Source: Chthoniobacterales bacterium (GTDB lineage Bacteria > Verrucomicrobiota > Verrucomicrobiia > Chthoniobacterales > UBA10450). Taken from it: a DNA stretch of 64,000 nucleotides. The translations under genes were made by a program, and so were the position numbers. Below the pieces are notes generated by a model, which did no database searches, had not been told where the DNA came from, and saw only the letters and a list, made by a program, of their open reading frames with translations. Every line of letters starts with the position of its first letter. Positions within the stretch are counted from its first letter, which is position 1. Below are positions 1 through 64,000 of the stretch, piece after piece. The stretch covers positions 248,001-312,000 of the forward strand of contig DATENU010000009.1 in the NCBI GenBank assembly GCA_035274845.1, given 5' to 3'.

Positions 1-1970
1 ATTTCGTTCGTGAGCGTCGAAGGATATTTCGAGACAAACTCGGGCCGCGTCACGAATTCATTAAAGAAGGCGACCTTGTTCGCCTCGAGCTGCGCGTCCG
101 CTCCGGGATCGCCGAAGATGACGCCGCTATCCAGCGCCTGGACGTCGTGCATGAAATTTCCGTAAAGCACGGCGGCCGGACTGCCCGAAGCGTTGGAACC
201 GAAAGCGGCGCGATGGGTCAGGTAAGCGGCCATTCCGGAGTTCTGGAACTCGATGGAGAGGAAGAAGGCCGCCGAGACGTGGATCCGTTTCAGCTCGATG
301 CACTGGGCGTTGCCGGCGCACGAGTCGATCTCGTTTTGCCAGAACGCGAAACCGGACGCGTCCGGTTCGCGATTAAGAAAATCGAGATAATGCTGGCGGA
401 CAAAAAACGCGGTCTCGTCGACCGGATTGGTGGTCGGCGCCATGGTGTCATTGTCGAGGATCGTGACCTCGGCCGTGTTCGGACTGCCCAGGCCGACGCC
501 TGCGCCTGTGGGATTGGTCAGCGCGAGATTAATGACCTCGTCGCCCTCGACGAAGGTGTCGTTAACAATGAGGATCCGAAAGGTCTTGCTCGTCTCGCCC
601 GGGGCAAAAGTAAGGGTGCCGAGAGCGATTTCGTAATCGCTCTTCTGCGATGCGTGCCCCGCCTCGGATTCATCAAAGGTGTTGTAGCTCACCGTGGCGG
701 TGCCGCTCGTATCGCCATTGCGGACCACCGTGAAATCGACGTGGCCCCCGGCCTCGTCCGAAGCGAATTCGCTCGTCGCGAATCGGAAGAGGGAAGTCGC
801 TGTCGCCGTGGTGGGATTGAGTTTGCCGAAGAGCCCGTGTTCTTCCTCTGCCGTGCCGGCCGTGAAGTAGAGCGTGTTCACGTCGCCGCCGCTGCCACCG
901 TTGCCGAATTGGAGTGCCCAGAGCTCGTCGATCTCGATGCCAGTGCCCGACTCGTCCTGGAGCGTCCCGAGAAACGCGCCGGTGGCCGGATTGTAGGCAT
1001 GGATGCTCGGGTTCCCCTCACCGAAGTTGCCGACTAGCAGGGCGCCGCCGAAAATGCCGAAGGACGCGGGCGCAATCACCAGGCCCCAGGGCGCGTTGAG
1101 CTGGCTGGTTGGGTTGGTGCTGATGTCGTTGATAGCGAAAGTCAGGTCGCGCACGCCACTCGTGTTGAACTTGCGGACGAGGCCCTTGCCTACTCCCGCT
1201 TCCTCGTCACCGTCCATCCCAACTTTCGCGTAGGCGACGTAGAGCGAACCACCCAGATTCTGAATGTTGAACGGCGCGTACCCCGCCGGGATGGTGGCGT
1301 CCACGAATGGGAAACTCGCCTCCGTTTGGATGGTAAACGTCCCATTGAAAACGTCGATGTTGTTATTCGCGAAATCGGCTGCGTAAATGAAGTTATTCAT
1401 ACCGACGCTGCCAATGGCCAATCCGGTCCAGACATGGCCCGGCATGGAGACAACGTTCTGGGCCGACGCTCCCGAGGAGCCATTCCAGGCGGTAATGTTT
1501 CCCGTAATCGAATCGAAAATGAAGCTGGACGCCGCGGGTGAGCCGCCTCCGGGCGGTGTGATCTGAAAATCGCTTGTGGAGTTGCGCACAACGCCAGTGG
1601 GCAATCCGCCGGGAATGTTTATCGTCTGCGGGCTCGGATTGAGCACCACGGGCGCGCCGCTGACGTCGCCCCTGACCAGTTGGGTGGTGCTGGTGCCGTT
1701 ATTCGCGATCCAGAACGGACTACTTGAGCTCTCCGCGATTCCCCATGGATTTACGAGGAGCGGGTCCAGCACCGGCGCGAAACCCGGAATGTCCGAGAGC
1801 AGAGTCTGCAACCGATACGCACTTCCCGGCGCGATGTTCGGCGGGGCGTCAAGGCCGGCCGTTTGCTGCGCCCTTAACTTCGGAACCGTCAGCCCCATTA
1901 CGAAGAGGGCCAACCCCAGAAAACCAAAGACGAAACTAACGATCTGCCTGCTGCGATTTTTTGATTTCAT
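1..1970 (-). CDS. Secreted TIGR03118 / Calx-beta / DUF4214 protein (C-terminus beyond window)
   Basis: The reading frame runs uninterrupted from an ATG at 1970 to the window edge (656 codons), so the C-terminus is missing. Residues 1-30 are a signal peptide: basic Lys/Arg start, hydrophobic core, then an LRAQQ-type cleavage region. Residues about 35-370 match the TIGR03118 family, a beta-propeller-like secreted domain, with NPWGIAESS, PGHVWTGLAIG and LNAPWGLVIAP. Residues about 400-510 form a Calx-beta repeat (GGHVDFTVVRNGD, VNDTFVEGDEVINL, ending VTILDND). Residues from about 515 on look like DUF4214 (HYLDFLNREPDASG, FWQNEI). Calx-beta repeats bind calcium and adhesion-type surface proteins often carry them, so a surface or extracellular role is likely. 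The start has an AG-rich leader (AGAGAAAG) about 6 bases upstream. No substrate can be assigned. Confidence 0.85.
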   Translation of the reverse strand, partial: MKSKNRSRQIVSFVFGFLGLALFVMGLTVPKLRAQQTAGLDAPPNIAPGSAYRLQTLLSDIPGFAPVLDPLLVNPWGIAESSSSPFWIANNGTSTTQLVRGDVSGAPVVLNPSPQTINIPGGLPTGVVRNSTSDFQITPPGGGSPAASSFIFDSITGNITAWNGSSGASAQNVVSMPGHVWTGLAIGSVGMNNFIYAADFANNNIDVFNGTFTIQTEASFPFVDATIPAGYAPFNIQNLGGSLYVAYAKVGMDGDEEAGVGKGLVRKFNTSGVRDLTFAINDISTNPTSQLNAPWGLVIAPASFGIFGGALLVGNFGEGNPSIHAYNPATGAFLGTLQDESGTGIEIDELWALQFGNGGSGGDVNTLYFTAGTAEEEHGLFGKLNPTTATATSLFRFATSEFASDEAGGHVDFTVVRNGDTSGTATVSYNTFDESEAGHASQKSDYEIALGTLTFAPGETSKTFRILIVNDTFVEGDEVINLALTNPTGAGVGLGSPNTAEVTILDNDTMAPTTNPVDETAFFVRQHYLDFLNREPDASGFAFWQNEIDSCAGNAQCIELKRIHVSAAFFLSIEFQNSGMAAYLTHRAAFGSNASGSPAAVLYGNFMHDVQALDSGVIFGDPGADAQLEANKVAFFNEFVTRPEFVSKYPSTLTNE

Positions 1971-2497
1971 ATGCGTCTTTCTCTGTCCCTAAATTCAAGT
2001 GCACCTTGGTACGCATTCCGGAGGAGCGCGCATCGCTGAGATTACGGCGAAATGGTTGCCGACGCCAGACAAAAAAAGTAACGGCTCTTGTCGTATCTTC
2101 CTCATTTCGAGTCAAGAAGACATGTTTGTGAGCGGCGCCGCCGACTTCGATTGAATGGGTCGTCTGACTTCAGCAAGTTCGGTTCGTACATCCCAAAGCC
2201 TGCGATCGGCAGGGTCGAAATTAGTAACGAGGTGGCCACCGAAAGCACAAGAGATTTGATGACGTCTATCTTGGCGGAAATTGACTGCTTTCCTCCGCTA
2301 TGAGCCAAAGGCGCAAAAAAAAGATCAGAATTTTATCTTGTAACGTAATCAGTGGCTCTGACATTCTCCGGGTTCCCGATACTTCCCGTCTATGAACCCC
2401 CATTTCGCTTTCACTCCCAGGTGGGCGCAATTTCCCTTTTCGCGGATGATTTCAGGACGTGACCTTCGCGTTACGTCCGAAGGCTCGGCAGCGAAGC
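1971..2497. other. Divergent intergenic region
   Basis: About 530 bases separate the left-facing TIGR03118 gene from the right-facing cytochrome gene, so promoters for both should lie here. I could not pick convincing -35/-10 boxes. A TTG-initiated minus-strand frame at 2102-2308 would encode 68 residues with one hydrophobic stretch, but it has no ribosome binding site and no recognisable family. I do not call it a gene. Confidence 0.5.
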
Positions 2498-5400
2498 ATG
2501 AAATCAGCCCGCAGCGTGACCCCATACAGTTCAACCTCCATGAAGGCTTCACTCTCGGCGTTATTACGCACCCGTCGTTACACCCTTAGCTTGGTAACGG
2601 TCAGTCTCCTCGTAGGCGCAACGGTGCTTGGCTTGCGATTGCGCGCTCACGCGCAGGGCAGCTATCAGACGCCGCCGGCCCCGGGGAAATACTACGACAA
2701 GCACTACGACTGGCAGGGCGGTGATTATCCGCCCGGGGCCGTCAAAGGGGAAGCCGTTGATGAAGCCCGCTCCGGGATGACGCTCAACCGGACGCCCGTT
2801 TCAATTCGCACGCCCGAATGTTTCCCGGCCGAACCGCGTGATGTGTTTTGGGAAATGGACCAGGTGGCGGGTCCCGATGGAAAATTGCAGCCACTCGATT
2901 TCGACGAGAATGGCGACGGCAAGGTGGATGACAAGGAACGGGATGGGATTCGAGGGCGCAACACCTGGCTCTTATGGGGAGGGGGAAACGAAACCTTCTG
3001 GGATTGGCTTCAGCAGAAGGGGTATGGGCTGACAGACTTTCTTATCCTGGTGGACTCACGCCGGCGCGATAGCCGATTCAAAGATGCCGGTATCATTACC
3101 CAGCCTGGATTTGTCCAGGCGACCGAACCTATCCTTGGGTTATATATAGACCAGCCGAACCCGGATGGTTCCGCAATTTTGAAGCCGCGGAATGTGCCGG
3201 CTACAGGAGCGGCGCCGTCTGCCTCGCCCGAACCTGTCGCACCTGGCGGGGCGAATTCCTATTATCCAAAGCCGGAACCGGAGCTGGTCGATACCCAAGG
3301 GCGCGCGCTAGACGCTCCGGTTTACCAGCCAACTCCGCCGACTGGACATTATGACGAGCTGTTCGTGCCCTGGACTACTCCGGAGGAACGAGCCAAGGAA
3401 TGGAAGGACAAGGACGATCCATTCAAGGATTATATTCCTGCAGTAGTCCGACGAAAACTGCCGAAGGATGGTCTTGATCCCACCGTCTATGGCTATCCTT
3501 CCGGCGTCTTTGGTCTCCGCCTGATGCTGAACCCCGATTTTTTTGCGAAGACGGAAAAGGCGGCGGAGGCGCGTAATTACTGGAAGGAGCGAGTCGAGAA
3601 GACGAACGGGCGGTACTACACGGACATCCAGATTCACTCCGATCCCAAGCTGGTTCGGCCATTCCGCGTCAGCATGTCGTGTGGGTTTTGCCACATAGGG
3701 CCTCACCCGCTGAGGCCGCCGGAGAATCCGGAAAAGCCGAAGTGGGAAAATCTATCAGGGGTCATCGGCGCCCAGTATTGGGATCCGCAGCCGGCCTTTG
3801 GCAACCTTGTTGGCCGGCCCAATTTTCTCCATCACTTTCTGAAGAGTCAGGCCCCGGGAACGGTCGACACCTCACTCGTTAGCACCGATCAAATCAATAA
3901 CACGAACATCATCAACGCGATCTTCGACGTTCCGGCGCGGCTCACGCGAGCCAGGAACAAGCCGACAGAAGTGCAAAGTAAAGCGAGCCTGCTTCTGCCG
4001 AGTATCGAAGATCCGGAAACAAGTAACAACCCGAATGGGCCGAACAAGTCCCGCCATTTCCCGATGGTCCTGTTTCCCGGTGAAGACAGCGTCGGAGTCT
4101 GGGGTGCGCTCGCCCGTGTTCCGCTTAACATCGGCGTCTTTTCGGAGCAATGGATGCGGTGCGACAACCCTGTCCTTGGGTTTACGCCGCAGCGGCCGTT
4201 TAGCATCGACGTTTCCCGAAAAAACTCCGTCTACTGGAACGTAAACGAAAAATACCGCGTCAACTACATGGCGGCGTTTTTCACCCTCGGAACGCAGGGC
4301 AAGGTGGTGAAAAGCACGGCGCCGATGAAACTGAAGGACGCGGGAGCACCCGGCCAAGCGGCCTGGGCGAAGGACGCCGAGAAACGCAGCGCCGGGCGCA
4401 AAGCTTTTCTGAATAACTGCGCCATTTGCCACTCGAGCAAACAACCGCAGGGGTTCGACCTCAGGTTTGATCGGCAGATGGCTGGAGGCTGGGACAAAGC
4501 GCCAGTTCCCAAGGAAGCCGCGCGCTTTGTCTACACGCTGCCAGCCGATTACCGGGACTGGGATGCGTTCAAGCAAAGTCCCAGTTACCGCGATTACGTC
4601 ACTCAGATTAGTCAGCTCGCGGGGGAACCTTCCGGCCAGGAGGTCGAAGATCCTTTCATCAAGGACAATTTTCTTTCGAATGAACTCCGGATTCCCGTGA
4701 CCCTCGTGGGAACGTACGCTGGTCGCGCCCTGGCAACGAATGCCACGTCCGGCCAGGTCTGGGATAACTATTCGTCAGACACCTTTAAGAACCTCCCCTC
4801 GGTTGGGACGATACGTTACTTCAATCCATATCGAAGCGAGGCGGGGACGGTAGCTCTGGATGCCTACGGGACTAACGATGAATTTGCCGCGCCCAGCCAT
4901 GGCCCGGGTTATTTCCGGCCCGCTTCGTTGATCAGTGTCTGGGCGACCGCTCCGTACTTTCACAATAATACCCTGGGTCTGTACAACCAGAATCCAAGCG
5001 TCGAGGGGCGTCTGGTAGCTTTCAATGATGGCATTCGAAAGCTCCTCTGGCCAAAGCAACGCCCTATCTATGGGCAGGACCCGAACGGAAAAATCTATCC
5101 ACATCCGGGCGATCTTCGGGCCGAAGGCAGCGCAGCGGCAAAGAACGATCCCGGTTACATCTACCGGCTACCCGTCGATACCTTTGTTTCGTTCCAGGCC
5201 GGGTATACTCCGCTCCTGATCCAAAGCATCCTCATTGGTTACCTGGGTGCGGGCCCAGCCAAGGTAGTCTTCTGGTTCCTTAGCTTCGGAATCTGGCTCC
5301 TACTGGCCCTGCTCTTTATCTTTCTGATCTTCCGGGGACGCGCCCGGCACGCCGGCGGTCTTCTCCTGCTTCTGGCGCTGGTGCTGGCCGCGTTGTTGAT

Positions 5401-6022
5401 CGTTACCGGCGCGGGCGGTGGCGGCGGAATGATGGTGGGCGCGATGATGATGGCAGCAACAAACCTGATGAGTTACACGAGCGTCTGGCTCTGGCTGATC
5501 GTCCTGGGGTTGGCTGCGGCGGGGATCCTCCTTCTGTTGACGCGCAATGAACTGAAATGGCTGACGAAGTTTATCTTCATTGTCTCCGCCATCGTTGTGC
5601 TGGTCGCCGGCATCCTGGCGAACAAATTCCTGACTGGGAACCTCAAGGACGTGCCGCTGCCCCTGGCCATCCTCCCAAACAGTTGGTTCACGGCTGATTA
5701 TAAGGGAATCAACGTCGGCCCGATCCCTCGAGGCACGCCGGTGAACCTGCTGATGAGCATTGATCCGGACAAGCGCGCCCAGGTTGCTCCCGCGGTGATC
5801 GCCCTTCTCAAGGCGAGCGTTCAAATTCAAAAACAGCACCTCGTCGGGGAAGAGGCTTACGCCGTGATAGCGAAACAGGCGGGTCCGGCTCTGATCGCAG
5901 CCAGCAAGTGCCCCGATTTTGTGCTCGATCACGGCCATTACTTCGGAGACGTCCTCGATCCTGATCCGGCAAAGAACGATGAGACCAAGGAGGCGCTCAT
6001 CGCGTTTTTGAAGACGCTTTAA
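2498..6022 (+). CDS. Di-haem c-type cytochrome, RoxA/MauG-like, with inserted membrane domain
   Basis: This is a large exported di-haem cytochrome. An N-terminal export signal ends near HAQG. Two haem motifs are visible, CGFCH at about residues 395-399 and CAICH at about 641-645, plus a PYFHNN motif near 819 that resembles the PYFHNGS motif of di-haem peroxidases and RoxA-type rubber oxygenases. Residues about 906-1054 form four or five membrane helices. The last 120 residues resume sequence shared with the cytochrome at 15808-17925 (PIPRGTPVNLL, SKCPDF, ALIAFLKTL). The helices therefore look like an insertion between the catalytic part and a conserved tail. The start is uncertain: GTG 2459, ATG 2498 and ATG 2540 are all in frame, and 2540 also leaves a good signal peptide. 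It leads a + strand operon with the GMC-patatin gene 14 bases downstream. Oxidation of a hydrophobic substrate or peroxide is inferred only. Confidence 0.8.
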   Translation: MKSARSVTPYSSTSMKASLSALLRTRRYTLSLVTVSLLVGATVLGLRLRAHAQGSYQTPPAPGKYYDKHYDWQGGDYPPGAVKGEAVDEARSGMTLNRTPVSIRTPECFPAEPRDVFWEMDQVAGPDGKLQPLDFDENGDGKVDDKERDGIRGRNTWLLWGGGNETFWDWLQQKGYGLTDFLILVDSRRRDSRFKDAGIITQPGFVQATEPILGLYIDQPNPDGSAILKPRNVPATGAAPSASPEPVAPGGANSYYPKPEPELVDTQGRALDAPVYQPTPPTGHYDELFVPWTTPEERAKEWKDKDDPFKDYIPAVVRRKLPKDGLDPTVYGYPSGVFGLRLMLNPDFFAKTEKAAEARNYWKERVEKTNGRYYTDIQIHSDPKLVRPFRVSMSCGFCHIGPHPLRPPENPEKPKWENLSGVIGAQYWDPQPAFGNLVGRPNFLHHFLKSQAPGTVDTSLVSTDQINNTNIINAIFDVPARLTRARNKPTEVQSKASLLLPSIEDPETSNNPNGPNKSRHFPMVLFPGEDSVGVWGALARVPLNIGVFSEQWMRCDNPVLGFTPQRPFSIDVSRKNSVYWNVNEKYRVNYMAAFFTLGTQGKVVKSTAPMKLKDAGAPGQAAWAKDAEKRSAGRKAFLNNCAICHSSKQPQGFDLRFDRQMAGGWDKAPVPKEAARFVYTLPADYRDWDAFKQSPSYRDYVTQISQLAGEPSGQEVEDPFIKDNFLSNELRIPVTLVGTYAGRALATNATSGQVWDNYSSDTFKNLPSVGTIRYFNPYRSEAGTVALDAYGTNDEFAAPSHGPGYFRPASLISVWATAPYFHNNTLGLYNQNPSVEGRLVAFNDGIRKLLWPKQRPIYGQDPNGKIYPHPGDLRAEGSAAAKNDPGYIYRLPVDTFVSFQAGYTPLLIQSILIGYLGAGPAKVVFWFLSFGIWLLLALLFIFLIFRGRARHAGGLLLLLALVLAALLIVTGAGGGGGMMVGAMMMAATNLMSYTSVWLWLIVLGLAAAGILLLLTRNELKWLTKFIFIVSAIVVLVAGILANKFLTGNLKDVPLPLAILPNSWFTADYKGINVGPIPRGTPVNLLMSIDPDKRAQVAPAVIALLKASVQIQKQHLVGEEAYAVIAKQAGPALIAASKCPDFVLDHGHYFGDVLDPDPAKNDETKEALIAFLKTL

Positions 6023-6036
6023 GCCACGAACCGCCG

Positions 6037-9000
6037 ATGAGCGCCGAACCCTCCGATTTCTCCGCGACCGCGGAACCAGAGGACGACAAGCTTGAGCAGC
6101 GGCTGGCCGACCATCACGCCACGGACAAGGAACAATCGGCGTTTGATTACATCATTGTCGGCTCGGGAGCGGGGGGCGGACCGCTCGCAGCCCGGCTGAC
6201 CTATGCCGGGAAGAGGGTCCTGGTCATCGAGGCCGGACCCGATCCGGCAAAAACCCGGTCGGTCGCCTACCCACAGGCAAAGGTCGGGGAAGTGACCCAG
6301 GTTCCGGGTTACTACGGTGCAGCCTCGGAAGACGCGGAGATGAGCTGGATGTTCTCCGTCCGCCATCACGACGATACAGAGCGACAGAAGAAGGACGCCA
6401 AGTACAACCAACGGCCGATCGATCCCAATGATCCCAGCCGGGAGTTAGATAAAAAATATCTGGACCCGCATCCAGGCAACAAAGGCAAGCAGGGCATTTT
6501 CTATCCGCGCAGCTCTGGCATCGGCGGCTGCACCGCGCATCACGCGATGATCACTATCGCCCCAAACGACGGGGAATGGGACCACATCGCGGAGCTTACC
6601 GGCGATAATTCCTGGCGGTCCGGTCCGATGCGCGGCTACTTCGCCAAGTTCGAGAATTGCCAGTACCTGGCGGTCTACGATCAGTTTTTCCAGAAGCTGC
6701 TGGGCCTCCTTTACAGAGGTTATCGATGGCTGGTTCTCTTCTTCGATCCACGCGCGGTTCTGGATAAGGGTGGGCACGGGTTCAAAGGCTGGGCCCCGAC
6801 CAATCTCATCGATCCGTTCCTGGTTTCGACGATAGCCGAGCAGGATCGGCCGTTCTTTCGCGTCATTGTTCAGGCGGCGCTGGCGGTGTTGCACGGCAAC
6901 AATCGCCTGATCTCATTTATCAAACACGCGTTGGTCCGGGCGAGAATCGTCCAGGCCATAGACTTTAACGACGTTAATACCCGCCGAGCCAGTCCCGAGG
7001 GCGTGTTCCTTATTCCAATTGGTATCGAAGGAACCGCGGCCGGCGGCGACGATAAGGGCCAGCCGGGAAAAGGCCGGCGCTTTGGTGTCCGTGAATTTCT
7101 GCTGGGTGCTCAACGCCGGCATCCGGACCGCCTCGTGATCCGGAGCGGCGCTCATGTCACGCGCGTTCTTTTCGAGCAAGAAAAGCCCAATGAGGCCCCG
7201 CGCGCTATCGGGGTAGAATGCGCGGTCGCCGGTCACCTTTACGAAGCGAGCCCCATTCAAAACAAACGCCCACCGGACGAGCGCGTATGCTATTTCGCAA
7301 AGCAAGAAGGGGGCGAAGTAATCCTTTGTGGCGGCGCCTTTAATACCCCGCAGTTGCTCATGCTTAGCGGTATCGGCGACGCTAAACATCTGGCTCAACT
7401 TGGGATCAAGGGATTATACGGCGCCGAGGATGACGGATCCGGACGCTATAAAGCCGGTGAAAAGTCTATTCACGAAGTGATCAATCTCCCCGGCGTCGGC
7501 CGCAATCTCCAGGACCGCTATGAAGTCACCGTTGTCAGCGAGCTTAATAAACCGCTCGCTACTCTGAAGACTATTAGCTTTTTGCCGGGCGATCCCAAAG
7601 ACGATGGCAGGACCCAATGGTTCAAGGATCGGACCGGCCTGTACGCCACGAACGGCGGAACGCTGGCAGTCATTCGCCGGTCAAAATTGGCCAAGGAAGC
7701 TGGTGAACGCGATCCCGACCTATTCACCTTCGGAGCGCCGGCGGCCTTTCGCGGATATTACTGGAATTGGTCGCGCGAGCTTTTCAAAGCGACTCTTGGC
7801 GCGGACGAGGAAAAGCACAACATCTGGACCTGGGTCATCCTCAAGGCTTACACCAGCAATCATGACGGCACCGTTCGACTGCGCTCGGCTAACCCTTTCG
7901 CCATGCCGGAGATTTGCTTCGATGCATTCAATGAAAAGGCAGCGGCGGCAGCTCCGCTGATAGCGGCGAAGATCGCCGAGTTCGAGGCTGCGGGCCAGCC
8001 GGTGCCGGTCGCTCTTGAGGAAGAGAAGCGAGAGAATGAGGCGCGCCTCGAGCATAGCAAACGCGACCTCGCCGCGCTGGTAGATGCGGTCGCCTTTATG
8101 CGCGAGGTAAATGCGCGCAACCGCGACCAATTCGTCCGGGAAATTCAGCCCGGCATCGATCTCCCCGATAACTCGGCCGAGATGGAGGAATGGTGCAGGA
8201 CCCAGGCGTGGGGCCACCACGCTTCCTGCACGTGCCGGATAGGCTCCGATAAATGGAGGGCTGATCCCGTTCGCCTTGAGGACAAAGAGGCCGTTATCGA
8301 CAGCAGGTTCCAGGTTCACGGCGTCAAGAACCTCCGAATCGTCGATGCATCGGTTTTCCCGAGGATCCCAGGTTACTTCATTCTCGCGCCCATCTTCATG
8401 GTCAGCGAAAAGGCGGCGGACACCTTGCTCGAAGAGGCTGAGATTGACGTGTATCCGGCGAAATTTGAAGCGGCCGAAGTCGCCGCCATTCGGAAACGTC
8501 GCGAGGTAGCGTTGCACGCGACCCTGAGTCGCGCGGCAAAGAAGAAGGAACAGTCTGTAGTTGTGGCTGATGGCAATGCAGCTAACGCCAGCGCGAGCGG
8601 CCAGCGCCCAGACAGCGACAAGTTACCCATCGATACTGTGGGTCTTGCTCTATCCGGCGGCGGAATCCGGAGTGCAACGTTTGGCCTGGGAGTGCTCCAA
8701 AGCCTTTCCGAGCGCGGCCGGCTGCGCGACATCGACTTCGTTTCGAGCGTCTCGGGTGGCGGATTCACCGGCAGCTTTCTCGGGCGGCTCTTTACTCGCC
8801 CATCAGTGGGCGCGGCGGCCGACCCGGTCGGCCGGGTCCAGTCGATCCTGAGGAACAGCCGTTCGGAGCCGCTCTGGTGGCTGCGGACGCAGGCAAACTA
8901 CATCTTTGCCACCGGAGCCGAGGACGCGAGGCTCAATCTCTCCACTCTTTGGCGAAATATTCTTAGTCTGTACCTCGTCCTGGGAATGCTTCTCTTTGCT

Positions 9001-11241
9001 ACCTTTGGACTTCTGGCGTGGTTGCCGCTGACCAGCGGTCCGGTGATTAGCCGCTGGGGATCAATCCGGCTGTGGGAAACGGTGGCGCCGTTGTTTGTTC
9101 ACCCGTCCTTTCGAGGGCTGGAATTGTCACCCTGGTGGTGGTTGCCGCTGGTCGCTTTCGGCGTCGGAGTGATTCCAGCTACGCTTGGTTTTTGGCTCGC
9201 GCCCAATATTGGGTCCTATCGGCGTTACCCTGTCTTCTCGCTCATGGGCTGGCTGGTTCTGGTTGCGGGAGCGGCGGCCGCGTTACAGTTTCCGTTCGTT
9301 GCCCGCCTCGCGTCCGGCGCGCTCATTATCCTTTTGCTCGCGTGGGTGTGGCAGGAAGTCGCCCGATGGGGCGCGATTCAAAATCCCGGGACAATCGCGG
9401 CCGCGCAAAAGGTAGGCTCCATCGTTCGCAGTCGCCTCGCCCGCGGATTGGGAGAAGCCCTGATTATTTTCGCGTTTCTTCTTGGCTGGGTTGTCCTCGA
9501 TACCATCGCGATTCGATACGCCCAAGGGCCTGTCGCGAAAGCGTCAGCTGCAATCATGGTCGCCTTGGCACCGGCTCTTCCAATCTTGCGCTGGATTGCG
9601 ATGAAGGCGCTCGCCCAGATTTCGGCCGGCGGTGGCAAGGGCGTGTCCTTCGTTTTTCTCGCGAACCTTATCGGGCTTCCGCTCGCGCTCTTTTTCCTCT
9701 TCCTTTTGGACGTCCTCGCGCATCGAGTTTTCATAGCCGCTCCCGCCAGTGGCATCTGGCTGGTCGTGATCGCCGGGCTCTTTTCCGCGGTCCTGGGACG
9801 CGCTTTCGATTTCCTAAACCTTTCCTCCCTTCGCGCCACCTACGCGGCGAGATTATCCCGCACCTTCCTTGGAGCTTCGAACGAAGAACGGATCTATGGA
9901 TCGCCGACCACCGAAGGCCGTGACGTTTCGCAGGCCAATCCGGAGGATGACGTTCCATACGATAAATATCATCCGGAGCGGCAGGGCGGCCCGATCCACC
10001 TCATCAACGTCTGTGTCAACGAAACGGTTGACGCAACGTCCGAGCGCGAAATCCGGGAACGCAAGGGCCTGCCAATGTGCGTCACTCCGCACGGGGTCAC
10101 GGTCGGGCGAAAATATTTCGCCGAATGGGTTGCACCTGACTCCCTTCCCCGCTGGCAAAAATGGCGACGGCGGCGGGACGGCTACGATGCCTCCGACGAT
10201 GAGCCGGCGACAAAGAGAAGACGCACCGCCCTACAGGCATTGCCAATCTCGAATGACCCGAACGCGTTTCATGTTCTGAAATCGACGGAGACCGACAGCG
10301 CTGAAGTCGAGAACCTGTCGCTGGCCGCCTGGACGTCGATTTCGGGCGCGGCCTTCTCGACCGGCGTCGGCCGTAAGACCAGGCTATCGCAAGCGCTTTT
10401 CATGGGACTGGTCAACGTCCGGCTTGGATACTGGTGGGACTCCGGCATCCTGGAATCCGAACGCCCCGGCCGGTATCCGCCTTCTTTTTGGCGCAGGCTC
10501 AAGCGTTTTCCCTCGAAGCTCTTTGGCGCTCAAAGCATGTTACTCTCTGAATACCGGGGCCGGTTCCGCGGACCGTCGCAGTGGTTCTGGTATCTCAGCG
10601 ACGGCGGGCACTTTGATGTTACCGGTCTTTACGAATTAATAAGGCGCCGCGTCCCTTTCATTATCCTGTGTGACGGCGGGGAAGACCCGAGCTATGACTG
10701 GGGCGATCTCGCTCTGGCCACTCAGCAAGTTCGAGAAGATTTCGGCGCCGAGCTTGTCTGGTTGGACTTCGAAAACGCCACTGCCCGGGCGGATGTGGCG
10801 GAAAAGAAAGCGTATGAGGCCCGGGTCGCGCAAGCCCTGGCTAATCCGAAACAAGGAGGCAAAGGGAAAGGGGTCGCAGAGAAGATTGAGGACCGATGGG
10901 AGGGAATTCTAAACGAGTATCCAGACAAAAGCCTCAACCCGCCTGAATTGGTCAGGGCCTGGGTAAACCCGGACACCCTGGGAGCGATAGGAAGCATTAA
11001 GCGGCGCGGCAAATATCACGCCGTCTTGGGCCGGGTGACGTATGCCAACTCAAACGACATTTCGTGGGTGCTTCTCCTAAAACCGAGCCTTAGCGACGAC
11101 CTGACGCAAGACATTCTGAACTACGCAACCACCAACGAAAAGTTCCCGCAGGATCCCACCCTTGATCAGGTGTTCGACGACATTCAATGGGAAAGCTACC
11201 GCGCCCTCGGCCAGCAGATTGGTAGTCACGTTTTCTTCTAA
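6037..11241 (+). CDS. GMC oxidoreductase fused to a membrane patatin-like phospholipase
   Basis: This 1734-residue protein joins two enzymes. Residues about 38-800 are a GMC flavoprotein: the FAD-binding motif VGSGAGGGPLAARL with IEAG, a second motif CGGAFNTPQLLMLSG, and the C-terminal active-site block with His728 in HHASCTCRIG. GMC enzymes oxidise alcohols, sterols or sugars. Residues about 865-1734 are patatin-like: oxyanion loop SGGGIRSATFG (873-883), nucleophile Ser906 in SVSGG, and the paired Asp1522 in SDGGH. In an ordinary patatin the Ser and Asp lie much closer together. Here about 600 residues separate them, including six or more membrane helices (about 975-1280). No signal peptide is seen, so the protein is probably held in the inner membrane by the helices. 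It lies 14 bases after the cytochrome gene and 33 bases before the DUF4331 fusion gene. A lipid or sterol ester substrate is inferred. Confidence 0.85.
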   Translation: MSAEPSDFSATAEPEDDKLEQRLADHHATDKEQSAFDYIIVGSGAGGGPLAARLTYAGKRVLVIEAGPDPAKTRSVAYPQAKVGEVTQVPGYYGAASEDAEMSWMFSVRHHDDTERQKKDAKYNQRPIDPNDPSRELDKKYLDPHPGNKGKQGIFYPRSSGIGGCTAHHAMITIAPNDGEWDHIAELTGDNSWRSGPMRGYFAKFENCQYLAVYDQFFQKLLGLLYRGYRWLVLFFDPRAVLDKGGHGFKGWAPTNLIDPFLVSTIAEQDRPFFRVIVQAALAVLHGNNRLISFIKHALVRARIVQAIDFNDVNTRRASPEGVFLIPIGIEGTAAGGDDKGQPGKGRRFGVREFLLGAQRRHPDRLVIRSGAHVTRVLFEQEKPNEAPRAIGVECAVAGHLYEASPIQNKRPPDERVCYFAKQEGGEVILCGGAFNTPQLLMLSGIGDAKHLAQLGIKGLYGAEDDGSGRYKAGEKSIHEVINLPGVGRNLQDRYEVTVVSELNKPLATLKTISFLPGDPKDDGRTQWFKDRTGLYATNGGTLAVIRRSKLAKEAGERDPDLFTFGAPAAFRGYYWNWSRELFKATLGADEEKHNIWTWVILKAYTSNHDGTVRLRSANPFAMPEICFDAFNEKAAAAAPLIAAKIAEFEAAGQPVPVALEEEKRENEARLEHSKRDLAALVDAVAFMREVNARNRDQFVREIQPGIDLPDNSAEMEEWCRTQAWGHHASCTCRIGSDKWRADPVRLEDKEAVIDSRFQVHGVKNLRIVDASVFPRIPGYFILAPIFMVSEKAADTLLEEAEIDVYPAKFEAAEVAAIRKRREVALHATLSRAAKKKEQSVVVADGNAANASASGQRPDSDKLPIDTVGLALSGGGIRSATFGLGVLQSLSERGRLRDIDFVSSVSGGGFTGSFLGRLFTRPSVGAAADPVGRVQSILRNSRSEPLWWLRTQANYIFATGAEDARLNLSTLWRNILSLYLVLGMLLFATFGLLAWLPLTSGPVISRWGSIRLWETVAPLFVHPSFRGLELSPWWWLPLVAFGVGVIPATLGFWLAPNIGSYRRYPVFSLMGWLVLVAGAAAALQFPFVARLASGALIILLLAWVWQEVARWGAIQNPGTIAAAQKVGSIVRSRLARGLGEALIIFAFLLGWVVLDTIAIRYAQGPVAKASAAIMVALAPALPILRWIAMKALAQISAGGGKGVSFVFLANLIGLPLALFFLFLLDVLAHRVFIAAPASGIWLVVIAGLFSAVLGRAFDFLNLSSLRATYAARLSRTFLGASNEERIYGSPTTEGRDVSQANPEDDVPYDKYHPERQGGPIHLINVCVNETVDATSEREIRERKGLPMCVTPHGVTVGRKYFAEWVAPDSLPRWQKWRRRRDGYDASDDEPATKRRRTALQALPISNDPNAFHVLKSTETDSAEVENLSLAAWTSISGAAFSTGVGRKTRLSQALFMGLVNVRLGYWWDSGILESERPGRYPPSFWRRLKRFPSKLFGAQSMLLSEYRGRFRGPSQWFWYLSDGGHFDVTGLYELIRRRVPFIILCDGGEDPSYDWGDLALATQQVREDFGAELVWLDFENATARADVAEKKAYEARVAQALANPKQGGKGKGVAEKIEDRWEGILNEYPDKSLNPPELVRAWVNPDTLGAIGSIKRRGKYHAVLGRVTYANSNDISWVLLLKPSLSDDLTQDILNYATTNEKFPQDPTLDQVFDDIQWESYRALGQQIGSHVFF

Positions 11242-11274
11242 GTATTCCGCTCTGTCCCAAATGCCCTTCGCCTT

Positions 11275-14061
11275 ATGAGAAATACTTCACTCGCTCGTCT
11301 CGTCGCTGCCGCCATTGTTTTGTCGGCCACTGCTGCCCGGCTCCTGGGATCCGATCACGCCGATCCCATGAGTCTCAATGTGCTTGCCCTCCAGCCCGAC
11401 CAGGAAGCGAATATCACGGACCTGCACGCGTTCGTGATCGATAAGAGCGGACAAGAGATCAGCGAGCAGAGCCGCCTCGGGGAAGGGGATCGCCTTGTCA
11501 TCAGTCTTTGCGTCCGGCGGGCCTTGCAACCCAACCAGATCAAGCTGCTCAACCTGGAGGGTTACAAATTTCGGGTCCATATCGATTTGGATCCGCAGGT
11601 GCGGTTCTTCGCCGAGGATGGAACGCCGGAAGGCGCGGCTTATACGAAACAGCTGGATGAGCGGAACAAAGCCGTCGCTGCAAAAGAGGCGGCCTTGGAT
11701 GAAGCAACGAAAAGCAAAGACGCCGCGCGAATCGATCTGGCCAAGAAGGAGCTGCAGGCCGCCAACAGCATTCGCGGAGCGCTCATAAGCGCCCACGAAA
11801 GCGATCATTCCATGCAGGCACTTTACGGCGGGATCATCATGCAACCCGATGCCATCGCCGACGATGCGATCCTGGAATTTGAGTTAAGACTGAAGGACAG
11901 AAATGGCGAGAACTCAGAGACGGAGTTTGCCAGTGATCCCCGCATCACCGGTATTCCGGGCCCAATCCACATTGTGAAACCCGGTCAAGAAGGTGAGATG
12001 CAGAATGCTCCAAAGGACACGATCCATATCGAGACCAACATCTTTGACGACCCTTTTATCTTTCCCCGCTTTTTCCGGCGCAACGTCGTCGGAATCGTGA
12101 CCACCATTCCGCTGGCTTCGATTCGACAGCAGAGAGGCCGCGGGCCCATCCTTCTCTGGGCCACGACGCATCGCAATGGGCAGATTGACCACGTCGGTCG
12201 TTCGCTCCGGACGCAGCTGCCGCGCTTTGGCTATCTAAATCCCTATCATCCGCGCGATCATGTAAGGAAAATCAATGAAGTCCATGACCGGCCGACCGTC
12301 ATGGATGACGTTCTTGCCACTTTCCTCTCCCCGCTCGAAGCGCACCGGCATTACGATTCGGTGCCGGATGTAATGGTTTACGATCTGCGTAAGCCCGCGA
12401 AATTTCCCAACGGCCGCGCTCTCACCGACGACGTCGCTCAAACGCTGGCGGCGGCGGGAGAAACCCTGCTGGTCGAGCTTGCTTATGCCGAGTCCAAACA
12501 GTTTCCGCGAGCGACCACCAACGATAAGCCCTTCCGACCGACGTTTCCTTTTCTCGCGCCGCGCTGGACGAACGACGAGATAGCTCTTAATTCCGCCCCT
12601 GGCTCGACTGCGGGAACGCTTGTCATTCCGCGTGCCGCCGAAGCCAGCGCGATTGCCGCCCCCAACTTCAAGATCTCGACCTGGCGCACCCTTTGGAGGA
12701 TCGAGACCATTGCGCTGGTCGTGGTCGCGGCGGTCCTGCTCTTCGCGGTTCGCACCTGGGGCGCGCGCTTGCTGATCGCGATTCTGGCGGCGCTCGCGCT
12801 TCGTTACCTCTATTTCGTCCATGCCGATCCGATTGCTGCCGGGATGGCTGGTGCGATGGAGCAGCCGAACCAGAAGCTGATGAGGCTGATAGCCGGCGGG
12901 GCCTTCATTCTTGGCTTCCTTCTCGCGCTCGCCTTTAACTGGGGACGGCGAACCTGTGTGGTATGGCCGGCGACGCCGGCTGTTTATCCGAAGGGAAAGC
13001 AGGAGGTTACGCCCGACGACGCAAAGGCATCCAGCTTCGCCGAGATCGACGCCGCTTTGTTTGATCCCACTCGGAACGGGCAATATTACCGGACCTGGCG
13101 CGGACCAGGGGACCCAGCGTTGCCGATCTACAAGCAGACCTTCACGAGCCTCACTCGCGGTCTGATTGTCCGGTTCTGGAGAGATTTCGCCATGCTCAGT
13201 GCTGCAAAACGCACGCTCCGCTCGCGCGGTGATCTGCGCTGGGGCCCTGATGGCAAAGGCTTCCGCCGTCTCGTTCACGGAATGGGCATTTGTCTCAAAG
13301 GGAAGTGGGAGATCGACCCCAAGTGGGCGGGCGCCGCCTACACTGGTTATTTTGCCCCAGGCAAGGTTGGGCGGGTGATCGCCCGTTACTCGTTAGGGGG
13401 GAATGATCCGCGCAACGGACGTTTTCGCTCATTGGGCCTCGTCGGCAAGATTTTTCCCGAACACGATTACGCCGAAGGAATAACCGGTCGCGCTAATTTC
13501 ATAACCCAGGAGGACCTCGGGGGCGCCTTCACCAATTCGGTGCTCGAAGTCGACCTGACTAATTCGCCGCCGGTGACCCTCTTGAAGCGCGGCTACGGAC
13601 TCTTCTCTTTCCTTGTCGTTATCCTTGCTCTGCTGAGGGCGGACAAACAGCCCGCCGAGCGGCAGCTGTATGAAGTGGCCGAGCTGGGAGAGCCTCCGGG
13701 CGCTCTGACGTCCTGTCCGCGTTTCATGCGTTTGAAACTGGTTGACGCCAAGCCCGAACCACAGCCTAACGAGCTTGATTTTCGCGATGAAATCCTGGGT
13801 CTGATGTATGAGCGCGACAGCTCTCAAAAGAAGAATGATCTCGTGTTTGCCATTGAAGTCTCGGACGAGGGCCGGCGCACCTGGCTCATGCGGGTGAAAG
13901 ACCAAAAGTGGTCCCGCATCGGCACGCTCACGTTTACCGAAGCAGTGGCTTCCTATAACGGCGACTTCGTAATTCATTTTCATCATCCGGTCTGGCGAAC
14001 GGATCGAAATGATCCGCGCAGCGTCGCGCGCTCCGACTTGAGTAAAGCGGGTCGCAGTTAA
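11275..14061 (+). CDS. DUF4331 domain fused to a catalase-like haem domain
   Basis: The N-terminus is a signal peptide (residues 1-23) followed by SDHADPMSLNV and ITDLHAFV, the typical opening of DUF4331 proteins, which runs to about residue 440. Two or three membrane helices follow (about 475-560). Residues about 620-928 look like the catalase-related haem fold. HGMGICLKGKWEI, GRVIARYSLGGNDP and RFRSLGLVGKIF line up with KSNGLVKGRFHV, YDCWIRFSNSDS and DFRGISLKLF of the separate protein at 22815-23831. The catalase-like call rests on that alignment by eye and is weaker than the DUF4331 call. A charged stretch at about 120-160 may be a coiled coil. The gene sits between the GMC-patatin gene and an amidohydrolase gene that starts 8 bases downstream. 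It probably protects against or uses peroxide made by the neighbouring oxidases. Confidence 0.7.
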   Translation: MRNTSLARLVAAAIVLSATAARLLGSDHADPMSLNVLALQPDQEANITDLHAFVIDKSGQEISEQSRLGEGDRLVISLCVRRALQPNQIKLLNLEGYKFRVHIDLDPQVRFFAEDGTPEGAAYTKQLDERNKAVAAKEAALDEATKSKDAARIDLAKKELQAANSIRGALISAHESDHSMQALYGGIIMQPDAIADDAILEFELRLKDRNGENSETEFASDPRITGIPGPIHIVKPGQEGEMQNAPKDTIHIETNIFDDPFIFPRFFRRNVVGIVTTIPLASIRQQRGRGPILLWATTHRNGQIDHVGRSLRTQLPRFGYLNPYHPRDHVRKINEVHDRPTVMDDVLATFLSPLEAHRHYDSVPDVMVYDLRKPAKFPNGRALTDDVAQTLAAAGETLLVELAYAESKQFPRATTNDKPFRPTFPFLAPRWTNDEIALNSAPGSTAGTLVIPRAAEASAIAAPNFKISTWRTLWRIETIALVVVAAVLLFAVRTWGARLLIAILAALALRYLYFVHADPIAAGMAGAMEQPNQKLMRLIAGGAFILGFLLALAFNWGRRTCVVWPATPAVYPKGKQEVTPDDAKASSFAEIDAALFDPTRNGQYYRTWRGPGDPALPIYKQTFTSLTRGLIVRFWRDFAMLSAAKRTLRSRGDLRWGPDGKGFRRLVHGMGICLKGKWEIDPKWAGAAYTGYFAPGKVGRVIARYSLGGNDPRNGRFRSLGLVGKIFPEHDYAEGITGRANFITQEDLGGAFTNSVLEVDLTNSPPVTLLKRGYGLFSFLVVILALLRADKQPAERQLYEVAELGEPPGALTSCPRFMRLKLVDAKPEPQPNELDFRDEILGLMYERDSSQKKNDLVFAIEVSDEGRRTWLMRVKDQKWSRIGTLTFTEAVASYNGDFVIHFHHPVWRTDRNDPRSVARSDLSKAGRS

Positions 14062-14068
14062 ACCGTTT

Positions 14069-15799
14069 ATGCTTCTGGCCGGCAAGAGAACGACAGGCGT
14101 TGTCTTTCTACTCCTCGCGCTCGCCGGCTGTCGATCCACTGAGCTACGCCTGACCACGGAGCAGGAGCAGATCAGGAGGGAGTTGGCGGTCATCTCCCCG
14201 CGCGATGACTCCCTCGCGAAAGACAGCCCGATCATCGACATCCACACCCACACTTTCAACGCGCGCTACCTGCCCTTGCGCAATGTCTTGCTCGGCAAAC
14301 GAGATGCCGCACCGCCTCTTACCTGGCTTATTTCAGATTCATGCGCGGCCACCCTGGCCCATGCCTTGATCGAACGAACGGAGCTGTCGCCAGTCCCCGG
14401 CAGCGACGGCGCGGCCCGGATGGAGTCCGCCTCGCAGGCGCAGGAACACCGCGACAACGGGTGGATCTGCGGAATTTTTCTCAAGCTTCTCGATAAAGCT
14501 GCCGCCTCCGGAGCCTGGCGCAAAGGCATGTCTCCCCGGGATCAACTCGCGGCGCTCGATGCTGTCGCCGACCGAATGAATTTCCAGGAAAAGGCCGCAG
14601 TGATGATGGCGACTCGCATGATGGGCATGGACAACCACGTGGACATGAGCCCGAACGGCCTTCGCGGCGCGGTCCGATTCCTTTGGTTCCTGACTCAGAA
14701 CGATGCCGACCAGACCCGTCTCTTTGCCTTGCAATATAAAGGCGCGCCGATGCGGGGGACGCCGCTCATGGTGTCCCATATGATGGATCTCGCTCCGGTC
14801 TACGATCAGGAGCCGAGTGGAAACGAGCTTCTCGATTTTGCCAAAGACCAGATTCGTCGCGTCGAACTGTTTCATAAACGTCCAAACTCAAACATGATTT
14901 ACTTTGTCGCTTATGCTCCCTACCGCGACTATTGGAGAGGCGGGCACGCAGGCGATGCCCTGGAATTGGTTCGCTCAGCTATCGAGAATCATGGGGCCTG
15001 GGGAGTAAAAGTTTATCCGCCCTCCGGTTATCGCCCCGCTGGGAACAGCATCGAACCAAGACCTACCGGAATTCGATCGCAGGCCGCGGCTCAACAGTGG
15101 GACGCGCGCTATGGGCCTTTGTCGGGCGACAAGAATCACGCGCTCGATGAGAAGCTCGAGAAACTCCTCCTCTGGTGCATCGAGAAAGATGTTCCGGTGT
15201 TCGTCCATTCCGGCACAGGCGAATTCGAAGCGCGCAAAGGCTACGGCTTCCACAATTCCAATCCTTCGTTCTGGCGGCAATTTCTGGACAACCATCCGGC
15301 TCCCGATGGCTCGCCGTGCCGGCTCCGATTATGTCTCGGTCACGCGGGAGGCGGTGATTACTGGTTTGGCGGCAAGAACGCCGTGAGCTGGGGCAGCGAC
15401 ACCTACGAGATGTGCCGAAGATTTCCGAATGTTTATTGTGAGATTACGACCCACGCCGAGTTAGTAGCTCCAAACAGCCAGGCGTTCTTCGTCGATCGCC
15501 TCGCGAAATCGTTTGACGATTCACAACGCGACGCGAGCGGCAAACCTTACCCATTTTCTTTTGCCAAAAAGCTTATTTACGGCACCGACTGGTATCTGCC
15601 CGATGCGTCAGAGCGGCAAACGGTGCTGGTCGCAACCGAGCAGGCTTTTCTCCATAAGAAACTCCGACGCCATTACAAAGACTATTTTTTCGGGAATGCC
15701 CTTCGCTATCTCAATGCCGGAACACGGTTGAACCGCAGCAACGCCTCGACTGCGGTGGAAGAACGCCTGGAGGAAGCGCTCGCTCTCTCGGCGGACTGA
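14069..15799 (+). CDS. Amidohydrolase-family lipoprotein (metal-dependent TIM-barrel hydrolase)
   Basis: A lipoprotein signal ends at LALAGC around residue 21, so the protein should be anchored in a membrane and face the periplasm. IIDIHTHTF supplies the first metal-binding HxH pair. VPVFVHSGTGEF, LCLGHAGGGDYW and IYGTDWYLP give the later His, His and Asp ligands in the order expected for amidohydrolase-2 TIM barrels. The 576 residues are longer than usual because of an insertion at about 80-250. The family cleaves C-N or C-C bonds, often on ring compounds, and the substrate here is unknown. It is the last gene of the + strand set. The converging cytochrome gene ends 8 bases away with no obvious terminator between them. 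Confidence 0.75.
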   Translation: MLLAGKRTTGVVFLLLALAGCRSTELRLTTEQEQIRRELAVISPRDDSLAKDSPIIDIHTHTFNARYLPLRNVLLGKRDAAPPLTWLISDSCAATLAHALIERTELSPVPGSDGAARMESASQAQEHRDNGWICGIFLKLLDKAAASGAWRKGMSPRDQLAALDAVADRMNFQEKAAVMMATRMMGMDNHVDMSPNGLRGAVRFLWFLTQNDADQTRLFALQYKGAPMRGTPLMVSHMMDLAPVYDQEPSGNELLDFAKDQIRRVELFHKRPNSNMIYFVAYAPYRDYWRGGHAGDALELVRSAIENHGAWGVKVYPPSGYRPAGNSIEPRPTGIRSQAAAQQWDARYGPLSGDKNHALDEKLEKLLLWCIEKDVPVFVHSGTGEFEARKGYGFHNSNPSFWRQFLDNHPAPDGSPCRLRLCLGHAGGGDYWFGGKNAVSWGSDTYEMCRRFPNVYCEITTHAELVAPNSQAFFVDRLAKSFDDSQRDASGKPYPFSFAKKLIYGTDWYLPDASERQTVLVATEQAFLHKKLRRHYKDYFFGNALRYLNAGTRLNRSNASTAVEERLEEALALSAD

Positions 15800-15807
15800 C
15801 TCTGGTG

Positions 15808-17925
15808 CTAAAGTGTTTTCAGGAACTCGATCAGCGCCAGCTTTTCTTCATCCGGCAGGGTGGCGCCGAAAAGATGTCCCCGGTCTTCGACCAGGTCCGG
15901 ACATTTGCTGAGCTGGAACAACATCGGCGCGAGCTCGCGCTTCATGAGTAATCGCGTTGCTTCGGCGTCGAGTTTCTGATCGCGGATTTCGCGGAGCACC
16001 TGTCGGATCTTGCGTGCCAGCTCGGCCAGGGCCGCCGGGTCTGCCTGAGGGTCTATGTTGGCGAGCAGGTTGATTGGAGTTCCCTTAGGAATTGGACCAA
16101 GGCGGAAAACGCCATCGGGGTCGACTTCTGTTCCGAGGAGTTTGCGAAGATTCTCCGGAACCAGCTCGCCGGGCACTTCGAGGCAGGACACGGCGCTGGT
16201 GCGCCAAATCGAGTCGCGGTTGAGCCGCTTCTCCGGCCAGAGCAATTTTTCGATCGCGTCCTGGAAAGCTTCCATTCGCCCTTTCACCGATGGGTCGCCA
16301 TTGAACCGGCCTATTGAATTGTTATGAAGAAAAGGCGCGGTGGCCCAAACGGAGGCCAGGGAGGGCGTTCGGTAGGAACCCCGTCCTCTGCCGGAGACAG
16401 GGAAGGGTTCTTCCTGTTCGGTGTACGGGTTCCAAACCTGGATCGGGTCAGTGGGCTTCTGATCTTTATACGTATCCGATGAAAACCATTGCCAGATATG
16501 ACCGCCGGTCGCGTTTGTGGCCAGGGCGCGCGCCGCGTTTGTCTTGATCTGAGTTAGGGGATGACGTTCCTCATCGGAGAGGAAGTTGTCTTTCCAAAAC
16601 GCGGCGTTGTCGGTTTGAGCGACGAACCAGGCGTCCGGGTCGGTGCCGGCAGGCGGTTGCTTGCTGGAATGACAGCGTGCGCAATGAAGTGCGAAAACCG
16701 TTCGGCCGCGATTGAGCACGGTCTGATCACGGGTGATATACTCCGTCCCGCCCGGAGCGTCGGCGAGATGCGCCGGCTGCAGGCGACCGAAGAACTTCTC
16801 CAGATTTGGGACCATCGCTTCGGTCGCGCGCCATTGCGGCGACTCCTGTTGGGCGCGTTCGATGCTGAACGGTTTTTGCGGGGTTAGACCGTAAAGCAAT
16901 TGATGCTGTTGGAGCCAATGCTGATAAAAGAGCCCGGTATTAACGAAAACCCGAAGCACGGCTCCCGCGAACCCAACTGAGTCGGCGCCATCTTTCAGGA
17001 TACGCGGCACCTTCATTTGCGGTTGCGTTCCCGCCAGCAGCAAGGTTTCGCCAGAGAGAGTTTCTTCGTGACCTATCCGGAACCTTTCGTGAACAAGAAA
17101 GATTGGATTGATCGCATTTGGATTGTTGATGTTGTCCGTCGCCAGCCGCGAGGTGTCGGACGTGCCGCGGGGCTGTGCATTCAGCATCTCCCAAAAAAAA
17201 GAGCCTGGCCTCGCGCCCGAGGCGAAGACCCGGCCCTCCTGGAGATATTGATTGCCGATAACTGACGCGAGGTTTTTCCAATCCGGCTTTTCTGGATCGG
17301 CGGGAGGACTCAGCGGATTAGGCGCAACGTGACAGGCGCTACAGCTTACTCCGACGCGGTAAGGCCGGATGAGTCCCGGCTCCGCCGCGTAGACTGGATC
17401 GTTGTAGTAACGGTCACCGTCCCAGTTAGCGACGGCCGCGCCCCCGAAAGCAGGATTAGGAAAAATGCGAAAGCCCAGAACCCCGGAGGAACGTCCATAG
17501 ACCTTTGGGTCCAGGGCGGGCGAAGAATCGGCGACGAGCTCGTCGAGCCATATTTTGTAGCAATCGCTCGTGGTTGCCTGCCGGTATCCCGGCTCGTTGA
17601 TCAGCCCCAGATCTTTGAAACGCGAGCCGCGTTTTCGAGAGTCGAGAGTCCTGAGGAGATCCACCGTTCCCCTGCTTTTGACTGCCATCTCATCCCAGAA
17701 AGCGTCGTTACCGGCTGTCCAAACATGCCAGGCGTTACGGCCTTTGATTTCGTCTGCGGTCAGCTCGATCCCGCCATCCATGTCCCGGAACAAATCGGGA
17801 CCCGCGCCAACGTCGACCGGAGCCGTCCTGGAATCAGATTTGGAAGGGTGGTCGCACGCCCCAGGCAACGACAGGATGCACGCTACGATCGTCGCGCTCC
17901 GGCAGAATCGGAACAGTCGTCTCAT
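15808..17925 (-). CDS. Di-haem c-type cytochrome lipoprotein, RoxA-like
   Basis: I place the start at ATG 17925. It gives a lipoprotein signal (lipobox LPGAC) and overlaps the stop of the upstream gene as ATGA; a longer in-frame start at 18003 would run into that gene. The 705-residue product is close to the usual size of RoxA-type di-haem oxygenases. Haem motifs are CSACH (195-199) and CARCH (415-419), and PFLHNNS stands where di-haem peroxidases and RoxA have PYFHNGS. The C-terminus (PIPKGTPINLL, SKCPDLV, LIEFLKTL) matches that of the larger cytochrome at 2498-6022, but without its membrane helices. RoxA enzymes cleave polyisoprene and MauG-type relatives activate peroxide. Which applies here is not clear from sequence. 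Confidence 0.8.
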   Translation of the reverse strand: MRRLFRFCRSATIVACILSLPGACDHPSKSDSRTAPVDVGAGPDLFRDMDGGIELTADEIKGRNAWHVWTAGNDAFWDEMAVKSRGTVDLLRTLDSRKRGSRFKDLGLINEPGYRQATTSDCYKIWLDELVADSSPALDPKVYGRSSGVLGFRIFPNPAFGGAAVANWDGDRYYNDPVYAAEPGLIRPYRVGVSCSACHVAPNPLSPPADPEKPDWKNLASVIGNQYLQEGRVFASGARPGSFFWEMLNAQPRGTSDTSRLATDNINNPNAINPIFLVHERFRIGHEETLSGETLLLAGTQPQMKVPRILKDGADSVGFAGAVLRVFVNTGLFYQHWLQQHQLLYGLTPQKPFSIERAQQESPQWRATEAMVPNLEKFFGRLQPAHLADAPGGTEYITRDQTVLNRGRTVFALHCARCHSSKQPPAGTDPDAWFVAQTDNAAFWKDNFLSDEERHPLTQIKTNAARALATNATGGHIWQWFSSDTYKDQKPTDPIQVWNPYTEQEEPFPVSGRGRGSYRTPSLASVWATAPFLHNNSIGRFNGDPSVKGRMEAFQDAIEKLLWPEKRLNRDSIWRTSAVSCLEVPGELVPENLRKLLGTEVDPDGVFRLGPIPKGTPINLLANIDPQADPAALAELARKIRQVLREIRDQKLDAEATRLLMKRELAPMLFQLSKCPDLVEDRGHLFGATLPDEEKLALIEFLKTL

Positions 17926-19052
17926 GTAACCCAACGCAAGGCTGCGACGAGATAAGCCGCGCCGGCCAGGAAAATCGCCGCCGAGCCAAGCCGCAACGTC
18001 CATTGATGAACCGGTCCCGGCACGGGGCCGGATTCGCCGGCACGCCGGGTTAGCTTCATCACGGCGAATAAAGGGAGCGCCACGATTTGATGGCCAAGCT
18101 CGACGCCCACACTGAAGGCGATGATCGCCGTGGCGACCGCGGTGGTTTGCATGCCTTCCATCGCGGAGAGCAAGCCTCCGGCAAATCCAAGGCCATGGAA
18201 GAGCCCGAAGCCAAAGGCAATCATCAAGCGCAGGCGTCCGCGGCTCTGGCTGGGAGCGGCGAGGTTTTGCAGCGCGACGAACACGATGCTGGCCGCGATC
18301 ATCGGTTCTACGATGCGATTGGACAGGCGGACGACATCGAGCACCGAGAGGGTAAGCGTCAAGCTATGGGCCAGGGTGAACGCAGTAATGACCTTGACCA
18401 AATCCCAAAGCGTAGTCACCGCGAGGACGAGCCCGGCCACGAAGAGCAGATGGTCATATCCGCTAAGAATGTGGTGAATACCGTGCCGGACAAACGCAAG
18501 AGTGGTGTTTTCATTGGCGCCTGGTCCAGCTCCGCCTGCGGAGCAGTTGAAACTAAGGGGCTCACGCGAAGTAAAGAGGACGCCGTCGCGCGGTGGATAG
18601 GCGTTTGGGATTCGAACGACATAAGTTGCTTCCCAGGGATTCCCCGGCGCGAAGGAGAATTCGTTCAGGACATGCTGCTTCAAGGTAACGGAGCGTGGCG
18701 GGCGGAGGTGGGGAGGTATTTCAAAACTTAGATCGTATCTTATCTGTTCCGTTTCCTTGGCCGGCGCGATAGCATCGACCTTTCCGGTAAGTGACAGTCC
18801 GTCGACCACGACCTCGAGGTGGTTCAAAAGATAATCGCCATGGCGAGTCCACACCTCATTCAGGCTTGCTGCGCTCTTGTCGTGCCCGAGAGTGTCGGCC
18901 ACGAATGCTTCCTCAGACGAAACGTTGGCCACTATCCGGAGGTGGTCGGCGGCGGTCACGATTTCCATCGAGCCTTGCGCGACCGGGTGCCCGGCCGCGG
19001 TCACGAGCGAACATTCAAGAAGGACGATGAAATAAAGGAGGGACCGGCTCAT
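17922..19052 (-). CDS. HupE/UreJ-type membrane protein with exported N-terminal domain
   Basis: A signal peptide (residues 1-20) precedes an exported region of about 170 residues with no clear motif. Six or seven membrane helices follow from about residue 185. The membrane part carries the HupE/UreJ_2 signatures: FVRHGIHHILSGYDHLLF, FTLAHSLTLTLS, EPMIAAS, FGLFHGLGFAGGL and ELGHQ. HupE/UreJ proteins are nickel or cobalt permeases, but this long subtype is common in gene clusters with no nickel enzyme and its cargo is unknown. Both ends overlap neighbours by four bases (ATGA at 19052 and 17922-17925), so it is translationally coupled to the TPR protein and the cytochrome. It may serve metal supply or assembly of the cytochrome, as an inference. 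Confidence 0.75.
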   Translation of the reverse strand: MSRSLLYFIVLLECSLVTAAGHPVAQGSMEIVTAADHLRIVANVSSEEAFVADTLGHDKSAASLNEVWTRHGDYLLNHLEVVVDGLSLTGKVDAIAPAKETEQIRYDLSFEIPPHLRPPRSVTLKQHVLNEFSFAPGNPWEATYVVRIPNAYPPRDGVLFTSREPLSFNCSAGGAGPGANENTTLAFVRHGIHHILSGYDHLLFVAGLVLAVTTLWDLVKVITAFTLAHSLTLTLSVLDVVRLSNRIVEPMIAASIVFVALQNLAAPSQSRGRLRLMIAFGFGLFHGLGFAGGLLSAMEGMQTTAVATAIIAFSVGVELGHQIVALPLFAVMKLTRRAGESGPVPGPVHQWTLRLGSAAIFLAGAAYLVAALRWVT

Positions 19053-20290
19053 TCCCGATGAACATGAAACGTGTTGTAGCGGGGATTAACCGCTAAAGCT
19101 TCCTGTAACTTCAGTCTGCCTGCGGACAGATCGCCCACTCGCATCAGGATAGTTCCTGCGTGATAAAGGATGCCTGGATCGCTCGGGTTGAGGCTAAGGA
19201 TTCGCAGGATCACATCGCGGGCCTCTCCAACAGATCCTGTTTTGTAGAGCGCCCAGGCCAGCGTATCGTAAGCACTTATTGTGTGGCGGAACGTCAGGTC
19301 GCGGCGGGCCCACTCCACGGCGTGCTCGGGTTCGTTCAAGCTGTCACTGTAAAGGATCGCGAGATGATGGAAGCAGGTCGCTTCGCCTTTTTCCACTGAC
19401 ACGAGGTAGGCCGAGAGAGCTTTGTTATGCCAGGAAGCGGCTGCCTCTTTTTTTCCGGAGGAAAGATAAAGATCGCCGAGCGCCTGCATGAGCTCAGGAC
19501 GCCGCGTCTGTTCAATCAACGAAGTGTAGAGCGCAACCGCCTCATTGAACCGGCCCTCGGCCCCGCGTAATTCCGCCTGGTGGTCCAGAGCCGGATAATA
19601 TTGCGGGCGCGCGTTGAGGGCCGCGTCATAATATTCGCCCGCCTTTGCCCAATCTCCGGATCGAAAGGCGAGCGCACCCAGTTGCACATTGGCCCAGGCC
19701 CCCACGTCGCCCTCCGCATCCTTGCCCGCTTCCAGGATTTTCCGATAGCGCGCGGCTGCCTCCGAGTTGCGGCCTCGAAACAAAGCGAGCTGCGCCAGCC
19801 GCGGTTCGATCAGAAAAAGGTTAGCCGGATCGCGCCCGGCCATTTTGAGCCAGCTTGATTCGGCCGCCGCGTCCTCGCCGAGATTGAAGAATGCATCACC
19901 GAGCAGTCCAAGCGCGTCCGCGCTCTCCGGGTCCAAACGGCCCAGATATTCCGCACTCTGCCTGGCTTCCTGGAACCGATGGAGCGCCAGTTCTATCCGG
20001 GTGCGCAAGAGCAGGGCGGACCAGTTTGATTCCGCGGGAACCGCCCTAAGTGATTGCACGACCGCCTGCTCGGCGCGCTCGAGGTTGGCCAGGTCGCCGC
20101 TCGAAACGGCGAGGGCGAGACGCGCGTCGGCGATTCGATTCCACGCGGCATGATCCTGCGGATTCTGTTTCGCGCGCGCCTCGAGTGCTTCCATCGTGGT
20201 TCGCGTCCGCGCGGCAATTCCGGGCCGCGCTTGCGGCGCCATGCCGAGAAGCACGACCACACAAATCCGAAGCGGACCAACGGCAGCCAT
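19049..20290 (-). CDS. Exported tetratricopeptide-repeat protein
   Basis: The start at ATG 20290 gives a short signal peptide (MAAVGPLRICVVVLLGM) and lies just past the stop of the upstream membrane-protein gene. A longer frame to 20347 would overlap that gene. Most of the 413 residues are TPR-like helical pairs, for example NPQDHAAWNRIADARLA, DPESADALGLLGDAFFNLG, ARPQYYPALDHQAELRGAEG and NPSDPGILYHAGTIL. TPR proteins scaffold protein complexes. In an operon with a cytochrome and a HupE-type protein, a role in assembly or docking is plausible. It shares an ATGA overlap with the HupE gene. Confidence 0.8.
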   Translation of the reverse strand: MAAVGPLRICVVVLLGMAPQARPGIAARTRTTMEALEARAKQNPQDHAAWNRIADARLALAVSSGDLANLERAEQAVVQSLRAVPAESNWSALLLRTRIELALHRFQEARQSAEYLGRLDPESADALGLLGDAFFNLGEDAAAESSWLKMAGRDPANLFLIEPRLAQLALFRGRNSEAAARYRKILEAGKDAEGDVGAWANVQLGALAFRSGDWAKAGEYYDAALNARPQYYPALDHQAELRGAEGRFNEAVALYTSLIEQTRRPELMQALGDLYLSSGKKEAAASWHNKALSAYLVSVEKGEATCFHHLAILYSDSLNEPEHAVEWARRDLTFRHTISAYDTLAWALYKTGSVGEARDVILRILSLNPSDPGILYHAGTILMRVGDLSAGRLKLQEALAVNPRYNTFHVHRE

Positions 20291-20306
20291 CGCTGATCTC
20301 GCCCGC

Positions 20307-20642
20307 TTAAGTGTCGCGCGTCGGCTTGAGGAGACGGAGCAACGCAAAGGATAGAAGGAAATGAGCGAAGAAAACGCGGGCCCAAAAGACCAGATTCGCG
20401 AGCCATTTCGGGTTGTAATCCTGGCCGAGAATCGCGTCTAAAGCGATCGTCACACCGATAAGACTCGCGAACACCACCAGCAGATGCTCGGGTTTCACGT
20501 AAATCGCGCCGCAGATCAGACCGAAGCCACCGGTGAAAAGCCATAGCCACGGCCAGGCGTTCCAGCCGCGCGCCCGCAACCAGGCGCAAATCAATGTAAT
20601 CACGATACCGACATAAAACACGCGTTTGCCTTCAGGGATCAT
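20307..20642 (-). CDS. Small membrane protein of unknown function
   Basis: A 111-residue protein with three or four predicted membrane helices: residues about 8-24, 30-48, 54-70 and 85-105. It has no motif I recognise. The loop between helices 3 and 4 contains ILGQDYNPKW. It lies 40 bases downstream of the DUF4331 gene and 16 bases upstream of the TPR start, in the same orientation, so it is almost certainly part of that operon. Confidence 0.7.
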   Translation of the reverse strand: MIPEGKRVFYVGIVITLICAWLRARGWNAWPWLWLFTGGFGLICGAIYVKPEHLLVVFASLIGVTIALDAILGQDYNPKWLANLVFWARVFFAHFLLSFALLRLLKPTRDT

Positions 20643-20682
20643 CGGGGTTCTCCAAGGGTTTAGTTATTGAGCCATCGCGTTA

Positions 20683-22512
20683 TCACCAGGGATCGGCGAG
20701 GTAGGGGAATTCAGTGAGGAAAGGTTTGTCGTTCTTGAGCGGGTTAGGCGGAGTCTTGGGTTCGATTGGCGCGGCATCCCACAAGGCTTGGTCGCTCAAG
20801 GTCTCGAGCGTGTATTTCTTGCCAGTCGCGTCCGGACTCATGTCGAGGAACAACCCAAGGAACCGGGTCGCGACCTGGTCTTCGAGGCGGCGGCCAAAAG
20901 GCCAGGTGCCTGTAGTATCCATGTCGATGGGGCAGACGTTGGGGACGAATATCTCGAAGGAACGTTTCAGTGGGATCGCCTTGTGGTTCTTGTTCCAGGT
21001 GTCGTCCGGCATGTTCAATTCCTGGAACAGTGTCTTCTTCACGCGTTTGAAAGCATCGAGCAGATGCGCGCTGTCGTAGATCTTATGGACCGAGATGGGC
21101 GAGTTATCGTGATCGAACGAGGTGCGTAACCCGAGGGCGGAGATGGAGGGCCCGAATCCCCAGCCGAGATGAGCGAGGCGTCGAACAAAGGAAGGTCCGA
21201 GAGAAAAATTGTTAGCGCCGACCTGTTTTTCGTCGGCGCGTTCGTTCAAAGCCGCGTCGGCGAAAGGCTGGCCGTCCGTATCGACGAGCTTGTATTGGCG
21301 CAGCTCATCATCGGACGCGGTCGGAACAATATCCGCGATCTGTTGCGAACGCAGCTTCGCTCCTATGCCGGCGGCGCCCGCGCCGAGCAGAAGCACAATT
21401 CCCAGAGCGACGAGGGGCTTCGACACTTGGTTGGCGGGTGGCCGTCGCCGCAACCCCAGGACAAGAAAAATCACGGCGAGGACAACAAGCGCCGCCGGAA
21501 TCAGCCATGGATGTTTCCCGATTAGCCCAGTGCCGCCGCGCTCGTCGGGGATCATCGGAATTTTCCCGGACGCTTTCTGGACCCAGCTTTCGCCCCAGGC
21601 GTTGACGATCCGGTCTTCATTGGGCGACTTCGTGAGGAATGCGAGCGGCAGCTCGAGGATGACCGCGTTCACATTGCCGCCCGCGCGGTTGTCCTTGCCG
21701 CTGTAAACGAAACGGTAGTTCCCTTTCTCGTCCTTCTTGTAACGCGTGCCCTTCCAGGTGTAAGGACCCGGTGGCAGGTCTTTCTTCACGGTGTAGCCCA
21801 GCTCCGGGTTGGCCGGATCGAAGTTGAAGAGGTCGTTCCCTTCCAGCTCGATGAGCGTTTTGGGGATGGGTAGCTCGCGGTTTTCGACCGGCATAGTGAC
21901 CGGCACGTGATAGAACTGCGGCGCGTAATTGATCGAACGAAAGAACCCCGGGAGATCGTTGAAAAAGGCGTCGTCCCGTCCGCCCACAAAAACCTTGATC
22001 TTATGGCCGCCAGGCGCTTCGACTGTTTCGCTCGTATTGAGCGCCACCGTTGCGGTGAAACTAGCGCCTGGAAACCGCAGGAACTCGATCTTCGCCCGAT
22101 TCTCCGCGCCCACCGTCACCCGGACCTCGGATGGTTTCAGCCCGAGGTATTTGTCCTTGATGGCATCGAAGTACTTTAGGATCGCCTCGACACCGGCGTC
22201 CTCTTTCATGGGGGGAGCGACGCGTGGATTCGGAGAAATGAGGATCCGATAGAGAAGGTCCGGATCGAAGACTCCGGTCGCGGGGACCGAGGCAAAAGTC
22301 AGGGCGATGACAACCTTCTCGCCGCCGCCGGTGTCGTCGCTCGGAAAACCGTAGAGGTCGTAAAGATCGGCCGGGCTCGCCTCGATCTGCGCGAAGATGG
22401 AATTGATCGCATTCGGATCATTGTGATCGGCGGCCAGCGCGACCGAACGGAGAATCGGCATTACTGCGAGAAAAAGGAGGATCACTCTCCCTCGGGGGAA
22501 CCACCGTCGCAT
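20683..22512 (-). CDS. DUF4331 domain-containing exported protein
   Basis: The start at ATG 22512 gives a clean signal peptide ending at ALA-ADHNDP; an upstream in-frame start at 22557 adds 15 residues and spoils it. The mature N-terminus ADHNDPNAINS with DLYDLYGFPSDD and KVVIALTFASVP is the DUF4331 signature. The domain extends to about residue 340 and includes VKVFVGGRDDAFF-type and LIELEGNDLF segments. One membrane helix follows at about 350-368 and a second at about 380-400, then an extracytoplasmic C-terminal part. It is a paralogue of the first half of the fusion at 11275-14061 and, unlike that one, has no catalase-like tail. The catalase-like gene starts divergently 300 bases away. The molecular role of DUF4331 is not known. 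Confidence 0.8.
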   Translation of the reverse strand: MRRWFPRGRVILLFLAVMPILRSVALAADHNDPNAINSIFAQIEASPADLYDLYGFPSDDTGGGEKVVIALTFASVPATGVFDPDLLYRILISPNPRVAPPMKEDAGVEAILKYFDAIKDKYLGLKPSEVRVTVGAENRAKIEFLRFPGASFTATVALNTSETVEAPGGHKIKVFVGGRDDAFFNDLPGFFRSINYAPQFYHVPVTMPVENRELPIPKTLIELEGNDLFNFDPANPELGYTVKKDLPPGPYTWKGTRYKKDEKGNYRFVYSGKDNRAGGNVNAVILELPLAFLTKSPNEDRIVNAWGESWVQKASGKIPMIPDERGGTGLIGKHPWLIPAALVVLAVIFLVLGLRRRPPANQVSKPLVALGIVLLLGAGAAGIGAKLRSQQIADIVPTASDDELRQYKLVDTDGQPFADAALNERADEKQVGANNFSLGPSFVRRLAHLGWGFGPSISALGLRTSFDHDNSPISVHKIYDSAHLLDAFKRVKKTLFQELNMPDDTWNKNHKAIPLKRSFEIFVPNVCPIDMDTTGTWPFGRRLEDQVATRFLGLFLDMSPDATGKKYTLETLSDQALWDAAPIEPKTPPNPLKNDKPFLTEFPYLADPW

Positions 22513-22690
22513 ATGCGCGATCACATTCCCTTTCGTCTCGTCTGTCAAGAGCGGCATGCGTAGTCGATCGATTTTCTTCTTGCCTTCGTCGCCCTGCCTT
22601 GGGCACGATGCGATTCAAAGGCTGACCCAAGGGGCCCTCATGCTCCCACCGTAACGAACCCCGGAAACAGCGTTGCCCGCTTCTCTTCCT

Positions 22691-22828
22691 ATGAACGCAT
22701 CCTCATCGCCTTTCGGCGGGCGTTTCTCGATCGCAATAGTCTCGACTTGTTTTCTCTGGCTCTCAGCCGTCGCTCCCGCGAACGCCAGCCGCACAGACTT
22801 TCTAGCTCGACGCTATGCCCAACTCTAA
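22691..22828 (+). CDS. Possible 45-residue signal-peptide-like leader ORF
   Basis: From ATG 22691 a short frame encodes 45 residues, with a textbook export signal (FSIAIVSTCFLWLSAV then APANA) and a short basic tail ending YAQL. Its stop lies 14 bases inside the next gene, which starts in another frame at 22815 (the shared bases read ATGCCCAACTCTAA). It could be a real small secreted peptide coupled to the catalase-like protein. It could also be a signal sequence separated from that protein by a frameshift or sequencing indel. No Shine-Dalgarno is evident. Confidence 0.35.
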   Translation: MNASSSPFGGRFSIAIVSTCFLWLSAVAPANASRTDFLARRYAQL

Positions 22829-23831
22829 ACGCGAGCTTTACCAGGAATATCCGGAGCCTGGCGAGCGGGACACGATTAACGCGATCATCGATCTGTTAAT
22901 AGGACATCTAAAAATTCAATATCGCGGCCTGCCCAAGCTACGGGATACTCACACCAAATCGAACGGCCTGGTCAAAGGCAGGTTCCACGTCCTGCCGAAT
23001 TTACCTGACGAATTACGCGTCGGCTTGTTCCGTGAGTCCCGGAGCTATGATTGCTGGATCCGTTTTTCTAATTCGGATTCGTTTATCTCGAACGACAAAG
23101 CGAAGGATTTTCGTGGCATTTCCCTCAAACTTTTTGAAGTCGAGGGAGAGAAGCTTCAGCCCGATGAGCGTGGCACTTTCGATTTCGTCCTTCTCGGCCA
23201 TGAGGTTTTTTTCGCCAAACATCCGCGCGATTTCCTGGCCTTTTTCCGATTGCTCTTCCGTTTCAAAAAGCCGCTGGGGCCGTTGCTTTACCTTCTGACG
23301 CGCTGGCGGCAGGCCTATAATATTTTCTCTGGCCGCAAGGTGTTTGGTAATCCACTCGAGATTTCCTGGTTTAGCGCCGTTCCCTACCGTTTTGGGAATC
23401 GTGCGGTCAAATACCGAATCCCGAAGAGCAAACCACTCACGCCGCCCGACAAGAATGATCCCGACTACCTGCGTCGGCGCCTGGCTGTTTCCCTTCAGGA
23501 GCGGGATTGGACGCTCGACTTCGAAATCCAATTTCAACTTGATCCTTATCGGCACCCGATCGAGTCGGCTCTTGTCCCATGGAACGATTCCCCATTTTAC
23601 AAGGTCGCCGAAATCCACCTTCCTCGACAGGAGTTCAACACTTCCGCTCAGCTCCGATTCGACGAGAACCTGACTTACAACCCCTGGCATTGCACAGCGG
23701 AGCACCAACCTCTGGGAGGAATCAACCGCGCCCGCCGCGACGTCTATCACGCTCTACAGGAATTTCGCCTGTCCGAGAACGAACAAAGACGTATTGATGT
23801 CCTGACTTCCACTCCTCGCGACCTTGAATGA
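22815..23831 (+). CDS. Catalase-like haem protein (SrpA-type)
   Basis: The 338-residue product has the shortened catalase fold found in SrpA-like proteins. DTHTKSNGLVKGRFHV is the equivalent of the catalase R-x-x-H-A-K-G region with the distal His. YDCWIRFSNSDS and DFRGISLKLF follow, and HEVFFAKHPRDFLAF is the equivalent of the Asn/Phe region. Proteins of this type are peroxidases or, in some lineages, fatty-acid hydroperoxide enzymes such as allene oxide synthases; I cannot tell which. As annotated it has no signal peptide, although its neighbours are exported and a signal-like ORF overlaps its start. It diverges from the DUF4331 gene, which fits the fusion of the same two domains at 11275-14061. 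Confidence 0.75.
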   Translation: MPNSKRELYQEYPEPGERDTINAIIDLLIGHLKIQYRGLPKLRDTHTKSNGLVKGRFHVLPNLPDELRVGLFRESRSYDCWIRFSNSDSFISNDKAKDFRGISLKLFEVEGEKLQPDERGTFDFVLLGHEVFFAKHPRDFLAFFRLLFRFKKPLGPLLYLLTRWRQAYNIFSGRKVFGNPLEISWFSAVPYRFGNRAVKYRIPKSKPLTPPDKNDPDYLRRRLAVSLQERDWTLDFEIQFQLDPYRHPIESALVPWNDSPFYKVAEIHLPRQEFNTSAQLRFDENLTYNPWHCTAEHQPLGGINRARRDVYHALQEFRLSENEQRRIDVLTSTPRDLE

Positions 23832-24069
23832 CCTTCGCTCGCTGCAGTTTTGCTGATGGCCTCCAGCGATTAATTCTTCTTCACCGACACGAATCTGCTT
23901 GTTGCGCAGGCCCCGGCTGGCGCCTACGGACCGATCGCCAAGACCGTTTCCACCGACCCGGACGAATACCGCGTGACCAGCCTGCGGCTACGGCGAATCC
24001 CGTGGCATACGCAGCTTGCGACGCCATCCTTTGCGTGCAGCGAATTCCCAGCACTTCGCTTGTTAACAT
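23832..24069. other. Convergent intergenic gap
   Basis: About 240 bases lie between the converging ends of the catalase-like gene and pstB. Short frames exist but none has a start signal or family resemblance, and I see no strong hairpin with a T-run. Confidence 0.4.
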
Positions 24070-25401
24070 CTATTCCGCTAGGGGAAACCGAAACTGACTT
24101 TCCAAGCGCCAGCGGACAAGGTCGCGAATGCGCGTGGCGATCCGGAGAAAATCGGCGGGCTCCGAGGTGCCGGAGTCTTCGACGTTGCCGACCGGGTCGA
24201 GCCGTTGCAGCTTCCAGGTGGCGGCTGGGAAGCGGAGCGCGAGTTCCCGGCATTGCTGGTCGGTCATGCAATAAATGGCATCGGCGCGCTCGACAATTTC
24301 CTGGGTGACTTCGCGCGAAACGTGGGGTTGAGGCGCGCACCCGAGCTCGCGCAACGCGCTGATCGCTTTGGCCGCCATCGGACGGCTCGTCGAAACGGAA
24401 AGCCCGGCACTCAGCGCTTCAAATTTTCGTTTTTCTTCGCCGGGCTGGAGATTCAAGAGGCGCGCGACCTCGCTGTTGCAGATCGCCTGTGCCACGGGCG
24501 AGCGGCTGGTGTTTTCGCCGCAGACGAAGAGATACACGCGCTGGAGCAAGCGCAGGCTGAAGGGGGTCACGGGGACGGCCGTTTCCAAGTCGTCCGAGGG
24601 ATAGGGGCCCGGGACAATGGCAGGCGCGGGCTCGCGTCCGGCGCGTCCAGTGCGCACGAATTCCTGCACCGCGATCTCGGCGGGGTCGCGCAATACTTTT
24701 GCGGCCGGCCCAATTTCAAAAATGCGGGCGCCGGAATGCCGGCGAAACATGAACGCGGCGAAATCGGCCAGACGTTCGGCGAGATGAACTTCGTGCGTCA
24801 CGATCACAATCAGTCGGGCGCGCGCCTGGACGCGAATGATTTCCTCCACCTGCTTTCTCTTGAGCGGATCGAGTGCCGAGGTGGGTTCATCCATTAGGAG
24901 CACGTCCGGCTGCAAAGCGATGGCGCGTGCGATAGCGAGGCGTTGCGCCTGGCCGCCGGAAAGTTTCCAGGCGGCAAGATCGAGGCTGGCCAGCTCCCAG
25001 GTAAGTCCCACTTGCTCGAGCGCTTCTTCGGCCAGCCGGCGAATTGCGCTGCGTTTCAAGGTGGTGGCATGCTTGAGAGCAAACTCGACATTGGCGAGCA
25101 CCGACCCTGCGAGCATGCGCGGTTTTTGATGAATGAAACCGATGCGACGAGCGAGGTGCTGTTTCGAGAAGGTGGACCCGAAAACGGTCTGGCCATTGAA
25201 AAGGACGTCGCCGGAGCGGCTCCACCCATCGCGGCCATGCTCGATCAGGCGCTGGGTAGCGCGAAGCAGCGAGCTCTTGCCGACCCCCGAAGGACCAAGC
25301 AGAGCGACTACACCAGGTCCTTGCAACTCCAGGTCGATGCCATCCAGGATCTGAGTCTTGCCCACGGAAAGGCGGAGGTTTCGGTAGCTAAGAGTAATCA
25401 C
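24070..25401 (-). CDS. pstB: Phosphate ABC transporter ATPase fused to a low-molecular-weight protein-tyrosine phosphatase
   Basis: Residues 1-245 are a PstB-type ABC ATPase: Walker A GPSGVGKSS (about 36-44), signature LSGGQAQRLAIARA (about 150), Walker B VLLMDEPTSALDP and switch His in VTHEVHLAE. A linker leads to residues about 285-443, a LMW-PTPase/arsenate-reductase fold. Cys294 and Arg300 lie in VCGENTSRSP (the C-x5-R-S loop) and the general acid is Asp402 in LDPVGN. PstB energises phosphate import. LMW phosphatases remove phosphate from tyrosine or act in arsenate reduction. The fusion could couple phosphate uptake to signalling or to handling of arsenate that enters through the same transporter. 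The gene overlaps pstA by ATGA and closes the operon. No phoU is present. Confidence 0.85.
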   Translation of the reverse strand: MITLSYRNLRLSVGKTQILDGIDLELQGPGVVALLGPSGVGKSSLLRATQRLIEHGRDGWSRSGDVLFNGQTVFGSTFSKQHLARRIGFIHQKPRMLAGSVLANVEFALKHATTLKRSAIRRLAEEALEQVGLTWELASLDLAAWKLSGGQAQRLAIARAIALQPDVLLMDEPTSALDPLKRKQVEEIIRVQARARLIVIVTHEVHLAERLADFAAFMFRRHSGARIFEIGPAAKVLRDPAEIAVQEFVRTGRAGREPAPAIVPGPYPSDDLETAVPVTPFSLRLLQRVYLFVCGENTSRSPVAQAICNSEVARLLNLQPGEEKRKFEALSAGLSVSTSRPMAAKAISALRELGCAPQPHVSREVTQEIVERADAIYCMTDQQCRELALRFPAATWKLQRLDPVGNVEDSGTSEPADFLRIATRIRDLVRWRLESQFRFPLAE

Positions 25402-26204
25402 TGGGCGTAGCGCTCCTCCCGTGTGAGCATGGTGATGGCTGATTGAATCACGAGGGTGATGATGAATAAGACCGCGGCCGCTGAATAGGCGGCATTTTGA
25501 CCGCCGGGCACTGTGCCGAGGAGATGGAAGACAAAGACCGAAAGCGTGGCGCCGGAGTCGAAGAGCGATGAGGGCAATTGCATCGCTACGCCAGCAGTAA
25601 AGAGCAATGCCGCCGCATCACCGCATCCGCGCCCGGCCGCGAGGGCCAGCGGAGCTGTCAGACCGGGAAGCGCGACCGGCACTACCTGACGCCACGCCGT
25701 CTGCCAGCTACCTACACCGAGCGCGGCGCATTGTTCGCGCACTTCATCCTCCACCATTTCCAAGCCAGTGATGAAGCCGGTCGACATGATCGGTGCGAGC
25801 AGACAAGCCAGAGTGAGAACGCCGGAAAGAAGTGAAAAACCGAAGCCGCAATATCCTCCAAAGAAGGCAGCTCCAAAAAGTCCCCAGACAATCCGTGGCA
25901 CGCCGACGCCGATGTCGAGAGCCAAGCGAACGATTTTGCGCAGGGCGGCGGGCGCGGCCAATTCGGTGTAGGCGACCGCCAAAGGCAAGCTAACCAAAGC
26001 CGCCAGCAAAGTTCCGAGCCCGACGATGATTCCGGTGTTCACGAGCATCGGTCCGATGCCGCCGGAGCGACCAAGGTTTCGTGGCGCCTCAAACAAATAG
26101 CCGGCGTGCAGGCCGGGCGCGCCGCGATACAAGAGATCGCACCCCATCCAAACCACCAAAGCCGTCAGGAGCACGGTAGCGATGATCCCCGGTATCTTAA
26201 TCAT
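25398..26204 (-). CDS. pstA: Phosphate ABC transporter permease PstA
   Basis: A 268-residue inner-membrane permease with about six helices. The EAA-type coupling loop is seen around EMVEDEVREQCAALGVGSWQTAWRQVV-like sequence (residues about 150-176), with the Ala-Leu-Gly core that contacts the ATPase. It pairs with PstC to form the phosphate channel. It shares ATGA overlaps with pstB (25398-25401) and pstC (26201-26204), so the three should be made in step. Confidence 0.85.
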   Translation of the reverse strand: MIKIPGIIATVLLTALVVWMGCDLLYRGAPGLHAGYLFEAPRNLGRSGGIGPMLVNTGIIVGLGTLLAALVSLPLAVAYTELAAPAALRKIVRLALDIGVGVPRIVWGLFGAAFFGGYCGFGFSLLSGVLTLACLLAPIMSTGFITGLEMVEDEVREQCAALGVGSWQTAWRQVVPVALPGLTAPLALAAGRGCGDAAALLFTAGVAMQLPSSLFDSGATLSVFVFHLLGTVPGGQNAAYSAAAVLFIITLVIQSAITMLTREERYAQ

Positions 26205-27025
26205 ATTCCGGCCTTGCGTTGCGCGGCCCGGCCAAAAATGCTCAGCGTGCTGATGGCGATGAGAACGATGCAGGCAAGGAGGTAAAGGGCATCGCGATGC
26301 AAGCCCGCCGCACTATCGAGCTCGACGATTAAAGTAGTGGTTAACGTAGCTATCGGCCGGGTGAGGTTGGGCCAGGAGACAACGTTCCCGGCCACCATGC
26401 TGACGGCCACTGCTTCGCCGAGTGCGCGGCTCGTTCCCAAAACCACCGCGCCCAGAATGCCCCAGCGCGCATGATGAAAGGCGACACGTGATACGATTGC
26501 TTCACCTACGCCCAGGGCGCGGCTGGCTTCCAGCAAATCGGCGGGCACGAGACGAAGCGCCGCGCCAGACAAAAGAGTGATCGTTGGAGCGATCATCAAG
26601 GCGAGCACGAGCGAGGCGGAGATCCAGGAGTTGCCAAAGAGCGGCACGACCCACGTCATCGCCCAAAGACCGATTACGACCGAAGGAATACCGCCCAGGA
26701 GGCCGATCGCTGCGTTCGCGGCCGCTCGCACTCTTGCTCCGGAATAGAGCGAGAGATAACCTGCCGCTGAAAGAGCCACCGGAACGGCCAGGCACAACGC
26801 GAGTGCGCTGACTGCCAACGTGCCGAGAAAGAGCCGCGCCATGCCATACTGGCTTTGTTCAGGCAGCCATTCCGTGGTTGCCAACTCCCGGGGTCCGATC
26901 TGCGCGGCCGCGTTAGCTGCATTCCAAAAAAGAAAAATTATCAGCAAAAAAATGGCGAGAACCGGCAACATGCCGAGCCCAATCGCGACCATCCAAAACC
27001 AACGCGTTTTATTCCAACGGAACAT
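26201..27025 (-). CDS. pstC: Phosphate ABC transporter permease PstC
   Basis: A 274-residue permease with six helices. The EAA-type loop is LLEASRALGVGEAIVSRVAF at about 165-185, followed by GTSRALGEAVAVSMV, which is strongly PstC-like. The segment GLLGGIPSVVIGLWAM is also typical of this subunit. The first helix follows a short basic start. The gene begins 17 bases before the end of pstS. Confidence 0.85.
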   Translation of the reverse strand: MFRWNKTRWFWMVAIGLGMLPVLAIFLLIIFLFWNAANAAAQIGPRELATTEWLPEQSQYGMARLFLGTLAVSALALCLAVPVALSAAGYLSLYSGARVRAAANAAIGLLGGIPSVVIGLWAMTWVVPLFGNSWISASLVLALMIAPTITLLSGAALRLVPADLLEASRALGVGEAIVSRVAFHHARWGILGAVVLGTSRALGEAVAVSMVAGNVVSWPNLTRPIATLTTTLIVELDSAAGLHRDALYLLACIVLIAISTLSIFGRAAQRKAGI

Positions 27026-27839
27026 AATTTCCCTGCCGAATGATTGTCTTGCCCTCCGCGCTGCGCAGAAAATCCAGCAGGACGCGGCTGCCGCCCTTCG
27101 GCTCTCCCTTTGAGATGAGATAGAGTGGGTGGAAGAGGGGATAGGTCTTGTTCGTAACGTTCTCCATTACCGGCTCGACGCGATTGAACCTGACTAGACG
27201 CACGGGCAGACCAGCTTCGGCTGCCTTAATCACTTCGCCCAGGCTCACGTAACCAATGGCGTTCGTGGTATTGGCGATCACGCGAATCACCTGAGCGTTG
27301 TCGCCCGCAGTCACGTCTGTGAACCTCGTCATCTCGTTCGGCGTCAGGCCAGTGAACTTCATGAACACCTCGCGAGTGGCGTGTCCCTCGGCTTTGTGAA
27401 CCACGACGATGTTGGCATTCTGTCCGCCAACGTCGGACCAATTCGTGATTTGCTTGCGATAAATTCGCCGCAGAATGTCGGTCGTTAGGTCGGCGACGTG
27501 ATTGGAAGCATGCACGACGATGCCCACACCATCGTAAGCAATCGGAAACGCAATGACCCGCGCCCTTTCCTCCGGGGTAAGCTCACGCGCCATCGCTCCC
27601 AGGCTGTTGCGCCCCGCGATACAATCTTCGAATCCGCGCGTGCTCCCGCCTCCTTGCGCCATCACGTCCAGACCCTTCGTTCGGCGCAACTCTTCCGCCG
27701 CCATCTGGACGATGGGGTAAAGCGTGCTTGCTCCGGTCACGACGATCTGCTCCGTCTGCCGCCGGTGGCATCCGCTAGTGAACAAAATGGCGGAGGCGAA
27801 AAATCCTGCCCAGAGAAATGACGAGTGCCTTTTTATCAT
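27009..27839 (-). CDS. pstS: Phosphate-binding lipoprotein PstS
   Basis: A signal peptide with lipobox FTSGC near residue 23 predicts a lipid-anchored periplasmic binding protein. TGASTLYPIVQMAAEEL and GGGSTRGFEDCIAGRNSLGAMARELT are phosphate-contact loops of the PstS family, and VVHKAEGHATREVFMKF is the second lobe's binding segment. The 276 residues put it among the short PstS forms. It is the first gene of pstSCAB. The 148 bases upstream should hold the promoter, but I see no convincing Pho box. Confidence 0.85.
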   Translation of the reverse strand: MIKRHSSFLWAGFFASAILFTSGCHRRQTEQIVVTGASTLYPIVQMAAEELRRTKGLDVMAQGGGSTRGFEDCIAGRNSLGAMARELTPEERARVIAFPIAYDGVGIVVHASNHVADLTTDILRRIYRKQITNWSDVGGQNANIVVVHKAEGHATREVFMKFTGLTPNEMTRFTDVTAGDNAQVIRVIANTTNAIGYVSLGEVIKAAEAGLPVRLVRFNRVEPVMENVTNKTYPLFHPLYLISKGEPKGGSRVLLDFLRSAEGKTIIRQGNYVPLE

Positions 27840-27987
27840 GACTCGCGGCTCACAAAATGGGGATTGGTGCTAAGGCTGGCGACGACAAGGCGCATGCGAT
27901 CCGGGAAGAGTCAGCGGCCGCGATGTCCGGTGCGCGCAGGTGTCGCGATCAGCCCCCGAAGCAACCAGAGTCTTCTCACGATCCCGA

Positions 27988-29739
27988 CTATGATTGCGGG
28001 GAGCCATGTGCCGCCCAGTTTTTCACCAATTGGAGCTTCGACTTCGAAAGGTCGCGTGTCACCGGCATATGGCGCGGATCTGTTCGCGTGAAGCTCATAT
28101 ACCTGAGAATTACTTCGATGTTCGCCCGCACCGCTTCGTAGTCGCCGAGCGCGATCCCAATTTTGTCGCGCATGACTGGATAGAGCACGTCATACTGGTT
28201 CAAGACCGCTTCGACATCGCCATCCCACGTGGGAGAAGCGAAATTGGCCGCCACCTTTGACCAATCCGTATAAATCATGCCGCTGATGAAACTCGACGGA
28301 TTCTGAAATGCATTCGGAATGGGGAAGTCGGTCAGGTCATAGTCGATGGCGTACACTTGCCCATCAATTTTCAAACTCCGCCGTGGATATCCCGGATCGC
28401 CGGCGATAATTGGAAGCTCGGCCCAACCGTCGGCGCCGGTGAGAATCGAACCGGGAATGTTGAGCGCGGCCATGCCGCCTTTCGGCTTGCCCAGTAGTCG
28501 GCTTGTCAGACCGATCTCCAGTCCGGCCGGCGGGGTCCTGCCAAATTGGGTCGCGCGCACGCGCATATTGATCGCGTCGCCCGGGTCCAGGCGGAAAACG
28601 AAGTTGTCCGCGCGCAGGAGCCAGCCGTCAGGATTCTCACTCAGGAGGATCTCCGTCGCCTCGCCCTGGGCGTCGATGCGCACAATCCCCAGCGGCGCGT
28701 TTTCAAGCGAGGACCGCATTGTGGGATTGAAGGGCACTGAGGCAAGACCGGAATTCGCTGGATAGTTCACATAGTCGATCGGCTGGGTGAAAACGAAATC
28801 CGTTAAGGCAACGTTTGACGCCGCGGCCATCGCCTCCGGAGAACCGCCTTTTTGGGCCACCAGGTCGTCGCTGGGGGGAGTCAGAGCCACCGGGTTGAGG
28901 ATGGCGAGACGCAGGTCACCCTGGCTCGGGTCGATGCTCCCATTCGGGAGGGTGGGCATGCTGTTTCCCAGATCGAGATGGATCGCGTCTTCACCCACCT
29001 GGCACGGAGCGAAGTTCAACGCGCCATTCCCGAAAGGCACGAGCGACCGGCCGGAAATGAAATGGTCGGGCTCGCCCGCGATTGCGGGGCCCACCGCTCC
29101 GACAATTCGGCCGAAGGTGAACGCGGATGGTTCATTGGCAGGCGTTGGTCCCTGCGCAGGATTGTACCAGTTGTACAGGTCCACGTTGAACTTGATCGAG
29201 AGCGCGGCGAGGCTGAGTTCCTTCATCCTTCGCAGTAGGGGCGACGTGGGATTGCCGCCCCATTCGATGCCTTCGAGAATCGAATGATAGGATGCGCTCA
29301 GGTAAGGCGAGCCGCCTTGCGGAGCCGGCGGGGGCGCGACTTGCCGACGCTGCCAGAGATCGGTGAAGGCGGCGACCTTAAACGTGCCCACGAAGGAGTT
29401 CGGATCGCCTGCAGTCCCCAATTGCAATCTCATCCCCCAGACCTCCGAGACCATCTGCTGGTTCGGATCGAGATCCACCAGCTTTCCCGGGACCGGCTTG
29501 TCCGTGCTCACAAATGACAGCCCAAGAATCGGGTCGCCAGCCGATGCCGCTCCCTCGAGCAAGGCCGAGCGCACGGTACAATTCTGCACTCGAAAAAATG
29601 CATTCCCTTCCGGATTCCAACTCTGCTGTGTTTGGCTCGTCGCCTCCTTGCCGAAGTTAGCCGGCGTGTTGTTGATGGTGGAAGGCGCCGCTTGAAAAGA
29701 GCCGGCAAAGGTGAACCGCGTGGGGTTTAGATAGCTCAT
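27988..29739 (-). CDS. Uncharacterised protein with VioB-like N-terminus
   Basis: A 583-residue protein with no signal peptide. The opening MSYLNPTRFTFAGSFQA followed by STINNTPANF resembles the start of the iminophenyl-pyruvate dimer synthase VioB and related large bacterial proteins, which begin with a Pro-Arg-(hydrophobic)-F-x-G strand and an N-N/R-D-P turn. The rest is rich in beta structure by eye (SLVPFGNGALNF, MRVRATQFG, SLKIDGQVYAIDYDL) and ends in a helical stretch (MRDKIGIALGDYEAVRANIEVILRYM-type, about 520-545). No catalytic motif is apparent. It stands alone downstream of no clear partner, with 208 bases before it and 148 after. The family link is tentative. Confidence 0.6.
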   Translation of the reverse strand: MSYLNPTRFTFAGSFQAAPSTINNTPANFGKEATSQTQQSWNPEGNAFFRVQNCTVRSALLEGAASAGDPILGLSFVSTDKPVPGKLVDLDPNQQMVSEVWGMRLQLGTAGDPNSFVGTFKVAAFTDLWQRRQVAPPPAPQGGSPYLSASYHSILEGIEWGGNPTSPLLRRMKELSLAALSIKFNVDLYNWYNPAQGPTPANEPSAFTFGRIVGAVGPAIAGEPDHFISGRSLVPFGNGALNFAPCQVGEDAIHLDLGNSMPTLPNGSIDPSQGDLRLAILNPVALTPPSDDLVAQKGGSPEAMAAASNVALTDFVFTQPIDYVNYPANSGLASVPFNPTMRSSLENAPLGIVRIDAQGEATEILLSENPDGWLLRADNFVFRLDPGDAINMRVRATQFGRTPPAGLEIGLTSRLLGKPKGGMAALNIPGSILTGADGWAELPIIAGDPGYPRRSLKIDGQVYAIDYDLTDFPIPNAFQNPSSFISGMIYTDWSKVAANFASPTWDGDVEAVLNQYDVLYPVMRDKIGIALGDYEAVRANIEVILRYMSFTRTDPRHMPVTRDLSKSKLQLVKNWAAHGSPQS

Positions 29740-29947
29740 GGATTTTGATGGGGTTGAAGAGGGTAACTGCGAAAGAAGCGTAGAGAACGGAGGTCAGGAG
29801 CGCCATGCAAAAGTGGTGCGCTTCATTCGCCGTCGCCTAGTTCGCGAGCTCACTGATAACGCATTAACTCGCGCACCACGCGGGCAGGTTCGGGGGTTAC
29901 GTAACGGGAGTAGGCGCCGAGCTCCCGCGACGAGGAGGTGGTTTTGG

Positions 29948-30835
29948 TTAGCCTTTTTTTCCTTGCGGGATACCCCACAGATCTAAGCCCGCAAATTTGC
30001 CAGGCCCAAATTCCCGCCACATCCGTTGGCAATCCTCGGCGAACCAGGAGGGAGCGTCCGGCTCGACGTAGGTCCGCCATGCGGAATAGGGTTCCCACCA
30101 TCCCCTGGCTACCGGCACAGTTACGATGCCGGTTTCGTCCAGGTCACGGTCGTAGTTGGCATTAAGCCGTTCCGCCGGGATATCGCCGAATCGCACGGTC
30201 TCAATCATTTTGTACCAGGCCACCTTCGCCTGGAGCCGGGCCCATCCACACGCCACAAAATGCATTACGCCTCGGTTGGGGTCTTCCAGGCAGAAGTCGC
30301 GTTTCTGGCCCGGCAGGATGGGCGCGCGCGTGTGAATATCGTACCCCGGCCGTTTCTGCCCCGGTTCGTATCGCACCGCTGGATGATCTCGAAATCCGTA
30401 AACGGTTCTGTTGCTACACCAGTATGCATTGCCATCGCGACGATACCGATCCAAAGAGCGCCACATCGGAAACCAGGGCAAGGTGATGCAATCGCCGGCG
30501 TCCAGGGAGGAAAGCTTCGACCGAATCTCCGGCAGGAGGTTGCCGGTCAGAAGCTCGTCCGCATCGATGACCCAGAAATGAGTGCCGCCCAGCAGCCGCC
30601 CTTCTTCGAGGAGGCCTTGCCGAATCGAAGCTTCCCGCCAGACCGGGTCCTCCCGGCGGCGGTAGTGAATGCGGCCCGGGTATTCCTGGGCCACCTCATG
30701 GATTATGCCACGCGTTCGATCGGTCGAGGCGTGATCGAGGATAATCATTTCGTCCACAATCAAGGTGGCTGCGCGAAGAGTCAGCCCCACGATCCAGTCT
30801 TCGTTCCGCGCTGTCATCAAGCCGATCACCTTCAT
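29948..30835 (-). CDS. Family 2 glycosyltransferase
   Basis: The start at ATG 30835 has a strong ribosome site, AAGGAG, eight bases upstream, so the longer frame to 30907 is unlikely. The protein has the GT-A fold pattern of family 2: MKVIGLMTARNEDWIVGLTL, then DEMIILDHASTDRT (nucleotide-sugar binding) and the metal-binding triad VIDADELL near residue 108. The C-terminal part is rich in Trp and Tyr. GT2 enzymes add sugars to lipids, glycans or proteins. It is the last gene of a minus-strand run that includes another glycosyltransferase directly upstream. Confidence 0.8.
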   Translation of the reverse strand: MKVIGLMTARNEDWIVGLTLRAATLIVDEMIILDHASTDRTRGIIHEVAQEYPGRIHYRRREDPVWREASIRQGLLEEGRLLGGTHFWVIDADELLTGNLLPEIRSKLSSLDAGDCITLPWFPMWRSLDRYRRDGNAYWCSNRTVYGFRDHPAVRYEPGQKRPGYDIHTRAPILPGQKRDFCLEDPNRGVMHFVACGWARLQAKVAWYKMIETVRFGDIPAERLNANYDRDLDETGIVTVPVARGWWEPYSAWRTYVEPDAPSWFAEDCQRMWREFGPGKFAGLDLWGIPQGKKG

Positions 30836-30911
30836 CCGCGGCTCCTTCTTTCTGGATGCAGATGGTGCGCCCGCGGACAAGGCTTGAGCCATCCGAGGGC
30901 CCGGCAAATAC

Positions 30912-31637
30912 TCATTTAGCGATGACAGCCTCAGACCTCAGATACATTTTCTGGAGCCGCACGTAGAGACAGTCCCAAGGGTAGTCGCCCTCTTTCTCAC
31001 GGCCGGCGTGACGCCACATCTCGTTCCAAAGATGGATGGACGCAGAGCGTTCGCCCAAATTCAAAGGCCGCCCGGTTTGCAAAACCTGCTCCCAATCGCA
31101 GTAGCTCAACGGACAGAAAACCTCCGGAGGATAGAGGTATTTCTGGAGGGAGAAGGAAGAAATCAGCTCGGCCACAAGCCTGGGACCAGTCTCGCCCCAT
31201 TTCAGCGTGGCAGGATTTTGAGATTCACAGAATTTCCACGCGTGCGCCATCGCTTCACTTCCCGCGGGGCATTTAAGCACGGCCGACGCGGCGACCGGTC
31301 CGCTGGGGATCATCTCGGAGGCGAAGACATAAGGCGCCGGGCAGTCGAAAGGACGAAGACAAACGACGTCCGTGTCGACCCACCATCCCCCTCGCTCCAG
31401 GAGCAGTTTGTATCTGAAGAAATTCGAAAAGCCCGCGTATGATTTGAAGTCCGCATACTGGAAGATGCGCGAAGCAGGAAGAATTTCGTTGGCATCGCGA
31501 GCAATGGCGCCCTCCGGCAAATTCTCGACCGGCTCGTACACGTAAAGCTCATAGGAGTGCCCGTGGTAGAGGAAGGAGCGAATCGACAAGAGCTCCATCG
31601 TCGATAGACGTTTCCCAATCCAAAGACTTTGGATCAT
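30912..31637 (-). CDS. DXD-type glycosyltransferase (capsular/sugar-transferase family)
   Basis: ATG 31637 begins IQSLWIGKRLSTMELLSIRSF, the conserved opening of the Gly_transf_sug / polysaccharide-synthesis glycosyltransferases. It lies just after the stop of the 674-residue gene, while a longer frame to 31697 would overlap that gene. YAGFSNFFRYKLL and GGWWVDTDVVCL hold the substrate helix and the DxD metal site (Asp-Thr-Asp near residue 95). The product is 241 residues. It is followed after 76 bases by the GT2 gene. Both may modify the same acceptor. Confidence 0.75.
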   Translation of the reverse strand: MIQSLWIGKRLSTMELLSIRSFLYHGHSYELYVYEPVENLPEGAIARDANEILPASRIFQYADFKSYAGFSNFFRYKLLLERGGWWVDTDVVCLRPFDCPAPYVFASEMIPSGPVAASAVLKCPAGSEAMAHAWKFCESQNPATLKWGETGPRLVAELISSFSLQKYLYPPEVFCPLSYCDWEQVLQTGRPLNLGERSASIHLWNEMWRHAGREKEGDYPWDCLYVRLQKMYLRSEAVIAK

Positions 31638-31641
31638 CGCA

Positions 31642-33666
31642 TTACGAATTTGGGTTGAGGAGAAAATGTTCGGCCGAATCCCGAAGCGCTCTTGCATGCT
31701 GCTTGATCCGGCCTACCTCTGAGGCGTCGGGATAAAAGCGTTTCAACAGATTATCAATCAGAGTCCGATCCCCGCCCTTGCCACCGCGTTCCTGGGAGTA
31801 CGCCACCCAGAGCCGATCGCTCGTTAGCCCCGCCTTGAGAAACTCCGGGGAGAAATTATCCCGCAAAGAAATATTGCGTGCCATTTCGGCAGCGGTTTTG
31901 CGCACGGCGAAGTTGCGGGCTCGTCTCAACCCGCCGACTCCAACTGCCCGGACTTGCGGCGTCACCCGATAAATCTGGGACAGGGCAAAGAGGCTGCTGT
32001 TCCGTTTCGGCCGGCCTTCGCTGCCCTGGACGAATTTCTGATCAAGGAGCATACCCTTGAGCAAACGCTCCGGTGAGAAATCGTTCAGGCGCGGGTCAGG
32101 GAGATGAAGGTCGTCCTGGTCCATGAAACGCAATCCAACGTGCCAGCGGGAGTTTACCCACGCGGAACGAATGCCGATGTTTCGGGAGACGAACGATTCA
32201 CCGTTCGAATAACCTTTTACCGCGACCAAAGTTCCCCAAAAGCGGCCCAGCTCGCGCAAAAGATCCAGGTAGATTCGGTCGGCTCGGCGGCGATTCTTCG
32301 CAAAAACTTCGCTTAAGTACCGACCATACGCTCGGGGTCGAATCCGGGGACGCAAAAAGTCACCCAAAATTTCCTCGAATAACTGATCGCCGAACTCGTG
32401 AGCGCCAGGCGGATCAGCGGATTTTCGCAACGAAACGCCGAAATAGTGTTTGGCTCCATCCGGAGAAAGATATCGCGCGAGTCGATCAAGACGAAAACAG
32501 GACGTATTCGATTGCACCGCCTGGCCTGGCCACGTCTGGATGAGGAAGTTTATCGTGCGTCCCAGTTCTCCCGGCAGACTCGACACTCCAAAATCGTCGG
32601 CCTCAAAAGCAGCGCGGACGCACTGTTGAAGGGCGGCGCGCATTCTCTCAAACCGATCGCCCACCAGTTCGGGTGAACCGAGGAACTCAACGAGCGAACG
32701 CTCGCCTTGACCGGTGGGCAGGGCATGGATCGATTTCACACATTGCGTAATCGTGATGGCTGGCGCCTTACCGTGCACGATCCGATAGATATGGCTGAAG
32801 CGCGCGGCGGCTCGAGCCTCGAACCGCAGGTGCCAACCCAGACTTACTCCCTGGAGACGGTGCGACGGGGGAACCATTTCGCCATTCCGTGAAAACTTAA
32901 CCGAGAGCGGTAAAGAGGTGGGCGTTCCGGTGCGCTTGATCTCAAACTCCATCAAGCTCCCCGGCGGTTTGACGACTACGACCACCGTGCCGGGCGGGTT
33001 GGCCACGAGCGAGCCAATTGCCCTGCTGGTCTCGTCCGAAACCCAGTAGACAGACGCCGGATTACAGAGCAATTCGAGAATTCGGGCCTCGTATCGCGGC
33101 ATTGTTTCCCGGGCCTGCCTGGCTTCAGCGCGGATTAGATCGGCGTCGTGAGTAAACGGCATCTCCTCGCCCTTAGTCACGCGAAGGCAACCAAGCACCC
33201 GGCCGACGACCTCATTCGGGGAGAAAAGATAGCGCGCCAGGAAAATGCGATGTTCCGCCTGGGCGAGGTGTTGCCACCGTTCCAAGGTTGAACCGCCGGG
33301 ACGATCGAGCAATCCGGGTGGGTGCATGAGTCTTCGCCGCCAGGAGCGCACAAAACTCCTAACGTCGCGAGTGCTAAACCCCTCGCGCAAGACCTCGCGC
33401 CGGAGCGGTTCGTCGATGCCTTTGCGCCGTTTAAGCCCCAGACGAACGAACCACAGATCGTGCTCTTCGATGGCTTTTGACTGGAGGAGAAGCAACTGTC
33501 GCTGCAACATCAAGGCGGCTGCGCGCCGCATTTCCCACGAATGCTCCAGTCCGCCTCGGGCGATACGCATCAACGTTAAACTGGCCGCCTGATCGTAGGA
33601 TCGAGACAAAGAGCAAGCGCGGAGCAATTCCCCTGGCTCCTGGCAATCTTCCAAACGAGGCACCAT
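31642..33666 (-). CDS. Large protein of unknown family beside a KSGG-repeat peptide
   Basis: The 674 residues match no family I can name. There is no signal peptide and no membrane helix, so it is probably cytoplasmic. The sequence is rich in Arg and helical in its first 230 residues. A stretch VVVVVKPPGSLMEFEIKR at about 225-242 and HVGLRFMDQDDLHLPDP at about 520-540 vaguely recall nucleotide-binding and metal-binding segments of kinase-like or peptide-modifying enzymes, but no complete catalytic set is present. The gene starts 152 bases after the Lys-Ser-Gly-Gly peptide and ends five bases before a glycosyltransferase start. An enzyme acting on that peptide or on a glycan is possible but unproven. 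Confidence 0.65.
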   Translation of the reverse strand: MVPRLEDCQEPGELLRACSLSRSYDQAASLTLMRIARGGLEHSWEMRRAAALMLQRQLLLLQSKAIEEHDLWFVRLGLKRRKGIDEPLRREVLREGFSTRDVRSFVRSWRRRLMHPPGLLDRPGGSTLERWQHLAQAEHRIFLARYLFSPNEVVGRVLGCLRVTKGEEMPFTHDADLIRAEARQARETMPRYEARILELLCNPASVYWVSDETSRAIGSLVANPPGTVVVVVKPPGSLMEFEIKRTGTPTSLPLSVKFSRNGEMVPPSHRLQGVSLGWHLRFEARAAARFSHIYRIVHGKAPAITITQCVKSIHALPTGQGERSLVEFLGSPELVGDRFERMRAALQQCVRAAFEADDFGVSSLPGELGRTINFLIQTWPGQAVQSNTSCFRLDRLARYLSPDGAKHYFGVSLRKSADPPGAHEFGDQLFEEILGDFLRPRIRPRAYGRYLSEVFAKNRRRADRIYLDLLRELGRFWGTLVAVKGYSNGESFVSRNIGIRSAWVNSRWHVGLRFMDQDDLHLPDPRLNDFSPERLLKGMLLDQKFVQGSEGRPKRNSSLFALSQIYRVTPQVRAVGVGGLRRARNFAVRKTAAEMARNISLRDNFSPEFLKAGLTSDRLWVAYSQERGGKGGDRTLIDNLLKRFYPDASEVGRIKQHARALRDSAEHFLLNPNS

Positions 33667-33817
33667 TCCAATCAGCCGATCGTCACGACCACTGATTAGC
33701 CTTCGCCCTGCCCATCTTCCACGGCCCTGACGCCGTCAGTTCCAGGCGGCTTTCTGCACGGGGTGAGGAAACGATGCGGAAAGCAAAATGCATCGCTCTC
33801 GCGGGCCCCGTCTCCCG

Positions 33818-33994
33818 TTAGCGTTTGCTTCCGGAGCTTTTACCGCCAGGAGACTTGCTGCCGCCCGATTTACTGAGGCCGGATTTACTGCCGCCGGATT
33901 TACTGAGGCGACTGGTTTTTGCTCCACCGGATTTGCCACCACTCTTGACGCCGCCGGACTTTGAATACGCTTCGGGTTCTGAGGATTTAGCCAT
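33818..33994 (-). CDS. 58-residue Lys-Ser-Gly-Gly repeat peptide
   Basis: This frame encodes 58 residues. After MAKSSEPEAYS nearly everything is Lys, Ser and Gly (11 Lys, 18 Ser, 14 Gly), organised as repeats SKSGG, VKSGG, SKSGL and SKSPGG. From residue 32 on, lysines fall exactly every five residues (32, 37, 42, 47, 52, 57). There is no Cys, no aromatic residue beyond Tyr10 and only two acidic residues. The codons for each repeat vary (TCC/AGT/AGC for Ser, GGC/GGT/GGA for Gly), which argues that the protein sequence is under selection. Candidates are a small basic nucleic-acid-binding protein or a substrate for modification by the neighbouring enzymes. No Shine-Dalgarno is visible. Confidence 0.6.
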   Translation of the reverse strand: MAKSSEPEAYSKSGGVKSGGKSGGAKTSRLSKSGGSKSGLSKSGGSKSPGGKSSGSKR

Positions 33995-34089
33995 AATGAT
34001 TTACGCGATTGGGTTTAAATCGCATCATGAGATTCTGCCTTTTCGCGGCCTGCGTCAATAAGCAATCCCGTGGAATTCCTGCTAAAACG

Positions 34090-35655
34090 CTAACGCACAT
34101 CACACTCGATCCATTGTGCAGTCGGCGCGAGGCCACCCTTTTCGAGATCGACTCCGACGATGTGGGCGCCAGTGGTGCCCACACGCCTATCCGCACCGAA
34201 GCTCACCGGAGGCATCTGAGTGAGGCCAAAGTTATTGAGTTGTTCGCAACGCATCACCAGGTTTTCACGCGTTACCTCCCGCCCCGCCTTTCTCAACGCT
34301 TCGCCGAGCAATTGCACAGCGCTTAAGGTGAGGTGACGGGTGGCGGCGTCTCCCTCCGTAAAATGGTAGCGCTCCGCGAGCCGAATAAATTCCGCATGAC
34401 CCTGGGGCGACTGGTCATCCGGAAGGATGGGAAACGAGAGAAAGAGACGCGCCGTGAATCCTTTGGGAGCCTGATAGATGGCGGGCCCGGCCAGAGCGCT
34501 TGGCGCCAGCACTAAAGGATAAATTTTCTCGTGGTCCGCCGAGACGAGGAACTCCTGCAATCCTGCGCCGGGGGCGAGCCAAATAACCGCAGCCGGGTTC
34601 GCCTCTCGCAAATAGGAATTCCAATCGCCGATTTGCCCAAGGTCAGCGACCCCGAGTCCGATCGCAGGCGCCGGGATCAATTCCTTCTTCAACTCCGCGA
34701 TGAGTGTATCGTTAGGTCGATCGTTAACCACAAGAATTGAGGGTTTCGTCGTCGCATCGAGGCGTGTCCTCGCAAACCGGACCAGCGCGGCGCCTTGCCC
34801 CTCTATGCCCGAGACGAGGTGGAATACATAACGAGCTTTTCGGGGGAACCATCCGGTTGAAAGAGTGATGGGTTGAATCACCGGAATCCGATGTCTTTGG
34901 ATTACGTCCGCGGCCGCCTCCTCGTCGCCGGCAATGTACGGCTCCAAGAGCGCAAAAGGCTGCTCGCGCGCGATGAATTCATCCAAAGCCGCGGCGCCGG
35001 CCCCGAGCGGTGCGGAAACAAAACAACCCAGAAGCTTTCGCCCATAGACGCCTCCAGCGAGATTGATCTCATCAAATGCCGCGGTGAGCGTCTCCCGCAC
35101 GGCGCGACTCATTGCGCCATGGATCGACTCCGGGGGGAGCACTATTCCCACCGTGACCGAATCATCTTTCACTCCCGGATCGTGTTGATGGTCCAACTCC
35201 TTCAGGTAGGCGACGAGATCTGAGGCCTGTTCATGAGAGAGTCGGTAGCGAGGCATGGTCGAACTCAACCGGTTGCCGTTGGCATCAAGGCCGCGCGTCA
35301 TCGCGCGGATGAGGAGCCGCTCGGTATAGGGAGCTCGTTCACGGCCTCCCGGCATCAGCACAGGGTATGGCTTGGTCAGCTCGCTCCAGCGGATGTTAGA
35401 CGGATAAATTCCTCCCTCCGGCTTCCCCCGGCCGTCGTTGTTGTGACAACTGATACATTTTAGGATAGCGGCGGGGACCTCGGTGTTTTGCGGGCCTGTG
35501 GCGCACTTGATCTGAGCGCCATCGGCCGCTACACCATTTTCGTAAATCTCCCTGCCTCGCGCCGCTGCCTCCGGCTCCGAACTTTCGGCCACGGCAGGCG
35601 CTGGACGAGCGAGAAGCGCGACCGCGAGCAGGCCGATCTCAACCCACTTTCGCAA
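34090..35655 (-). CDS. Cytochrome c fused to a family-6 periplasmic binding protein
   Basis: A signal peptide (residues 1-23) is followed by a mono-haem cytochrome c domain, about 25-155. The haem motif is CISCH (67-71), then NNDGRGKPEGG and a later STMPRY that can supply the axial Met. From about residue 160 (VTVGIVLPPES) to the end it is a type-1 periplasmic binding protein like those of branched-chain amino-acid or amide ABC transporters: AVRETLTAAFDEINLAGGVYGRKL, then IPVIQPIT. No permease or ATPase gene is nearby, so the binding domain more likely senses or presents a ligand to the electron-transfer chain. It lies 39 bases after the double SCO gene in the multicopper oxidase operon. Confidence 0.8.
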   Translation of the reverse strand: MRKWVEIGLLAVALLARPAPAVAESSEPEAAARGREIYENGVAADGAQIKCATGPQNTEVPAAILKCISCHNNDGRGKPEGGIYPSNIRWSELTKPYPVLMPGGRERAPYTERLLIRAMTRGLDANGNRLSSTMPRYRLSHEQASDLVAYLKELDHQHDPGVKDDSVTVGIVLPPESIHGAMSRAVRETLTAAFDEINLAGGVYGRKLLGCFVSAPLGAGAAALDEFIAREQPFALLEPYIAGDEEAAADVIQRHRIPVIQPITLSTGWFPRKARYVFHLVSGIEGQGAALVRFARTRLDATTKPSILVVNDRPNDTLIAELKKELIPAPAIGLGVADLGQIGDWNSYLREANPAAVIWLAPGAGLQEFLVSADHEKIYPLVLAPSALAGPAIYQAPKGFTARLFLSFPILPDDQSPQGHAEFIRLAERYHFTEGDAATRHLTLSAVQLLGEALRKAGREVTRENLVMRCEQLNNFGLTQMPPVSFGADRRVGTTGAHIVGVDLEKGGLAPTAQWIECDVR

Positions 35656-35694
35656 GCGTCTTGCCCTCTTGGGTGGTCCAGGTTGCCGGGCTCT

Positions 35695-36840
35695 TCACGG
35701 GGCGTCTGCCAGGACGCTTTCCACCGCCGCGGCGATCTCCTCGGACGCGCCGATGCCCAAGACCTTTTTCCAGAGCCCGGTGGTTTCATTTCCTACAATG
35801 AACACATTGGAATGGCCCTCCCTCATTTCAGTCGCGAACCCGAGCTTTTGAAGCGCCAAATCCACCGACTGCTTGTCTCCGGTTAAAAAATCCCATCCTT
35901 CTTTTGCCTCCAAACCCCTGGCGTATTTGCGGAGGACGGCAGGGGTGTCCGTTTCCGGATCGACCGAGATGGAGATAAAATGCGGTTTTGGGCCGGGCCG
36001 CTCGGCGAACCTTTCCTGCAGGCTGTGAAACATCGGCATGGTGACTTTACACACGCTCGTGCAACTGGAAAAAAAGGAACCAATCACCACGACTTTCCCC
36101 CGGAGAAGATCACTGTATAACCGCAGTCTCTTTCCATCCTGATTGGTGAGCTCGACATCGGTGAAATAACGCTGCGCCGGCGTATTCCCGATGGGGAGAG
36201 TAGTCGAGCCAGAGGTAGAGACGGAACGGGGCGCAGCCCCGCCAGCTTTATTTACCTCTTCTCGCAAAAGCGCGGCGATCCTGACGGGAGGCACCTCCAG
36301 AGCATTCACGCGCTGCCAGCTTCCCGTGCGGTCGTTCACAATCAGCAGGAACGGGGAATGACTCTGAATATTCGGAACGTAGACCTCGAGTTTCTTAAGT
36401 AATTGGGTTACCGAATCCTTGCCGCCGGTGAGCAAGGTCCAGCCCGGGGCGGCGTCAAAGCGCTCTCCCCATGCCCGCAATTTCTCCGGCGTATCCGTGG
36501 TCGGGTCGATACTGATCGAGATGAGACCCGCATCGCGGCCCAAGACAGGGCCAAGCTCTTTTTGCAATTGGCCCAGGTGGATTCCAATCGTGTTGCAGAT
36601 GGTTGGGCAGGTCGTGAAGATGAAGCTGATGGCCACGACCCGGCCCTTCACCAGGTCCGAATAAAGGTGCAGCTTTTCGCCGTTTTGGTTGACCAGCTCG
36701 GTGTCCGGCACTTCTGTGCGGCGAGGAGCCTGCGTTTCCGGTTCCGGCGGCGCCGCCGGTAAAGGAAGGGCCAGAGAGACAAGGAAGACACCGGCGAGCA
36801 GCCGGTGCCGGACCGAAAATGTGAAAGCGTGTCGATGCAT
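35695..36840 (-). CDS. Tandem SCO1/SenC copper-chaperone protein
   Basis: The start at ATG 36840 lies 13 bases after the upstream stop and gives a signal peptide ending LPLPAAPP. Two thioredoxin-fold SCO1 domains follow in one chain. The first (about 45-200) has TTCPTIC and the metal-binding His in QSHSPFLLIV. The second (about 220-380) has SSCTSVC and His in REGHSNVFIV. Each half also contains the ISISIDPTTDTP / ISISVDPETDTP strand. SCO proteins insert copper into the CuA site of oxidases. Here the likely client is the giant copper protein encoded two genes upstream. The fused pair may replace two separate SCO proteins. Confidence 0.85.
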   Translation of the reverse strand: MHRHAFTFSVRHRLLAGVFLVSLALPLPAAPPEPETQAPRRTEVPDTELVNQNGEKLHLYSDLVKGRVVAISFIFTTCPTICNTIGIHLGQLQKELGPVLGRDAGLISISIDPTTDTPEKLRAWGERFDAAPGWTLLTGGKDSVTQLLKKLEVYVPNIQSHSPFLLIVNDRTGSWQRVNALEVPPVRIAALLREEVNKAGGAAPRSVSTSGSTTLPIGNTPAQRYFTDVELTNQDGKRLRLYSDLLRGKVVVIGSFFSSCTSVCKVTMPMFHSLQERFAERPGPKPHFISISVDPETDTPAVLRKYARGLEAKEGWDFLTGDKQSVDLALQKLGFATEMREGHSNVFIVGNETTGLWKKVLGIGASEEIAAAVESVLADAP

Positions 36841-36853
36841 GAGCGGTTGCACG

Positions 36854-38833
36854 TTATTTTTCCACCACTTCGAAGGTAAACTGCTGTCCATTATTCAAAG
36901 GGACCGCATCGCGGCCTTGCAAGAGTTGCACATAATAAACTCCGACGCGCGGAGGATTGAAAGCGACGCTGTAGATCCCTTGGGCGGTCTCTTGCGGTGC
37001 CAGCCGCTTCTGCCAGACGCCGGGCGCGAGAAAGGTGACCACCGTGAGATTTTCCAGTTTCGACTTAGGCAGCTTGCTCAATTCGTCCGCGATTTTGAAA
37101 TCGATCCCCACCTGCTGACCCACCTTCACCACCCGGCTTTCCATGCCGGCGAGCGCGACCAGCTTGTTCCCTTTGCGCTGGCGCTCCAACTCCTCGTTAG
37201 GCGCGACCTCGAGTTGAAAACCTTTCAAAATTCGCGGCGTGGAGAGAGCAAAGACGATTTCATAGCTGCCAGCCTCACCCAACCGAAGGACCGTCTCGTA
37301 AACTCCGGGCTGGGCCCGCTCGCGGAGGCTGCGATCGACCGGCAGAACTGCTCGGGGATAGTGGCCGTAATTGCTGAACTCGCCTTTGGCCGCCGCCATT
37401 CCCTCCTCATAATAATACACGGCTTTGTCCTGCTCGTTGGCCACCAGCACGGCGGCCGATCCAGGCGCCTGGACAAGCGTCGCTGCCAGGCTCGGATACC
37501 GCGCTTTGGCCGGCGCAGTCTGACCTCCGTCGAAATCAACGGCCGAGAGCGCTTTGCCGGAGACGCCGATGCCGTCGAGAGGGATCATGAGAACGATCGG
37601 GGTTTGACGATGCCGGATATAGGCGAGGCGATCGGAAAAACCAATCTGGAACGGCTCCTTTTCCATGTCTCCGGTCTGCACGATCCGATTGGACGCCGAA
37701 TCAATGATATGGAGAAGATTCTTCTTCGGGTTCACCACAAAACCGAAACGACCGTTGGGCGGAAACTTGATCTGGCCCAATCCGGGCTCGGCCTTGATCG
37801 TCGCGACCACGGCTCTGCGGCGCACATCAACCGCCACAATCTGACCGGAATCCTCATCCGTGGCATACACCGCTCCCGACTTCGCGCAGTAATCGAGGCC
37901 CGCGGGATGTTTTCCCACCGGGATATCGCAGACCTTCTTAAGGCTCGGCACATCGATCCCGGAAAGCGTCCCGCTGGCGCGATTCAGGACGAAGGCTGAA
38001 CGGCTGTCTTCGCTAAAAACAATTTCGGATGGGCCGTTACCCGTCGCAATGTGCCCCTTGATGGACCGGTCGTCCGTCGCAATGATCGTGACCCCGCGAT
38101 CGGGGGCTTCGGAGCCCGATCCCAGATCGGAAGCCCAGAGATAGTGCTGATCGGGTTGCAAGGCCAGGCGGCCCGGCTGGGGGCCGGTCGGGAGATCGGC
38201 GACCACGCTCCAGGTCGTGGTATCCACTACCGCCACCGCCCCGGCCTCGGGCATCGAAACATACAGGTTTCGCTGATCCGAGGATAGCACCCAATCCTCC
38301 CCCCTGCTTTTCAGGCGGACATAACTCACCAGCTTACTCCCGCCGAAGCCAAAGAGCGGATCGACGACAGAGATGGTGTTGTCCTCATTCATCGCGAGGA
38401 CGTAGTAAACGTTGAGGTCGGCATAGGCCTTCCCAAAAGTACCGCCCTGGCGGAAGGCTTGCGTCTTGGCGTGCGTCGCTTGGGCCGAAATTTTTCCGCC
38501 CGGCGGAAGACGGTCCACCCAGGCGGCCGGCTCGGCGCCGCGAACGGGGGTGCCGCCGGCCACCTCGGAGAGTTTGAATTGCACGATGGCATCGTCGCCT
38601 TCCCGCAGGACGGCGGACTTTGCCGCCGCGACGGGTGTGACTCGGAACTCCACCGCGATGCCCTCTTCAATGAAGCGCTGTCCATCCGACTCGGTGGCTG
38701 GCGCAGCTGCATCCTTCGCGGCTCCCACATCCGGGAGGACCATTGAGAATCCAACTGTCAGAGCGGCCACAAACCGGCACGCGCGCGCAGGAAAACACCG
38801 CTCACGCTCGGCAGGGTGCAGCGGAGCGGCCAT
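36854..38833 (-). CDS. YVTN-type beta-propeller periplasmic protein
   Basis: The 659-residue product has a signal peptide (about 15-38), an N-terminal beta domain, then repeated propeller blades from about residue 140 to 440: VAVVDTTTWSVVADLPTG, GTLSGIDVPSLKKVCDIPVG, AVDVRRRAVVATIKA and LHIIDSASNRIVQTG. These are the alternating GxVxVIDxxTxxVxxxIxxG repeats of YVTN / cytochrome-d1-like propellers. The C-terminal 220 residues are beta-rich and finish GVYYVQLLQGRDAV. No haem motif is seen. It follows the multicopper oxidase stop by two bases and precedes the SCO gene by 13, so all three are co-expressed. Confidence 0.8.
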   Translation of the reverse strand: MAAPLHPAERERCFPARACRFVAALTVGFSMVLPDVGAAKDAAAPATESDGQRFIEEGIAVEFRVTPVAAAKSAVLREGDDAIVQFKLSEVAGGTPVRGAEPAAWVDRLPPGGKISAQATHAKTQAFRQGGTFGKAYADLNVYYVLAMNEDNTISVVDPLFGFGGSKLVSYVRLKSRGEDWVLSSDQRNLYVSMPEAGAVAVVDTTTWSVVADLPTGPQPGRLALQPDQHYLWASDLGSGSEAPDRGVTIIATDDRSIKGHIATGNGPSEIVFSEDSRSAFVLNRASGTLSGIDVPSLKKVCDIPVGKHPAGLDYCAKSGAVYATDEDSGQIVAVDVRRRAVVATIKAEPGLGQIKFPPNGRFGFVVNPKKNLLHIIDSASNRIVQTGDMEKEPFQIGFSDRLAYIRHRQTPIVLMIPLDGIGVSGKALSAVDFDGGQTAPAKARYPSLAATLVQAPGSAAVLVANEQDKAVYYYEEGMAAAKGEFSNYGHYPRAVLPVDRSLRERAQPGVYETVLRLGEAGSYEIVFALSTPRILKGFQLEVAPNEELERQRKGNKLVALAGMESRVVKVGQQVGIDFKIADELSKLPKSKLENLTVVTFLAPGVWQKRLAPQETAQGIYSVAFNPPRVGVYYVQLLQGRDAVPLNNGQQFTFEVVEK

Positions 38834-38835
38834 GC

Positions 38836-41800
38836 TTATTTCTTCTTCTCCACCCGGAAGATACCCCAGGCGCCGCTAAAGCGTCCCATGAAATTATAGT
38901 AGAGATAATCGCCCGGCACCTTGTCCGGTCCTCCCGCGGAATCGATAAGAATATTCAGCGCCTTGTGGGGGACGAGGATGTCGGCGGCCAGCACATTGGA
39001 CTGCGGATTGTCTCCCAAGGTGGCGGACGAGTTGATCCAAGGTTCCTGTTGCCAGGAATGTCCATGGATCTCGAACATCGTGCTGATGCCAGCCGAATCG
39101 CCGCCCGGTTGGAGGACGCGGAATCGGACGGGATCGCCTGCAGTGGCGGTAAAGATCGGTGTCTTCGGTGCTCCGATGGGCGGCCCTGAGGGCAGAGGAT
39201 TCGGCAAAGAGTTTGAAAGGACCTGGTAATAAGGTGTCGAGGCCGGCGTAGGCGAAGGGTTGCCCAGGCGGAAACCAAGGTCCTCGGAACGATTGTTAAC
39301 CGCGTACGTGGCTTTCGCCTTGTTCCCAGGCTTATTACTGTCGGTAATATTCGCCTGCTCAATCAGGACGAAGTCGTGGAACAAGAGCTTCTCCTTCTTG
39401 TTTGCATCGACGATTCTTGCTTGTTCGGTCACGTAGTCCTTGGGATCCCAATAGGAGTCCGCCGGCTCCACGATCAGCGCCCCAAGCAATCCGACTCCAT
39501 CCTGATTCAAAGGCGCGGCCGGGCAAAGGTTGGTCGCGCCCAGTTCTCGCGGGTGCGGGCTGTTCAAGCTCTTGCCATCCTCGCTTTGGCTCAAGTCGCC
39601 GGCATACCACAAATAGGTGAGCGGGAGCGGGGCGTCGGTCTTGGCTTTGGGAGCAGCCGGCGCAATCGTTTGGACCCGATTAAATCCTACATTCATGCCG
39701 TCCGACACACTCACATCGTAACCGAGGAGCTGGGAGTGCAGACCGATCGTCACCGGTGAAGCCGCCGGAGAGGCGGTCGGCGAAGCAGCCGGATTGCCTG
39801 TGTTGTTCGTCAGGCTTACTCCCACCCATTGGCCCGCTTTAACCCGCAAGATGAAAGGCGCCCCGGGTTTTGTGGTGACGTCGGTGCCATCGGCCTTCGT
39901 TACCCGGACAAGCTTGTCGCCCTTCTTTTCCCAAATTCGGGAGACCGTGTATACGATGCCATTGTTGTTCTGAATCTTTGGGCCCCGATCGTTATAAGTG
40001 ATGGGGGCATTCTGCGCCACCACCTCGAATTCGACGTCGGGCGGTGGAGGAGGCACGACAGAGAGCGGGAGCTTGGCGGGCGGGGTTGGAGCAGCGGCCG
40101 CGAACTGGCCGTGGTCGAGTTCATAAGGACGGCGATTCGCCTCCGGCGGCAGGCGAAGAAGGCTCGGAAGCGGCCTGCGGGTGAATTCGAAATCTCCGAT
40201 GTTCCCCGTCGATGTTGGCGGGATGTCGTATGACCTGATAATGCCCCACACCCCGTTATTAATTCCGGTGCTCCCGCTGCTCGGCGCGTAGAGATAATCA
40301 GCGAAAGGCCGTTCGGCAGTAGTGGACGCTGGAGGCAGCTCGAACTGAAACTCGAAGTGCTCCGAGATGCCCATTTCCTGGCCGTTCTTGAAGCCAGAAT
40401 TCTTGGCCATCATCTCACCCAGCCATTTCACCCCGTTGATCGTGAAAGAGTGCGGCTGCGTATGCGCGCCGACCAGAGCGCGCACCTGGACCTTGTCGCC
40501 CTGATAGCCCCGCATGAGGGGGGTATAAGGATCAAGCGGTGAAAGATTGCCTTCGTTCACCGTGGCAGTTTTTTGGGTCCCTGGACTGGGCTGTGGAAAC
40601 AGTTTGGGAAGTGCGGCGAAATCTCTCCAGGGTCCGTTGATGTCACCGAGCTTTTCCGGCCGCGCAAAAAGGGATGGCACTGTGCCGTCCGGCGACGCGA
40701 CTTTCACGTCGGGCTTGTACTGATTCCAGGGCGGCGGGCGGTCGATAGAAGCAAAGGCGAAGGCCATGTCAGTCTGATTGGGCTGCGTCCCACTGGCCAC
40801 CCGACCGACCGGCGTGGGTGACGGCAAGTTCGATGTCAGGCTAAGTGGTTCGCTTCGGTAATTAACCGAATAGGTTCCACCCCCCGAGCTAACGATTTCC
40901 GGTTGCAGTGGGGGGGTATTATTAGGATTGATCGCAAAGCGCCCATCCGACCATGTGGTTCCATGCAGGAACGTTAGTTGGAGCTGCTCGCCATTCTGAC
41001 CATTGCTTACTGTTGCCAGGCTAAAAGCGGGGTCTTTCGCGTCTGCCCCGCCGTAACGATAGAGGGATTGTGGCGTATCATCGAGGATACCTATTTGGCC
41101 CGGCATTCCCGGCGGTAAGGTAACGAACTTTGCCTGATTGGTAAGAGTGATCCCATTCTCTTTCAGGGTCTTGATCATGGTCGGAGGAACAGGCGTATTC
41201 GGTTGCGGTAAAGGCGTTGGAAACGTGATCGGGGTGGCGAATTCGTCCGGCTTGAGATCCTTCATTAGCCTGAGTTTTTTCGGGCTGTCTTTGGTATAGG
41301 CCAACTGGAGATCCTGGAATTCGACCGCGAATTCACGATAACTCTGAGCGAGATTTTGCGGCTCGATCATCGCTTCCCAGCTCGTGGGCCCGCCATCGCT
41401 CCGGTTCACCGGGTCGTAGAGGAGATCGCCCGTCACCGGGTCGCGCCAGGTCGATTTTTCAGGCTCGACCAGAAAGCCGGCGTAGAGACCCGCCTGCTGG
41501 TGAGTGGAAGGACCAAAGTGATCATGCGTGAAAACGGTGCGCACGGTGCGGTCGATTCCCTGTTCGTTGAGCAGCGGGTCGGTCGAGAAACGCTGAATGG
41601 TGGTCATGGCGCCATTCCAATTCTGTCCCGCCGGCGGATGCAACCGCTGTTCCACGGGAACGCGCTTTTCATCGGGAATATCACCCTGGGTCATCTGCTT
41701 TTGGAGATACCCGCCTTCCCACTCGGTGGGGACTGGCTTGGTGGCGACGAACTTGGTCCAATCAATCGCCGGCACGTAGTTCTCGCCCGGCTTTGGCAGC

Positions 41801-44800
41801 GTCATTTCAAACAGACTGTATTCGGCTCCCGCCTTCGTTGCGAAAGGGCGGGTAATGGCGTGGATCCGCCCGCGGACGTCGTCTGGACTGATGGTGCCAT
41901 CCTCGTAATTGAATCCGTTGACGGCGCCATCGGACGCGAGGACATCGAACTTCACCAGGTGAATGTGCTGCCCGATAATGTCCGTCGGCGTGCGCACCTG
42001 AAAGTCATCCAGCTCATAGTATTCCGGGACCAGATTCGTGTGCCAGTATTCGACGGTCTCGCCGCTGTTGGCGCGGAAGAAGAAAGGCTGGGCCGGCCGC
42101 TTTTCATCGAAGGTGGGCTTTACGTCCTCCCACAGCGTGATGAAGCGTTGCTGCGGGTAATGCCAGCCGGCTTTGTTGAAGACCACGTCTTTTTGGATCA
42201 CGGCCGCGCGGTACTTGCGCAGGCTTCGCACGGCGTTTCCCTGGTCGTCCACGCCGGGATCGGCAAAGGGCGCGCCGCTCACGGGAGCCAAACCGTTATG
42301 AATGAAATTGCCCTGCCTGCCATCGGGCTGGACGGTTTTCACGGTCCGCGTCCGATGTGCTTCCATTGCCGCCTTTTCGATCGGCGTGCCGTCCTCGGGG
42401 ATGCGGTAAGCCACGATGGCACCATCGACTGGTTTCTCGTGGTCGTCGTAGCGGATGTAGTCTTTCGTGAAATCCCAGGGGCTGTGAAATTCGCGCACCA
42501 CCTGGCCGCCGAGCACCTGGTGGCGCGGCAGCCCGCCATCGATGTATTTTTTTGTGCCGTCCGGATTCAAATCCGGAACTCCATTTTTTTCTTCCCAGCC
42601 CATGTCCAAGGGCGGATGGGGCGGGCGATGTCCGGCAACGCCGGGGACAAAGAAGGGGAATCCGGGATTAGAGAAGATCGGCTTGCCATCCTTGTCGAGA
42701 ACCGGCTTCCCGCCCTCCTGCTTCGGTTCGACCTCGGTCATTCGGCCCATGGTGAGATTCTTACCTCCGCTGTTTTGCCCGGGCGCCGGCTTATCCAAAA
42801 AGGGCACCCAGCTTTTCAAATCGGGAAGCGTCGCGGCGCCGCCTGCCGGGGTTGCCGGAAGATCCGGAATCTTCGTTACCCGCACCCGGGGAGGAATGGG
42901 CGGCATCGCCAGCGTTGGAAGAGGAACGATCGCCGGGATAGGCGTGCCGGTCTCGATTTCCGCGTCCGGCAAAGCACGGACCCATTGGGCCGGATCTACC
43001 TTCCCGTCCGGCTTTCGCACATCCATCACCCGCCTGCTCGGATCCAGGGGCGTCCCTTCCTCGAAGACATCGTGAACCCGCCAGAGCGACCACATGCCCT
43101 GGGCAAAGTGGGGATAGAAATGGCAATGGAAAATGGAATCGCCCACCGTCTGGTTGCGATTGCCGCTGCCGTTGTAGGTAATCTCGAGGGTAAACGCAGC
43201 GCCCGGAACCAGGAGCTGGCTGTCGAGGTAAGAGCTTTCGTCGGAATTGGGAGTGCGCGGCCACTGGTGAGCGTGGAGGTGATGGACATGCGGAGCGAGT
43301 AGGCCGGCGTTGTAAATCCGCATCTTCACGTGGTCTCGCATGTAGCTATGATAAACGTTTGATGGATCATCGGCGTACAACGCCTGCGTCGCCCTCGTGC
43401 CGCCGGAATTAGCCGGCCGATCCACCAGCATGGCCGGGTCGCCAACGGCCCACGAACTGAGAAAGAACTCCTCGAATTTTAGATCGGTCCCGTCCTGATT
43501 TACTCCTTCTGGACCAACCCCCAGCCGATTGGCGAGGATCTCGGCGCCGATTGCGGCGGAGCCATAATTGATACAGAAACCGTCGTTTCCGGTGCCAAGC
43601 ATGTTACTGAGTGGACCGCTTCCCTGCTCGGGAAACGCCTGGTTCAAACCCAAGGCAATGTTGTGATAAGCGAGGGCGAACTCGCGATAGGGCAGGGGGC
43701 GAGCGGGTAAGTTCGGAATCAGAAACGCGCTCGGAGTCTCCTGCATGTTCCCGAATCCTTCCGCCTGAGGACCGGTGATGATCGCAGTGAGATCGCTGTG
43801 AAAGAGCTGCAACTCCACTTCGAGAAAGCGGAGGGTAAGGTCTTTTTGATTCCCCTGGATGATGACCGCGGTGTTCGGCCGCGCTGTGGCGTCCGGCTTC
43901 TGTTTCAGATTCATCCCGGTCAGCAGCCAGATATAACCGTTGCTATCGTCGGTCGGAAACGGCTTGGTCGCGTCCAGGGTTCCGTCAAAGTAACCTCGCT
44001 GCGGACCGACCCGCGTGAGATTAGGCAGGGAGGAGGTGATGCCCCAGTCATTAAGGACTGGCCAGAGCTCACGCGGCACCGCTCCCGTATCCAGTTGGGT
44101 AATCGCATGTTTGTAAAGTTGGGGATTATCAGCGAGTTGAAAAAACTCGGCGCCTTCTTTGACGCCGCGGGCTGGATCCGCGCGTTGGGCCTTCAGGGTT
44201 AATTTCGTGCCATCGGGATTCCTCTTCACCTCGGGATAGAGCATCTGGAGCACGGGCCAGCGCGATGGACGGGAGTGCATTGCGGAATCGGCCGGAGCCG
44301 GGCTCGCACCGGCGGCGGGACTCGAATACCCGATCCCGTAATCAATCAAAGGGTGCCCGGTATCGCGGGAGAAGATTTTGCCCTGCGGTCGGACACTGCC
44401 TTCCTTTTGTTTCTTGAGAACATCTGCCTCCGAGGTCTTGGCGGCCTGACTCATCGGTGCAAAAGAGCCATCCGGAGCGCGCTCGAGATACTCCGGCTTC
44501 CTGGTAGCCTCGATCTTCTCCTGCGACACAGCACCATGGAACTGCTTCACCACTTCGGGATCACCGATCACCACCTCCACGTTCTTGACAACGAAATCAT
44601 GGAGCCGTGTTCGGTAGGTGGTTAGAAACCAGTGCTGCTCCTTGCCTTGCTCGTCGTCGGGCGCGCGGTGAAGCAACATGTTTGCAGGGAGGTTGTGGGA
44701 ATAATAGGTGGCGTCGTTCAGATCGGTGCGCAGGACCTGGCTGCGGTAATACTCGGCGTTCGGAGGCTGGACGATGACGCAGCCGAAAAGGCCGTTGTTG

Positions 44801-45456
44801 GCTTCATTCAAGGCCGTGGGGTTCGCCGCGCTATAGAGAACGAAGACTCCCTCGGCATCGACGAAGTAACGGTAAACCCGGCTTGTAACTCGTTGAGGCG
44901 CGGCTGTCCCGGCGGGCGTCGGCGTTGGCATCGAGCCTGCATTCGCAGCGAAACTATTATTGTTCTGGCCTACCCAGGAGCTGTCGGAGTCGATGCCTTT
45001 GTCCTCATCTGGGTTTTTGGCAAGGCTTAGCCCCATCACGTGGCAGCCGGCGAATTGGCCGGTTGTCTGATTCGTCAACAAATTAGTGAAGCGGATCTCC
45101 AGGATGTCACCGACGTTGGCCCGCAGGACCAGGGGGCGCGCGCGCTTGTAATCCTTCCGCTGGACGTTTCCGGCATACCCGATCAGGTTGGGATTCTCGC
45201 TGTAACCGGGCAGTGGTCCCTTGGGGTCGATTCGCTCCACGTCCTTCCGCAGAGCGAACATTTCTCCAGCGGTCATGTTTGCGCCGAGGCGATTCAGCAT
45301 GAAGGGCTGATCGAAGGCCACTACCTCAGCAATGACGACACGGCCGCTCGGCTTCACCTTGGCCTTCGTCTCGTCGTCCGCGTTCGTAAGGCGGCTGGGA
45401 AGAAGCAAAAGCGAGATGGAAAGGAGCGCGAGTAGGAGTCTTTTGAGGGTCTTCAT
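38836..45456 (-). CDS. Giant (2206-residue) multi-cupredoxin / multicopper oxidase
   Basis: A signal peptide (residues 1-26) precedes a chain of many cupredoxin-like domains. Copper sites visible are HVHHLHAHQW (His723 on, trinuclear cluster type), HCHFYPHFAQGMW (His777-Cys778-His779, the classical type-1 and cluster motif), HDHFGPSTHQQAGLY (His1311, His1313) and HIHLVKF. More His-rich strands occur near the C-terminus (EIHGHSWQQ). Ordinary multicopper oxidases have about 500 residues. The large size and the HDHFGPSTHQ motif recall manganese-oxidising giants of the MnxG/McoA kind. It heads a copper operon (propeller, double SCO, cytochrome-binding protein). A substrate such as Mn(II) or an organic donor is inferred only. 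Confidence 0.8.
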   Translation of the reverse strand: MKTLKRLLLALLSISLLLLPSRLTNADDETKAKVKPSGRVVIAEVVAFDQPFMLNRLGANMTAGEMFALRKDVERIDPKGPLPGYSENPNLIGYAGNVQRKDYKRARPLVLRANVGDILEIRFTNLLTNQTTGQFAGCHVMGLSLAKNPDEDKGIDSDSSWVGQNNNSFAANAGSMPTPTPAGTAAPQRVTSRVYRYFVDAEGVFVLYSAANPTALNEANNGLFGCVIVQPPNAEYYRSQVLRTDLNDATYYSHNLPANMLLHRAPDDEQGKEQHWFLTTYRTRLHDFVVKNVEVVIGDPEVVKQFHGAVSQEKIEATRKPEYLERAPDGSFAPMSQAAKTSEADVLKKQKEGSVRPQGKIFSRDTGHPLIDYGIGYSSPAAGASPAPADSAMHSRPSRWPVLQMLYPEVKRNPDGTKLTLKAQRADPARGVKEGAEFFQLADNPQLYKHAITQLDTGAVPRELWPVLNDWGITSSLPNLTRVGPQRGYFDGTLDATKPFPTDDSNGYIWLLTGMNLKQKPDATARPNTAVIIQGNQKDLTLRFLEVELQLFHSDLTAIITGPQAEGFGNMQETPSAFLIPNLPARPLPYREFALAYHNIALGLNQAFPEQGSGPLSNMLGTGNDGFCINYGSAAIGAEILANRLGVGPEGVNQDGTDLKFEEFFLSSWAVGDPAMLVDRPANSGGTRATQALYADDPSNVYHSYMRDHVKMRIYNAGLLAPHVHHLHAHQWPRTPNSDESSYLDSQLLVPGAAFTLEITYNGSGNRNQTVGDSIFHCHFYPHFAQGMWSLWRVHDVFEEGTPLDPSRRVMDVRKPDGKVDPAQWVRALPDAEIETGTPIPAIVPLPTLAMPPIPPRVRVTKIPDLPATPAGGAATLPDLKSWVPFLDKPAPGQNSGGKNLTMGRMTEVEPKQEGGKPVLDKDGKPIFSNPGFPFFVPGVAGHRPPHPPLDMGWEEKNGVPDLNPDGTKKYIDGGLPRHQVLGGQVVREFHSPWDFTKDYIRYDDHEKPVDGAIVAYRIPEDGTPIEKAAMEAHRTRTVKTVQPDGRQGNFIHNGLAPVSGAPFADPGVDDQGNAVRSLRKYRAAVIQKDVVFNKAGWHYPQQRFITLWEDVKPTFDEKRPAQPFFFRANSGETVEYWHTNLVPEYYELDDFQVRTPTDIIGQHIHLVKFDVLASDGAVNGFNYEDGTISPDDVRGRIHAITRPFATKAGAEYSLFEMTLPKPGENYVPAIDWTKFVATKPVPTEWEGGYLQKQMTQGDIPDEKRVPVEQRLHPPAGQNWNGAMTTIQRFSTDPLLNEQGIDRTVRTVFTHDHFGPSTHQQAGLYAGFLVEPEKSTWRDPVTGDLLYDPVNRSDGGPTSWEAMIEPQNLAQSYREFAVEFQDLQLAYTKDSPKKLRLMKDLKPDEFATPITFPTPLPQPNTPVPPTMIKTLKENGITLTNQAKFVTLPPGMPGQIGILDDTPQSLYRYGGADAKDPAFSLATVSNGQNGEQLQLTFLHGTTWSDGRFAINPNNTPPLQPEIVSSGGGTYSVNYRSEPLSLTSNLPSPTPVGRVASGTQPNQTDMAFAFASIDRPPPWNQYKPDVKVASPDGTVPSLFARPEKLGDINGPWRDFAALPKLFPQPSPGTQKTATVNEGNLSPLDPYTPLMRGYQGDKVQVRALVGAHTQPHSFTINGVKWLGEMMAKNSGFKNGQEMGISEHFEFQFELPPASTTAERPFADYLYAPSSGSTGINNGVWGIIRSYDIPPTSTGNIGDFEFTRRPLPSLLRLPPEANRRPYELDHGQFAAAAPTPPAKLPLSVVPPPPPDVEFEVVAQNAPITYNDRGPKIQNNNGIVYTVSRIWEKKGDKLVRVTKADGTDVTTKPGAPFILRVKAGQWVGVSLTNNTGNPAASPTASPAASPVTIGLHSQLLGYDVSVSDGMNVGFNRVQTIAPAAPKAKTDAPLPLTYLWYAGDLSQSEDGKSLNSPHPRELGATNLCPAAPLNQDGVGLLGALIVEPADSYWDPKDYVTEQARIVDANKKEKLLFHDFVLIEQANITDSNKPGNKAKATYAVNNRSEDLGFRLGNPSPTPASTPYYQVLSNSLPNPLPSGPPIGAPKTPIFTATAGDPVRFRVLQPGGDSAGISTMFEIHGHSWQQEPWINSSATLGDNPQSNVLAADILVPHKALNILIDSAGGPDKVPGDYLYYNFMGRFSGAWGIFRVEKKK

Positions 45457-45712
45457 GAACGGGGTTTTTTGAGGGTTCAGTGGATCTTCTAAATCTGGGA
45501 TTTAACCGCCTGTGAGAACTCTTCCGATCTGAAGAACCGCCGAGTTTTTCAGCCGAAACAGTTTCTTTTGTCGCTGATGATGAGGCCGGCGCTTCGCGGC
45601 GGGCAAACACCAAGTGTTATCTGGGAGCGACATCTCCCGGATTTTTTTTGGCGCCGAACTCACCCGCGGGATTGCTACGTTCGACTGTCGAGCCCACCAT
45701 GATGTAACCGTG
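45457..45712. promoter_or_regulatory. Divergent promoter region between oxidase operon and acyltransferase
   Basis: About 256 bases lie between the start of the giant copper oxidase (minus) and ATG 45713 of the acyltransferase (plus). Promoters for both must be here. I could not identify unambiguous -35/-10 boxes or a CueR/CopY-type inverted repeat. Confidence 0.35.
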
Positions 45713-46732
45713 ATGAGTCATCCCCCGAGCGTGAAATCTCCACCACTTCGTTTCGAAACGCTGACTGATCTCGGCGCGGCTCAGCAAATCGTTCCCGCCT
45801 GGAACGAACTGCTCGATCGCTCCCGCTGTAACCCCGCCTTTAGCGCGCCGATTTGGTTTCTGGGGGCGTGCCAGGTGCAGCCTGAATTTCTGCCCTGGCT
45901 CGTTCTGGCCTGGCGCGGCGACAGTCTGGCGGGTGTTTTGCCCCTCGCCGTCAAGCTAGACACCCGGGAAGCGATTTTCCCGAATGCGATGAGCAATTAT
46001 AACGACGTCATCGTGGCGGACGGCGACCTGACGACCGCCGCCGGGTTGCTGGAACACGCTCTGTCGGAGCGTGAGGAATTTCGCCGGCTCGAACTGAAAT
46101 ACGTCCGGCAGGATTCGAATTTAATCGCGGCCCTTCGGATCCTGGAGGGCCGGTCCGAATTGACAGCGTGCGGCCTTCCCGGTCCGGAATATTCCTACAT
46201 CTCGCTCCCCGCGACCCGCGCTGAGTACGTGGCCGCCCGGAGCCGTGCCTTCCGCAAGGGGACGGGCCGGGCAATGCGAAAGGCGGCCGCGAACGGTCTG
46301 GGAATGCAGGAGCTGACGCCCGCCGGTTTTCCGCCGGAACGTTTACCCGGGCTCTTTCTCGACCTCAATATCAGCCGGTTCGGCGAGAAAAGTACATTCC
46401 GTCGTGTGGCGCAAAACGCTTCGTTTTGCAGGTTGGCCTTGCCGGTCCTCTTCGCCGAGCGCCGGCTCCACGTGTTCGCGATTTGGAAGGACGAACGCAT
46501 TCTTGCCCTCGACCTGTGCTTTCGCGGCGAACGCAGCCTGTGCACCTGGAACGGCGGATATCCGCCGGAGGCGGAATGCTGGTCGCCGGGCCGGCTCCTT
46601 TTGCTGGCGGGAATTGAGCGCGCCTGCGAGCTCGGTTTGGAAGAATATGACTTGCTCCGCGGAAACCAGGAATGGAAAGGCAGATGGGCGAACCGGGCGC
46701 GCCGGTTGAGCACGATCGTGCGGGAGGGATAA
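45713..46732 (+). CDS. GNAT/FemAB-like N-acyltransferase (BioF2/CelD-like)
   Basis: I start at ATG 45713, giving 339 residues; the frame is open upstream to a GTG at 45614. The pattern is that of the acetyltransferase-6 family: N-terminal NPAFSAPIWFLGAC, middle RKGTGRAMRKAAANGLG (acyl-CoA phosphate contact) and C-terminal DLCFRGERSLCTWNGGY followed by YDLLRGNQEWKGRW. Homologues transfer acyl groups to sugars in exopolysaccharide synthesis or to peptides. It converges with two glycosyltransferase genes on the other strand, which fits a glycan-decoration role. Confidence 0.75.
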   Translation: MSHPPSVKSPPLRFETLTDLGAAQQIVPAWNELLDRSRCNPAFSAPIWFLGACQVQPEFLPWLVLAWRGDSLAGVLPLAVKLDTREAIFPNAMSNYNDVIVADGDLTTAAGLLEHALSEREEFRRLELKYVRQDSNLIAALRILEGRSELTACGLPGPEYSYISLPATRAEYVAARSRAFRKGTGRAMRKAAANGLGMQELTPAGFPPERLPGLFLDLNISRFGEKSTFRRVAQNASFCRLALPVLFAERRLHVFAIWKDERILALDLCFRGERSLCTWNGGYPPEAECWSPGRLLLLAGIERACELGLEEYDLLRGNQEWKGRWANRARRLSTIVREG

Positions 46733-46781
46733 ACATTGAGACGATCATTTGGTGGAACGGGGCCCGCCGGGTGAGTTGCGC

Positions 46782-47744
46782 TTATCGAGGAGACTTTGCG
46801 GGAGCGTTCCGGTTACCGCGGGCGACAACAGCTGCCAGGTCCAGAACATCGCCGCACCACGAGTCCAGCCGCGGCGTCGCTGCAAGCGCGGCGATGTCGT
46901 GCCGGCGGTCGAACATTTCTCTTCGCTCGCGATACAGGCTGGCGACGTTTGCCGCCAGTTCGGCGGGGCATTCACCCAAACGTATGAATTCAGGGGCCCG
47001 TGCCGCAAAGTGGGGAGCCCAGCCAACGGGTGTAGTCACGACCGGCACACCCGTCGCCAAGGCCTCGAAAAGCGGCAGGGGTCCTGCCTCGGTGATGCTG
47101 GTGATAAGCAGGCAATCCATTTTCGCATACAGCTGAGGATAGGTTTCGATCGGGTAATCCGCGCGCTCGTAAAGGGCACACTCAATCCCCAAACCCGCCA
47201 TCTCCGCCGCCAGACTGTCGAGATTTTTTCCGACAAGCACGACCCGAAAAAAAAGCCCCTCGGCGACCAGACGGTCAGCGATTTCCGGAACCCACTCGGG
47301 ACGTTTGCGCCAATGATCGCGCCCGACCCAACCCAGATGAAACCTTTCCTGGAGAACGGTGCGCGGTTGAAAGATTTCGAGCGCGCCCAGGGGACGTTCG
47401 AGCACGGGCACTCCTTCAAGAGTAATTCCCGCGTCCCGGAGAATGCGGCGTTGCTCCGGATGGCAGAGGGCCAGAGCCCCCGCGGACCGCACCGCGGCGC
47501 GATCGCCGCCGGGAAGGTAGTGCCCATCCTGCTCAAAGAGATCGTGGAGGCAGACGACGCTGCGGGAGAGATCGGGTGAGCGAACCGCTTCGCGCGTGCG
47601 AATGAAGACCCAGGCGTCAGCTCCACGCTCGGGCCGGTCCGACACTGTGACGCGGAGCCCGGGAACGCGCGTGGCGGCAAAGCGCTTTTTGATGTCGCCG
47701 AAAAGCCATTCTTCTCCCTCGGCGCAGACGTTTACTGAGATCAT
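46782..47744 (-). CDS. GT-B glycosyltransferase (family 4 type)
   Basis: A 320-residue protein with the C-terminal half of a GT-B fold. LGWVGRDHWRKRPEWVPEIA opens the nucleotide-sugar domain. ITEAGPLPLFEALATGVPVVTTPVG (about 220-245) is the E-x7-E glycosyltransferase-1 signature, where the first Glu and the second Glu flank the donor sugar. It follows the Kdo/capsule-like gene by five bases. It may add a sugar to the product of the operon upstream. Confidence 0.75.
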   Translation of the reverse strand: MISVNVCAEGEEWLFGDIKKRFAATRVPGLRVTVSDRPERGADAWVFIRTREAVRSPDLSRSVVCLHDLFEQDGHYLPGGDRAAVRSAGALALCHPEQRRILRDAGITLEGVPVLERPLGALEIFQPRTVLQERFHLGWVGRDHWRKRPEWVPEIADRLVAEGLFFRVVLVGKNLDSLAAEMAGLGIECALYERADYPIETYPQLYAKMDCLLITSITEAGPLPLFEALATGVPVVTTPVGWAPHFAARAPEFIRLGECPAELAANVASLYRERREMFDRRHDIAALAATPRLDSWCGDVLDLAAVVARGNRNAPAKSPR

Positions 47745-47749
47745 GGCGC

Positions 47750-48742
47750 TCAGCGCACTCGATGAGCGGGCCGACGGACGCCGCGATCCACTCCCACTTT
47801 CTTCCTCAGATATTCGAGTAGTCGCGCCCTTGAATTCCCCATGGCCGGCCCGGTGAGGGGGTAGGCATGCCGGTGGTAATAAAAGTAGATAAACTTGTCA
47901 GCCTCTTGCCGCTGCGCTGGCGAGTATTCACGCACATAGGCGAGAGCTGCGTCCAACCCGCCGGGACTGGCGCGAAAGGTCGCCCAGCGATAGTCGCACC
48001 GGCCCAGGGTTACCACCGGCTTTCCGTGGATCAGGGCCTCGAAGCCCACGCCGGAAGTCAGAACGACTACGCCGACAGCCCCGGCGATCAGCGCGTGAAT
48101 ATTCTCGTCGACGATCGAGACATAGCGCCCTTCCGCAGCCCGGGCCCGAACGGCCTCCGCGACGTCAGGCGCCTCTCGTCCCGGATGCAGCTTGAACACC
48201 ACCCGAATGCGCGCGCTATCCGCCCAGTCCGAGAGAAGATTCACGTACTCAACGACGCTTAAGGGTGAGTGAAGCGTCACCGCGTCGTCGGTCGGCAGTT
48301 GTAAGGGCGCGAGCAGATACGGACCGAGCGAGGAATCGATGGTGCGCACGGGGGGCTGCCGATGTTTTGAGCTGCCCGATGCCAGAAATTCCCGGCATAA
48401 CTGAGCGCAGAACCGCCGCGCAGCCGCGGGATCGATCTCGCTGAGATCAGGCGGCGCCTGGAGACCGGAGTGCTCCGGTCCCCACCCGAGATGATCGATG
48501 GTAAAGAGGTTCTGGGCGTGCATCTCTTTGTAAAAAAGATCGCCGTCCGGCAGTTGCTCACGGGATTTGTGCGGGTAGATGCGAAAATCGAAGCCCGCCG
48601 GTCCTGGGGAGGGTTCCCGGGGAAATTCCAGCTCAGTCACCTGATGTCCCAATTGGACCAGCGAAGCCTTCAGGATGGTTTCGAATCGTCGCCAGCGCTC
48701 GACCGGCGGACAGGAAAATAATTGTCGAAGCAATACCTTCAT
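47750..48742 (-). CDS. Capsule polysaccharide-type glycosyltransferase
   Basis: A 330-residue cytoplasmic protein. RIRVVFKLHPGREAPD (about 190-206) and VVVLTSGVGFEALIHGKPVVTLG (about 235-258) are the paired motifs of the capsule-synthesis family that includes KpsC/KpsS Kdo-transferases and CDP-glycerol transferases: a Lys-x-His-Pro and a Ser-x-x-GFEAL segment that bind the activated donor. The N-terminal domain is not distinctive. It lies 46 bases after the end of the first luciferase-like gene, same strand, and may belong to the same transcript. Confidence 0.65.
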   Translation of the reverse strand: MKVLLRQLFSCPPVERWRRFETILKASLVQLGHQVTELEFPREPSPGPAGFDFRIYPHKSREQLPDGDLFYKEMHAQNLFTIDHLGWGPEHSGLQAPPDLSEIDPAAARRFCAQLCREFLASGSSKHRQPPVRTIDSSLGPYLLAPLQLPTDDAVTLHSPLSVVEYVNLLSDWADSARIRVVFKLHPGREAPDVAEAVRARAAEGRYVSIVDENIHALIAGAVGVVVLTSGVGFEALIHGKPVVTLGRCDYRWATFRASPGGLDAALAYVREYSPAQRQEADKFIYFYYHRHAYPLTGPAMGNSRARLLEYLRKKVGVDRGVRRPAHRVR

Positions 48743-48788
48743 CTCAATTCAGCCACTAGTCCGCGCTGGCCGGCGCCGAGCATCATGA

Positions 48789-49937
48789 CTACGCGGTCTC
48801 CACGCGGTTACCTTTGTTCATCTTACTCGAGGCCGGGACCAGCTCCGAACGTGCAGGGTCCATCATTGGGGTCGCCTGTTCCCGCCGGCGCACGAGCGGG
48901 ATAACGTCGCGGCAAAAAATCCGCATTTCCTCCAGCTTCGGCCATCCATGCAAAATAAATTGAGAGATCCCGGCTTCCTTGAAGTCATGGATCTCATCCG
49001 CGACCTCGTCAGGTGTTCCGACCATCACGATACCAGTGGCGCCGAGCGTCCGAACGGCCCCGGCCCAAAGTCTTGGCGTTAACCACTCCGTCTCGCCGAG
49101 ATCAAACGTCCGGCGCATCGAGCTGGCATCGGACGCTTTGACAAAAACAGCCTCGCTTCGCCGGCGGCGTTCGATGGCCGGTCCTTCGACGAGACTTCGG
49201 GCCGCATCGAGGGCTTCCTGGCGCGTCGGCCGGACAATGCAGGAGAGCCGCAGGCCTATCTCGATTCCGCTCTGGCGCACGGCCGCCGCATCCTCCGCCA
49301 CGTTTTCCGGAGTGTCGGCAAAACGAAGCCAGCAATCGGCGAACCCGCAAGCCGCCTCGCGAGCACTCGCAGATCCGCCGCCGACGTAGATTTCCGGCGC
49401 GCGTCGATCGGTCGCCACGAATGGCGTTTTCAAGTGGCCGTCCGCGATACGATAATGCCGGCCGAGGAAATTCACCGCCTCATCTCCGGACCAAAAGCGG
49501 GCGCAGATGGTTAGATATTCCTTCATGCGCTCGTAGCGCGCGTCGTGGGCCAGATTATCGCCGTAGGTGAGCTGCTCGGCGGGAGAATGTCCGGCCACCA
49601 TATTAAGGGTGATCCGACCTGGAGCGAGGGTGGAGAATGTGTTGACCTGCTGCGCGAAAAGCGTTGGAGACATGAGCCCGGGCCGGTGGGCGACCATAAA
49701 CTTGAGACGCTCAGTCGAGGCCGCCAGAGCCATCGCCAGCACCATCGGCTCGGGCTTGCGGCTACTAACATCCACCAGGACGGAGTCGATTCCGTTTTGC
49801 TCTGCCTCGCGGCAAAAGGCGATTTGCGCGGCTATTTCAGGCAGGGCGGTGGCGGCATTGAAACGCTCCGGGGCGATCGCGCCCTCCAGATCGCCGCCTT
49901 GGAGCAGCCGCCAATGGAATCGCAGCGGCTTCGTCAT
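48789..49937 (-). CDS. Luciferase-like (LLM class) FMN-dependent monooxygenase, copy 1
   Basis: Start ATG 49937 overlaps the upstream methyltransferase stop as ATGA; a longer frame to 50096 has no support. The TIM barrel of the alkanesulfonate-monooxygenase (SsuD-like) group is clear: FHWRLLQGGD, EQNGIDSVLVDVSSR, KFMVAHRPGLMSP, RITLNMVAGHSPAEQLTYGD (FMN phosphate region) and PEIYVGGGSASA. These enzymes use FMNH2 from a separate reductase to oxidise C-S, C-N or C-C bonds. The operon provides a reductase at 57188-57781. The last 30 residues are a polar tail not seen in SsuD. Confidence 0.85.
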   Translation of the reverse strand: MTKPLRFHWRLLQGGDLEGAIAPERFNAATALPEIAAQIAFCREAEQNGIDSVLVDVSSRKPEPMVLAMALAASTERLKFMVAHRPGLMSPTLFAQQVNTFSTLAPGRITLNMVAGHSPAEQLTYGDNLAHDARYERMKEYLTICARFWSGDEAVNFLGRHYRIADGHLKTPFVATDRRAPEIYVGGGSASAREAACGFADCWLRFADTPENVAEDAAAVRQSGIEIGLRLSCIVRPTRQEALDAARSLVEGPAIERRRRSEAVFVKASDASSMRRTFDLGETEWLTPRLWAGAVRTLGATGIVMVGTPDEVADEIHDFKEAGISQFILHGWPKLEEMRIFCRDVIPLVRRREQATPMMDPARSELVPASSKMNKGNRVETA

Positions 49938-50596
49938 ATTGCCACGTCCAATTGCGCGCCTTCCTCCTCGCCCAGACAGATAAAGGCGTGCGCTTCGCTG
50001 GTTTGGACAAACTCCGTAAAGCGCAAGCCGGGATTGGCCCGGCGAAATTCTCCCCAGGCCCGGCGTTCCCCCCGGTCCGGGTCCCCATAAAAACAAAACC
50101 AGTCGTCGAAGACGACGACCGTTCCCGGGCGGAGGAACGGTTTGGCAAACGCCAGCACCGGCACGGTCGAGCTATACAGATCGCAATCGACAAAAATCAC
50201 AGCGGCTTTTCGCGGAAGCAACGATTCGGCCAGCGCCGGGGTAAGGCTTTCGTCGTAAAAGCCCCTTATCGTCCGGAGACGCTCCCGGGGCATCCCCACT
50301 TCGCTGGTGATGGCGAGGAACTCTTCTTCGCTCGTTGCCAGCGCGCCAGCTGTCCAGGCCGGCGACCGGTCGATTTCCGGAATTTCCGGCAGCCCGGCAA
50401 AAGAGTCGAAGCCGACATAAGTCCAATTGAAAAGCGCGCCAGTGAATTCCCAGGCCAGACGCATGGTTCGCCCCTTGTGGCAGCCGAATTCGAAATAATA
50501 ACCGTCAGTTACAGAATTGAGGTAGCAGAAGCGAGCGATCGAAAGGAACAGATACTCACGCTGCCAATCGCGAAACATTTCGTGGCTGAGCTTCAT
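49934..50596 (-). CDS. TylF-type SAM-dependent O-methyltransferase
   Basis: ATG 50596 forms an ATGA overlap with the upstream LLM gene; a start at 50629 would overlap it by 37 bases. The 220-residue product carries GYYFEFGCHKGRTMRLAWEF (SAM site), YVGFDSFAGLPE, then AAVIFVDCDLYSSTVPVLAF and GTVVVFDDWFCFYGDP, the metal-binding Asp cluster of TylF/macrocin O-methyltransferases. Members methylate sugar hydroxyls on natural products. In this operon it suggests a sugar-like or polyol product. Confidence 0.8.
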   Translation of the reverse strand: MKLSHEMFRDWQREYLFLSIARFCYLNSVTDGYYFEFGCHKGRTMRLAWEFTGALFNWTYVGFDSFAGLPEIPEIDRSPAWTAGALATSEEEFLAITSEVGMPRERLRTIRGFYDESLTPALAESLLPRKAAVIFVDCDLYSSTVPVLAFAKPFLRPGTVVVFDDWFCFYGDPDRGERRAWGEFRRANPGLRFTEFVQTSEAHAFICLGEEEGAQLDVAI

Positions 50597-51735
50597 GCGG
50601 AAGGCGAGCTCGCTGCGGCTGGTTCGCATCTCTCCGATGCGCGAACCCGGGGGAGAATTTCTTGTCCGAAGAAAACCATTTCCTCCAAATCAGGCCAGCC
50701 AGTGAAGAGGAACTGGGTGACTCCGATCGCCTTGTATGCCAAAAGCGAAGCGGCGATTTCTTCCGCCGATCCGACCAAGGCAATCGCCGGAGCACCGAGG
50801 ACTTTTACAGCTCCGGTCCAGAGAGTAGACGTGGCCCACTCGGTGGAACATTCACGCGCGAGGGCGTAGGTGGTTTGAAAAGCAGCCGCGTCCGTTTGGC
50901 GCTCGAACTTGCGCTGGGTGTGGCAAGCCGTTTCGTCGAACCGGTCGACGAGATCGTGGGCCGCGCGGATCGCCTCGCTTCGGGTCGGCCGCGCGACGAG
51001 CGAGACGAGGAGACCTACTTCCGTCCCGGTTCGCACGACCGGTGCGATGGCAGGCGCCAGGGTCTCCGGCGGCTCGGCAAAGCGCCATAGGCAATCGGCG
51101 TGGCGGATCGCCAGGGCCGCGCTCTGCTCCGAGTTGCCGCCTAGATAAATCTCCGGCCGGCGCTCTCCATTAAGGCTGAAAGGCGTCGGGAGCCGCCCCC
51201 CCTTCACTTGGTAATAGCGGCCGGTAGAGTTGACCTCCGCACTGTTCGAATCCCAAAATGCCCGGCAGACGGTGAGAAATTCATCCAGCCGGTCATAACG
51301 TTCTTCGCGCGGCAGCCAGTCGCCGTAATATTGAAGTTCACGCGGCGTATGGCCCCCGACGATGTTGATATGCACGCGGCCATCAACAAGGAGCGAGAGG
51401 GTGTTGATTTGTTGAACGAAGGCCGCGGGCGAGATCAATCCCGGCCGGCAGGCAATCATGAACTTCACGCGCTCGGTTTTTTGGCCGAGGCAAATTGAGA
51501 GCAGGATCGGATCGGGCCGCGCGAAACCGATTGCCATCAGGAGCGAATCGATCCCGTTTTCATCCGCGCACTGGCAGAGCTCCAACTGCGCCTCGAACGG
51601 CAATTGGCCCGACTGCGCTTTCGCGGACGTTGCTCGCCGAAAAGGTGTGCCCGCCTGTGAGAGGCTCCAGTGGAACCGAAGCGGTTTTGGTGAGACCGCC
51701 GATGCCGCGTCCGGTGGCGGTGTGAGTGCAATCAT
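50593..51735 (-). CDS. Luciferase-like (LLM class) FMN-dependent monooxygenase, copy 2
   Basis: A 380-residue paralogue of copy 1 with the same order of segments: RFHWSLSQAG, DENGIDSLLMAIG, KFMIACRPGLISP, RVHINIVGGHTPRELQYYGD and PEIYLGGNSEQSA. The two proteins also agree near the C-terminus (LFTGWPDLEEM here, ILHGWPKLEEM there). Two paralogues fed by one reductase suggest successive or branch oxidations. The start overlaps the tandem-domain gene stop as ATGA (51732-51735). Confidence 0.85.
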   Translation of the reverse strand: MIALTPPPDAASAVSPKPLRFHWSLSQAGTPFRRATSAKAQSGQLPFEAQLELCQCADENGIDSLLMAIGFARPDPILLSICLGQKTERVKFMIACRPGLISPAAFVQQINTLSLLVDGRVHINIVGGHTPRELQYYGDWLPREERYDRLDEFLTVCRAFWDSNSAEVNSTGRYYQVKGGRLPTPFSLNGERRPEIYLGGNSEQSAALAIRHADCLWRFAEPPETLAPAIAPVVRTGTEVGLLVSLVARPTRSEAIRAAHDLVDRFDETACHTQRKFERQTDAAAFQTTYALARECSTEWATSTLWTGAVKVLGAPAIALVGSAEEIAASLLAYKAIGVTQFLFTGWPDLEEMVFFGQEILPRVRASERCEPAAASSPSA

Positions 51736-52592
51736 CGTCGCACCGCCTCCTGCCGGTAGAAGAACTCACGCTTGAAGTAGTTCGAGCGCGAACTCGCGTC
51801 TTTAAATCTGTGATAAGACGCAATAATGATCAGTCCCTTGTTCTCGTTTCCCGCGAGGGTAATCTCAGCGAAGTCGAAGACATAACGCGCGATAAAGGCC
51901 AGGCCTCGTGGAGAGGATACATCGTAAGCGTGCGGGGTTACTTCCGCCTCCCCCCAATCTCCGGGATAGCCCGATCCGGAAGCACGCACGTAAAAGCGCT
52001 CGCCGCGTTTCGTGAAGTCGAAGTGCGTGATAGCCAAGGTTTCGGGATTCGTGTTTGTCCAATGCCCGACGTAGTGGGCCAGGTCTACCGCGCCCACCGA
52101 GGTCCCGCTCTGGATCGGCAAATCCGCACGCGTCGCGCATGCCGCCTCCGCCGGAAGAGGCGCGGGATTGTGGGCCACTTCTTTGCTGAAAAACTCTCGC
52201 GTGAAGTACGGTGGCCGCCCGCTTTCGTCGGCAAACCGATTGTAACTCTGAATCACCAGGACTCCATATTTCACATTCGTGGCTAGCTGCGTCTGCATGA
52301 ATCCGAAGTCGTAATGGGCAAGAAATCCAGTGACCAGGGACGATCCGATCCGATCCACATAAGGAGTCGCGGGCACCTCTCCCCAGTCGATCGGCGCGGT
52401 GCCATTGGCGCCAAAAGCGCGCATCGCGACCACCCCATCCCGGACCGAGAGAATGACCTTGCTGATTTCGCTCGTTCCTGGGTCGGTATTGAACCAGGTC
52501 CCTGCGAGCTGCGCAGGTTCGGGTTTTACTGCCGCACTTTCGGCGTTGCATCGGTCGTTACCGCGAGTGTGCTTCATTTCCGGCTCAGGCAT
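51732..52592 (-). CDS. Protein with two tandem copies of an unknown beta-barrel-like domain
   Basis: The start is ATG 52592 (or 52577), just past the PhyH stop; a longer frame to 52745 runs into PhyH. The 286 residues contain the same domain twice. Copy one (about 28-137) runs from LAGTWFNTDP through DWGEVPATPY and VIQSYNRFADESGRPPYFTREFF. Copy two (about 173-281) runs from YVGHWTNTNP through DWGEAEVTPHAY and IIASYHRFKDASSRSNYFKREFF. The strand-rich pattern with G-x-W near the start resembles lipocalin-type barrels, which bind small hydrophobic ligands, but no family is certain. No signal peptide is seen. Confidence 0.75.
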   Translation of the reverse strand: MPEPEMKHTRGNDRCNAESAAVKPEPAQLAGTWFNTDPGTSEISKVILSVRDGVVAMRAFGANGTAPIDWGEVPATPYVDRIGSSLVTGFLAHYDFGFMQTQLATNVKYGVLVIQSYNRFADESGRPPYFTREFFSKEVAHNPAPLPAEAACATRADLPIQSGTSVGAVDLAHYVGHWTNTNPETLAITHFDFTKRGERFYVRASGSGYPGDWGEAEVTPHAYDVSSPRGLAFIARYVFDFAEITLAGNENKGLIIIASYHRFKDASSRSNYFKREFFYRQEAVRR

Positions 52593-52611
52593 ACACAGGC
52601 TCCGAAACGGC

Positions 52612-53466
52612 CTAGGACGGTGCCTGGCGCAGGCGGGCTTCGGTGGTTCGGCGGACCAACTCAGCTTGCGCGGCAATTGCCTCGCGAAAGCTATAGGCAG
52701 GCGGTGACGCGAGGCTCTGGAAATAGCCTTCCTCGTTCCGGCCACGAGCCAGCACGCTTGGTACCTTTTCGACGCACTGCCGCACTGAGGGCGCTACATA
52801 GCGAATGGCGAAACCCAACCTGGGGACGGACGAAATATTGGCCTTCGATCCATGGATCAGGTTGACGTGATGCAGCGACATCTCTCCCGGTTGCAGAACG
52901 ACATCCGTGGCGTCGCGCTCATTCACTTCACACCTCACTTCGAGTCCGCTGGGCAGAAGATTGTTTTCCGACTTGGCCGAACCGTCATGTGGCACCCGGT
53001 CGTGGTGAGAACCTCGCACGACACGCATGCAGCCATTGGTTTCATTGCTATCCGAAAGAGCAACCCACGCCGAAACGAGTAACGGTTCGCTTAGATTCAG
53101 ATAGAACCCATCCTGATGCCACGAGACGAAGGCGCCATCCCCGGGGTATTTGCAGAAGAGCGTCGCATGATGAACCAGAATATGGGGGCCGATGATGGCT
53201 TGGACGGCGTCAAGAATGCGCGGGTGGGTCGCCAGATCGTAAGCCCACCGGTGAAAGAGATGGGGATTGCGCGATTGCGCGGCATTCGGGCGAGAGCCGA
53301 GTTGCTCGCAAAACCTTTCGTACTCACTGCGAAAGCGCGCCGTTTCGTCTCGCGACAAAACCGGGATGGGAAAAAGAATCCCCTCGCGCCGGTAGGTGGC
53401 AACTTCCGCTTCGCTCAGAAATCCCATACTTGAGGTATCGGAAGAAGCAGTGGCCTGGGTCTTCAT
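52612..53466 (-). CDS. PhyH-family Fe(II)/2-oxoglutarate dioxygenase
   Basis: ATG 53466 overlaps the upstream stop as ATGA. The 284-residue protein has the phytanoyl-CoA dioxygenase fold: SWHQDGFYLNL provides the first His and the Asp of the facial triad (about residue 122), and HHVNLIHGSKANIS-PRLGFAIRY provides the second His and the 2-oxoglutarate-binding Arg. NGCMRVVRGSHHDRVPHD is the typical PhyH loop. Such enzymes hydroxylate or halogenate small molecules in biosynthetic clusters. Confidence 0.85.
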   Translation of the reverse strand: MKTQATASSDTSSMGFLSEAEVATYRREGILFPIPVLSRDETARFRSEYERFCEQLGSRPNAAQSRNPHLFHRWAYDLATHPRILDAVQAIIGPHILVHHATLFCKYPGDGAFVSWHQDGFYLNLSEPLLVSAWVALSDSNETNGCMRVVRGSHHDRVPHDGSAKSENNLLPSGLEVRCEVNERDATDVVLQPGEMSLHHVNLIHGSKANISSVPRLGFAIRYVAPSVRQCVEKVPSVLARGRNEEGYFQSLASPPAYSFREAIAAQAELVRRTTEARLRQAPS

Positions 53467-54359
53467 GGGAGGCTGAGGGGACCGCGTCCATCCACACACG
53501 CGATCCAGGATCCATCGTTGATCCGCTGCGGATCGAGATGGTGCATGCCCGATTGATTCCAGGTTTCCTGCCCGGGCCCGAGGATCGGATCGAGGCCGAG
53601 TTCGCTCTCCGCGTACGAAGCGGTGGTAAGGTCCGTAACGCGAAAGGCCCGCACGGCGGTTCCGTATTGCGGGCGGCAATCCTGGCCGAATCGAATCGGC
53701 TTTCCATCGCAAATCGTGACTCGTCCTGCCGGGCGGGCCAGGGATTTGTCATTTTCAATGAGCGGGCGAATCGCGTGTTCCTGCCAGTCTCCTTCCAAGG
53801 TTGGGGCACTGAAAAGATTCAGCATGTCATGTCCGAACGGTCTGCCGGAGCAGAAGAGCCACCACCGGCCGTCGTGCTCGAACACACTCGGGTCGGCGTA
53901 AATGCCTGCGATCAAATCCTTCACATGGCGCCATTTCGTCGGAAAAGGATCACCGGCATAAAGGCGCACCGTCCCGGTTTCGATCGTTTCCGGTATCATG
54001 TAGTGCCGCCCCTCCGCCTCGAAGACATATGGATAAGAAAGATGAAACGGCTCCCGCAAGACCACGCCTTCATATCTCCACTCGATTCCATCGGAACTGC
54101 GAGCCATTGCGATCTCGCCTCGCCGAGTTTCTGCGTTCTTGACCTCCATGAACATCACCCAGCCATCGCCATCCCGGACCAAAAACGGGTCGGCGACTAA
54201 CGTTGCCCGAATATCGGTTACCTCATGTCGCGTCAGGACCGGATTGCGCACCCCCTGGGCCGGCGCCAGCGTTTGCAAAGAAGGTCCGGAATAGATGCCA
54301 ATGGACCAAGTCGAAGCCGCTCGACCGTCTCTGTATCCCGTTTGCGGAGCGCAGCTCAT
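53463..54359 (-). CDS. Five-bladed beta-propeller of the GINT1 N-terminal / GH43-like type
   Basis: The 298 residues show repeated blades with VADPFLVRDGDGWVMFMEV, GEIAMARSSDGIEWRYEGVVL, REPFHLSYPYVFEAEGRHYMIPE and YADPSVFEHDGRWWLFCSG. These are the signature of the glucosamine inositolphosphorylceramide transferase N-terminal domain, also found next to formyltransferase or glycosyltransferase genes in bacteria. The fold is related to GH43/GH68 glycosidases. It probably binds or trims a sugar. It is coupled to PhyH (ATGA) and to the acyl-CoA-dehydrogenase-like gene (54356-54359). Confidence 0.7.
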   Translation of the reverse strand: MSCAPQTGYRDGRAASTWSIGIYSGPSLQTLAPAQGVRNPVLTRHEVTDIRATLVADPFLVRDGDGWVMFMEVKNAETRRGEIAMARSSDGIEWRYEGVVLREPFHLSYPYVFEAEGRHYMIPETIETGTVRLYAGDPFPTKWRHVKDLIAGIYADPSVFEHDGRWWLFCSGRPFGHDMLNLFSAPTLEGDWQEHAIRPLIENDKSLARPAGRVTICDGKPIRFGQDCRPQYGTAVRAFRVTDLTTASYAESELGLDPILGPGQETWNQSGMHHLDPQRINDGSWIACVDGRGPLSLP

Positions 54360-55612
54360 GGGATACGAGCTTTACTTTCCGGCAGAGGAGCGCTGGTCGC
54401 GGGATGAGTGCCGTTTCCGCCGATTTGATGGAAAAAAGAGGGATCGTTCGCGTTGCCGAGCAATTGCTGCCCGACGGTTGCCAGGACTTGGTCCGCATTG
54501 TCGTGGCGCACGTAAAGCGACAAATCGCGATAGATGCGCTCGACCGGGCTCGGTTTCAGGAGGGCGCGCGCCCCACAAGCGCGGACACAGTGATCGAGCG
54601 TTTCGGTAGCCAGCTTTTCCACCAGATATCGCACCTTCGGCGCCGACACTTTCGCCTCCTCGATACGATTATCGTCCCAGAGATCGGCCACGTGTTTCAG
54701 CCAAAGGTGCGCCGTCTCGATGTTCAGCGACATGGCAGCGATGCGATGGGCGACGTAGGGATCGTCCGCTCGTTTCTGTTTGTGAATCGAAGCGAGCGCG
54801 TATTCGTAAGCCGCCTCGGCTCCGCCCAGGAAAGTGGCGGCGTAATGGGGCGAGAAGCGAGTTTGCCAGCCTTCGGAAAGATATTGCCCCGGGCGGCCGA
54901 TCACATCCGCGTCCGGGATAAATACATCATCGAATTGAACCCGGTAGCTGACCGTTGCCCGCATGCCGATCGGGTTCCACCAGGAGCTGTCGTAGCTCAC
55001 GCCCGGTCGCGCGAGATCGCACCCCAGGAGAAATAGTTGATCGGCCGACCCGGTGGCGTGGCGCGCTCCACCGGGTCCGGCGGCGTTTACGAGCAGAATC
55101 GCCCAGCGCGCGTGGCCGGCGCTGGTGGCGTACGCTTTCGTGCCGCGGAGAATGTATCCACCCGGCACGCTCTCCAGCGAAGTTCCGAAGGCGGCTTTCT
55201 GCCCGGGCACGCTGGCCTGCGGCTCGCCACTCCACGCTACCCACAACTCGCCGCGTGAAACGATTCCTTCAAACCAGCGCTCTTTCTGTTCGTCGTTCCC
55301 AAGCGCCGAAATCAGGACCTGCGAATTGACATGTCCCTCCCAGCAGCGCGCCAGCGACATATCCGCCCGCGCGAGTTCCACCGTCATTAACCACAGCGTA
55401 TGAGTGTCCAGGCCCGGCCCCAGCCCAAGTCCGCCGTAGCGCGCGGGCACGCAGGGCGCGTGCAACGAAGCACGGAACAAATCGTCGAAGTCCAGCGCGG
55501 GGAATTCTGCCGCCGCATCATAATCATTGGCGCGGCCCGCGAATAGTCCCGCGGCGAGTTCCCGGATTCGCTCCACATGGCTAGATCCCGGCGGCGGCGC
55601 ATCAGGCAGCAT
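54356..55612 (-). CDS. Acyl-CoA dehydrogenase-fold flavoprotein, possibly a monooxygenase
   Basis: A 418-residue protein of the acyl-CoA dehydrogenase superfamily: ARYGGLGLGPGLDTHTLWLM, AWSGEPQAS, GGYILRGTKAYATSAGHARWAI, WNPIGMRATVSYRVQFDDVFIPDADVIG, then the helical C-terminus (AHLWLKHVADLWDD, VRACGARALLKPSPVERIYRDLSLYVRHDN). The residue pattern is also that of group-D flavin monooxygenases (DszC, sugar N-oxygenases), which need reduced FMN. With an FMN reductase and two LLM enzymes alongside, a monooxygenase role is at least as likely as dehydrogenation. Confidence 0.8.
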   Translation of the reverse strand: MLPDAPPPGSSHVERIRELAAGLFAGRANDYDAAAEFPALDFDDLFRASLHAPCVPARYGGLGLGPGLDTHTLWLMTVELARADMSLARCWEGHVNSQVLISALGNDEQKERWFEGIVSRGELWVAWSGEPQASVPGQKAAFGTSLESVPGGYILRGTKAYATSAGHARWAILLVNAAGPGGARHATGSADQLFLLGCDLARPGVSYDSSWWNPIGMRATVSYRVQFDDVFIPDADVIGRPGQYLSEGWQTRFSPHYAATFLGGAEAAYEYALASIHKQKRADDPYVAHRIAAMSLNIETAHLWLKHVADLWDDNRIEEAKVSAPKVRYLVEKLATETLDHCVRACGARALLKPSPVERIYRDLSLYVRHDNADQVLATVGQQLLGNANDPSFFHQIGGNGTHPATSAPLPESKARIP

Positions 55613-57191
55613 GGATGCCTCCGTTTCCTAAATTAGCAAAATTGGCAATTGAGAGCCGGTCATTGGATCGGTCTTGATGGGGCAAGAGCGCGCCGTTTTT
55701 TCCGTCGGCAGCCGGAAGTCCCAGGAGGCGGCGGCCGAGACTCATCGGCATGGTTTCGCCAGTCATCAAATAGTATTGCCGTCGAGCCTGCGCGAGCAGG
55801 ATCTGCCATCCATCGACAACCTGGTGTCCCAAGGCCCGGGCTTGCTCAGTCAAAGCCGTGTCGCCCGCGTGGTTGTAAACCATGTCTACTACCGTCGCTT
55901 CCTGGTCGAGCTCTGCCAGATTTAACGGAAGCTGTTCGCCATTCCGGCCCACCGGCGTCGCATTGACGATCGCGCCGTATCCCCGCGCCGAGAATGACTC
56001 CAGCGGCACGAAGGGCAGGCCAAGGAGTTGCGCCGCCCATTGCCCGCGCTCGGCGCCGCGGTTTACCAACGTCACGTTCGCGCCGGCCTGTCTCAGGGCC
56101 GCCGCCGCAATGCGTCCGGAGCCGCCGCAACCGATAATCGCCACTTTCGTGCCGGGTCGCGGATGGCCGATGGACATATTATGGAAAATGCCCTCGGGAT
56201 CTGTTGTCGAAGCGGTCCATTCGTTTCCCCGACGCACGAGGAGATTGCTCGACACGCATTGCCGGCAGAGCGGCGCGCAATGCGTGGCCACCTCAAGGGG
56301 GGCTTCCTTGTGCGGTGAGACAACCGTGAGTCCCATGATCGGAAAGCCGATCGCTTCCATCGCGCCGCTGAGCACGAGCCGATTCCAAAACTCCTGGAAG
56401 CTGTCTGCCGGGAAACTCAAAAACAATCGCCCAAAACCACTCGCTTGATAAGCGCCGTTGTGCACCCGAGGGGAAAGCGAGCCCGAGACCGGCTGCCCGA
56501 TGATGGCAAATATCTCCCGCACCGGATAGAGATCCGGGAAACCGTAGTCCTGCACGAGATCTCGGATCGTTAGTTCCAATCCCGCCGGATCGCTTTCACC
56601 CCACACGCTGGCAAATGCGATTGGCGCACCCAGTCTCGGCGCAAGCATTCGCGTCCATCCGCCGCTGGCGCCCTCGGCATAGGCGGCCACGTCTGCCCGA
56701 TTCACGCGGTGCAGAAATTGTAAAGCCGCCAGGCCGGCCTCTACTCCGCCAGACTCCACCTCAAAACGGAAAAGGCGGGCAGGCGTTCCCGTAACGGCGC
56801 CGAGCCGCGTCTCCAAGTATTCCGGTGCGGCGGCCTTTCCACGCCATGAGACGATCCGTCTCCCGGGTGGGATCACCCTTATAACGTCGGGAACCAGGTC
56901 ATATTCCGCGTCTAAGTTTACAAAATCATAGGCTTCCGCCGCCTTCTTCAACTTCCGGTGTCGCTGGGCCAGGGAGAGACAGCCGCGCGTTTCTTCCCTG
57001 GAGATTTGCAACGTGTAGAGCAGCCGCCTTTCCTTCCACCGCTCGCGCAGTTCTGCCGGATCAAGCTCGGGAAGCAGGTCCGCGCGAACCTCGATCCAGT
57101 CGCAATGCTCCACCATCGCAGGAAAAGATCCGCTGTCCGAGATCTCCCGGGCAGATTCAAGTACCCCAACGAGTGTAGCCGAGGGTTTCAT
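55602..57191 (-). CDS. AroD-AroE fusion with a degenerate AroD domain
   Basis: Start ATG 57191 overlaps the FMN-reductase stop as ATGA. Residues 1-215 have the fold of type I 3-dehydroquinate dehydratase (WIEVRADLL, YDFVNLDAEYDL, GWTRMLAPRLGAP). Arg117 (IVSWRGK) stands where the catalytic His should be, Arg142 (RLFRFEV) replaces the Schiff-base Lys, and the PGQ loop is absent. Residues 225-529 are shikimate-dehydrogenase-like and look intact: GSLSPRVHN, SPHKEA with Lys295, TTDPEG with Asp331, Rossmann GCGGSGRIAAA, NATPVGRN and DMVYN. The usual VTIPHK motif reads VVSPHK. The gene sits in a secondary-pathway operon, so an altered substrate (aminoshikimate, quinate or a related cyclitol) is likely. 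Confidence 0.8.
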   Translation of the reverse strand: MKPSATLVGVLESAREISDSGSFPAMVEHCDWIEVRADLLPELDPAELRERWKERRLLYTLQISREETRGCLSLAQRHRKLKKAAEAYDFVNLDAEYDLVPDVIRVIPPGRRIVSWRGKAAAPEYLETRLGAVTGTPARLFRFEVESGGVEAGLAALQFLHRVNRADVAAYAEGASGGWTRMLAPRLGAPIAFASVWGESDPAGLELTIRDLVQDYGFPDLYPVREIFAIIGQPVSGSLSPRVHNGAYQASGFGRLFLSFPADSFQEFWNRLVLSGAMEAIGFPIMGLTVVSPHKEAPLEVATHCAPLCRQCVSSNLLVRRGNEWTASTTDPEGIFHNMSIGHPRPGTKVAIIGCGGSGRIAAAALRQAGANVTLVNRGAERGQWAAQLLGLPFVPLESFSARGYGAIVNATPVGRNGEQLPLNLAELDQEATVVDMVYNHAGDTALTEQARALGHQVVDGWQILLAQARRQYYLMTGETMPMSLGRRLLGLPAADGKNGALLPHQDRSNDRLSIANFANLGNGGIHAA

Positions 57192-57781
57192 CGTCTCTCC
57201 GCGTTGAGGGCAGCGCCCTGGCGGGCCTGCTTGAGCGCCAGGCCATAAAAGTAAAGTTCCTCCAGGAAACGCTCGGTCTCTAACGCCTTCGAGCCATTGC
57301 ACAGGCCGCCGCGCTCAACGAAGCGCTCCTGGACGCGTGAAACCGAAATGCTTTCTGGGATCGGCACACCACCCAGCGCAAAAACTGTCAGGCGAAGCTG
57401 CAGTAAGCATTGCAAACCGCCAAACCCCCCAGCTGAGACAGTGCAGATTCCCACTGGCTTGCGCCGCAAGATCTCCGGTTCTAGAAAATCGATGGCATTC
57501 TTCAATGCTCCCGGAATACCCCCTTTATATTCAGGCGAGACGATCAGGAGAGCGTCGGCTTCCCGTAACCGCTGGGAAAACGCCTCCAGCGCTGCCGGCG
57601 GCTCGGTCATGTCCGAGGGGCGTTGCTGCAGGAGGCCGAAGGGGTAGGTCGCAAGGTCAAGCAATTCCGGGTGAAATCGTGGGTCGGCCTCCAGTTTAGT
57701 CAGGAGATATCTGGCCACGTCTTCACTTCGGCGGCCACTGCGCACGGTTCCGAGGAGGAGGGGAAGTTTGATGACATCCAT
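57188..57781 (-). CDS. NAD(P)H-dependent FMN reductase
   Basis: A 197-residue flavodoxin-fold protein of the NADPH-dependent FMN reductase family. LLLGTVRSGRRSEDVARYLL is the FMN-phosphate loop, ADALLIVSPEYKGGIPGALKNAIDFL is the signature around residues 85-110, and VGICTVSAGGFGGLQ is the third flavin contact. It should supply reduced flavin to the two LLM monooxygenases and perhaps to the acyl-CoA-dehydrogenase-like protein. Its start codon shares one base with the regulator stop (TAATG) and its stop overlaps the AroD-AroE start. Confidence 0.85.
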   Translation of the reverse strand: MDVIKLPLLLGTVRSGRRSEDVARYLLTKLEADPRFHPELLDLATYPFGLLQQRPSDMTEPPAALEAFSQRLREADALLIVSPEYKGGIPGALKNAIDFLEPEILRRKPVGICTVSAGGFGGLQCLLQLRLTVFALGGVPIPESISVSRVQERFVERGGLCNGSKALETERFLEELYFYGLALKQARQGAALNAERR

Positions 57782-58341
57782 TACCTCGTAACCCGCTGGG
57801 TAATCCGGGCCCGTGCGGCGACAGCGGATAGATCTTGCCCGGAAAGAGGATCGGCACGGGTTGAAGCATCTACTGTGAGCAGGCGCTTCCTGGCGACCCT
57901 CGGCAGTCGCCGGAATTCCGATGGCGTCATTCTAAACTGGAGCTTGAAATCGCGACAGAAATGAGAGACCTGGCAATAATGGAGACCATAGGCAATTTCC
58001 TTGATGCTGGTGGTCCCCTGCAGCCGGACAAGAGCGGTCGTTAGGCGCTGCCGCTTTAGCCACACTCTCGGCGTGAAACCGACCTCGAGCTTGAAGCGGC
58101 GCTCCAAGTGACGAAGGCTCACGTTGCACTGCTCCGCCATTCTGAGCGGACTGTAATTCGATTCTTCTGCCGACAGCCGCCAATCCAAGTGTTGCTCACG
58201 TTTTGGTGAAACACTGGCCTGCTCCAAAAAAACCAATCCCGAAGAGATCTTCACGGATTTCCTGCTCCGGTTGCTCGTCTGTTGGAAAACGCTGTTCCGC
58301 GAGAATCTACGCTTCTGGAAATCGGGGGTGGAGTCACACAC
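57781..58341 (-). CDS. AraC-family transcription regulator, short N-terminus
   Basis: The 186-residue frame begins with GTG 58341. Residues about 60-150 are the double helix-turn-helix of AraC/XylS proteins: YSPLRMAEQCNVSLRHLERRFK, GFTPRVWLKRQRLTTALVRL, then SIKEIAYGLHYCQVSHFCRDFK and RMTPSEFR. The usual 150-200-residue sensor domain is absent: only about 55 undistinguished residues precede the DNA-binding part, so it may be truncated or respond through a partner. It is the first gene of the ten-gene operon and so is probably its regulator. Confidence 0.75.
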   Translation of the reverse strand: MCDSTPDFQKRRFSRNSVFQQTSNRSRKSVKISSGLVFLEQASVSPKREQHLDWRLSAEESNYSPLRMAEQCNVSLRHLERRFKLEVGFTPRVWLKRQRLTTALVRLQGTTSIKEIAYGLHYCQVSHFCRDFKLQFRMTPSEFRRLPRVARKRLLTVDASTRADPLSGQDLSAVAARARITQRVTR

Positions 58342-58681
58342 TGGGAGAGTTAGGGGTTAAAAACGTCTCTCACGTCTTTTGTTCCGTGATGATCTTGGAT
58401 GCACTCTTTCCTGTCGAGAAGATTTCTTTGAAGTCGCGGGCACGCTGAGAACAGGCGGTTTTGCAGGAGATGGATCCGCCCGGACGAGCAACCGTTTGCT
58501 TGCTCCCATGCCACGAAAAACAAGCAAACCCGATCTGGCATCTGCGTGGAGCGGGCGCCGCCCGCCTCCGTTGTCAGTAACTTCGTCATTGATCGAACCG
58601 AATGCCGGCAGTAAGGATTTTTGATGTCGTTAAGCTCTTACGCCGTTTAGGGGGAAGAAGCTCCTAGCCCCCCGGGATACC
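58342..58681. other. Divergent intergenic region between regulator and epimerase
   Basis: About 340 bases without a convincing gene. Promoters for the operon to the left and the epimerase to the right should be here. Short frames on both strands have no family resemblance. I see no clear inverted repeat. Confidence 0.4.
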
Positions 58682-59683
58682 TTGAAGGCACTCGTTACAG
58701 GCGGAGCGGGATTCATCGGGTCGCATTTGGCCGAAGCATTATGCCGGCGCGGCGACAGCGTCATCATCCTCGACGACTTGAGCTCTGGCAGGCTCGACAA
58801 TCTTGTCTGGTGCGCTCCGGGCTACGCGCTGGAGTTTGTCCAAGGGGATGCCGGTGACGACGTTCTGCTCAAGCAACTAATCAAGGGCTGCGACTGCGTG
58901 TTTCACCTTGCCGCCATGCCATCCGTGCAGCAGTCGATCATTGCTCCGCTCGAAAGTCACCGGAGGAATCTCGACACGACTTTGCGCCTCTTCATCGCCG
59001 CCCGCGATGCCGCGGTGCGGCGCGTCGTTTTTGCTTCCTCATCGTCTGTCTATGGCGAAGCGCATGCAGAGGCAAAACATGAAGCGCGCTCGCCAGGCTT
59101 GCTCTCCCCCTACGCCCTCCAAAAATATGCGGCCGAACAATATGCCCAGCTGTTTCACCGCTTATATGCGTTGCCGGTAGTCACCTTGCGCTACTTTAAC
59201 GTTTTCGGACCGCGGCAGGACGACGATTCGGAATATGCCGGTGTCGTCGCGCGGTTTTGCAAAGCGGTCCTCAACTCCCGCCCAATTACGATTTATGGTG
59301 ACGGGAAGCAGTCACGTGACTTTACCTACATTGACAACGTGGTATCGGCGAACCTTCTCGCCGCGGTGGTTCCCGAAGGGAGAATTGCTGGCCGCATTTT
59401 TGACTGCGCTACCGGCACTTCCGTTTCGGTGCTCGAATTGGCGGACGCTTTGGCCAATTTGACCGGCGCGCCGTTGGCTCACGTGCCGGAGCCAAGCCGC
59501 GTCGGTGATATCCGTGATTCCCGCGCCGATATCAGCGCAATCGAAAGAGAGCTCGGCTATAGAGTGTCAGTCCGTTGGAAGGAAGGGCTTCGGCGAACAC
59601 TGGATTTCTATCGATTAAAAGGGGAGACGGTGAGGGCCGACTCGCGATCCTCGAACGGAGCTAGCCTCCAGGAAGGATTCTAG
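58682..59683 (+). CDS. NAD-dependent UDP-sugar epimerase (GalE/WbpP-like)
   Basis: The protein must start at TTG 58682 because the Rossmann motif begins at once (KALVTGGAGFIGSHL); the next ATG would remove it. Further hallmarks are HLAAMPSVQQSI, the catalytic ASSSSVYG with Tyr and Lys in SPYALQKYAAEQY, RYFNVFGPRQ and YGDGKQSRDFTYIDNVV. The 333 residues match extended short-chain epimerases that interconvert UDP-glucose/galactose or their N-acetyl forms. It would feed the glycosyltransferases nearby. Confidence 0.85.
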   Translation: MKALVTGGAGFIGSHLAEALCRRGDSVIILDDLSSGRLDNLVWCAPGYALEFVQGDAGDDVLLKQLIKGCDCVFHLAAMPSVQQSIIAPLESHRRNLDTTLRLFIAARDAAVRRVVFASSSSVYGEAHAEAKHEARSPGLLSPYALQKYAAEQYAQLFHRLYALPVVTLRYFNVFGPRQDDDSEYAGVVARFCKAVLNSRPITIYGDGKQSRDFTYIDNVVSANLLAAVVPEGRIAGRIFDCATGTSVSVLELADALANLTGAPLAHVPEPSRVGDIRDSRADISAIERELGYRVSVRWKEGLRRTLDFYRLKGETVRADSRSSNGASLQEGF

Positions 59684-59723
59684 TACAATCGGTTGTGAGC
59701 TGTAAGTCATTGTAAATCAATAC

Positions 59724-59763
59724 GCCAGGGTGGCGAAATTGGCAGACGCGCCAGACTTAGGAT
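59724..59763 (+). pseudogene. 5' half of tRNA-Leu(UAG), broken in the anticodon stem
   Basis: GCCAGGG-T-GGCGAAATTGGC starts a perfect tRNA-Leu: acceptor strand GCCAGGG, D-arm GCG...CGC, anticodon stem CCAGA and loop CTTAGGA with anticodon TAG. The pairing strand should be TCTGG but reads TTGCG. No variable arm, T-arm or closing acceptor follows within the next few hundred bases. The homology therefore ends at about tRNA position 39. It looks like a remnant of integration or rearrangement at a tRNA gene. Confidence 0.7.
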
Positions 59764-59810
59764 TGCGAAATCATCGATTTCAAACCGTCGCTCTCCGTTT
59801 CATATCCAAC

Positions 59811-59830
59811 GCTTTTCAAGAGGGAAAAGC
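59811..59830. terminator. Perfect 7-bp hairpin after the tRNA fragment
   Basis: GCTTTTC and GAAAAGC pair over seven bases around a six-base loop (AAGAGG). There is no T-run on either strand, so it is a weak candidate terminator and could instead belong to an attachment site next to the tRNA remnant. Confidence 0.35.
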
Positions 59831-59954
59831 GAACAATTTGATCGAAAACCGCCAGGCGCCGAAGGGGTGGACAGAAAATGTGTGGATCTAGCACAAATCC
59901 TAGCACACACGCGCCGAGCAACGATTTGGTCGACTCCTTCATGAAAGCCCTCAT

Positions 59955-60134
59955 TCATTGCGACGCCTGCACGGCCACTGTTACCAAATCGACCGCGATC
60001 GATCGTGGCTGGATCGCGCGGTCTTCCGGCGGTTGGCTAGGCTCGAGCTCAACAATGAAGCCGATCCCGACTGCCATTACGAGATAGACGGCAATGAAAG
60101 CCATCCTTGGGCGGCTGAGCAAGTAAGCCATCAT
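59955..60134 (-). CDS. 59-residue single-pass membrane protein
   Basis: This short frame begins with two ATGs (60134 and 60131) behind a full Shine-Dalgarno AGGAGG (60143-60148), the best ribosome site in the window. It encodes one membrane helix at about residues 11-29 (MAFIAVYLVMAVGIGFIVEL) after a basic start (SRPR), then a polar C-terminal tail of 30 residues. It starts 13 bases after the SRPBCC gene on the same strand, so the two form an operon. The function is unknown. Confidence 0.7.
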   Translation of the reverse strand: MMAYLLSRPRMAFIAVYLVMAVGIGFIVELEPSQPPEDRAIQPRSIAVDLVTVAVQASQ

Positions 60135-60146
60135 CGCGGGTTCCTC

Positions 60147-60647
60147 CTAGGCGGCCAGATTCTCGGGCCTGATGTTTCCAGAACCTGCGGCTCCCGTTAT
60201 CGCCGGAGCTTCGGCCTCGTTTTCGATCAACTTCTTGAAATTTTGGAGATAAACGCCCACGCGATCCGAGACGTCGCCCCCGTAGGTCGAGACCATGCTG
60301 AGCGCGACGGTGGTAGCTCCGTCCGCGCGCGCGGTGAAAGTGACGACGCCCGCGGCAAGCTGGTCGGAAAGCGAGCGCCAAACCAATCTTCGTTCCGGAA
60401 TGCGCAGGATAAATTCGAGTACGCTTTCGCGGCGCTCGCCGTTCAAGTGTTCCAAAATCGCAAAATGGTCGGGATCGAGTTGGCGCGAGGTTTTGATGGC
60501 GGTGACGAATTTGGGGAACTCTTCGCCATGGAGCCAACGCTCATAAACTTTCGCTATGGGCGCCTTCACCACGATCGATTTTTGGGCGGCGTTCACTAAA
60601 GTTGTGTCCGCCGCTCGTGTCCATCCTTCGCCAGGATGCGGTCCCAT
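60147..60647 (-). CDS. SRPBCC / COQ10-type START-fold protein
   Basis: The 166 residues match the polyketide-cyclase/START superfamily. After a short leader, SIVVKAPIAKVYERWLHGEEFPKFV is the usual first strand and helix, RLVWRSL and GVVTFTARADGATTVALSM are later strands, and a long C-terminal helix (VGVYLQNFKKLIENEA) lines the ligand cavity. Such proteins bind hydrophobic ligands such as quinones or fatty acids. It is co-transcribed with the small membrane protein downstream. Confidence 0.75.
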   Translation of the reverse strand: MGPHPGEGWTRAADTTLVNAAQKSIVVKAPIAKVYERWLHGEEFPKFVTAIKTSRQLDPDHFAILEHLNGERRESVLEFILRIPERRLVWRSLSDQLAAGVVTFTARADGATTVALSMVSTYGGDVSDRVGVYLQNFKKLIENEAEAPAITGAAGSGNIRPENLAA

Positions 60648-60846
60648 CCGCTCAGGTAATTAAAGCTCGAGAGATTGAGCACGAGCATTCGATCGTGCCG
60701 GAGCGGCCGCCTCCGGAAGAGCCGACGCCATCTTTGGCTGAAACTTTGTGACTGATTTTTCATCAATTTTGTCTAGCTCTAGAATCCGGCAGCCGGCGAG
60801 TTGCCACCACGAAGCGGTCGCAGGATTTTTCAGTCCCACAGCGGAG

Positions 60847-60882
60847 GGGATGCGAAACACCCCTTTTGAGGGATGCGAAACA
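60847..60882 (+). promoter_or_regulatory. 13-bp direct repeat upstream of the histidine kinase operon
   Basis: GGGATGCGAAACA occurs at 60847-60859 and again, exactly, at 60870-60882, 23 bases apart (about two helical turns). It lies 48 bases before the first kinase start codon at 60931. The spacing and position fit a two-site binding element for a response regulator, possibly the one encoded at the end of the operon. Confidence 0.45.
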
Positions 60883-60930
60883 GACTGACAGCGCTACCTC
60901 CAGGACGGATACTTCGACTCGGGATTACGT

Positions 60931-62436
60931 ATGGATTCGATCGCCGCTGTTTCGCACGAAAAGAAGGCTCGTGTCCGGGCGATTCGCTGGATCGACTGGA
61001 CCCTGCAACATTATCCGTTTGCGATTGCATCCGTGGCGCTCGCGCTCGGGGTCGGCCTTCTGGCAGGGCATTACGGCGTTCGCCACGTCCAGTTCACGGT
61101 ATTCCTTTTTGCGATCGCGGTAACGGCATGGTACGGCGGACGAGGAAACGCCATGCTGGCAGTCCTGATGGCCGGCCTGGCTTACGCCTACTTCTTTGCT
61201 GAGCCGATCGGCTTTGCCGTCAGCCGCGAAAATCTTCCGCACTATGTGCTTTTCATTCTCTTCGGAATCCTGATTGGTTGGTTTGGCGCCGTCCGGCGCC
61301 AGGCGGAAGAAATTCTGCGCCAGCGCGCCAGCCTGCTCGATCTGACGCACGACACCGTGTTCGTGCGCGACATGCAGGACGTGATCACTTATTGGAATCG
61401 AGGCGCCGAAGAGTTGTACGGCTGGAGCAGACAGGAGGCGGTCGGTCAGGTCACTCACCAGCTCACGCGCACGATATTTCCAGCGCCCCTTGCCGAAATC
61501 AATGCGCAGTTGCTCCGGACCGGCCGCTGGGAGGGGGAGCTCATCCACACGACGCGGGACGGCACTCAGGTGGTAGTGGCTAGCCGTTGGTCGTTGCAGT
61601 ATGACGAACGAGGTAATCCGAGCGCGATTCTGGAAACGAACAACGACGTCACTGAGACGAAGAAAGCGGAGGAAGCGCTGCTCCGGTCTCGCGACGAGTT
61701 GGAAGTAAAGGTGAAGGAGCGGACCGCGGACTTGCAATCCGTGAACAAGGAACTGGAGGCCTTTGCCTATTCTGTCTCGCACGACTTGCGCGCGCCGGTT
61801 CGGCACATCGCTGGATTTACCGAATTGCTCCAAAAACATGCAGGGCCAGCGCTCGACGACAAAAGCCGGCGGCACATCACGATGATTCTGGAATCGGCCA
61901 ACCGTATGGGCAGCCTGGTAGACGACCTTCTGGCTTTCTCGCGGATCGGCCGAGCTGAAACTCAAAACACTACCATTCATCTCGACGAGCTCGTAAAGGG
62001 CGTGGTCGACGAAATCTCGCCGGACACGGAGAACCGAAATATTGCCTGGAGCATTGGGACTTTACCGGTCTGTTACGGCGATCCTTCCATGCTCCGGCTT
62101 GTCTTCGGGAATTTGATCTCGAACGCCGTGAAGTTCACCCGCCCCCGGCCTGCTTCTCAGATCGAGATCGGCTCGATCAATCATCAACCGAACGAGGTGA
62201 TTGTTTTCATCAAAGACAACGGCGTCGGCTTCGACATGAAATATCGGGACAAGCTCTTTGGTGTTTTCCAGCGTCTTCATTCGCAGGAGGCATTCGAAGG
62301 CACTGGTATCGGGCTCGCCACTGTCGAACGCGTGGTCCATCGGCACGGCGGCCGGGTCTGGGCGGAAAGCTCGGTCGATCACGGCGCCACCTTTTTTGTC
62401 GCACTCCCTAAACCAGAAAGGTCACCCCATGACTAG
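60931..62436 (+). CDS. Membrane PAS-domain sensor histidine kinase
   Basis: The N-terminal 125 residues contain four membrane helices resembling the DUF4118 module of KdpD. A PAS domain follows at about 135-250 (TVFVRDMQDVITYWNRGAEELYGWSRQEAVG, then a PAC-type strand AILETNNDVTETKKAEEAL). A short coiled coil leads to the HisKA dimer (YSVSHDLRAPVRHIAGF with His284) and the ATP-binding domain: NLISNAVKFTRP (N box), KDNGVGFD (G1), FQRLHSQEAFEGTGIGLATV (F and G2). It phosphorylates a response regulator, presumably the one at 63916. The stop overlaps the next kinase start by eight bases. Confidence 0.85.
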   Translation: MDSIAAVSHEKKARVRAIRWIDWTLQHYPFAIASVALALGVGLLAGHYGVRHVQFTVFLFAIAVTAWYGGRGNAMLAVLMAGLAYAYFFAEPIGFAVSRENLPHYVLFILFGILIGWFGAVRRQAEEILRQRASLLDLTHDTVFVRDMQDVITYWNRGAEELYGWSRQEAVGQVTHQLTRTIFPAPLAEINAQLLRTGRWEGELIHTTRDGTQVVVASRWSLQYDERGNPSAILETNNDVTETKKAEEALLRSRDELEVKVKERTADLQSVNKELEAFAYSVSHDLRAPVRHIAGFTELLQKHAGPALDDKSRRHITMILESANRMGSLVDDLLAFSRIGRAETQNTTIHLDELVKGVVDEISPDTENRNIAWSIGTLPVCYGDPSMLRLVFGNLISNAVKFTRPRPASQIEIGSINHQPNEVIVFIKDNGVGFDMKYRDKLFGVFQRLHSQEAFEGTGIGLATVERVVHRHGGRVWAESSVDHGATFFVALPKPERSPHD

Positions 62437-63919
62437 CAGCACCCAACTCCTGGCGTCACTCGAACAACTCGGCCCCCACGATCACTTCTGCTCCATCTAC
62501 GAAAGCCCGGAGGAACATTACGCCGTCGCGATTCCCTTCATGCAGATGGGTCTCGAGCGTGGCGAAAAATGCATTTACATCGCCGGTGACGGCACGACGG
62601 ACCACGTCCGCCAACGGATGGAGTCGGAAGGCATCGACGTCGAGCGGGCGACCGAATCCAACGCCCTGGTCGTGGCAGGGAAAGAGCAAGCATATCTGAA
62701 GCATGGATCTTTTGATCCCGACTGGATGTTTAACTTTTGGAAGGAAGCCACCGATTCGGCGATGAGCGAGGGGTTCTCGGCGCTGCGCGTCACCGGCGAG
62801 ACAGAGTGGGTGGTAAGAGGCGGCCAAGGGCTCGAGCGCTGGATGGAATACGAAAGCAAGTTAACCCATGCGCTCTTGGAAAATAACTGTTCTGCGCTCT
62901 GCCAGTACAATCGACGCCATTTTCCACCGGATGTCATTCTCGACGTCATCCGCACCCATCCCGTGGTCGTTTACCGTGGCACGGTCTGCCGAAATTTTTT
63001 CTACGTTCCGGCTGACGAATTTCTGGGGACAAACGAAACCGAGCGTGAGGTGGAGAGGCTATTAACCAGTATCCGGGAACGCGAGGAGGTAGAGCACGCG
63101 CTCCGAGAACAACTCATTGAGCGCGAAAGAGCCGAAGAAGCTCTTCGCCGATCTCGAGATGAATTGGAGATGAAAGTAAAGGAACGAACTACGGAGTTGA
63201 GGAACACAAACGACGACCTGCAGTCGGTTAACAGGGAGCTGGAGGCATTCGCCTATTCCGTCTCTCACGATCTGCGCGCGCCTCTTCGGCATATCGCGGG
63301 GTTCACCGAGCTTTTGCAAAAACATTCCGACTCAGTCCTCGACGACAAAGGCCGGGGCCACATCGGAATGATTCGGACCGCCGCCAACCGGATGGATAAT
63401 CTGGTGGACGATCTTCTGGGTTTTTCCCGGATCGGCCGGGCCGAAACGCAAACAACAACCATCGATCTCGCGCAACTCGTGAACGAAGTCGTGAGCGAGA
63501 TCGCGCCGGACACCAAGGACCGTAACCTTGTCTGGCGTATCGGCAGTCTGCCGATTGGCTCCGGCGATCGTTCGATGTTGCGGCTGGTCTTCGTGAACCT
63601 CATTTCGAACGCGGTGAAATTCACTCGAACTCGCGATCAAGCCGAGATAGAAATTGGTTCGTTAGACCACGGGCCCGACAAGCTGGTGGTGTTCGTCAAA
63701 GATAACGGCGTCGGTTTCAATATGAAGTACCAGGAGAAGCTGTTCGGCGTCTTTCAACGGCTCCATTCCCAGGAAGCGTTCGAAGGCACCGGTATCGGGC
63801 TTGCCACTGTGCAGCGAATCATCCATCGGCACGGTGGGCGAGTCTGGGCTGAAGGTTCAATCAATGGCGGCGCCACCTTTTATGTCGCGCTGCCTAAAAG
63901 CGGAAAGACAAAAACATGA
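62429..63919 (+). CDS. MEDS-domain histidine kinase
   Basis: Start ATG 62429 overlaps the end of the first kinase; an upstream in-frame start at 62258 is unlikely. Residues about 10-190 match the MEDS domain (GPHDHFCSIYESPEEHYAVAIPFM, ALCQYNRRHFPPDVILDVIRTHPVVVYRG), a sensory module known from DcmR-type and light- or metabolite-linked regulators. A coiled coil (about 205-265) precedes HisKA with His280 in YSVSHDLRAPLRHIAGF and an intact ATPase domain (NLISNAVKFTRT, KDNGVGFN, GTGIGLATV). The kinase core is nearly the same as in the gene before it, so the two arose by duplication. No membrane helix is present, so it is probably soluble. Confidence 0.85.
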   Translation: MTSSTQLLASLEQLGPHDHFCSIYESPEEHYAVAIPFMQMGLERGEKCIYIAGDGTTDHVRQRMESEGIDVERATESNALVVAGKEQAYLKHGSFDPDWMFNFWKEATDSAMSEGFSALRVTGETEWVVRGGQGLERWMEYESKLTHALLENNCSALCQYNRRHFPPDVILDVIRTHPVVVYRGTVCRNFFYVPADEFLGTNETEREVERLLTSIREREEVEHALREQLIERERAEEALRRSRDELEMKVKERTTELRNTNDDLQSVNRELEAFAYSVSHDLRAPLRHIAGFTELLQKHSDSVLDDKGRGHIGMIRTAANRMDNLVDDLLGFSRIGRAETQTTTIDLAQLVNEVVSEIAPDTKDRNLVWRIGSLPIGSGDRSMLRLVFVNLISNAVKFTRTRDQAEIEIGSLDHGPDKLVVFVKDNGVGFNMKYQEKLFGVFQRLHSQEAFEGTGIGLATVQRIIHRHGGRVWAEGSINGGATFYVALPKSGKTKT

Positions 63920-64000
63920 GCGACATAAAGCGGATATTGTTAGTGGAGGACGACCCAAAGGATGTCGAGCTCACTTTGACCGGGCTGGCGGAATACAATC
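63916..64000 (+). CDS. Response regulator receiver domain (N-terminus only)
   Basis: Twenty-eight codons are visible before the window ends. IKRILLVEDDPKDVELTL has the hydrophobic first strand and the acidic pair (Glu-Asp-Asp) that binds magnesium in receiver domains; the K-D-V-E-L helix is that of the RcpE/Rcp1-like single-domain group often encoded after such kinases. It overlaps the MEDS kinase stop as ATGA. Confidence 0.75.
   Translation, partial: MSDIKRILLVEDDPKDVELTLTGLAEYN

Follow-up and report, generated by a model that had tools for sequence, protein, structure and literature searches.

A ten-gene, flavin-monooxygenase-rich cluster in a soil Verrucomicrobium as a candidate oxidative biosynthetic pathway

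The DNA analysed here (the window, 64,000 nucleotides) comes from a soil Verrucomicrobium and carries, at 48789-58341, ten closely packed genes that all lie on the minus strand (Table 1). In gene order, their junctions are overlaps of 1, 4, 11, 4 and 4 bases, a gap of 19 bases, and three further overlaps of 4 bases; a preliminary description had spoken of 1- to 4-base overlaps at nearly all junctions, which holds for seven of the nine. All ten genes that it named are present, and the families proposed have Pfam support in nine of them (HTH_18, FMN_red, DHquinase_I with Shikimate_dh_N, Acyl-CoA_dh, GINT1_N, PhyH, Bac_luciferase twice and TylF); the remaining gene encodes the tandem-domain protein, for which no family had been given and which has no Pfam or NCBIfam match. 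The AraC-type regulator keeps its family assignment, as a protein with the DNA-binding domain only. Translation of the TylF-like gene most likely starts at 50596 (ATGA), though its open reading frame opens at 50629, and that of the LLM2 gene at 49937. Downstream lie two glycosyltransferase genes on the same strand, the first 46 bases beyond the LLM2 gene and the second 5 bases beyond the first, and the cluster is part of a larger island that spans about 31.6-59.7 kb and includes a gene for an MnxG-like multicopper oxidase. As first described, there is no PKS, NRPS or RiPP core: the twelve minus-strand genes gave no match to a Pfam family of such a synthase or precursor, or to one of a transporter.

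Table 1. Genes of the cluster and of the surrounding island (positions in the window).
Feature	Position	Strand	Evidence
AraC-type HTH protein, DNA-binding domain only, 186 aa, GTG start; probable regulator	57781..58341	-	Pfam HTH_18 73 bits; 70% identity in G129
NAD(P)H-dependent FMN reductase, MsuE/SsuE-like	57188..57781	-	Pfam FMN_red 112 bits; best NCBIfam MsuE 42 bits, below cut-off; 85% in G129, 48% in Gloeothece
AroD-AroE fusion (AroDE; DHquinase_I + Shikimate_dh_N)	55602..57191	-	Pfam; alignment to 2gpt; 83% in G129
Acyl-CoA-dehydrogenase-fold (ACAD) flavoprotein, SfnB/DszC-like, probable monooxygenase	54356..55612	-	Pfam Acyl-CoA_dh; NCBIfam SfnB 82 bits (cut-off 431), DszC 64 bits
Beta-propeller, GINT1_N family	53463..54359	-	Pfam GINT1_N 198 bits
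PhyH-type Fe(II)/2-oxoglutarate oxygenase	52612..53466	-	Pfam PhyH 103 bits; HxD and distal His in alignments
Tandem beta-barrel protein, A and B barrels fused (predicted)	51732..52592	-	Comparison with cyanobacterial genes; structure prediction of C-half
LLM1, luciferase-like monooxygenase without sulfonate-binding motif	50593..51735	-	Pfam Bac_luciferase 142.6 bits (cut-off 27.9); residues and tree
TylF-like O-methyltransferase	49934..50596	-	Pfam TylF 33.9 bits (cut-off 23); PDB relative CalS11; 74% in G129
LLM2, luciferase-like monooxygenase without full sulfonate-binding motif	48789..49937	-	Pfam Bac_luciferase 166.7 bits (cut-off 27.9); residues and tree
Capsule_synth-type glycosyltransferase, kept in G129	47750..48742	-	Pfam 58 bits; 74% in G129
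GT4-type glycosyltransferase; unrelated glycosyltransferase and second PhyH in its place in G129	46782..47744	-	Pfam; comparison with G129
GNAT/FemAB-like acyltransferase	45614..46732	+	Pfam Acetyltransf_6; 63% in G129
NAD-dependent sugar epimerase/dehydratase, right edge of island	58682..59683	+	80% in G129
Module: cytochrome c/periplasmic-binding fusion, double SCO, YVTN propeller, 2206-aa MnxG-like multicopper oxidase	34090..45456	-	Same order in G129

One congener, G129 (contig C27; QHNH01000011.1, Verrucomicrobia bacterium AV80, a soil MAG from 20 cm), has the ten genes in identical order, at 64-85% protein identity and with the same flanking genes. Its cluster differs by an extra opposite-strand 2OG-oxygenase-like gene between the ACAD and propeller genes, and by a second PhyH and another glycosyltransferase after LLM2. 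Between the two genomes every gene is under purifying selection (dN/dS 0.09-0.30), and this, together with the shared order, shows that the run is more than chance, in line with the pathway-like unit initially proposed. Of the two downstream glycosyltransferases (46782-48742), to which a final glycosyl transfer had been ascribed, only the Capsule_synth one is conserved in G129, GT4 having no ortholog there.

The complete gene order was found in these two genomes, both of one genus. The marker genes tested were not found in the remaining six congeners, and neither was the island-edge sugar epimerase/dehydratase at E<=1e-60; ACAD and barrel genes were not found in 211 other genomes of the order, nor the AroDE profile in the phylum sample, which comprised 387 further genomes. 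These absences suggest that these genes were gained as a set, rather than lying scattered in all relatives, the outcome that the preliminary description had held against a single pathway. A scan of genome contigs from 85,000 species with two peptide patterns from the AroDE alignment gave a single record, that of G129, and the tandem protein had no match among viral contigs. Other candidates were set aside: AroDE matches on plasmids are unrelated AroE only, with less than 60% coverage; tandem-protein matches in other Verrucomicrobia (L012, L013) are weak and have unrelated gene surroundings; and the ACAD of genome G342 adjoins glycosyltransferase-like and PIG-L-like proteins, a different locus. 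No report of this gene combination was found in the literature searched.

Could the run consist of adjacent, functionally unrelated operons assembled on the island? Islands do gather unrelated genes, and dS against G129 is lower in the first three genes (0.47-0.61) than in the rest (0.88-1.64), so that parts may have moved separately. However, start-stop overlaps occur at almost all junctions, the order is identical in two genomes and relatives from across the run recur together in the cyanobacterium Gloeothece (see below), all of which makes this explanation very improbable.

The FMN reductase gene occurs alongside those of three reduced-flavin-type oxygenases, and the arrangement fits the early suggestion that the reductase feeds them. 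This is also what would be expected of organosulfur scavenging, in which the reductase would serve two LLMs of SfnG/MsuD type and an ACAD of MsuC/SfnB type with release of sulfite: the enzyme set is that of msu/sfn (PMC8234197), and SsuD, SfnB and MsuE are the NCBIfam profiles that score best. Every score is nevertheless below the curated cut-off. The LLMs, which pass the Bac_luciferase cut-off of Pfam, reach 193.7 and 170.7 bits with the alkanesulfonate monooxygenase (SsuD) profile (cut-off 518) and 130 and 124 bits with SfnG (cut-off 383), and the ACAD likewise stays far below the SfnB cut-off. The sulfonate-binding motif of SsuD/MsuD comprises W195, R225, R296 and A299 (MsuD numbering; PMC8234197), and six LLM sequences taken as a yardstick retain W, R, R, A. 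At these positions LLM2 has F, R, L, T and LLM1 has F, L, L, P: W195 is replaced by F and R296 by L in both, and LLM1 has lost R225 too. The SsuD residues H228, Y331 and H333 are likewise changed, and in a tree the two proteins are SsuD-like, yet form their own clade apart. The usual ssuD genes of this order have the intact motif and lie inside a transporter operon, whereas the cluster has no transporter; the paired LLMs of genome G063 proved to be an ordinary sulfonate operon. Scavenging would also leave AroDE, PhyH and TylF without a role. The loss of the motif, the lack of a transporter and the presence of sugar- and ring-type enzymes thus argue for biosynthesis, and we consider organosulfur scavenging improbable. 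The ACAD-fold protein is itself a probable monooxygenase rather than a dehydrogenase, judging from profile ranking and context.

The remaining enzymes differ in how much of their catalytic equipment is kept. In the AroD-AroE fusion, the AroE half has all the elements examined (catalytic Lys and Asp, substrate-site Ser, Rossmann nucleotide-binding motif), and alignment with 2gpt, 1wxd and the separate aroE of this genome matches its motifs SLSP, PHK, TTD, GCGGSG and NR; with the aroE NCBIfam profile it scores 134 bits, below the cut-off of 200. In the AroD half, aligned to 2gpt, the catalytic His and the Schiff-base Lys are both Arg, so that the fusion, though present as first described, cannot be a normal dehydroquinase. 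Separate housekeeping aroE and aroD genes lie elsewhere in the genome, the latter retaining SFHD and LKFA, which makes the fusion a specialised paralogue. The PhyH protein has the iron triad HxD...H, its HQD and the distal His of HGS aligning with 6zyk and phytanoyl-CoA dioxygenase. The TylF match is marginal.

The tandem protein is predicted to consist of two avidin/calycin-like barrels fused together. The model of its C-half (pLDDT 80) shows an eight-strand barrel that best resembles streptavidin (Z 10.0, rmsd 3.3 over 107 residues), and Foldseek gave no match at E<=0.001. The A and B barrels are separate genes in cyanobacteria; relatives occur on only two of 72,556 plasmids, both cyanobacterial, which are also the two with the closest ACADs (about 57-59% identity in Gloeothece, 57% in Nostoc). 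The Gloeothece plasmid has, within 10 kb, a four-gene core of an LLM (42-46%), an FMN reductase (48%), an ACAD (59%) and barrels, the last as four genes making two A/B pairs. Its LLM is single, its barrels are unfused, its methyltransferase and SDR are unrelated, and AroDE, PhyH, TylF and propeller are absent, so that the core need not yield the same product. Five antiSMASH clusters are reported for this plasmid, and the text consulted does not name this locus (PMC8600333). The Nostoc plasmid pn1 was rejected as a cluster, its ACAD and barrel genes being 240 kb apart with no LLM on the plasmid. The cyanobacterial counterparts adjoin uptake genes, among them those of a pst-like ABC transporter (in Gloeothece) and a FecBCDE/TonB-like set; such neighbours, like a gene set shared with scavenging systems, count against a biosynthetic pathway.

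Two other readings draw on neighbouring genes. The cluster might decorate a glycan, the oxygenases, the AroE domain and the methyltransferase modifying a sugar unit, and the glycosyltransferases and the propeller then building it into a cell-surface or extracellular polysaccharide, with no free small molecule. Both propeller relatives checked on cyanobacterial plasmids (n=2) indeed lie within polysaccharide loci that also encode Wzy, MurJ and glycosyltransferases, the island carries a capsule-type glycosyltransferase, GT4, an epimerase and a FemAB-like protein, and a PhyH relative in Ruegeria adjoins GDP-fucose genes. But no Wzx/Wzy, flippase or ABC export gene occurs among the cluster genes scanned, GT4 is not conserved, and the Gloeothece core has no propeller. 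To our knowledge, simple decoration of a glycan does not usually involve three flavin oxygenases, and we hold this reading to be unlikely, if a serious one. Alternatively, the cluster may serve metal handling, for example by making a ligand or quinone-type cofactor tied to the MnxG-like oxidase and copper chaperones: MnxG-like oxidase, SCO and cytochrome genes share the island in both genomes, genome G183 has an LLM1-like gene close to this module, a multicopper oxidase gene stands between the LLM and FMN reductase genes of Gloeothece, and the Nostoc barrel genes adjoin nitrogenase-type and oxyanion-transport-type genes. Yet the modules form distinct operons divided by a gene on the opposite strand, the oxidase of Gloeothece differs in size (593 aa), and stops interrupt the G183 gene, which comes from a poor assembly. 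A shared location does not amount to a shared function, and we give this explanation little credence.

On balance, we favour as the probable explanation a single co-regulated pathway of oxidative biosynthesis, encoded by the ten genes on a genomic island, because of the order kept in G129, the set-wise gain, the Gloeothece core and the presence of barrels and ACADs on the same plasmids. Its product would probably be heavily oxidised, methylated, and sugar- or ring-like; the AroE-type dehydrogenase, the marginal TylF match and the neighbouring glycosyltransferases hint at a cyclitol or sugar. The reactions and their order that we infer would be as follows. With reduced FMN from the FMN reductase, LLM1, LLM2 and the ACAD-fold protein would oxidise one common scaffold stepwise. 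The AroE-type domain could interconvert hydroxyl and ketone on a shikimate- or polyol-like ring, the AroD-like half, dead by its catalytic residues, being retained as a binding or structural domain. PhyH would add one more hydroxyl and the TylF-type enzyme would O-methylate one; the double barrel may bind or sequester an intermediate or the product, and the Capsule_synth glycosyltransferase and the propeller may act on a glycosidic part. More tentatively, as a conjecture we would not yet bet on, this could be a new pathway type without PKS, NRPS or RiPP core, in which a portable core (non-sulfonate LLM clade, SfnB-like oxygenase, own FMN reductase, and paired calycin-like barrels holding an intermediate or product) is common to cyanobacterial megaplasmids and soil Verrucomicrobia, and is extended in the latter by an AroD-dead AroDE acting on a shikimate- or polyol-type ring.

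If the genes do form one pathway, they represent a class of biosynthetic cluster likely to escape mining that relies on core genes; its host is a soil phylum that has scarcely been cultured, and a portable core of it occurs in cyanobacteria too. The cluster supplies testable cases, an SsuD-neighbouring LLM clade minus the sulfonate site and an AroDE fusion with only the dehydrogenase half kept. The initial view that it matches no known cluster holds for the whole set but not for the two LLMs, ACAD and FMN reductase: the dimethylsulfone-assimilation (msu/sfn) clusters of pseudomonads (SfnG, MsuC, MsuD, MsuE) comprise the same set, with FMNH2 in common (PMC8234197). Compared to these, the cluster lacks the sulfonate-binding motif, a transporter and a sulfur regulator, and has AroDE, PhyH, TylF, barrel and glycosyltransferase genes in addition. 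With the plant DHQ-SDH (2gpt), the fusion shares domain order over 456 aligned residues and the AroE catalytic Lys and Asp; it differs in having Arg at both dehydroquinase catalytic positions and in not belonging to the primary shikimate pathway, for which the genome has separate genes.

All ten genes recognised in the preliminary description are present on the same (minus) strand of this 4.5-Mb draft genome, in the order AraC-type HTH, FMN reductase, AroD-AroE fusion (AroDE), acyl-CoA-dehydrogenase-fold flavoprotein (ACAD), GINT1_N propeller, PhyH, tandem barrel protein, luciferase-like monooxygenase LLM1, TylF and LLM2. That nearly all junctions are 1- to 4-base overlaps holds for seven of nine (1 or 4 bases), the other two being an 11-base overlap and a 19-base gap. 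A search of other genomes for this arrangement, as proposed earlier, recovered the identical gene set in identical order in a congeneric soil genome (Verrucomicrobia bacterium AV80, QHNH01000011.1, a MAG from 20-cm soil). Per-gene identity is 64-85%, and dN/dS is 0.09-0.30 in each gene, all ten therefore being maintained by selection. dS is 0.47-0.61 in the first three genes vs 0.88-1.64 in the remaining ones; later exchange of the operon 5' end is possible. None of the order's 211 other genomes has the barrel protein or the ACAD, nor did the AroDE profile match the other 387 genomes of the phylum sample (E<=1e-30); both samples include incomplete genomes.

The cluster lies in a larger shared region. 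The epimerase and multicopper oxidase genes are confined to two of eight congeners (this genome and AV80), and the 674-aa and YVTN proteins occur in AV80 in conserved order; the shared island thus spans ~31.6 kb to 59.7 kb, and past the epimerase the two genomes diverge. The oxidase, split into separate ORFs in AV80, matches MnxG (PDB 9bxa) at 244 bits in four stretches and has no Pfam match at E<=0.001. With its operon partners (YVTN propeller, double SCO, cytochrome c/periplasmic-binding fusion), it could form a candidate Mn oxidase system of soil Verrucomicrobia. In G183, of the same family, a stop-broken LLM1-like gene lies near an MnxG-like/SCO/cytochrome module; the assembly is poor, and decay and sequencing error are indistinguishable there.

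Coordinates of the cluster, its island and related loci
Feature	Position	Remark
674-aa protein	31642-33666	69% to AV80
YVTN protein	36854-38833	77% to AV80
Multicopper oxidase	38836-45456	2206 aa
Ten-gene cluster	48789-58341	minus strand
Tandem barrel protein	51732-52592	
First three cluster genes	55602-58341	AV80: L003:17034-19761
Epimerase	58682-59683	
Pseudoalteromonas xiamenensis plasmid	L023:10-14725	
Nostoc UHCC 0926 plasmid	L024:13423-15741	
G183	L051:1708-11962	
Streptomycetaceae plasmids	L053:2713-13663; L054:2669-13568	

AroDE aligns to plant DHQ-SDH across 456 residues. Its AroD half carries Arg for a His (VSWRG vs VSSHN) and for the Schiff-base Lys (LFRFEV vs IVKIAT), the two residues that are catalytic in the plant enzyme, while the AroE half retains SLSP, PHK and TTD. 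Since the genome also has separate aroE and aroD genes, the latter with His and Lys, the fusion is a specialised paralogue, probably working as a dehydrogenase only.

By profile score, motif and tree, the two LLMs stand apart from SsuD-type sequences. They score 194 and 171 bits with the SsuD profile, against a cut-off of 518. The sulfonate-binding motif of MsuD (W195, R225, R296, A299; PMC8234197) reads W, R, R, A in all six LLM sequences used as a yardstick, two of them from a Verrucomicrobial sulfonate operon; it is F, R, L, T in LLM2 and F, L, L, P in LLM1. At SsuD positions 228, 331 and 333, His, Tyr and His are replaced by Ser, Trp and Lys or Asp; position 54, which varies (K, R; C in AV80 LLM1), was left out. 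In a tree, LLM1 and LLM2 split from SsuD-type sequences together with the Gloeothece LLM and a Pseudoalteromonas LLM (100% support). The Pseudoalteromonas gene has an FMN reductase of its own alongside, as well as three ATP-grasp genes and a DAHP synthase/chorismate mutase; aminotransferase, DUF6421 and MFS/RND genes also belong to what looks like an uncharacterised biosynthetic cluster. Two Streptomycetaceae plasmids share another LLM cluster in the same gene order (Ldh oxidoreductase, Gfo/Idh/MocA, phosphotransferases, MaoC, GNAT, PIG-L).

Among 72,556 plasmid records, relatives of the tandem protein occur only in Nostoc UHCC 0926, where its halves are two adjoining genes, and in Gloeothece, which has two such pairs; a two-residue insertion distinguishes the A-type barrel from the B-type. 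The C-half is predicted to form a barrel of eight strands (pLDDT 80), with avidins as the closest structures (Z ~10), and from this fold the protein may bind a ligand. The Nostoc A/B pair follows an octopine-dehydrogenase-family gene and is surrounded by nitrogenase-type genes (Oxidored_nitro) and genes for PBP-type oxyanion transport. The only close ACADs lie on the same two plasmids (57-59%; next best 32% or less). A stretch of ~10 kb in Gloeothece encodes the LLM, the FMN reductase, the ACAD and four barrels; an SDR and a different methyltransferase accompany them, next to a small multicopper oxidase and a pst-like ABC transporter. The ACAD and barrel genes of Nostoc pn1 are widely separated. 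The four-gene core is therefore together once outside the genus, a recurrence that suggests, but does not prove, one common function.

LLM and group-D ACAD enzymes receive FMNH2 from a separate reductase. We infer every reaction step of the pathway: the second gene product would feed FMNH2 to LLM1, LLM2 and ACAD for three successive oxidations, with one dehydrogenase step, hydroxylation by PhyH and an O-methylation; this would yield a highly oxidised, methylated compound that is probably ring- or sugar-like. Downstream of LLM2 come a Capsule_synth glycosyltransferase gene (46-base gap) and a GT4 gene (5-base gap); the cyclitol or sugar product and glycosyl transfer envisaged earlier are hypothetical. 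The idea of one pathway is reasonable and now better supported, and we lean towards a biosynthetic role. The nearest functional parallel is the pseudomonad msu/sfn organosulfur pathway, in which a pair of LLMs works with a single ACAD and a single reductase (PMC8234197): the enzyme set and manner of flavin supply are the same, whereas motif, cut-off and gene context place the cluster outside it.
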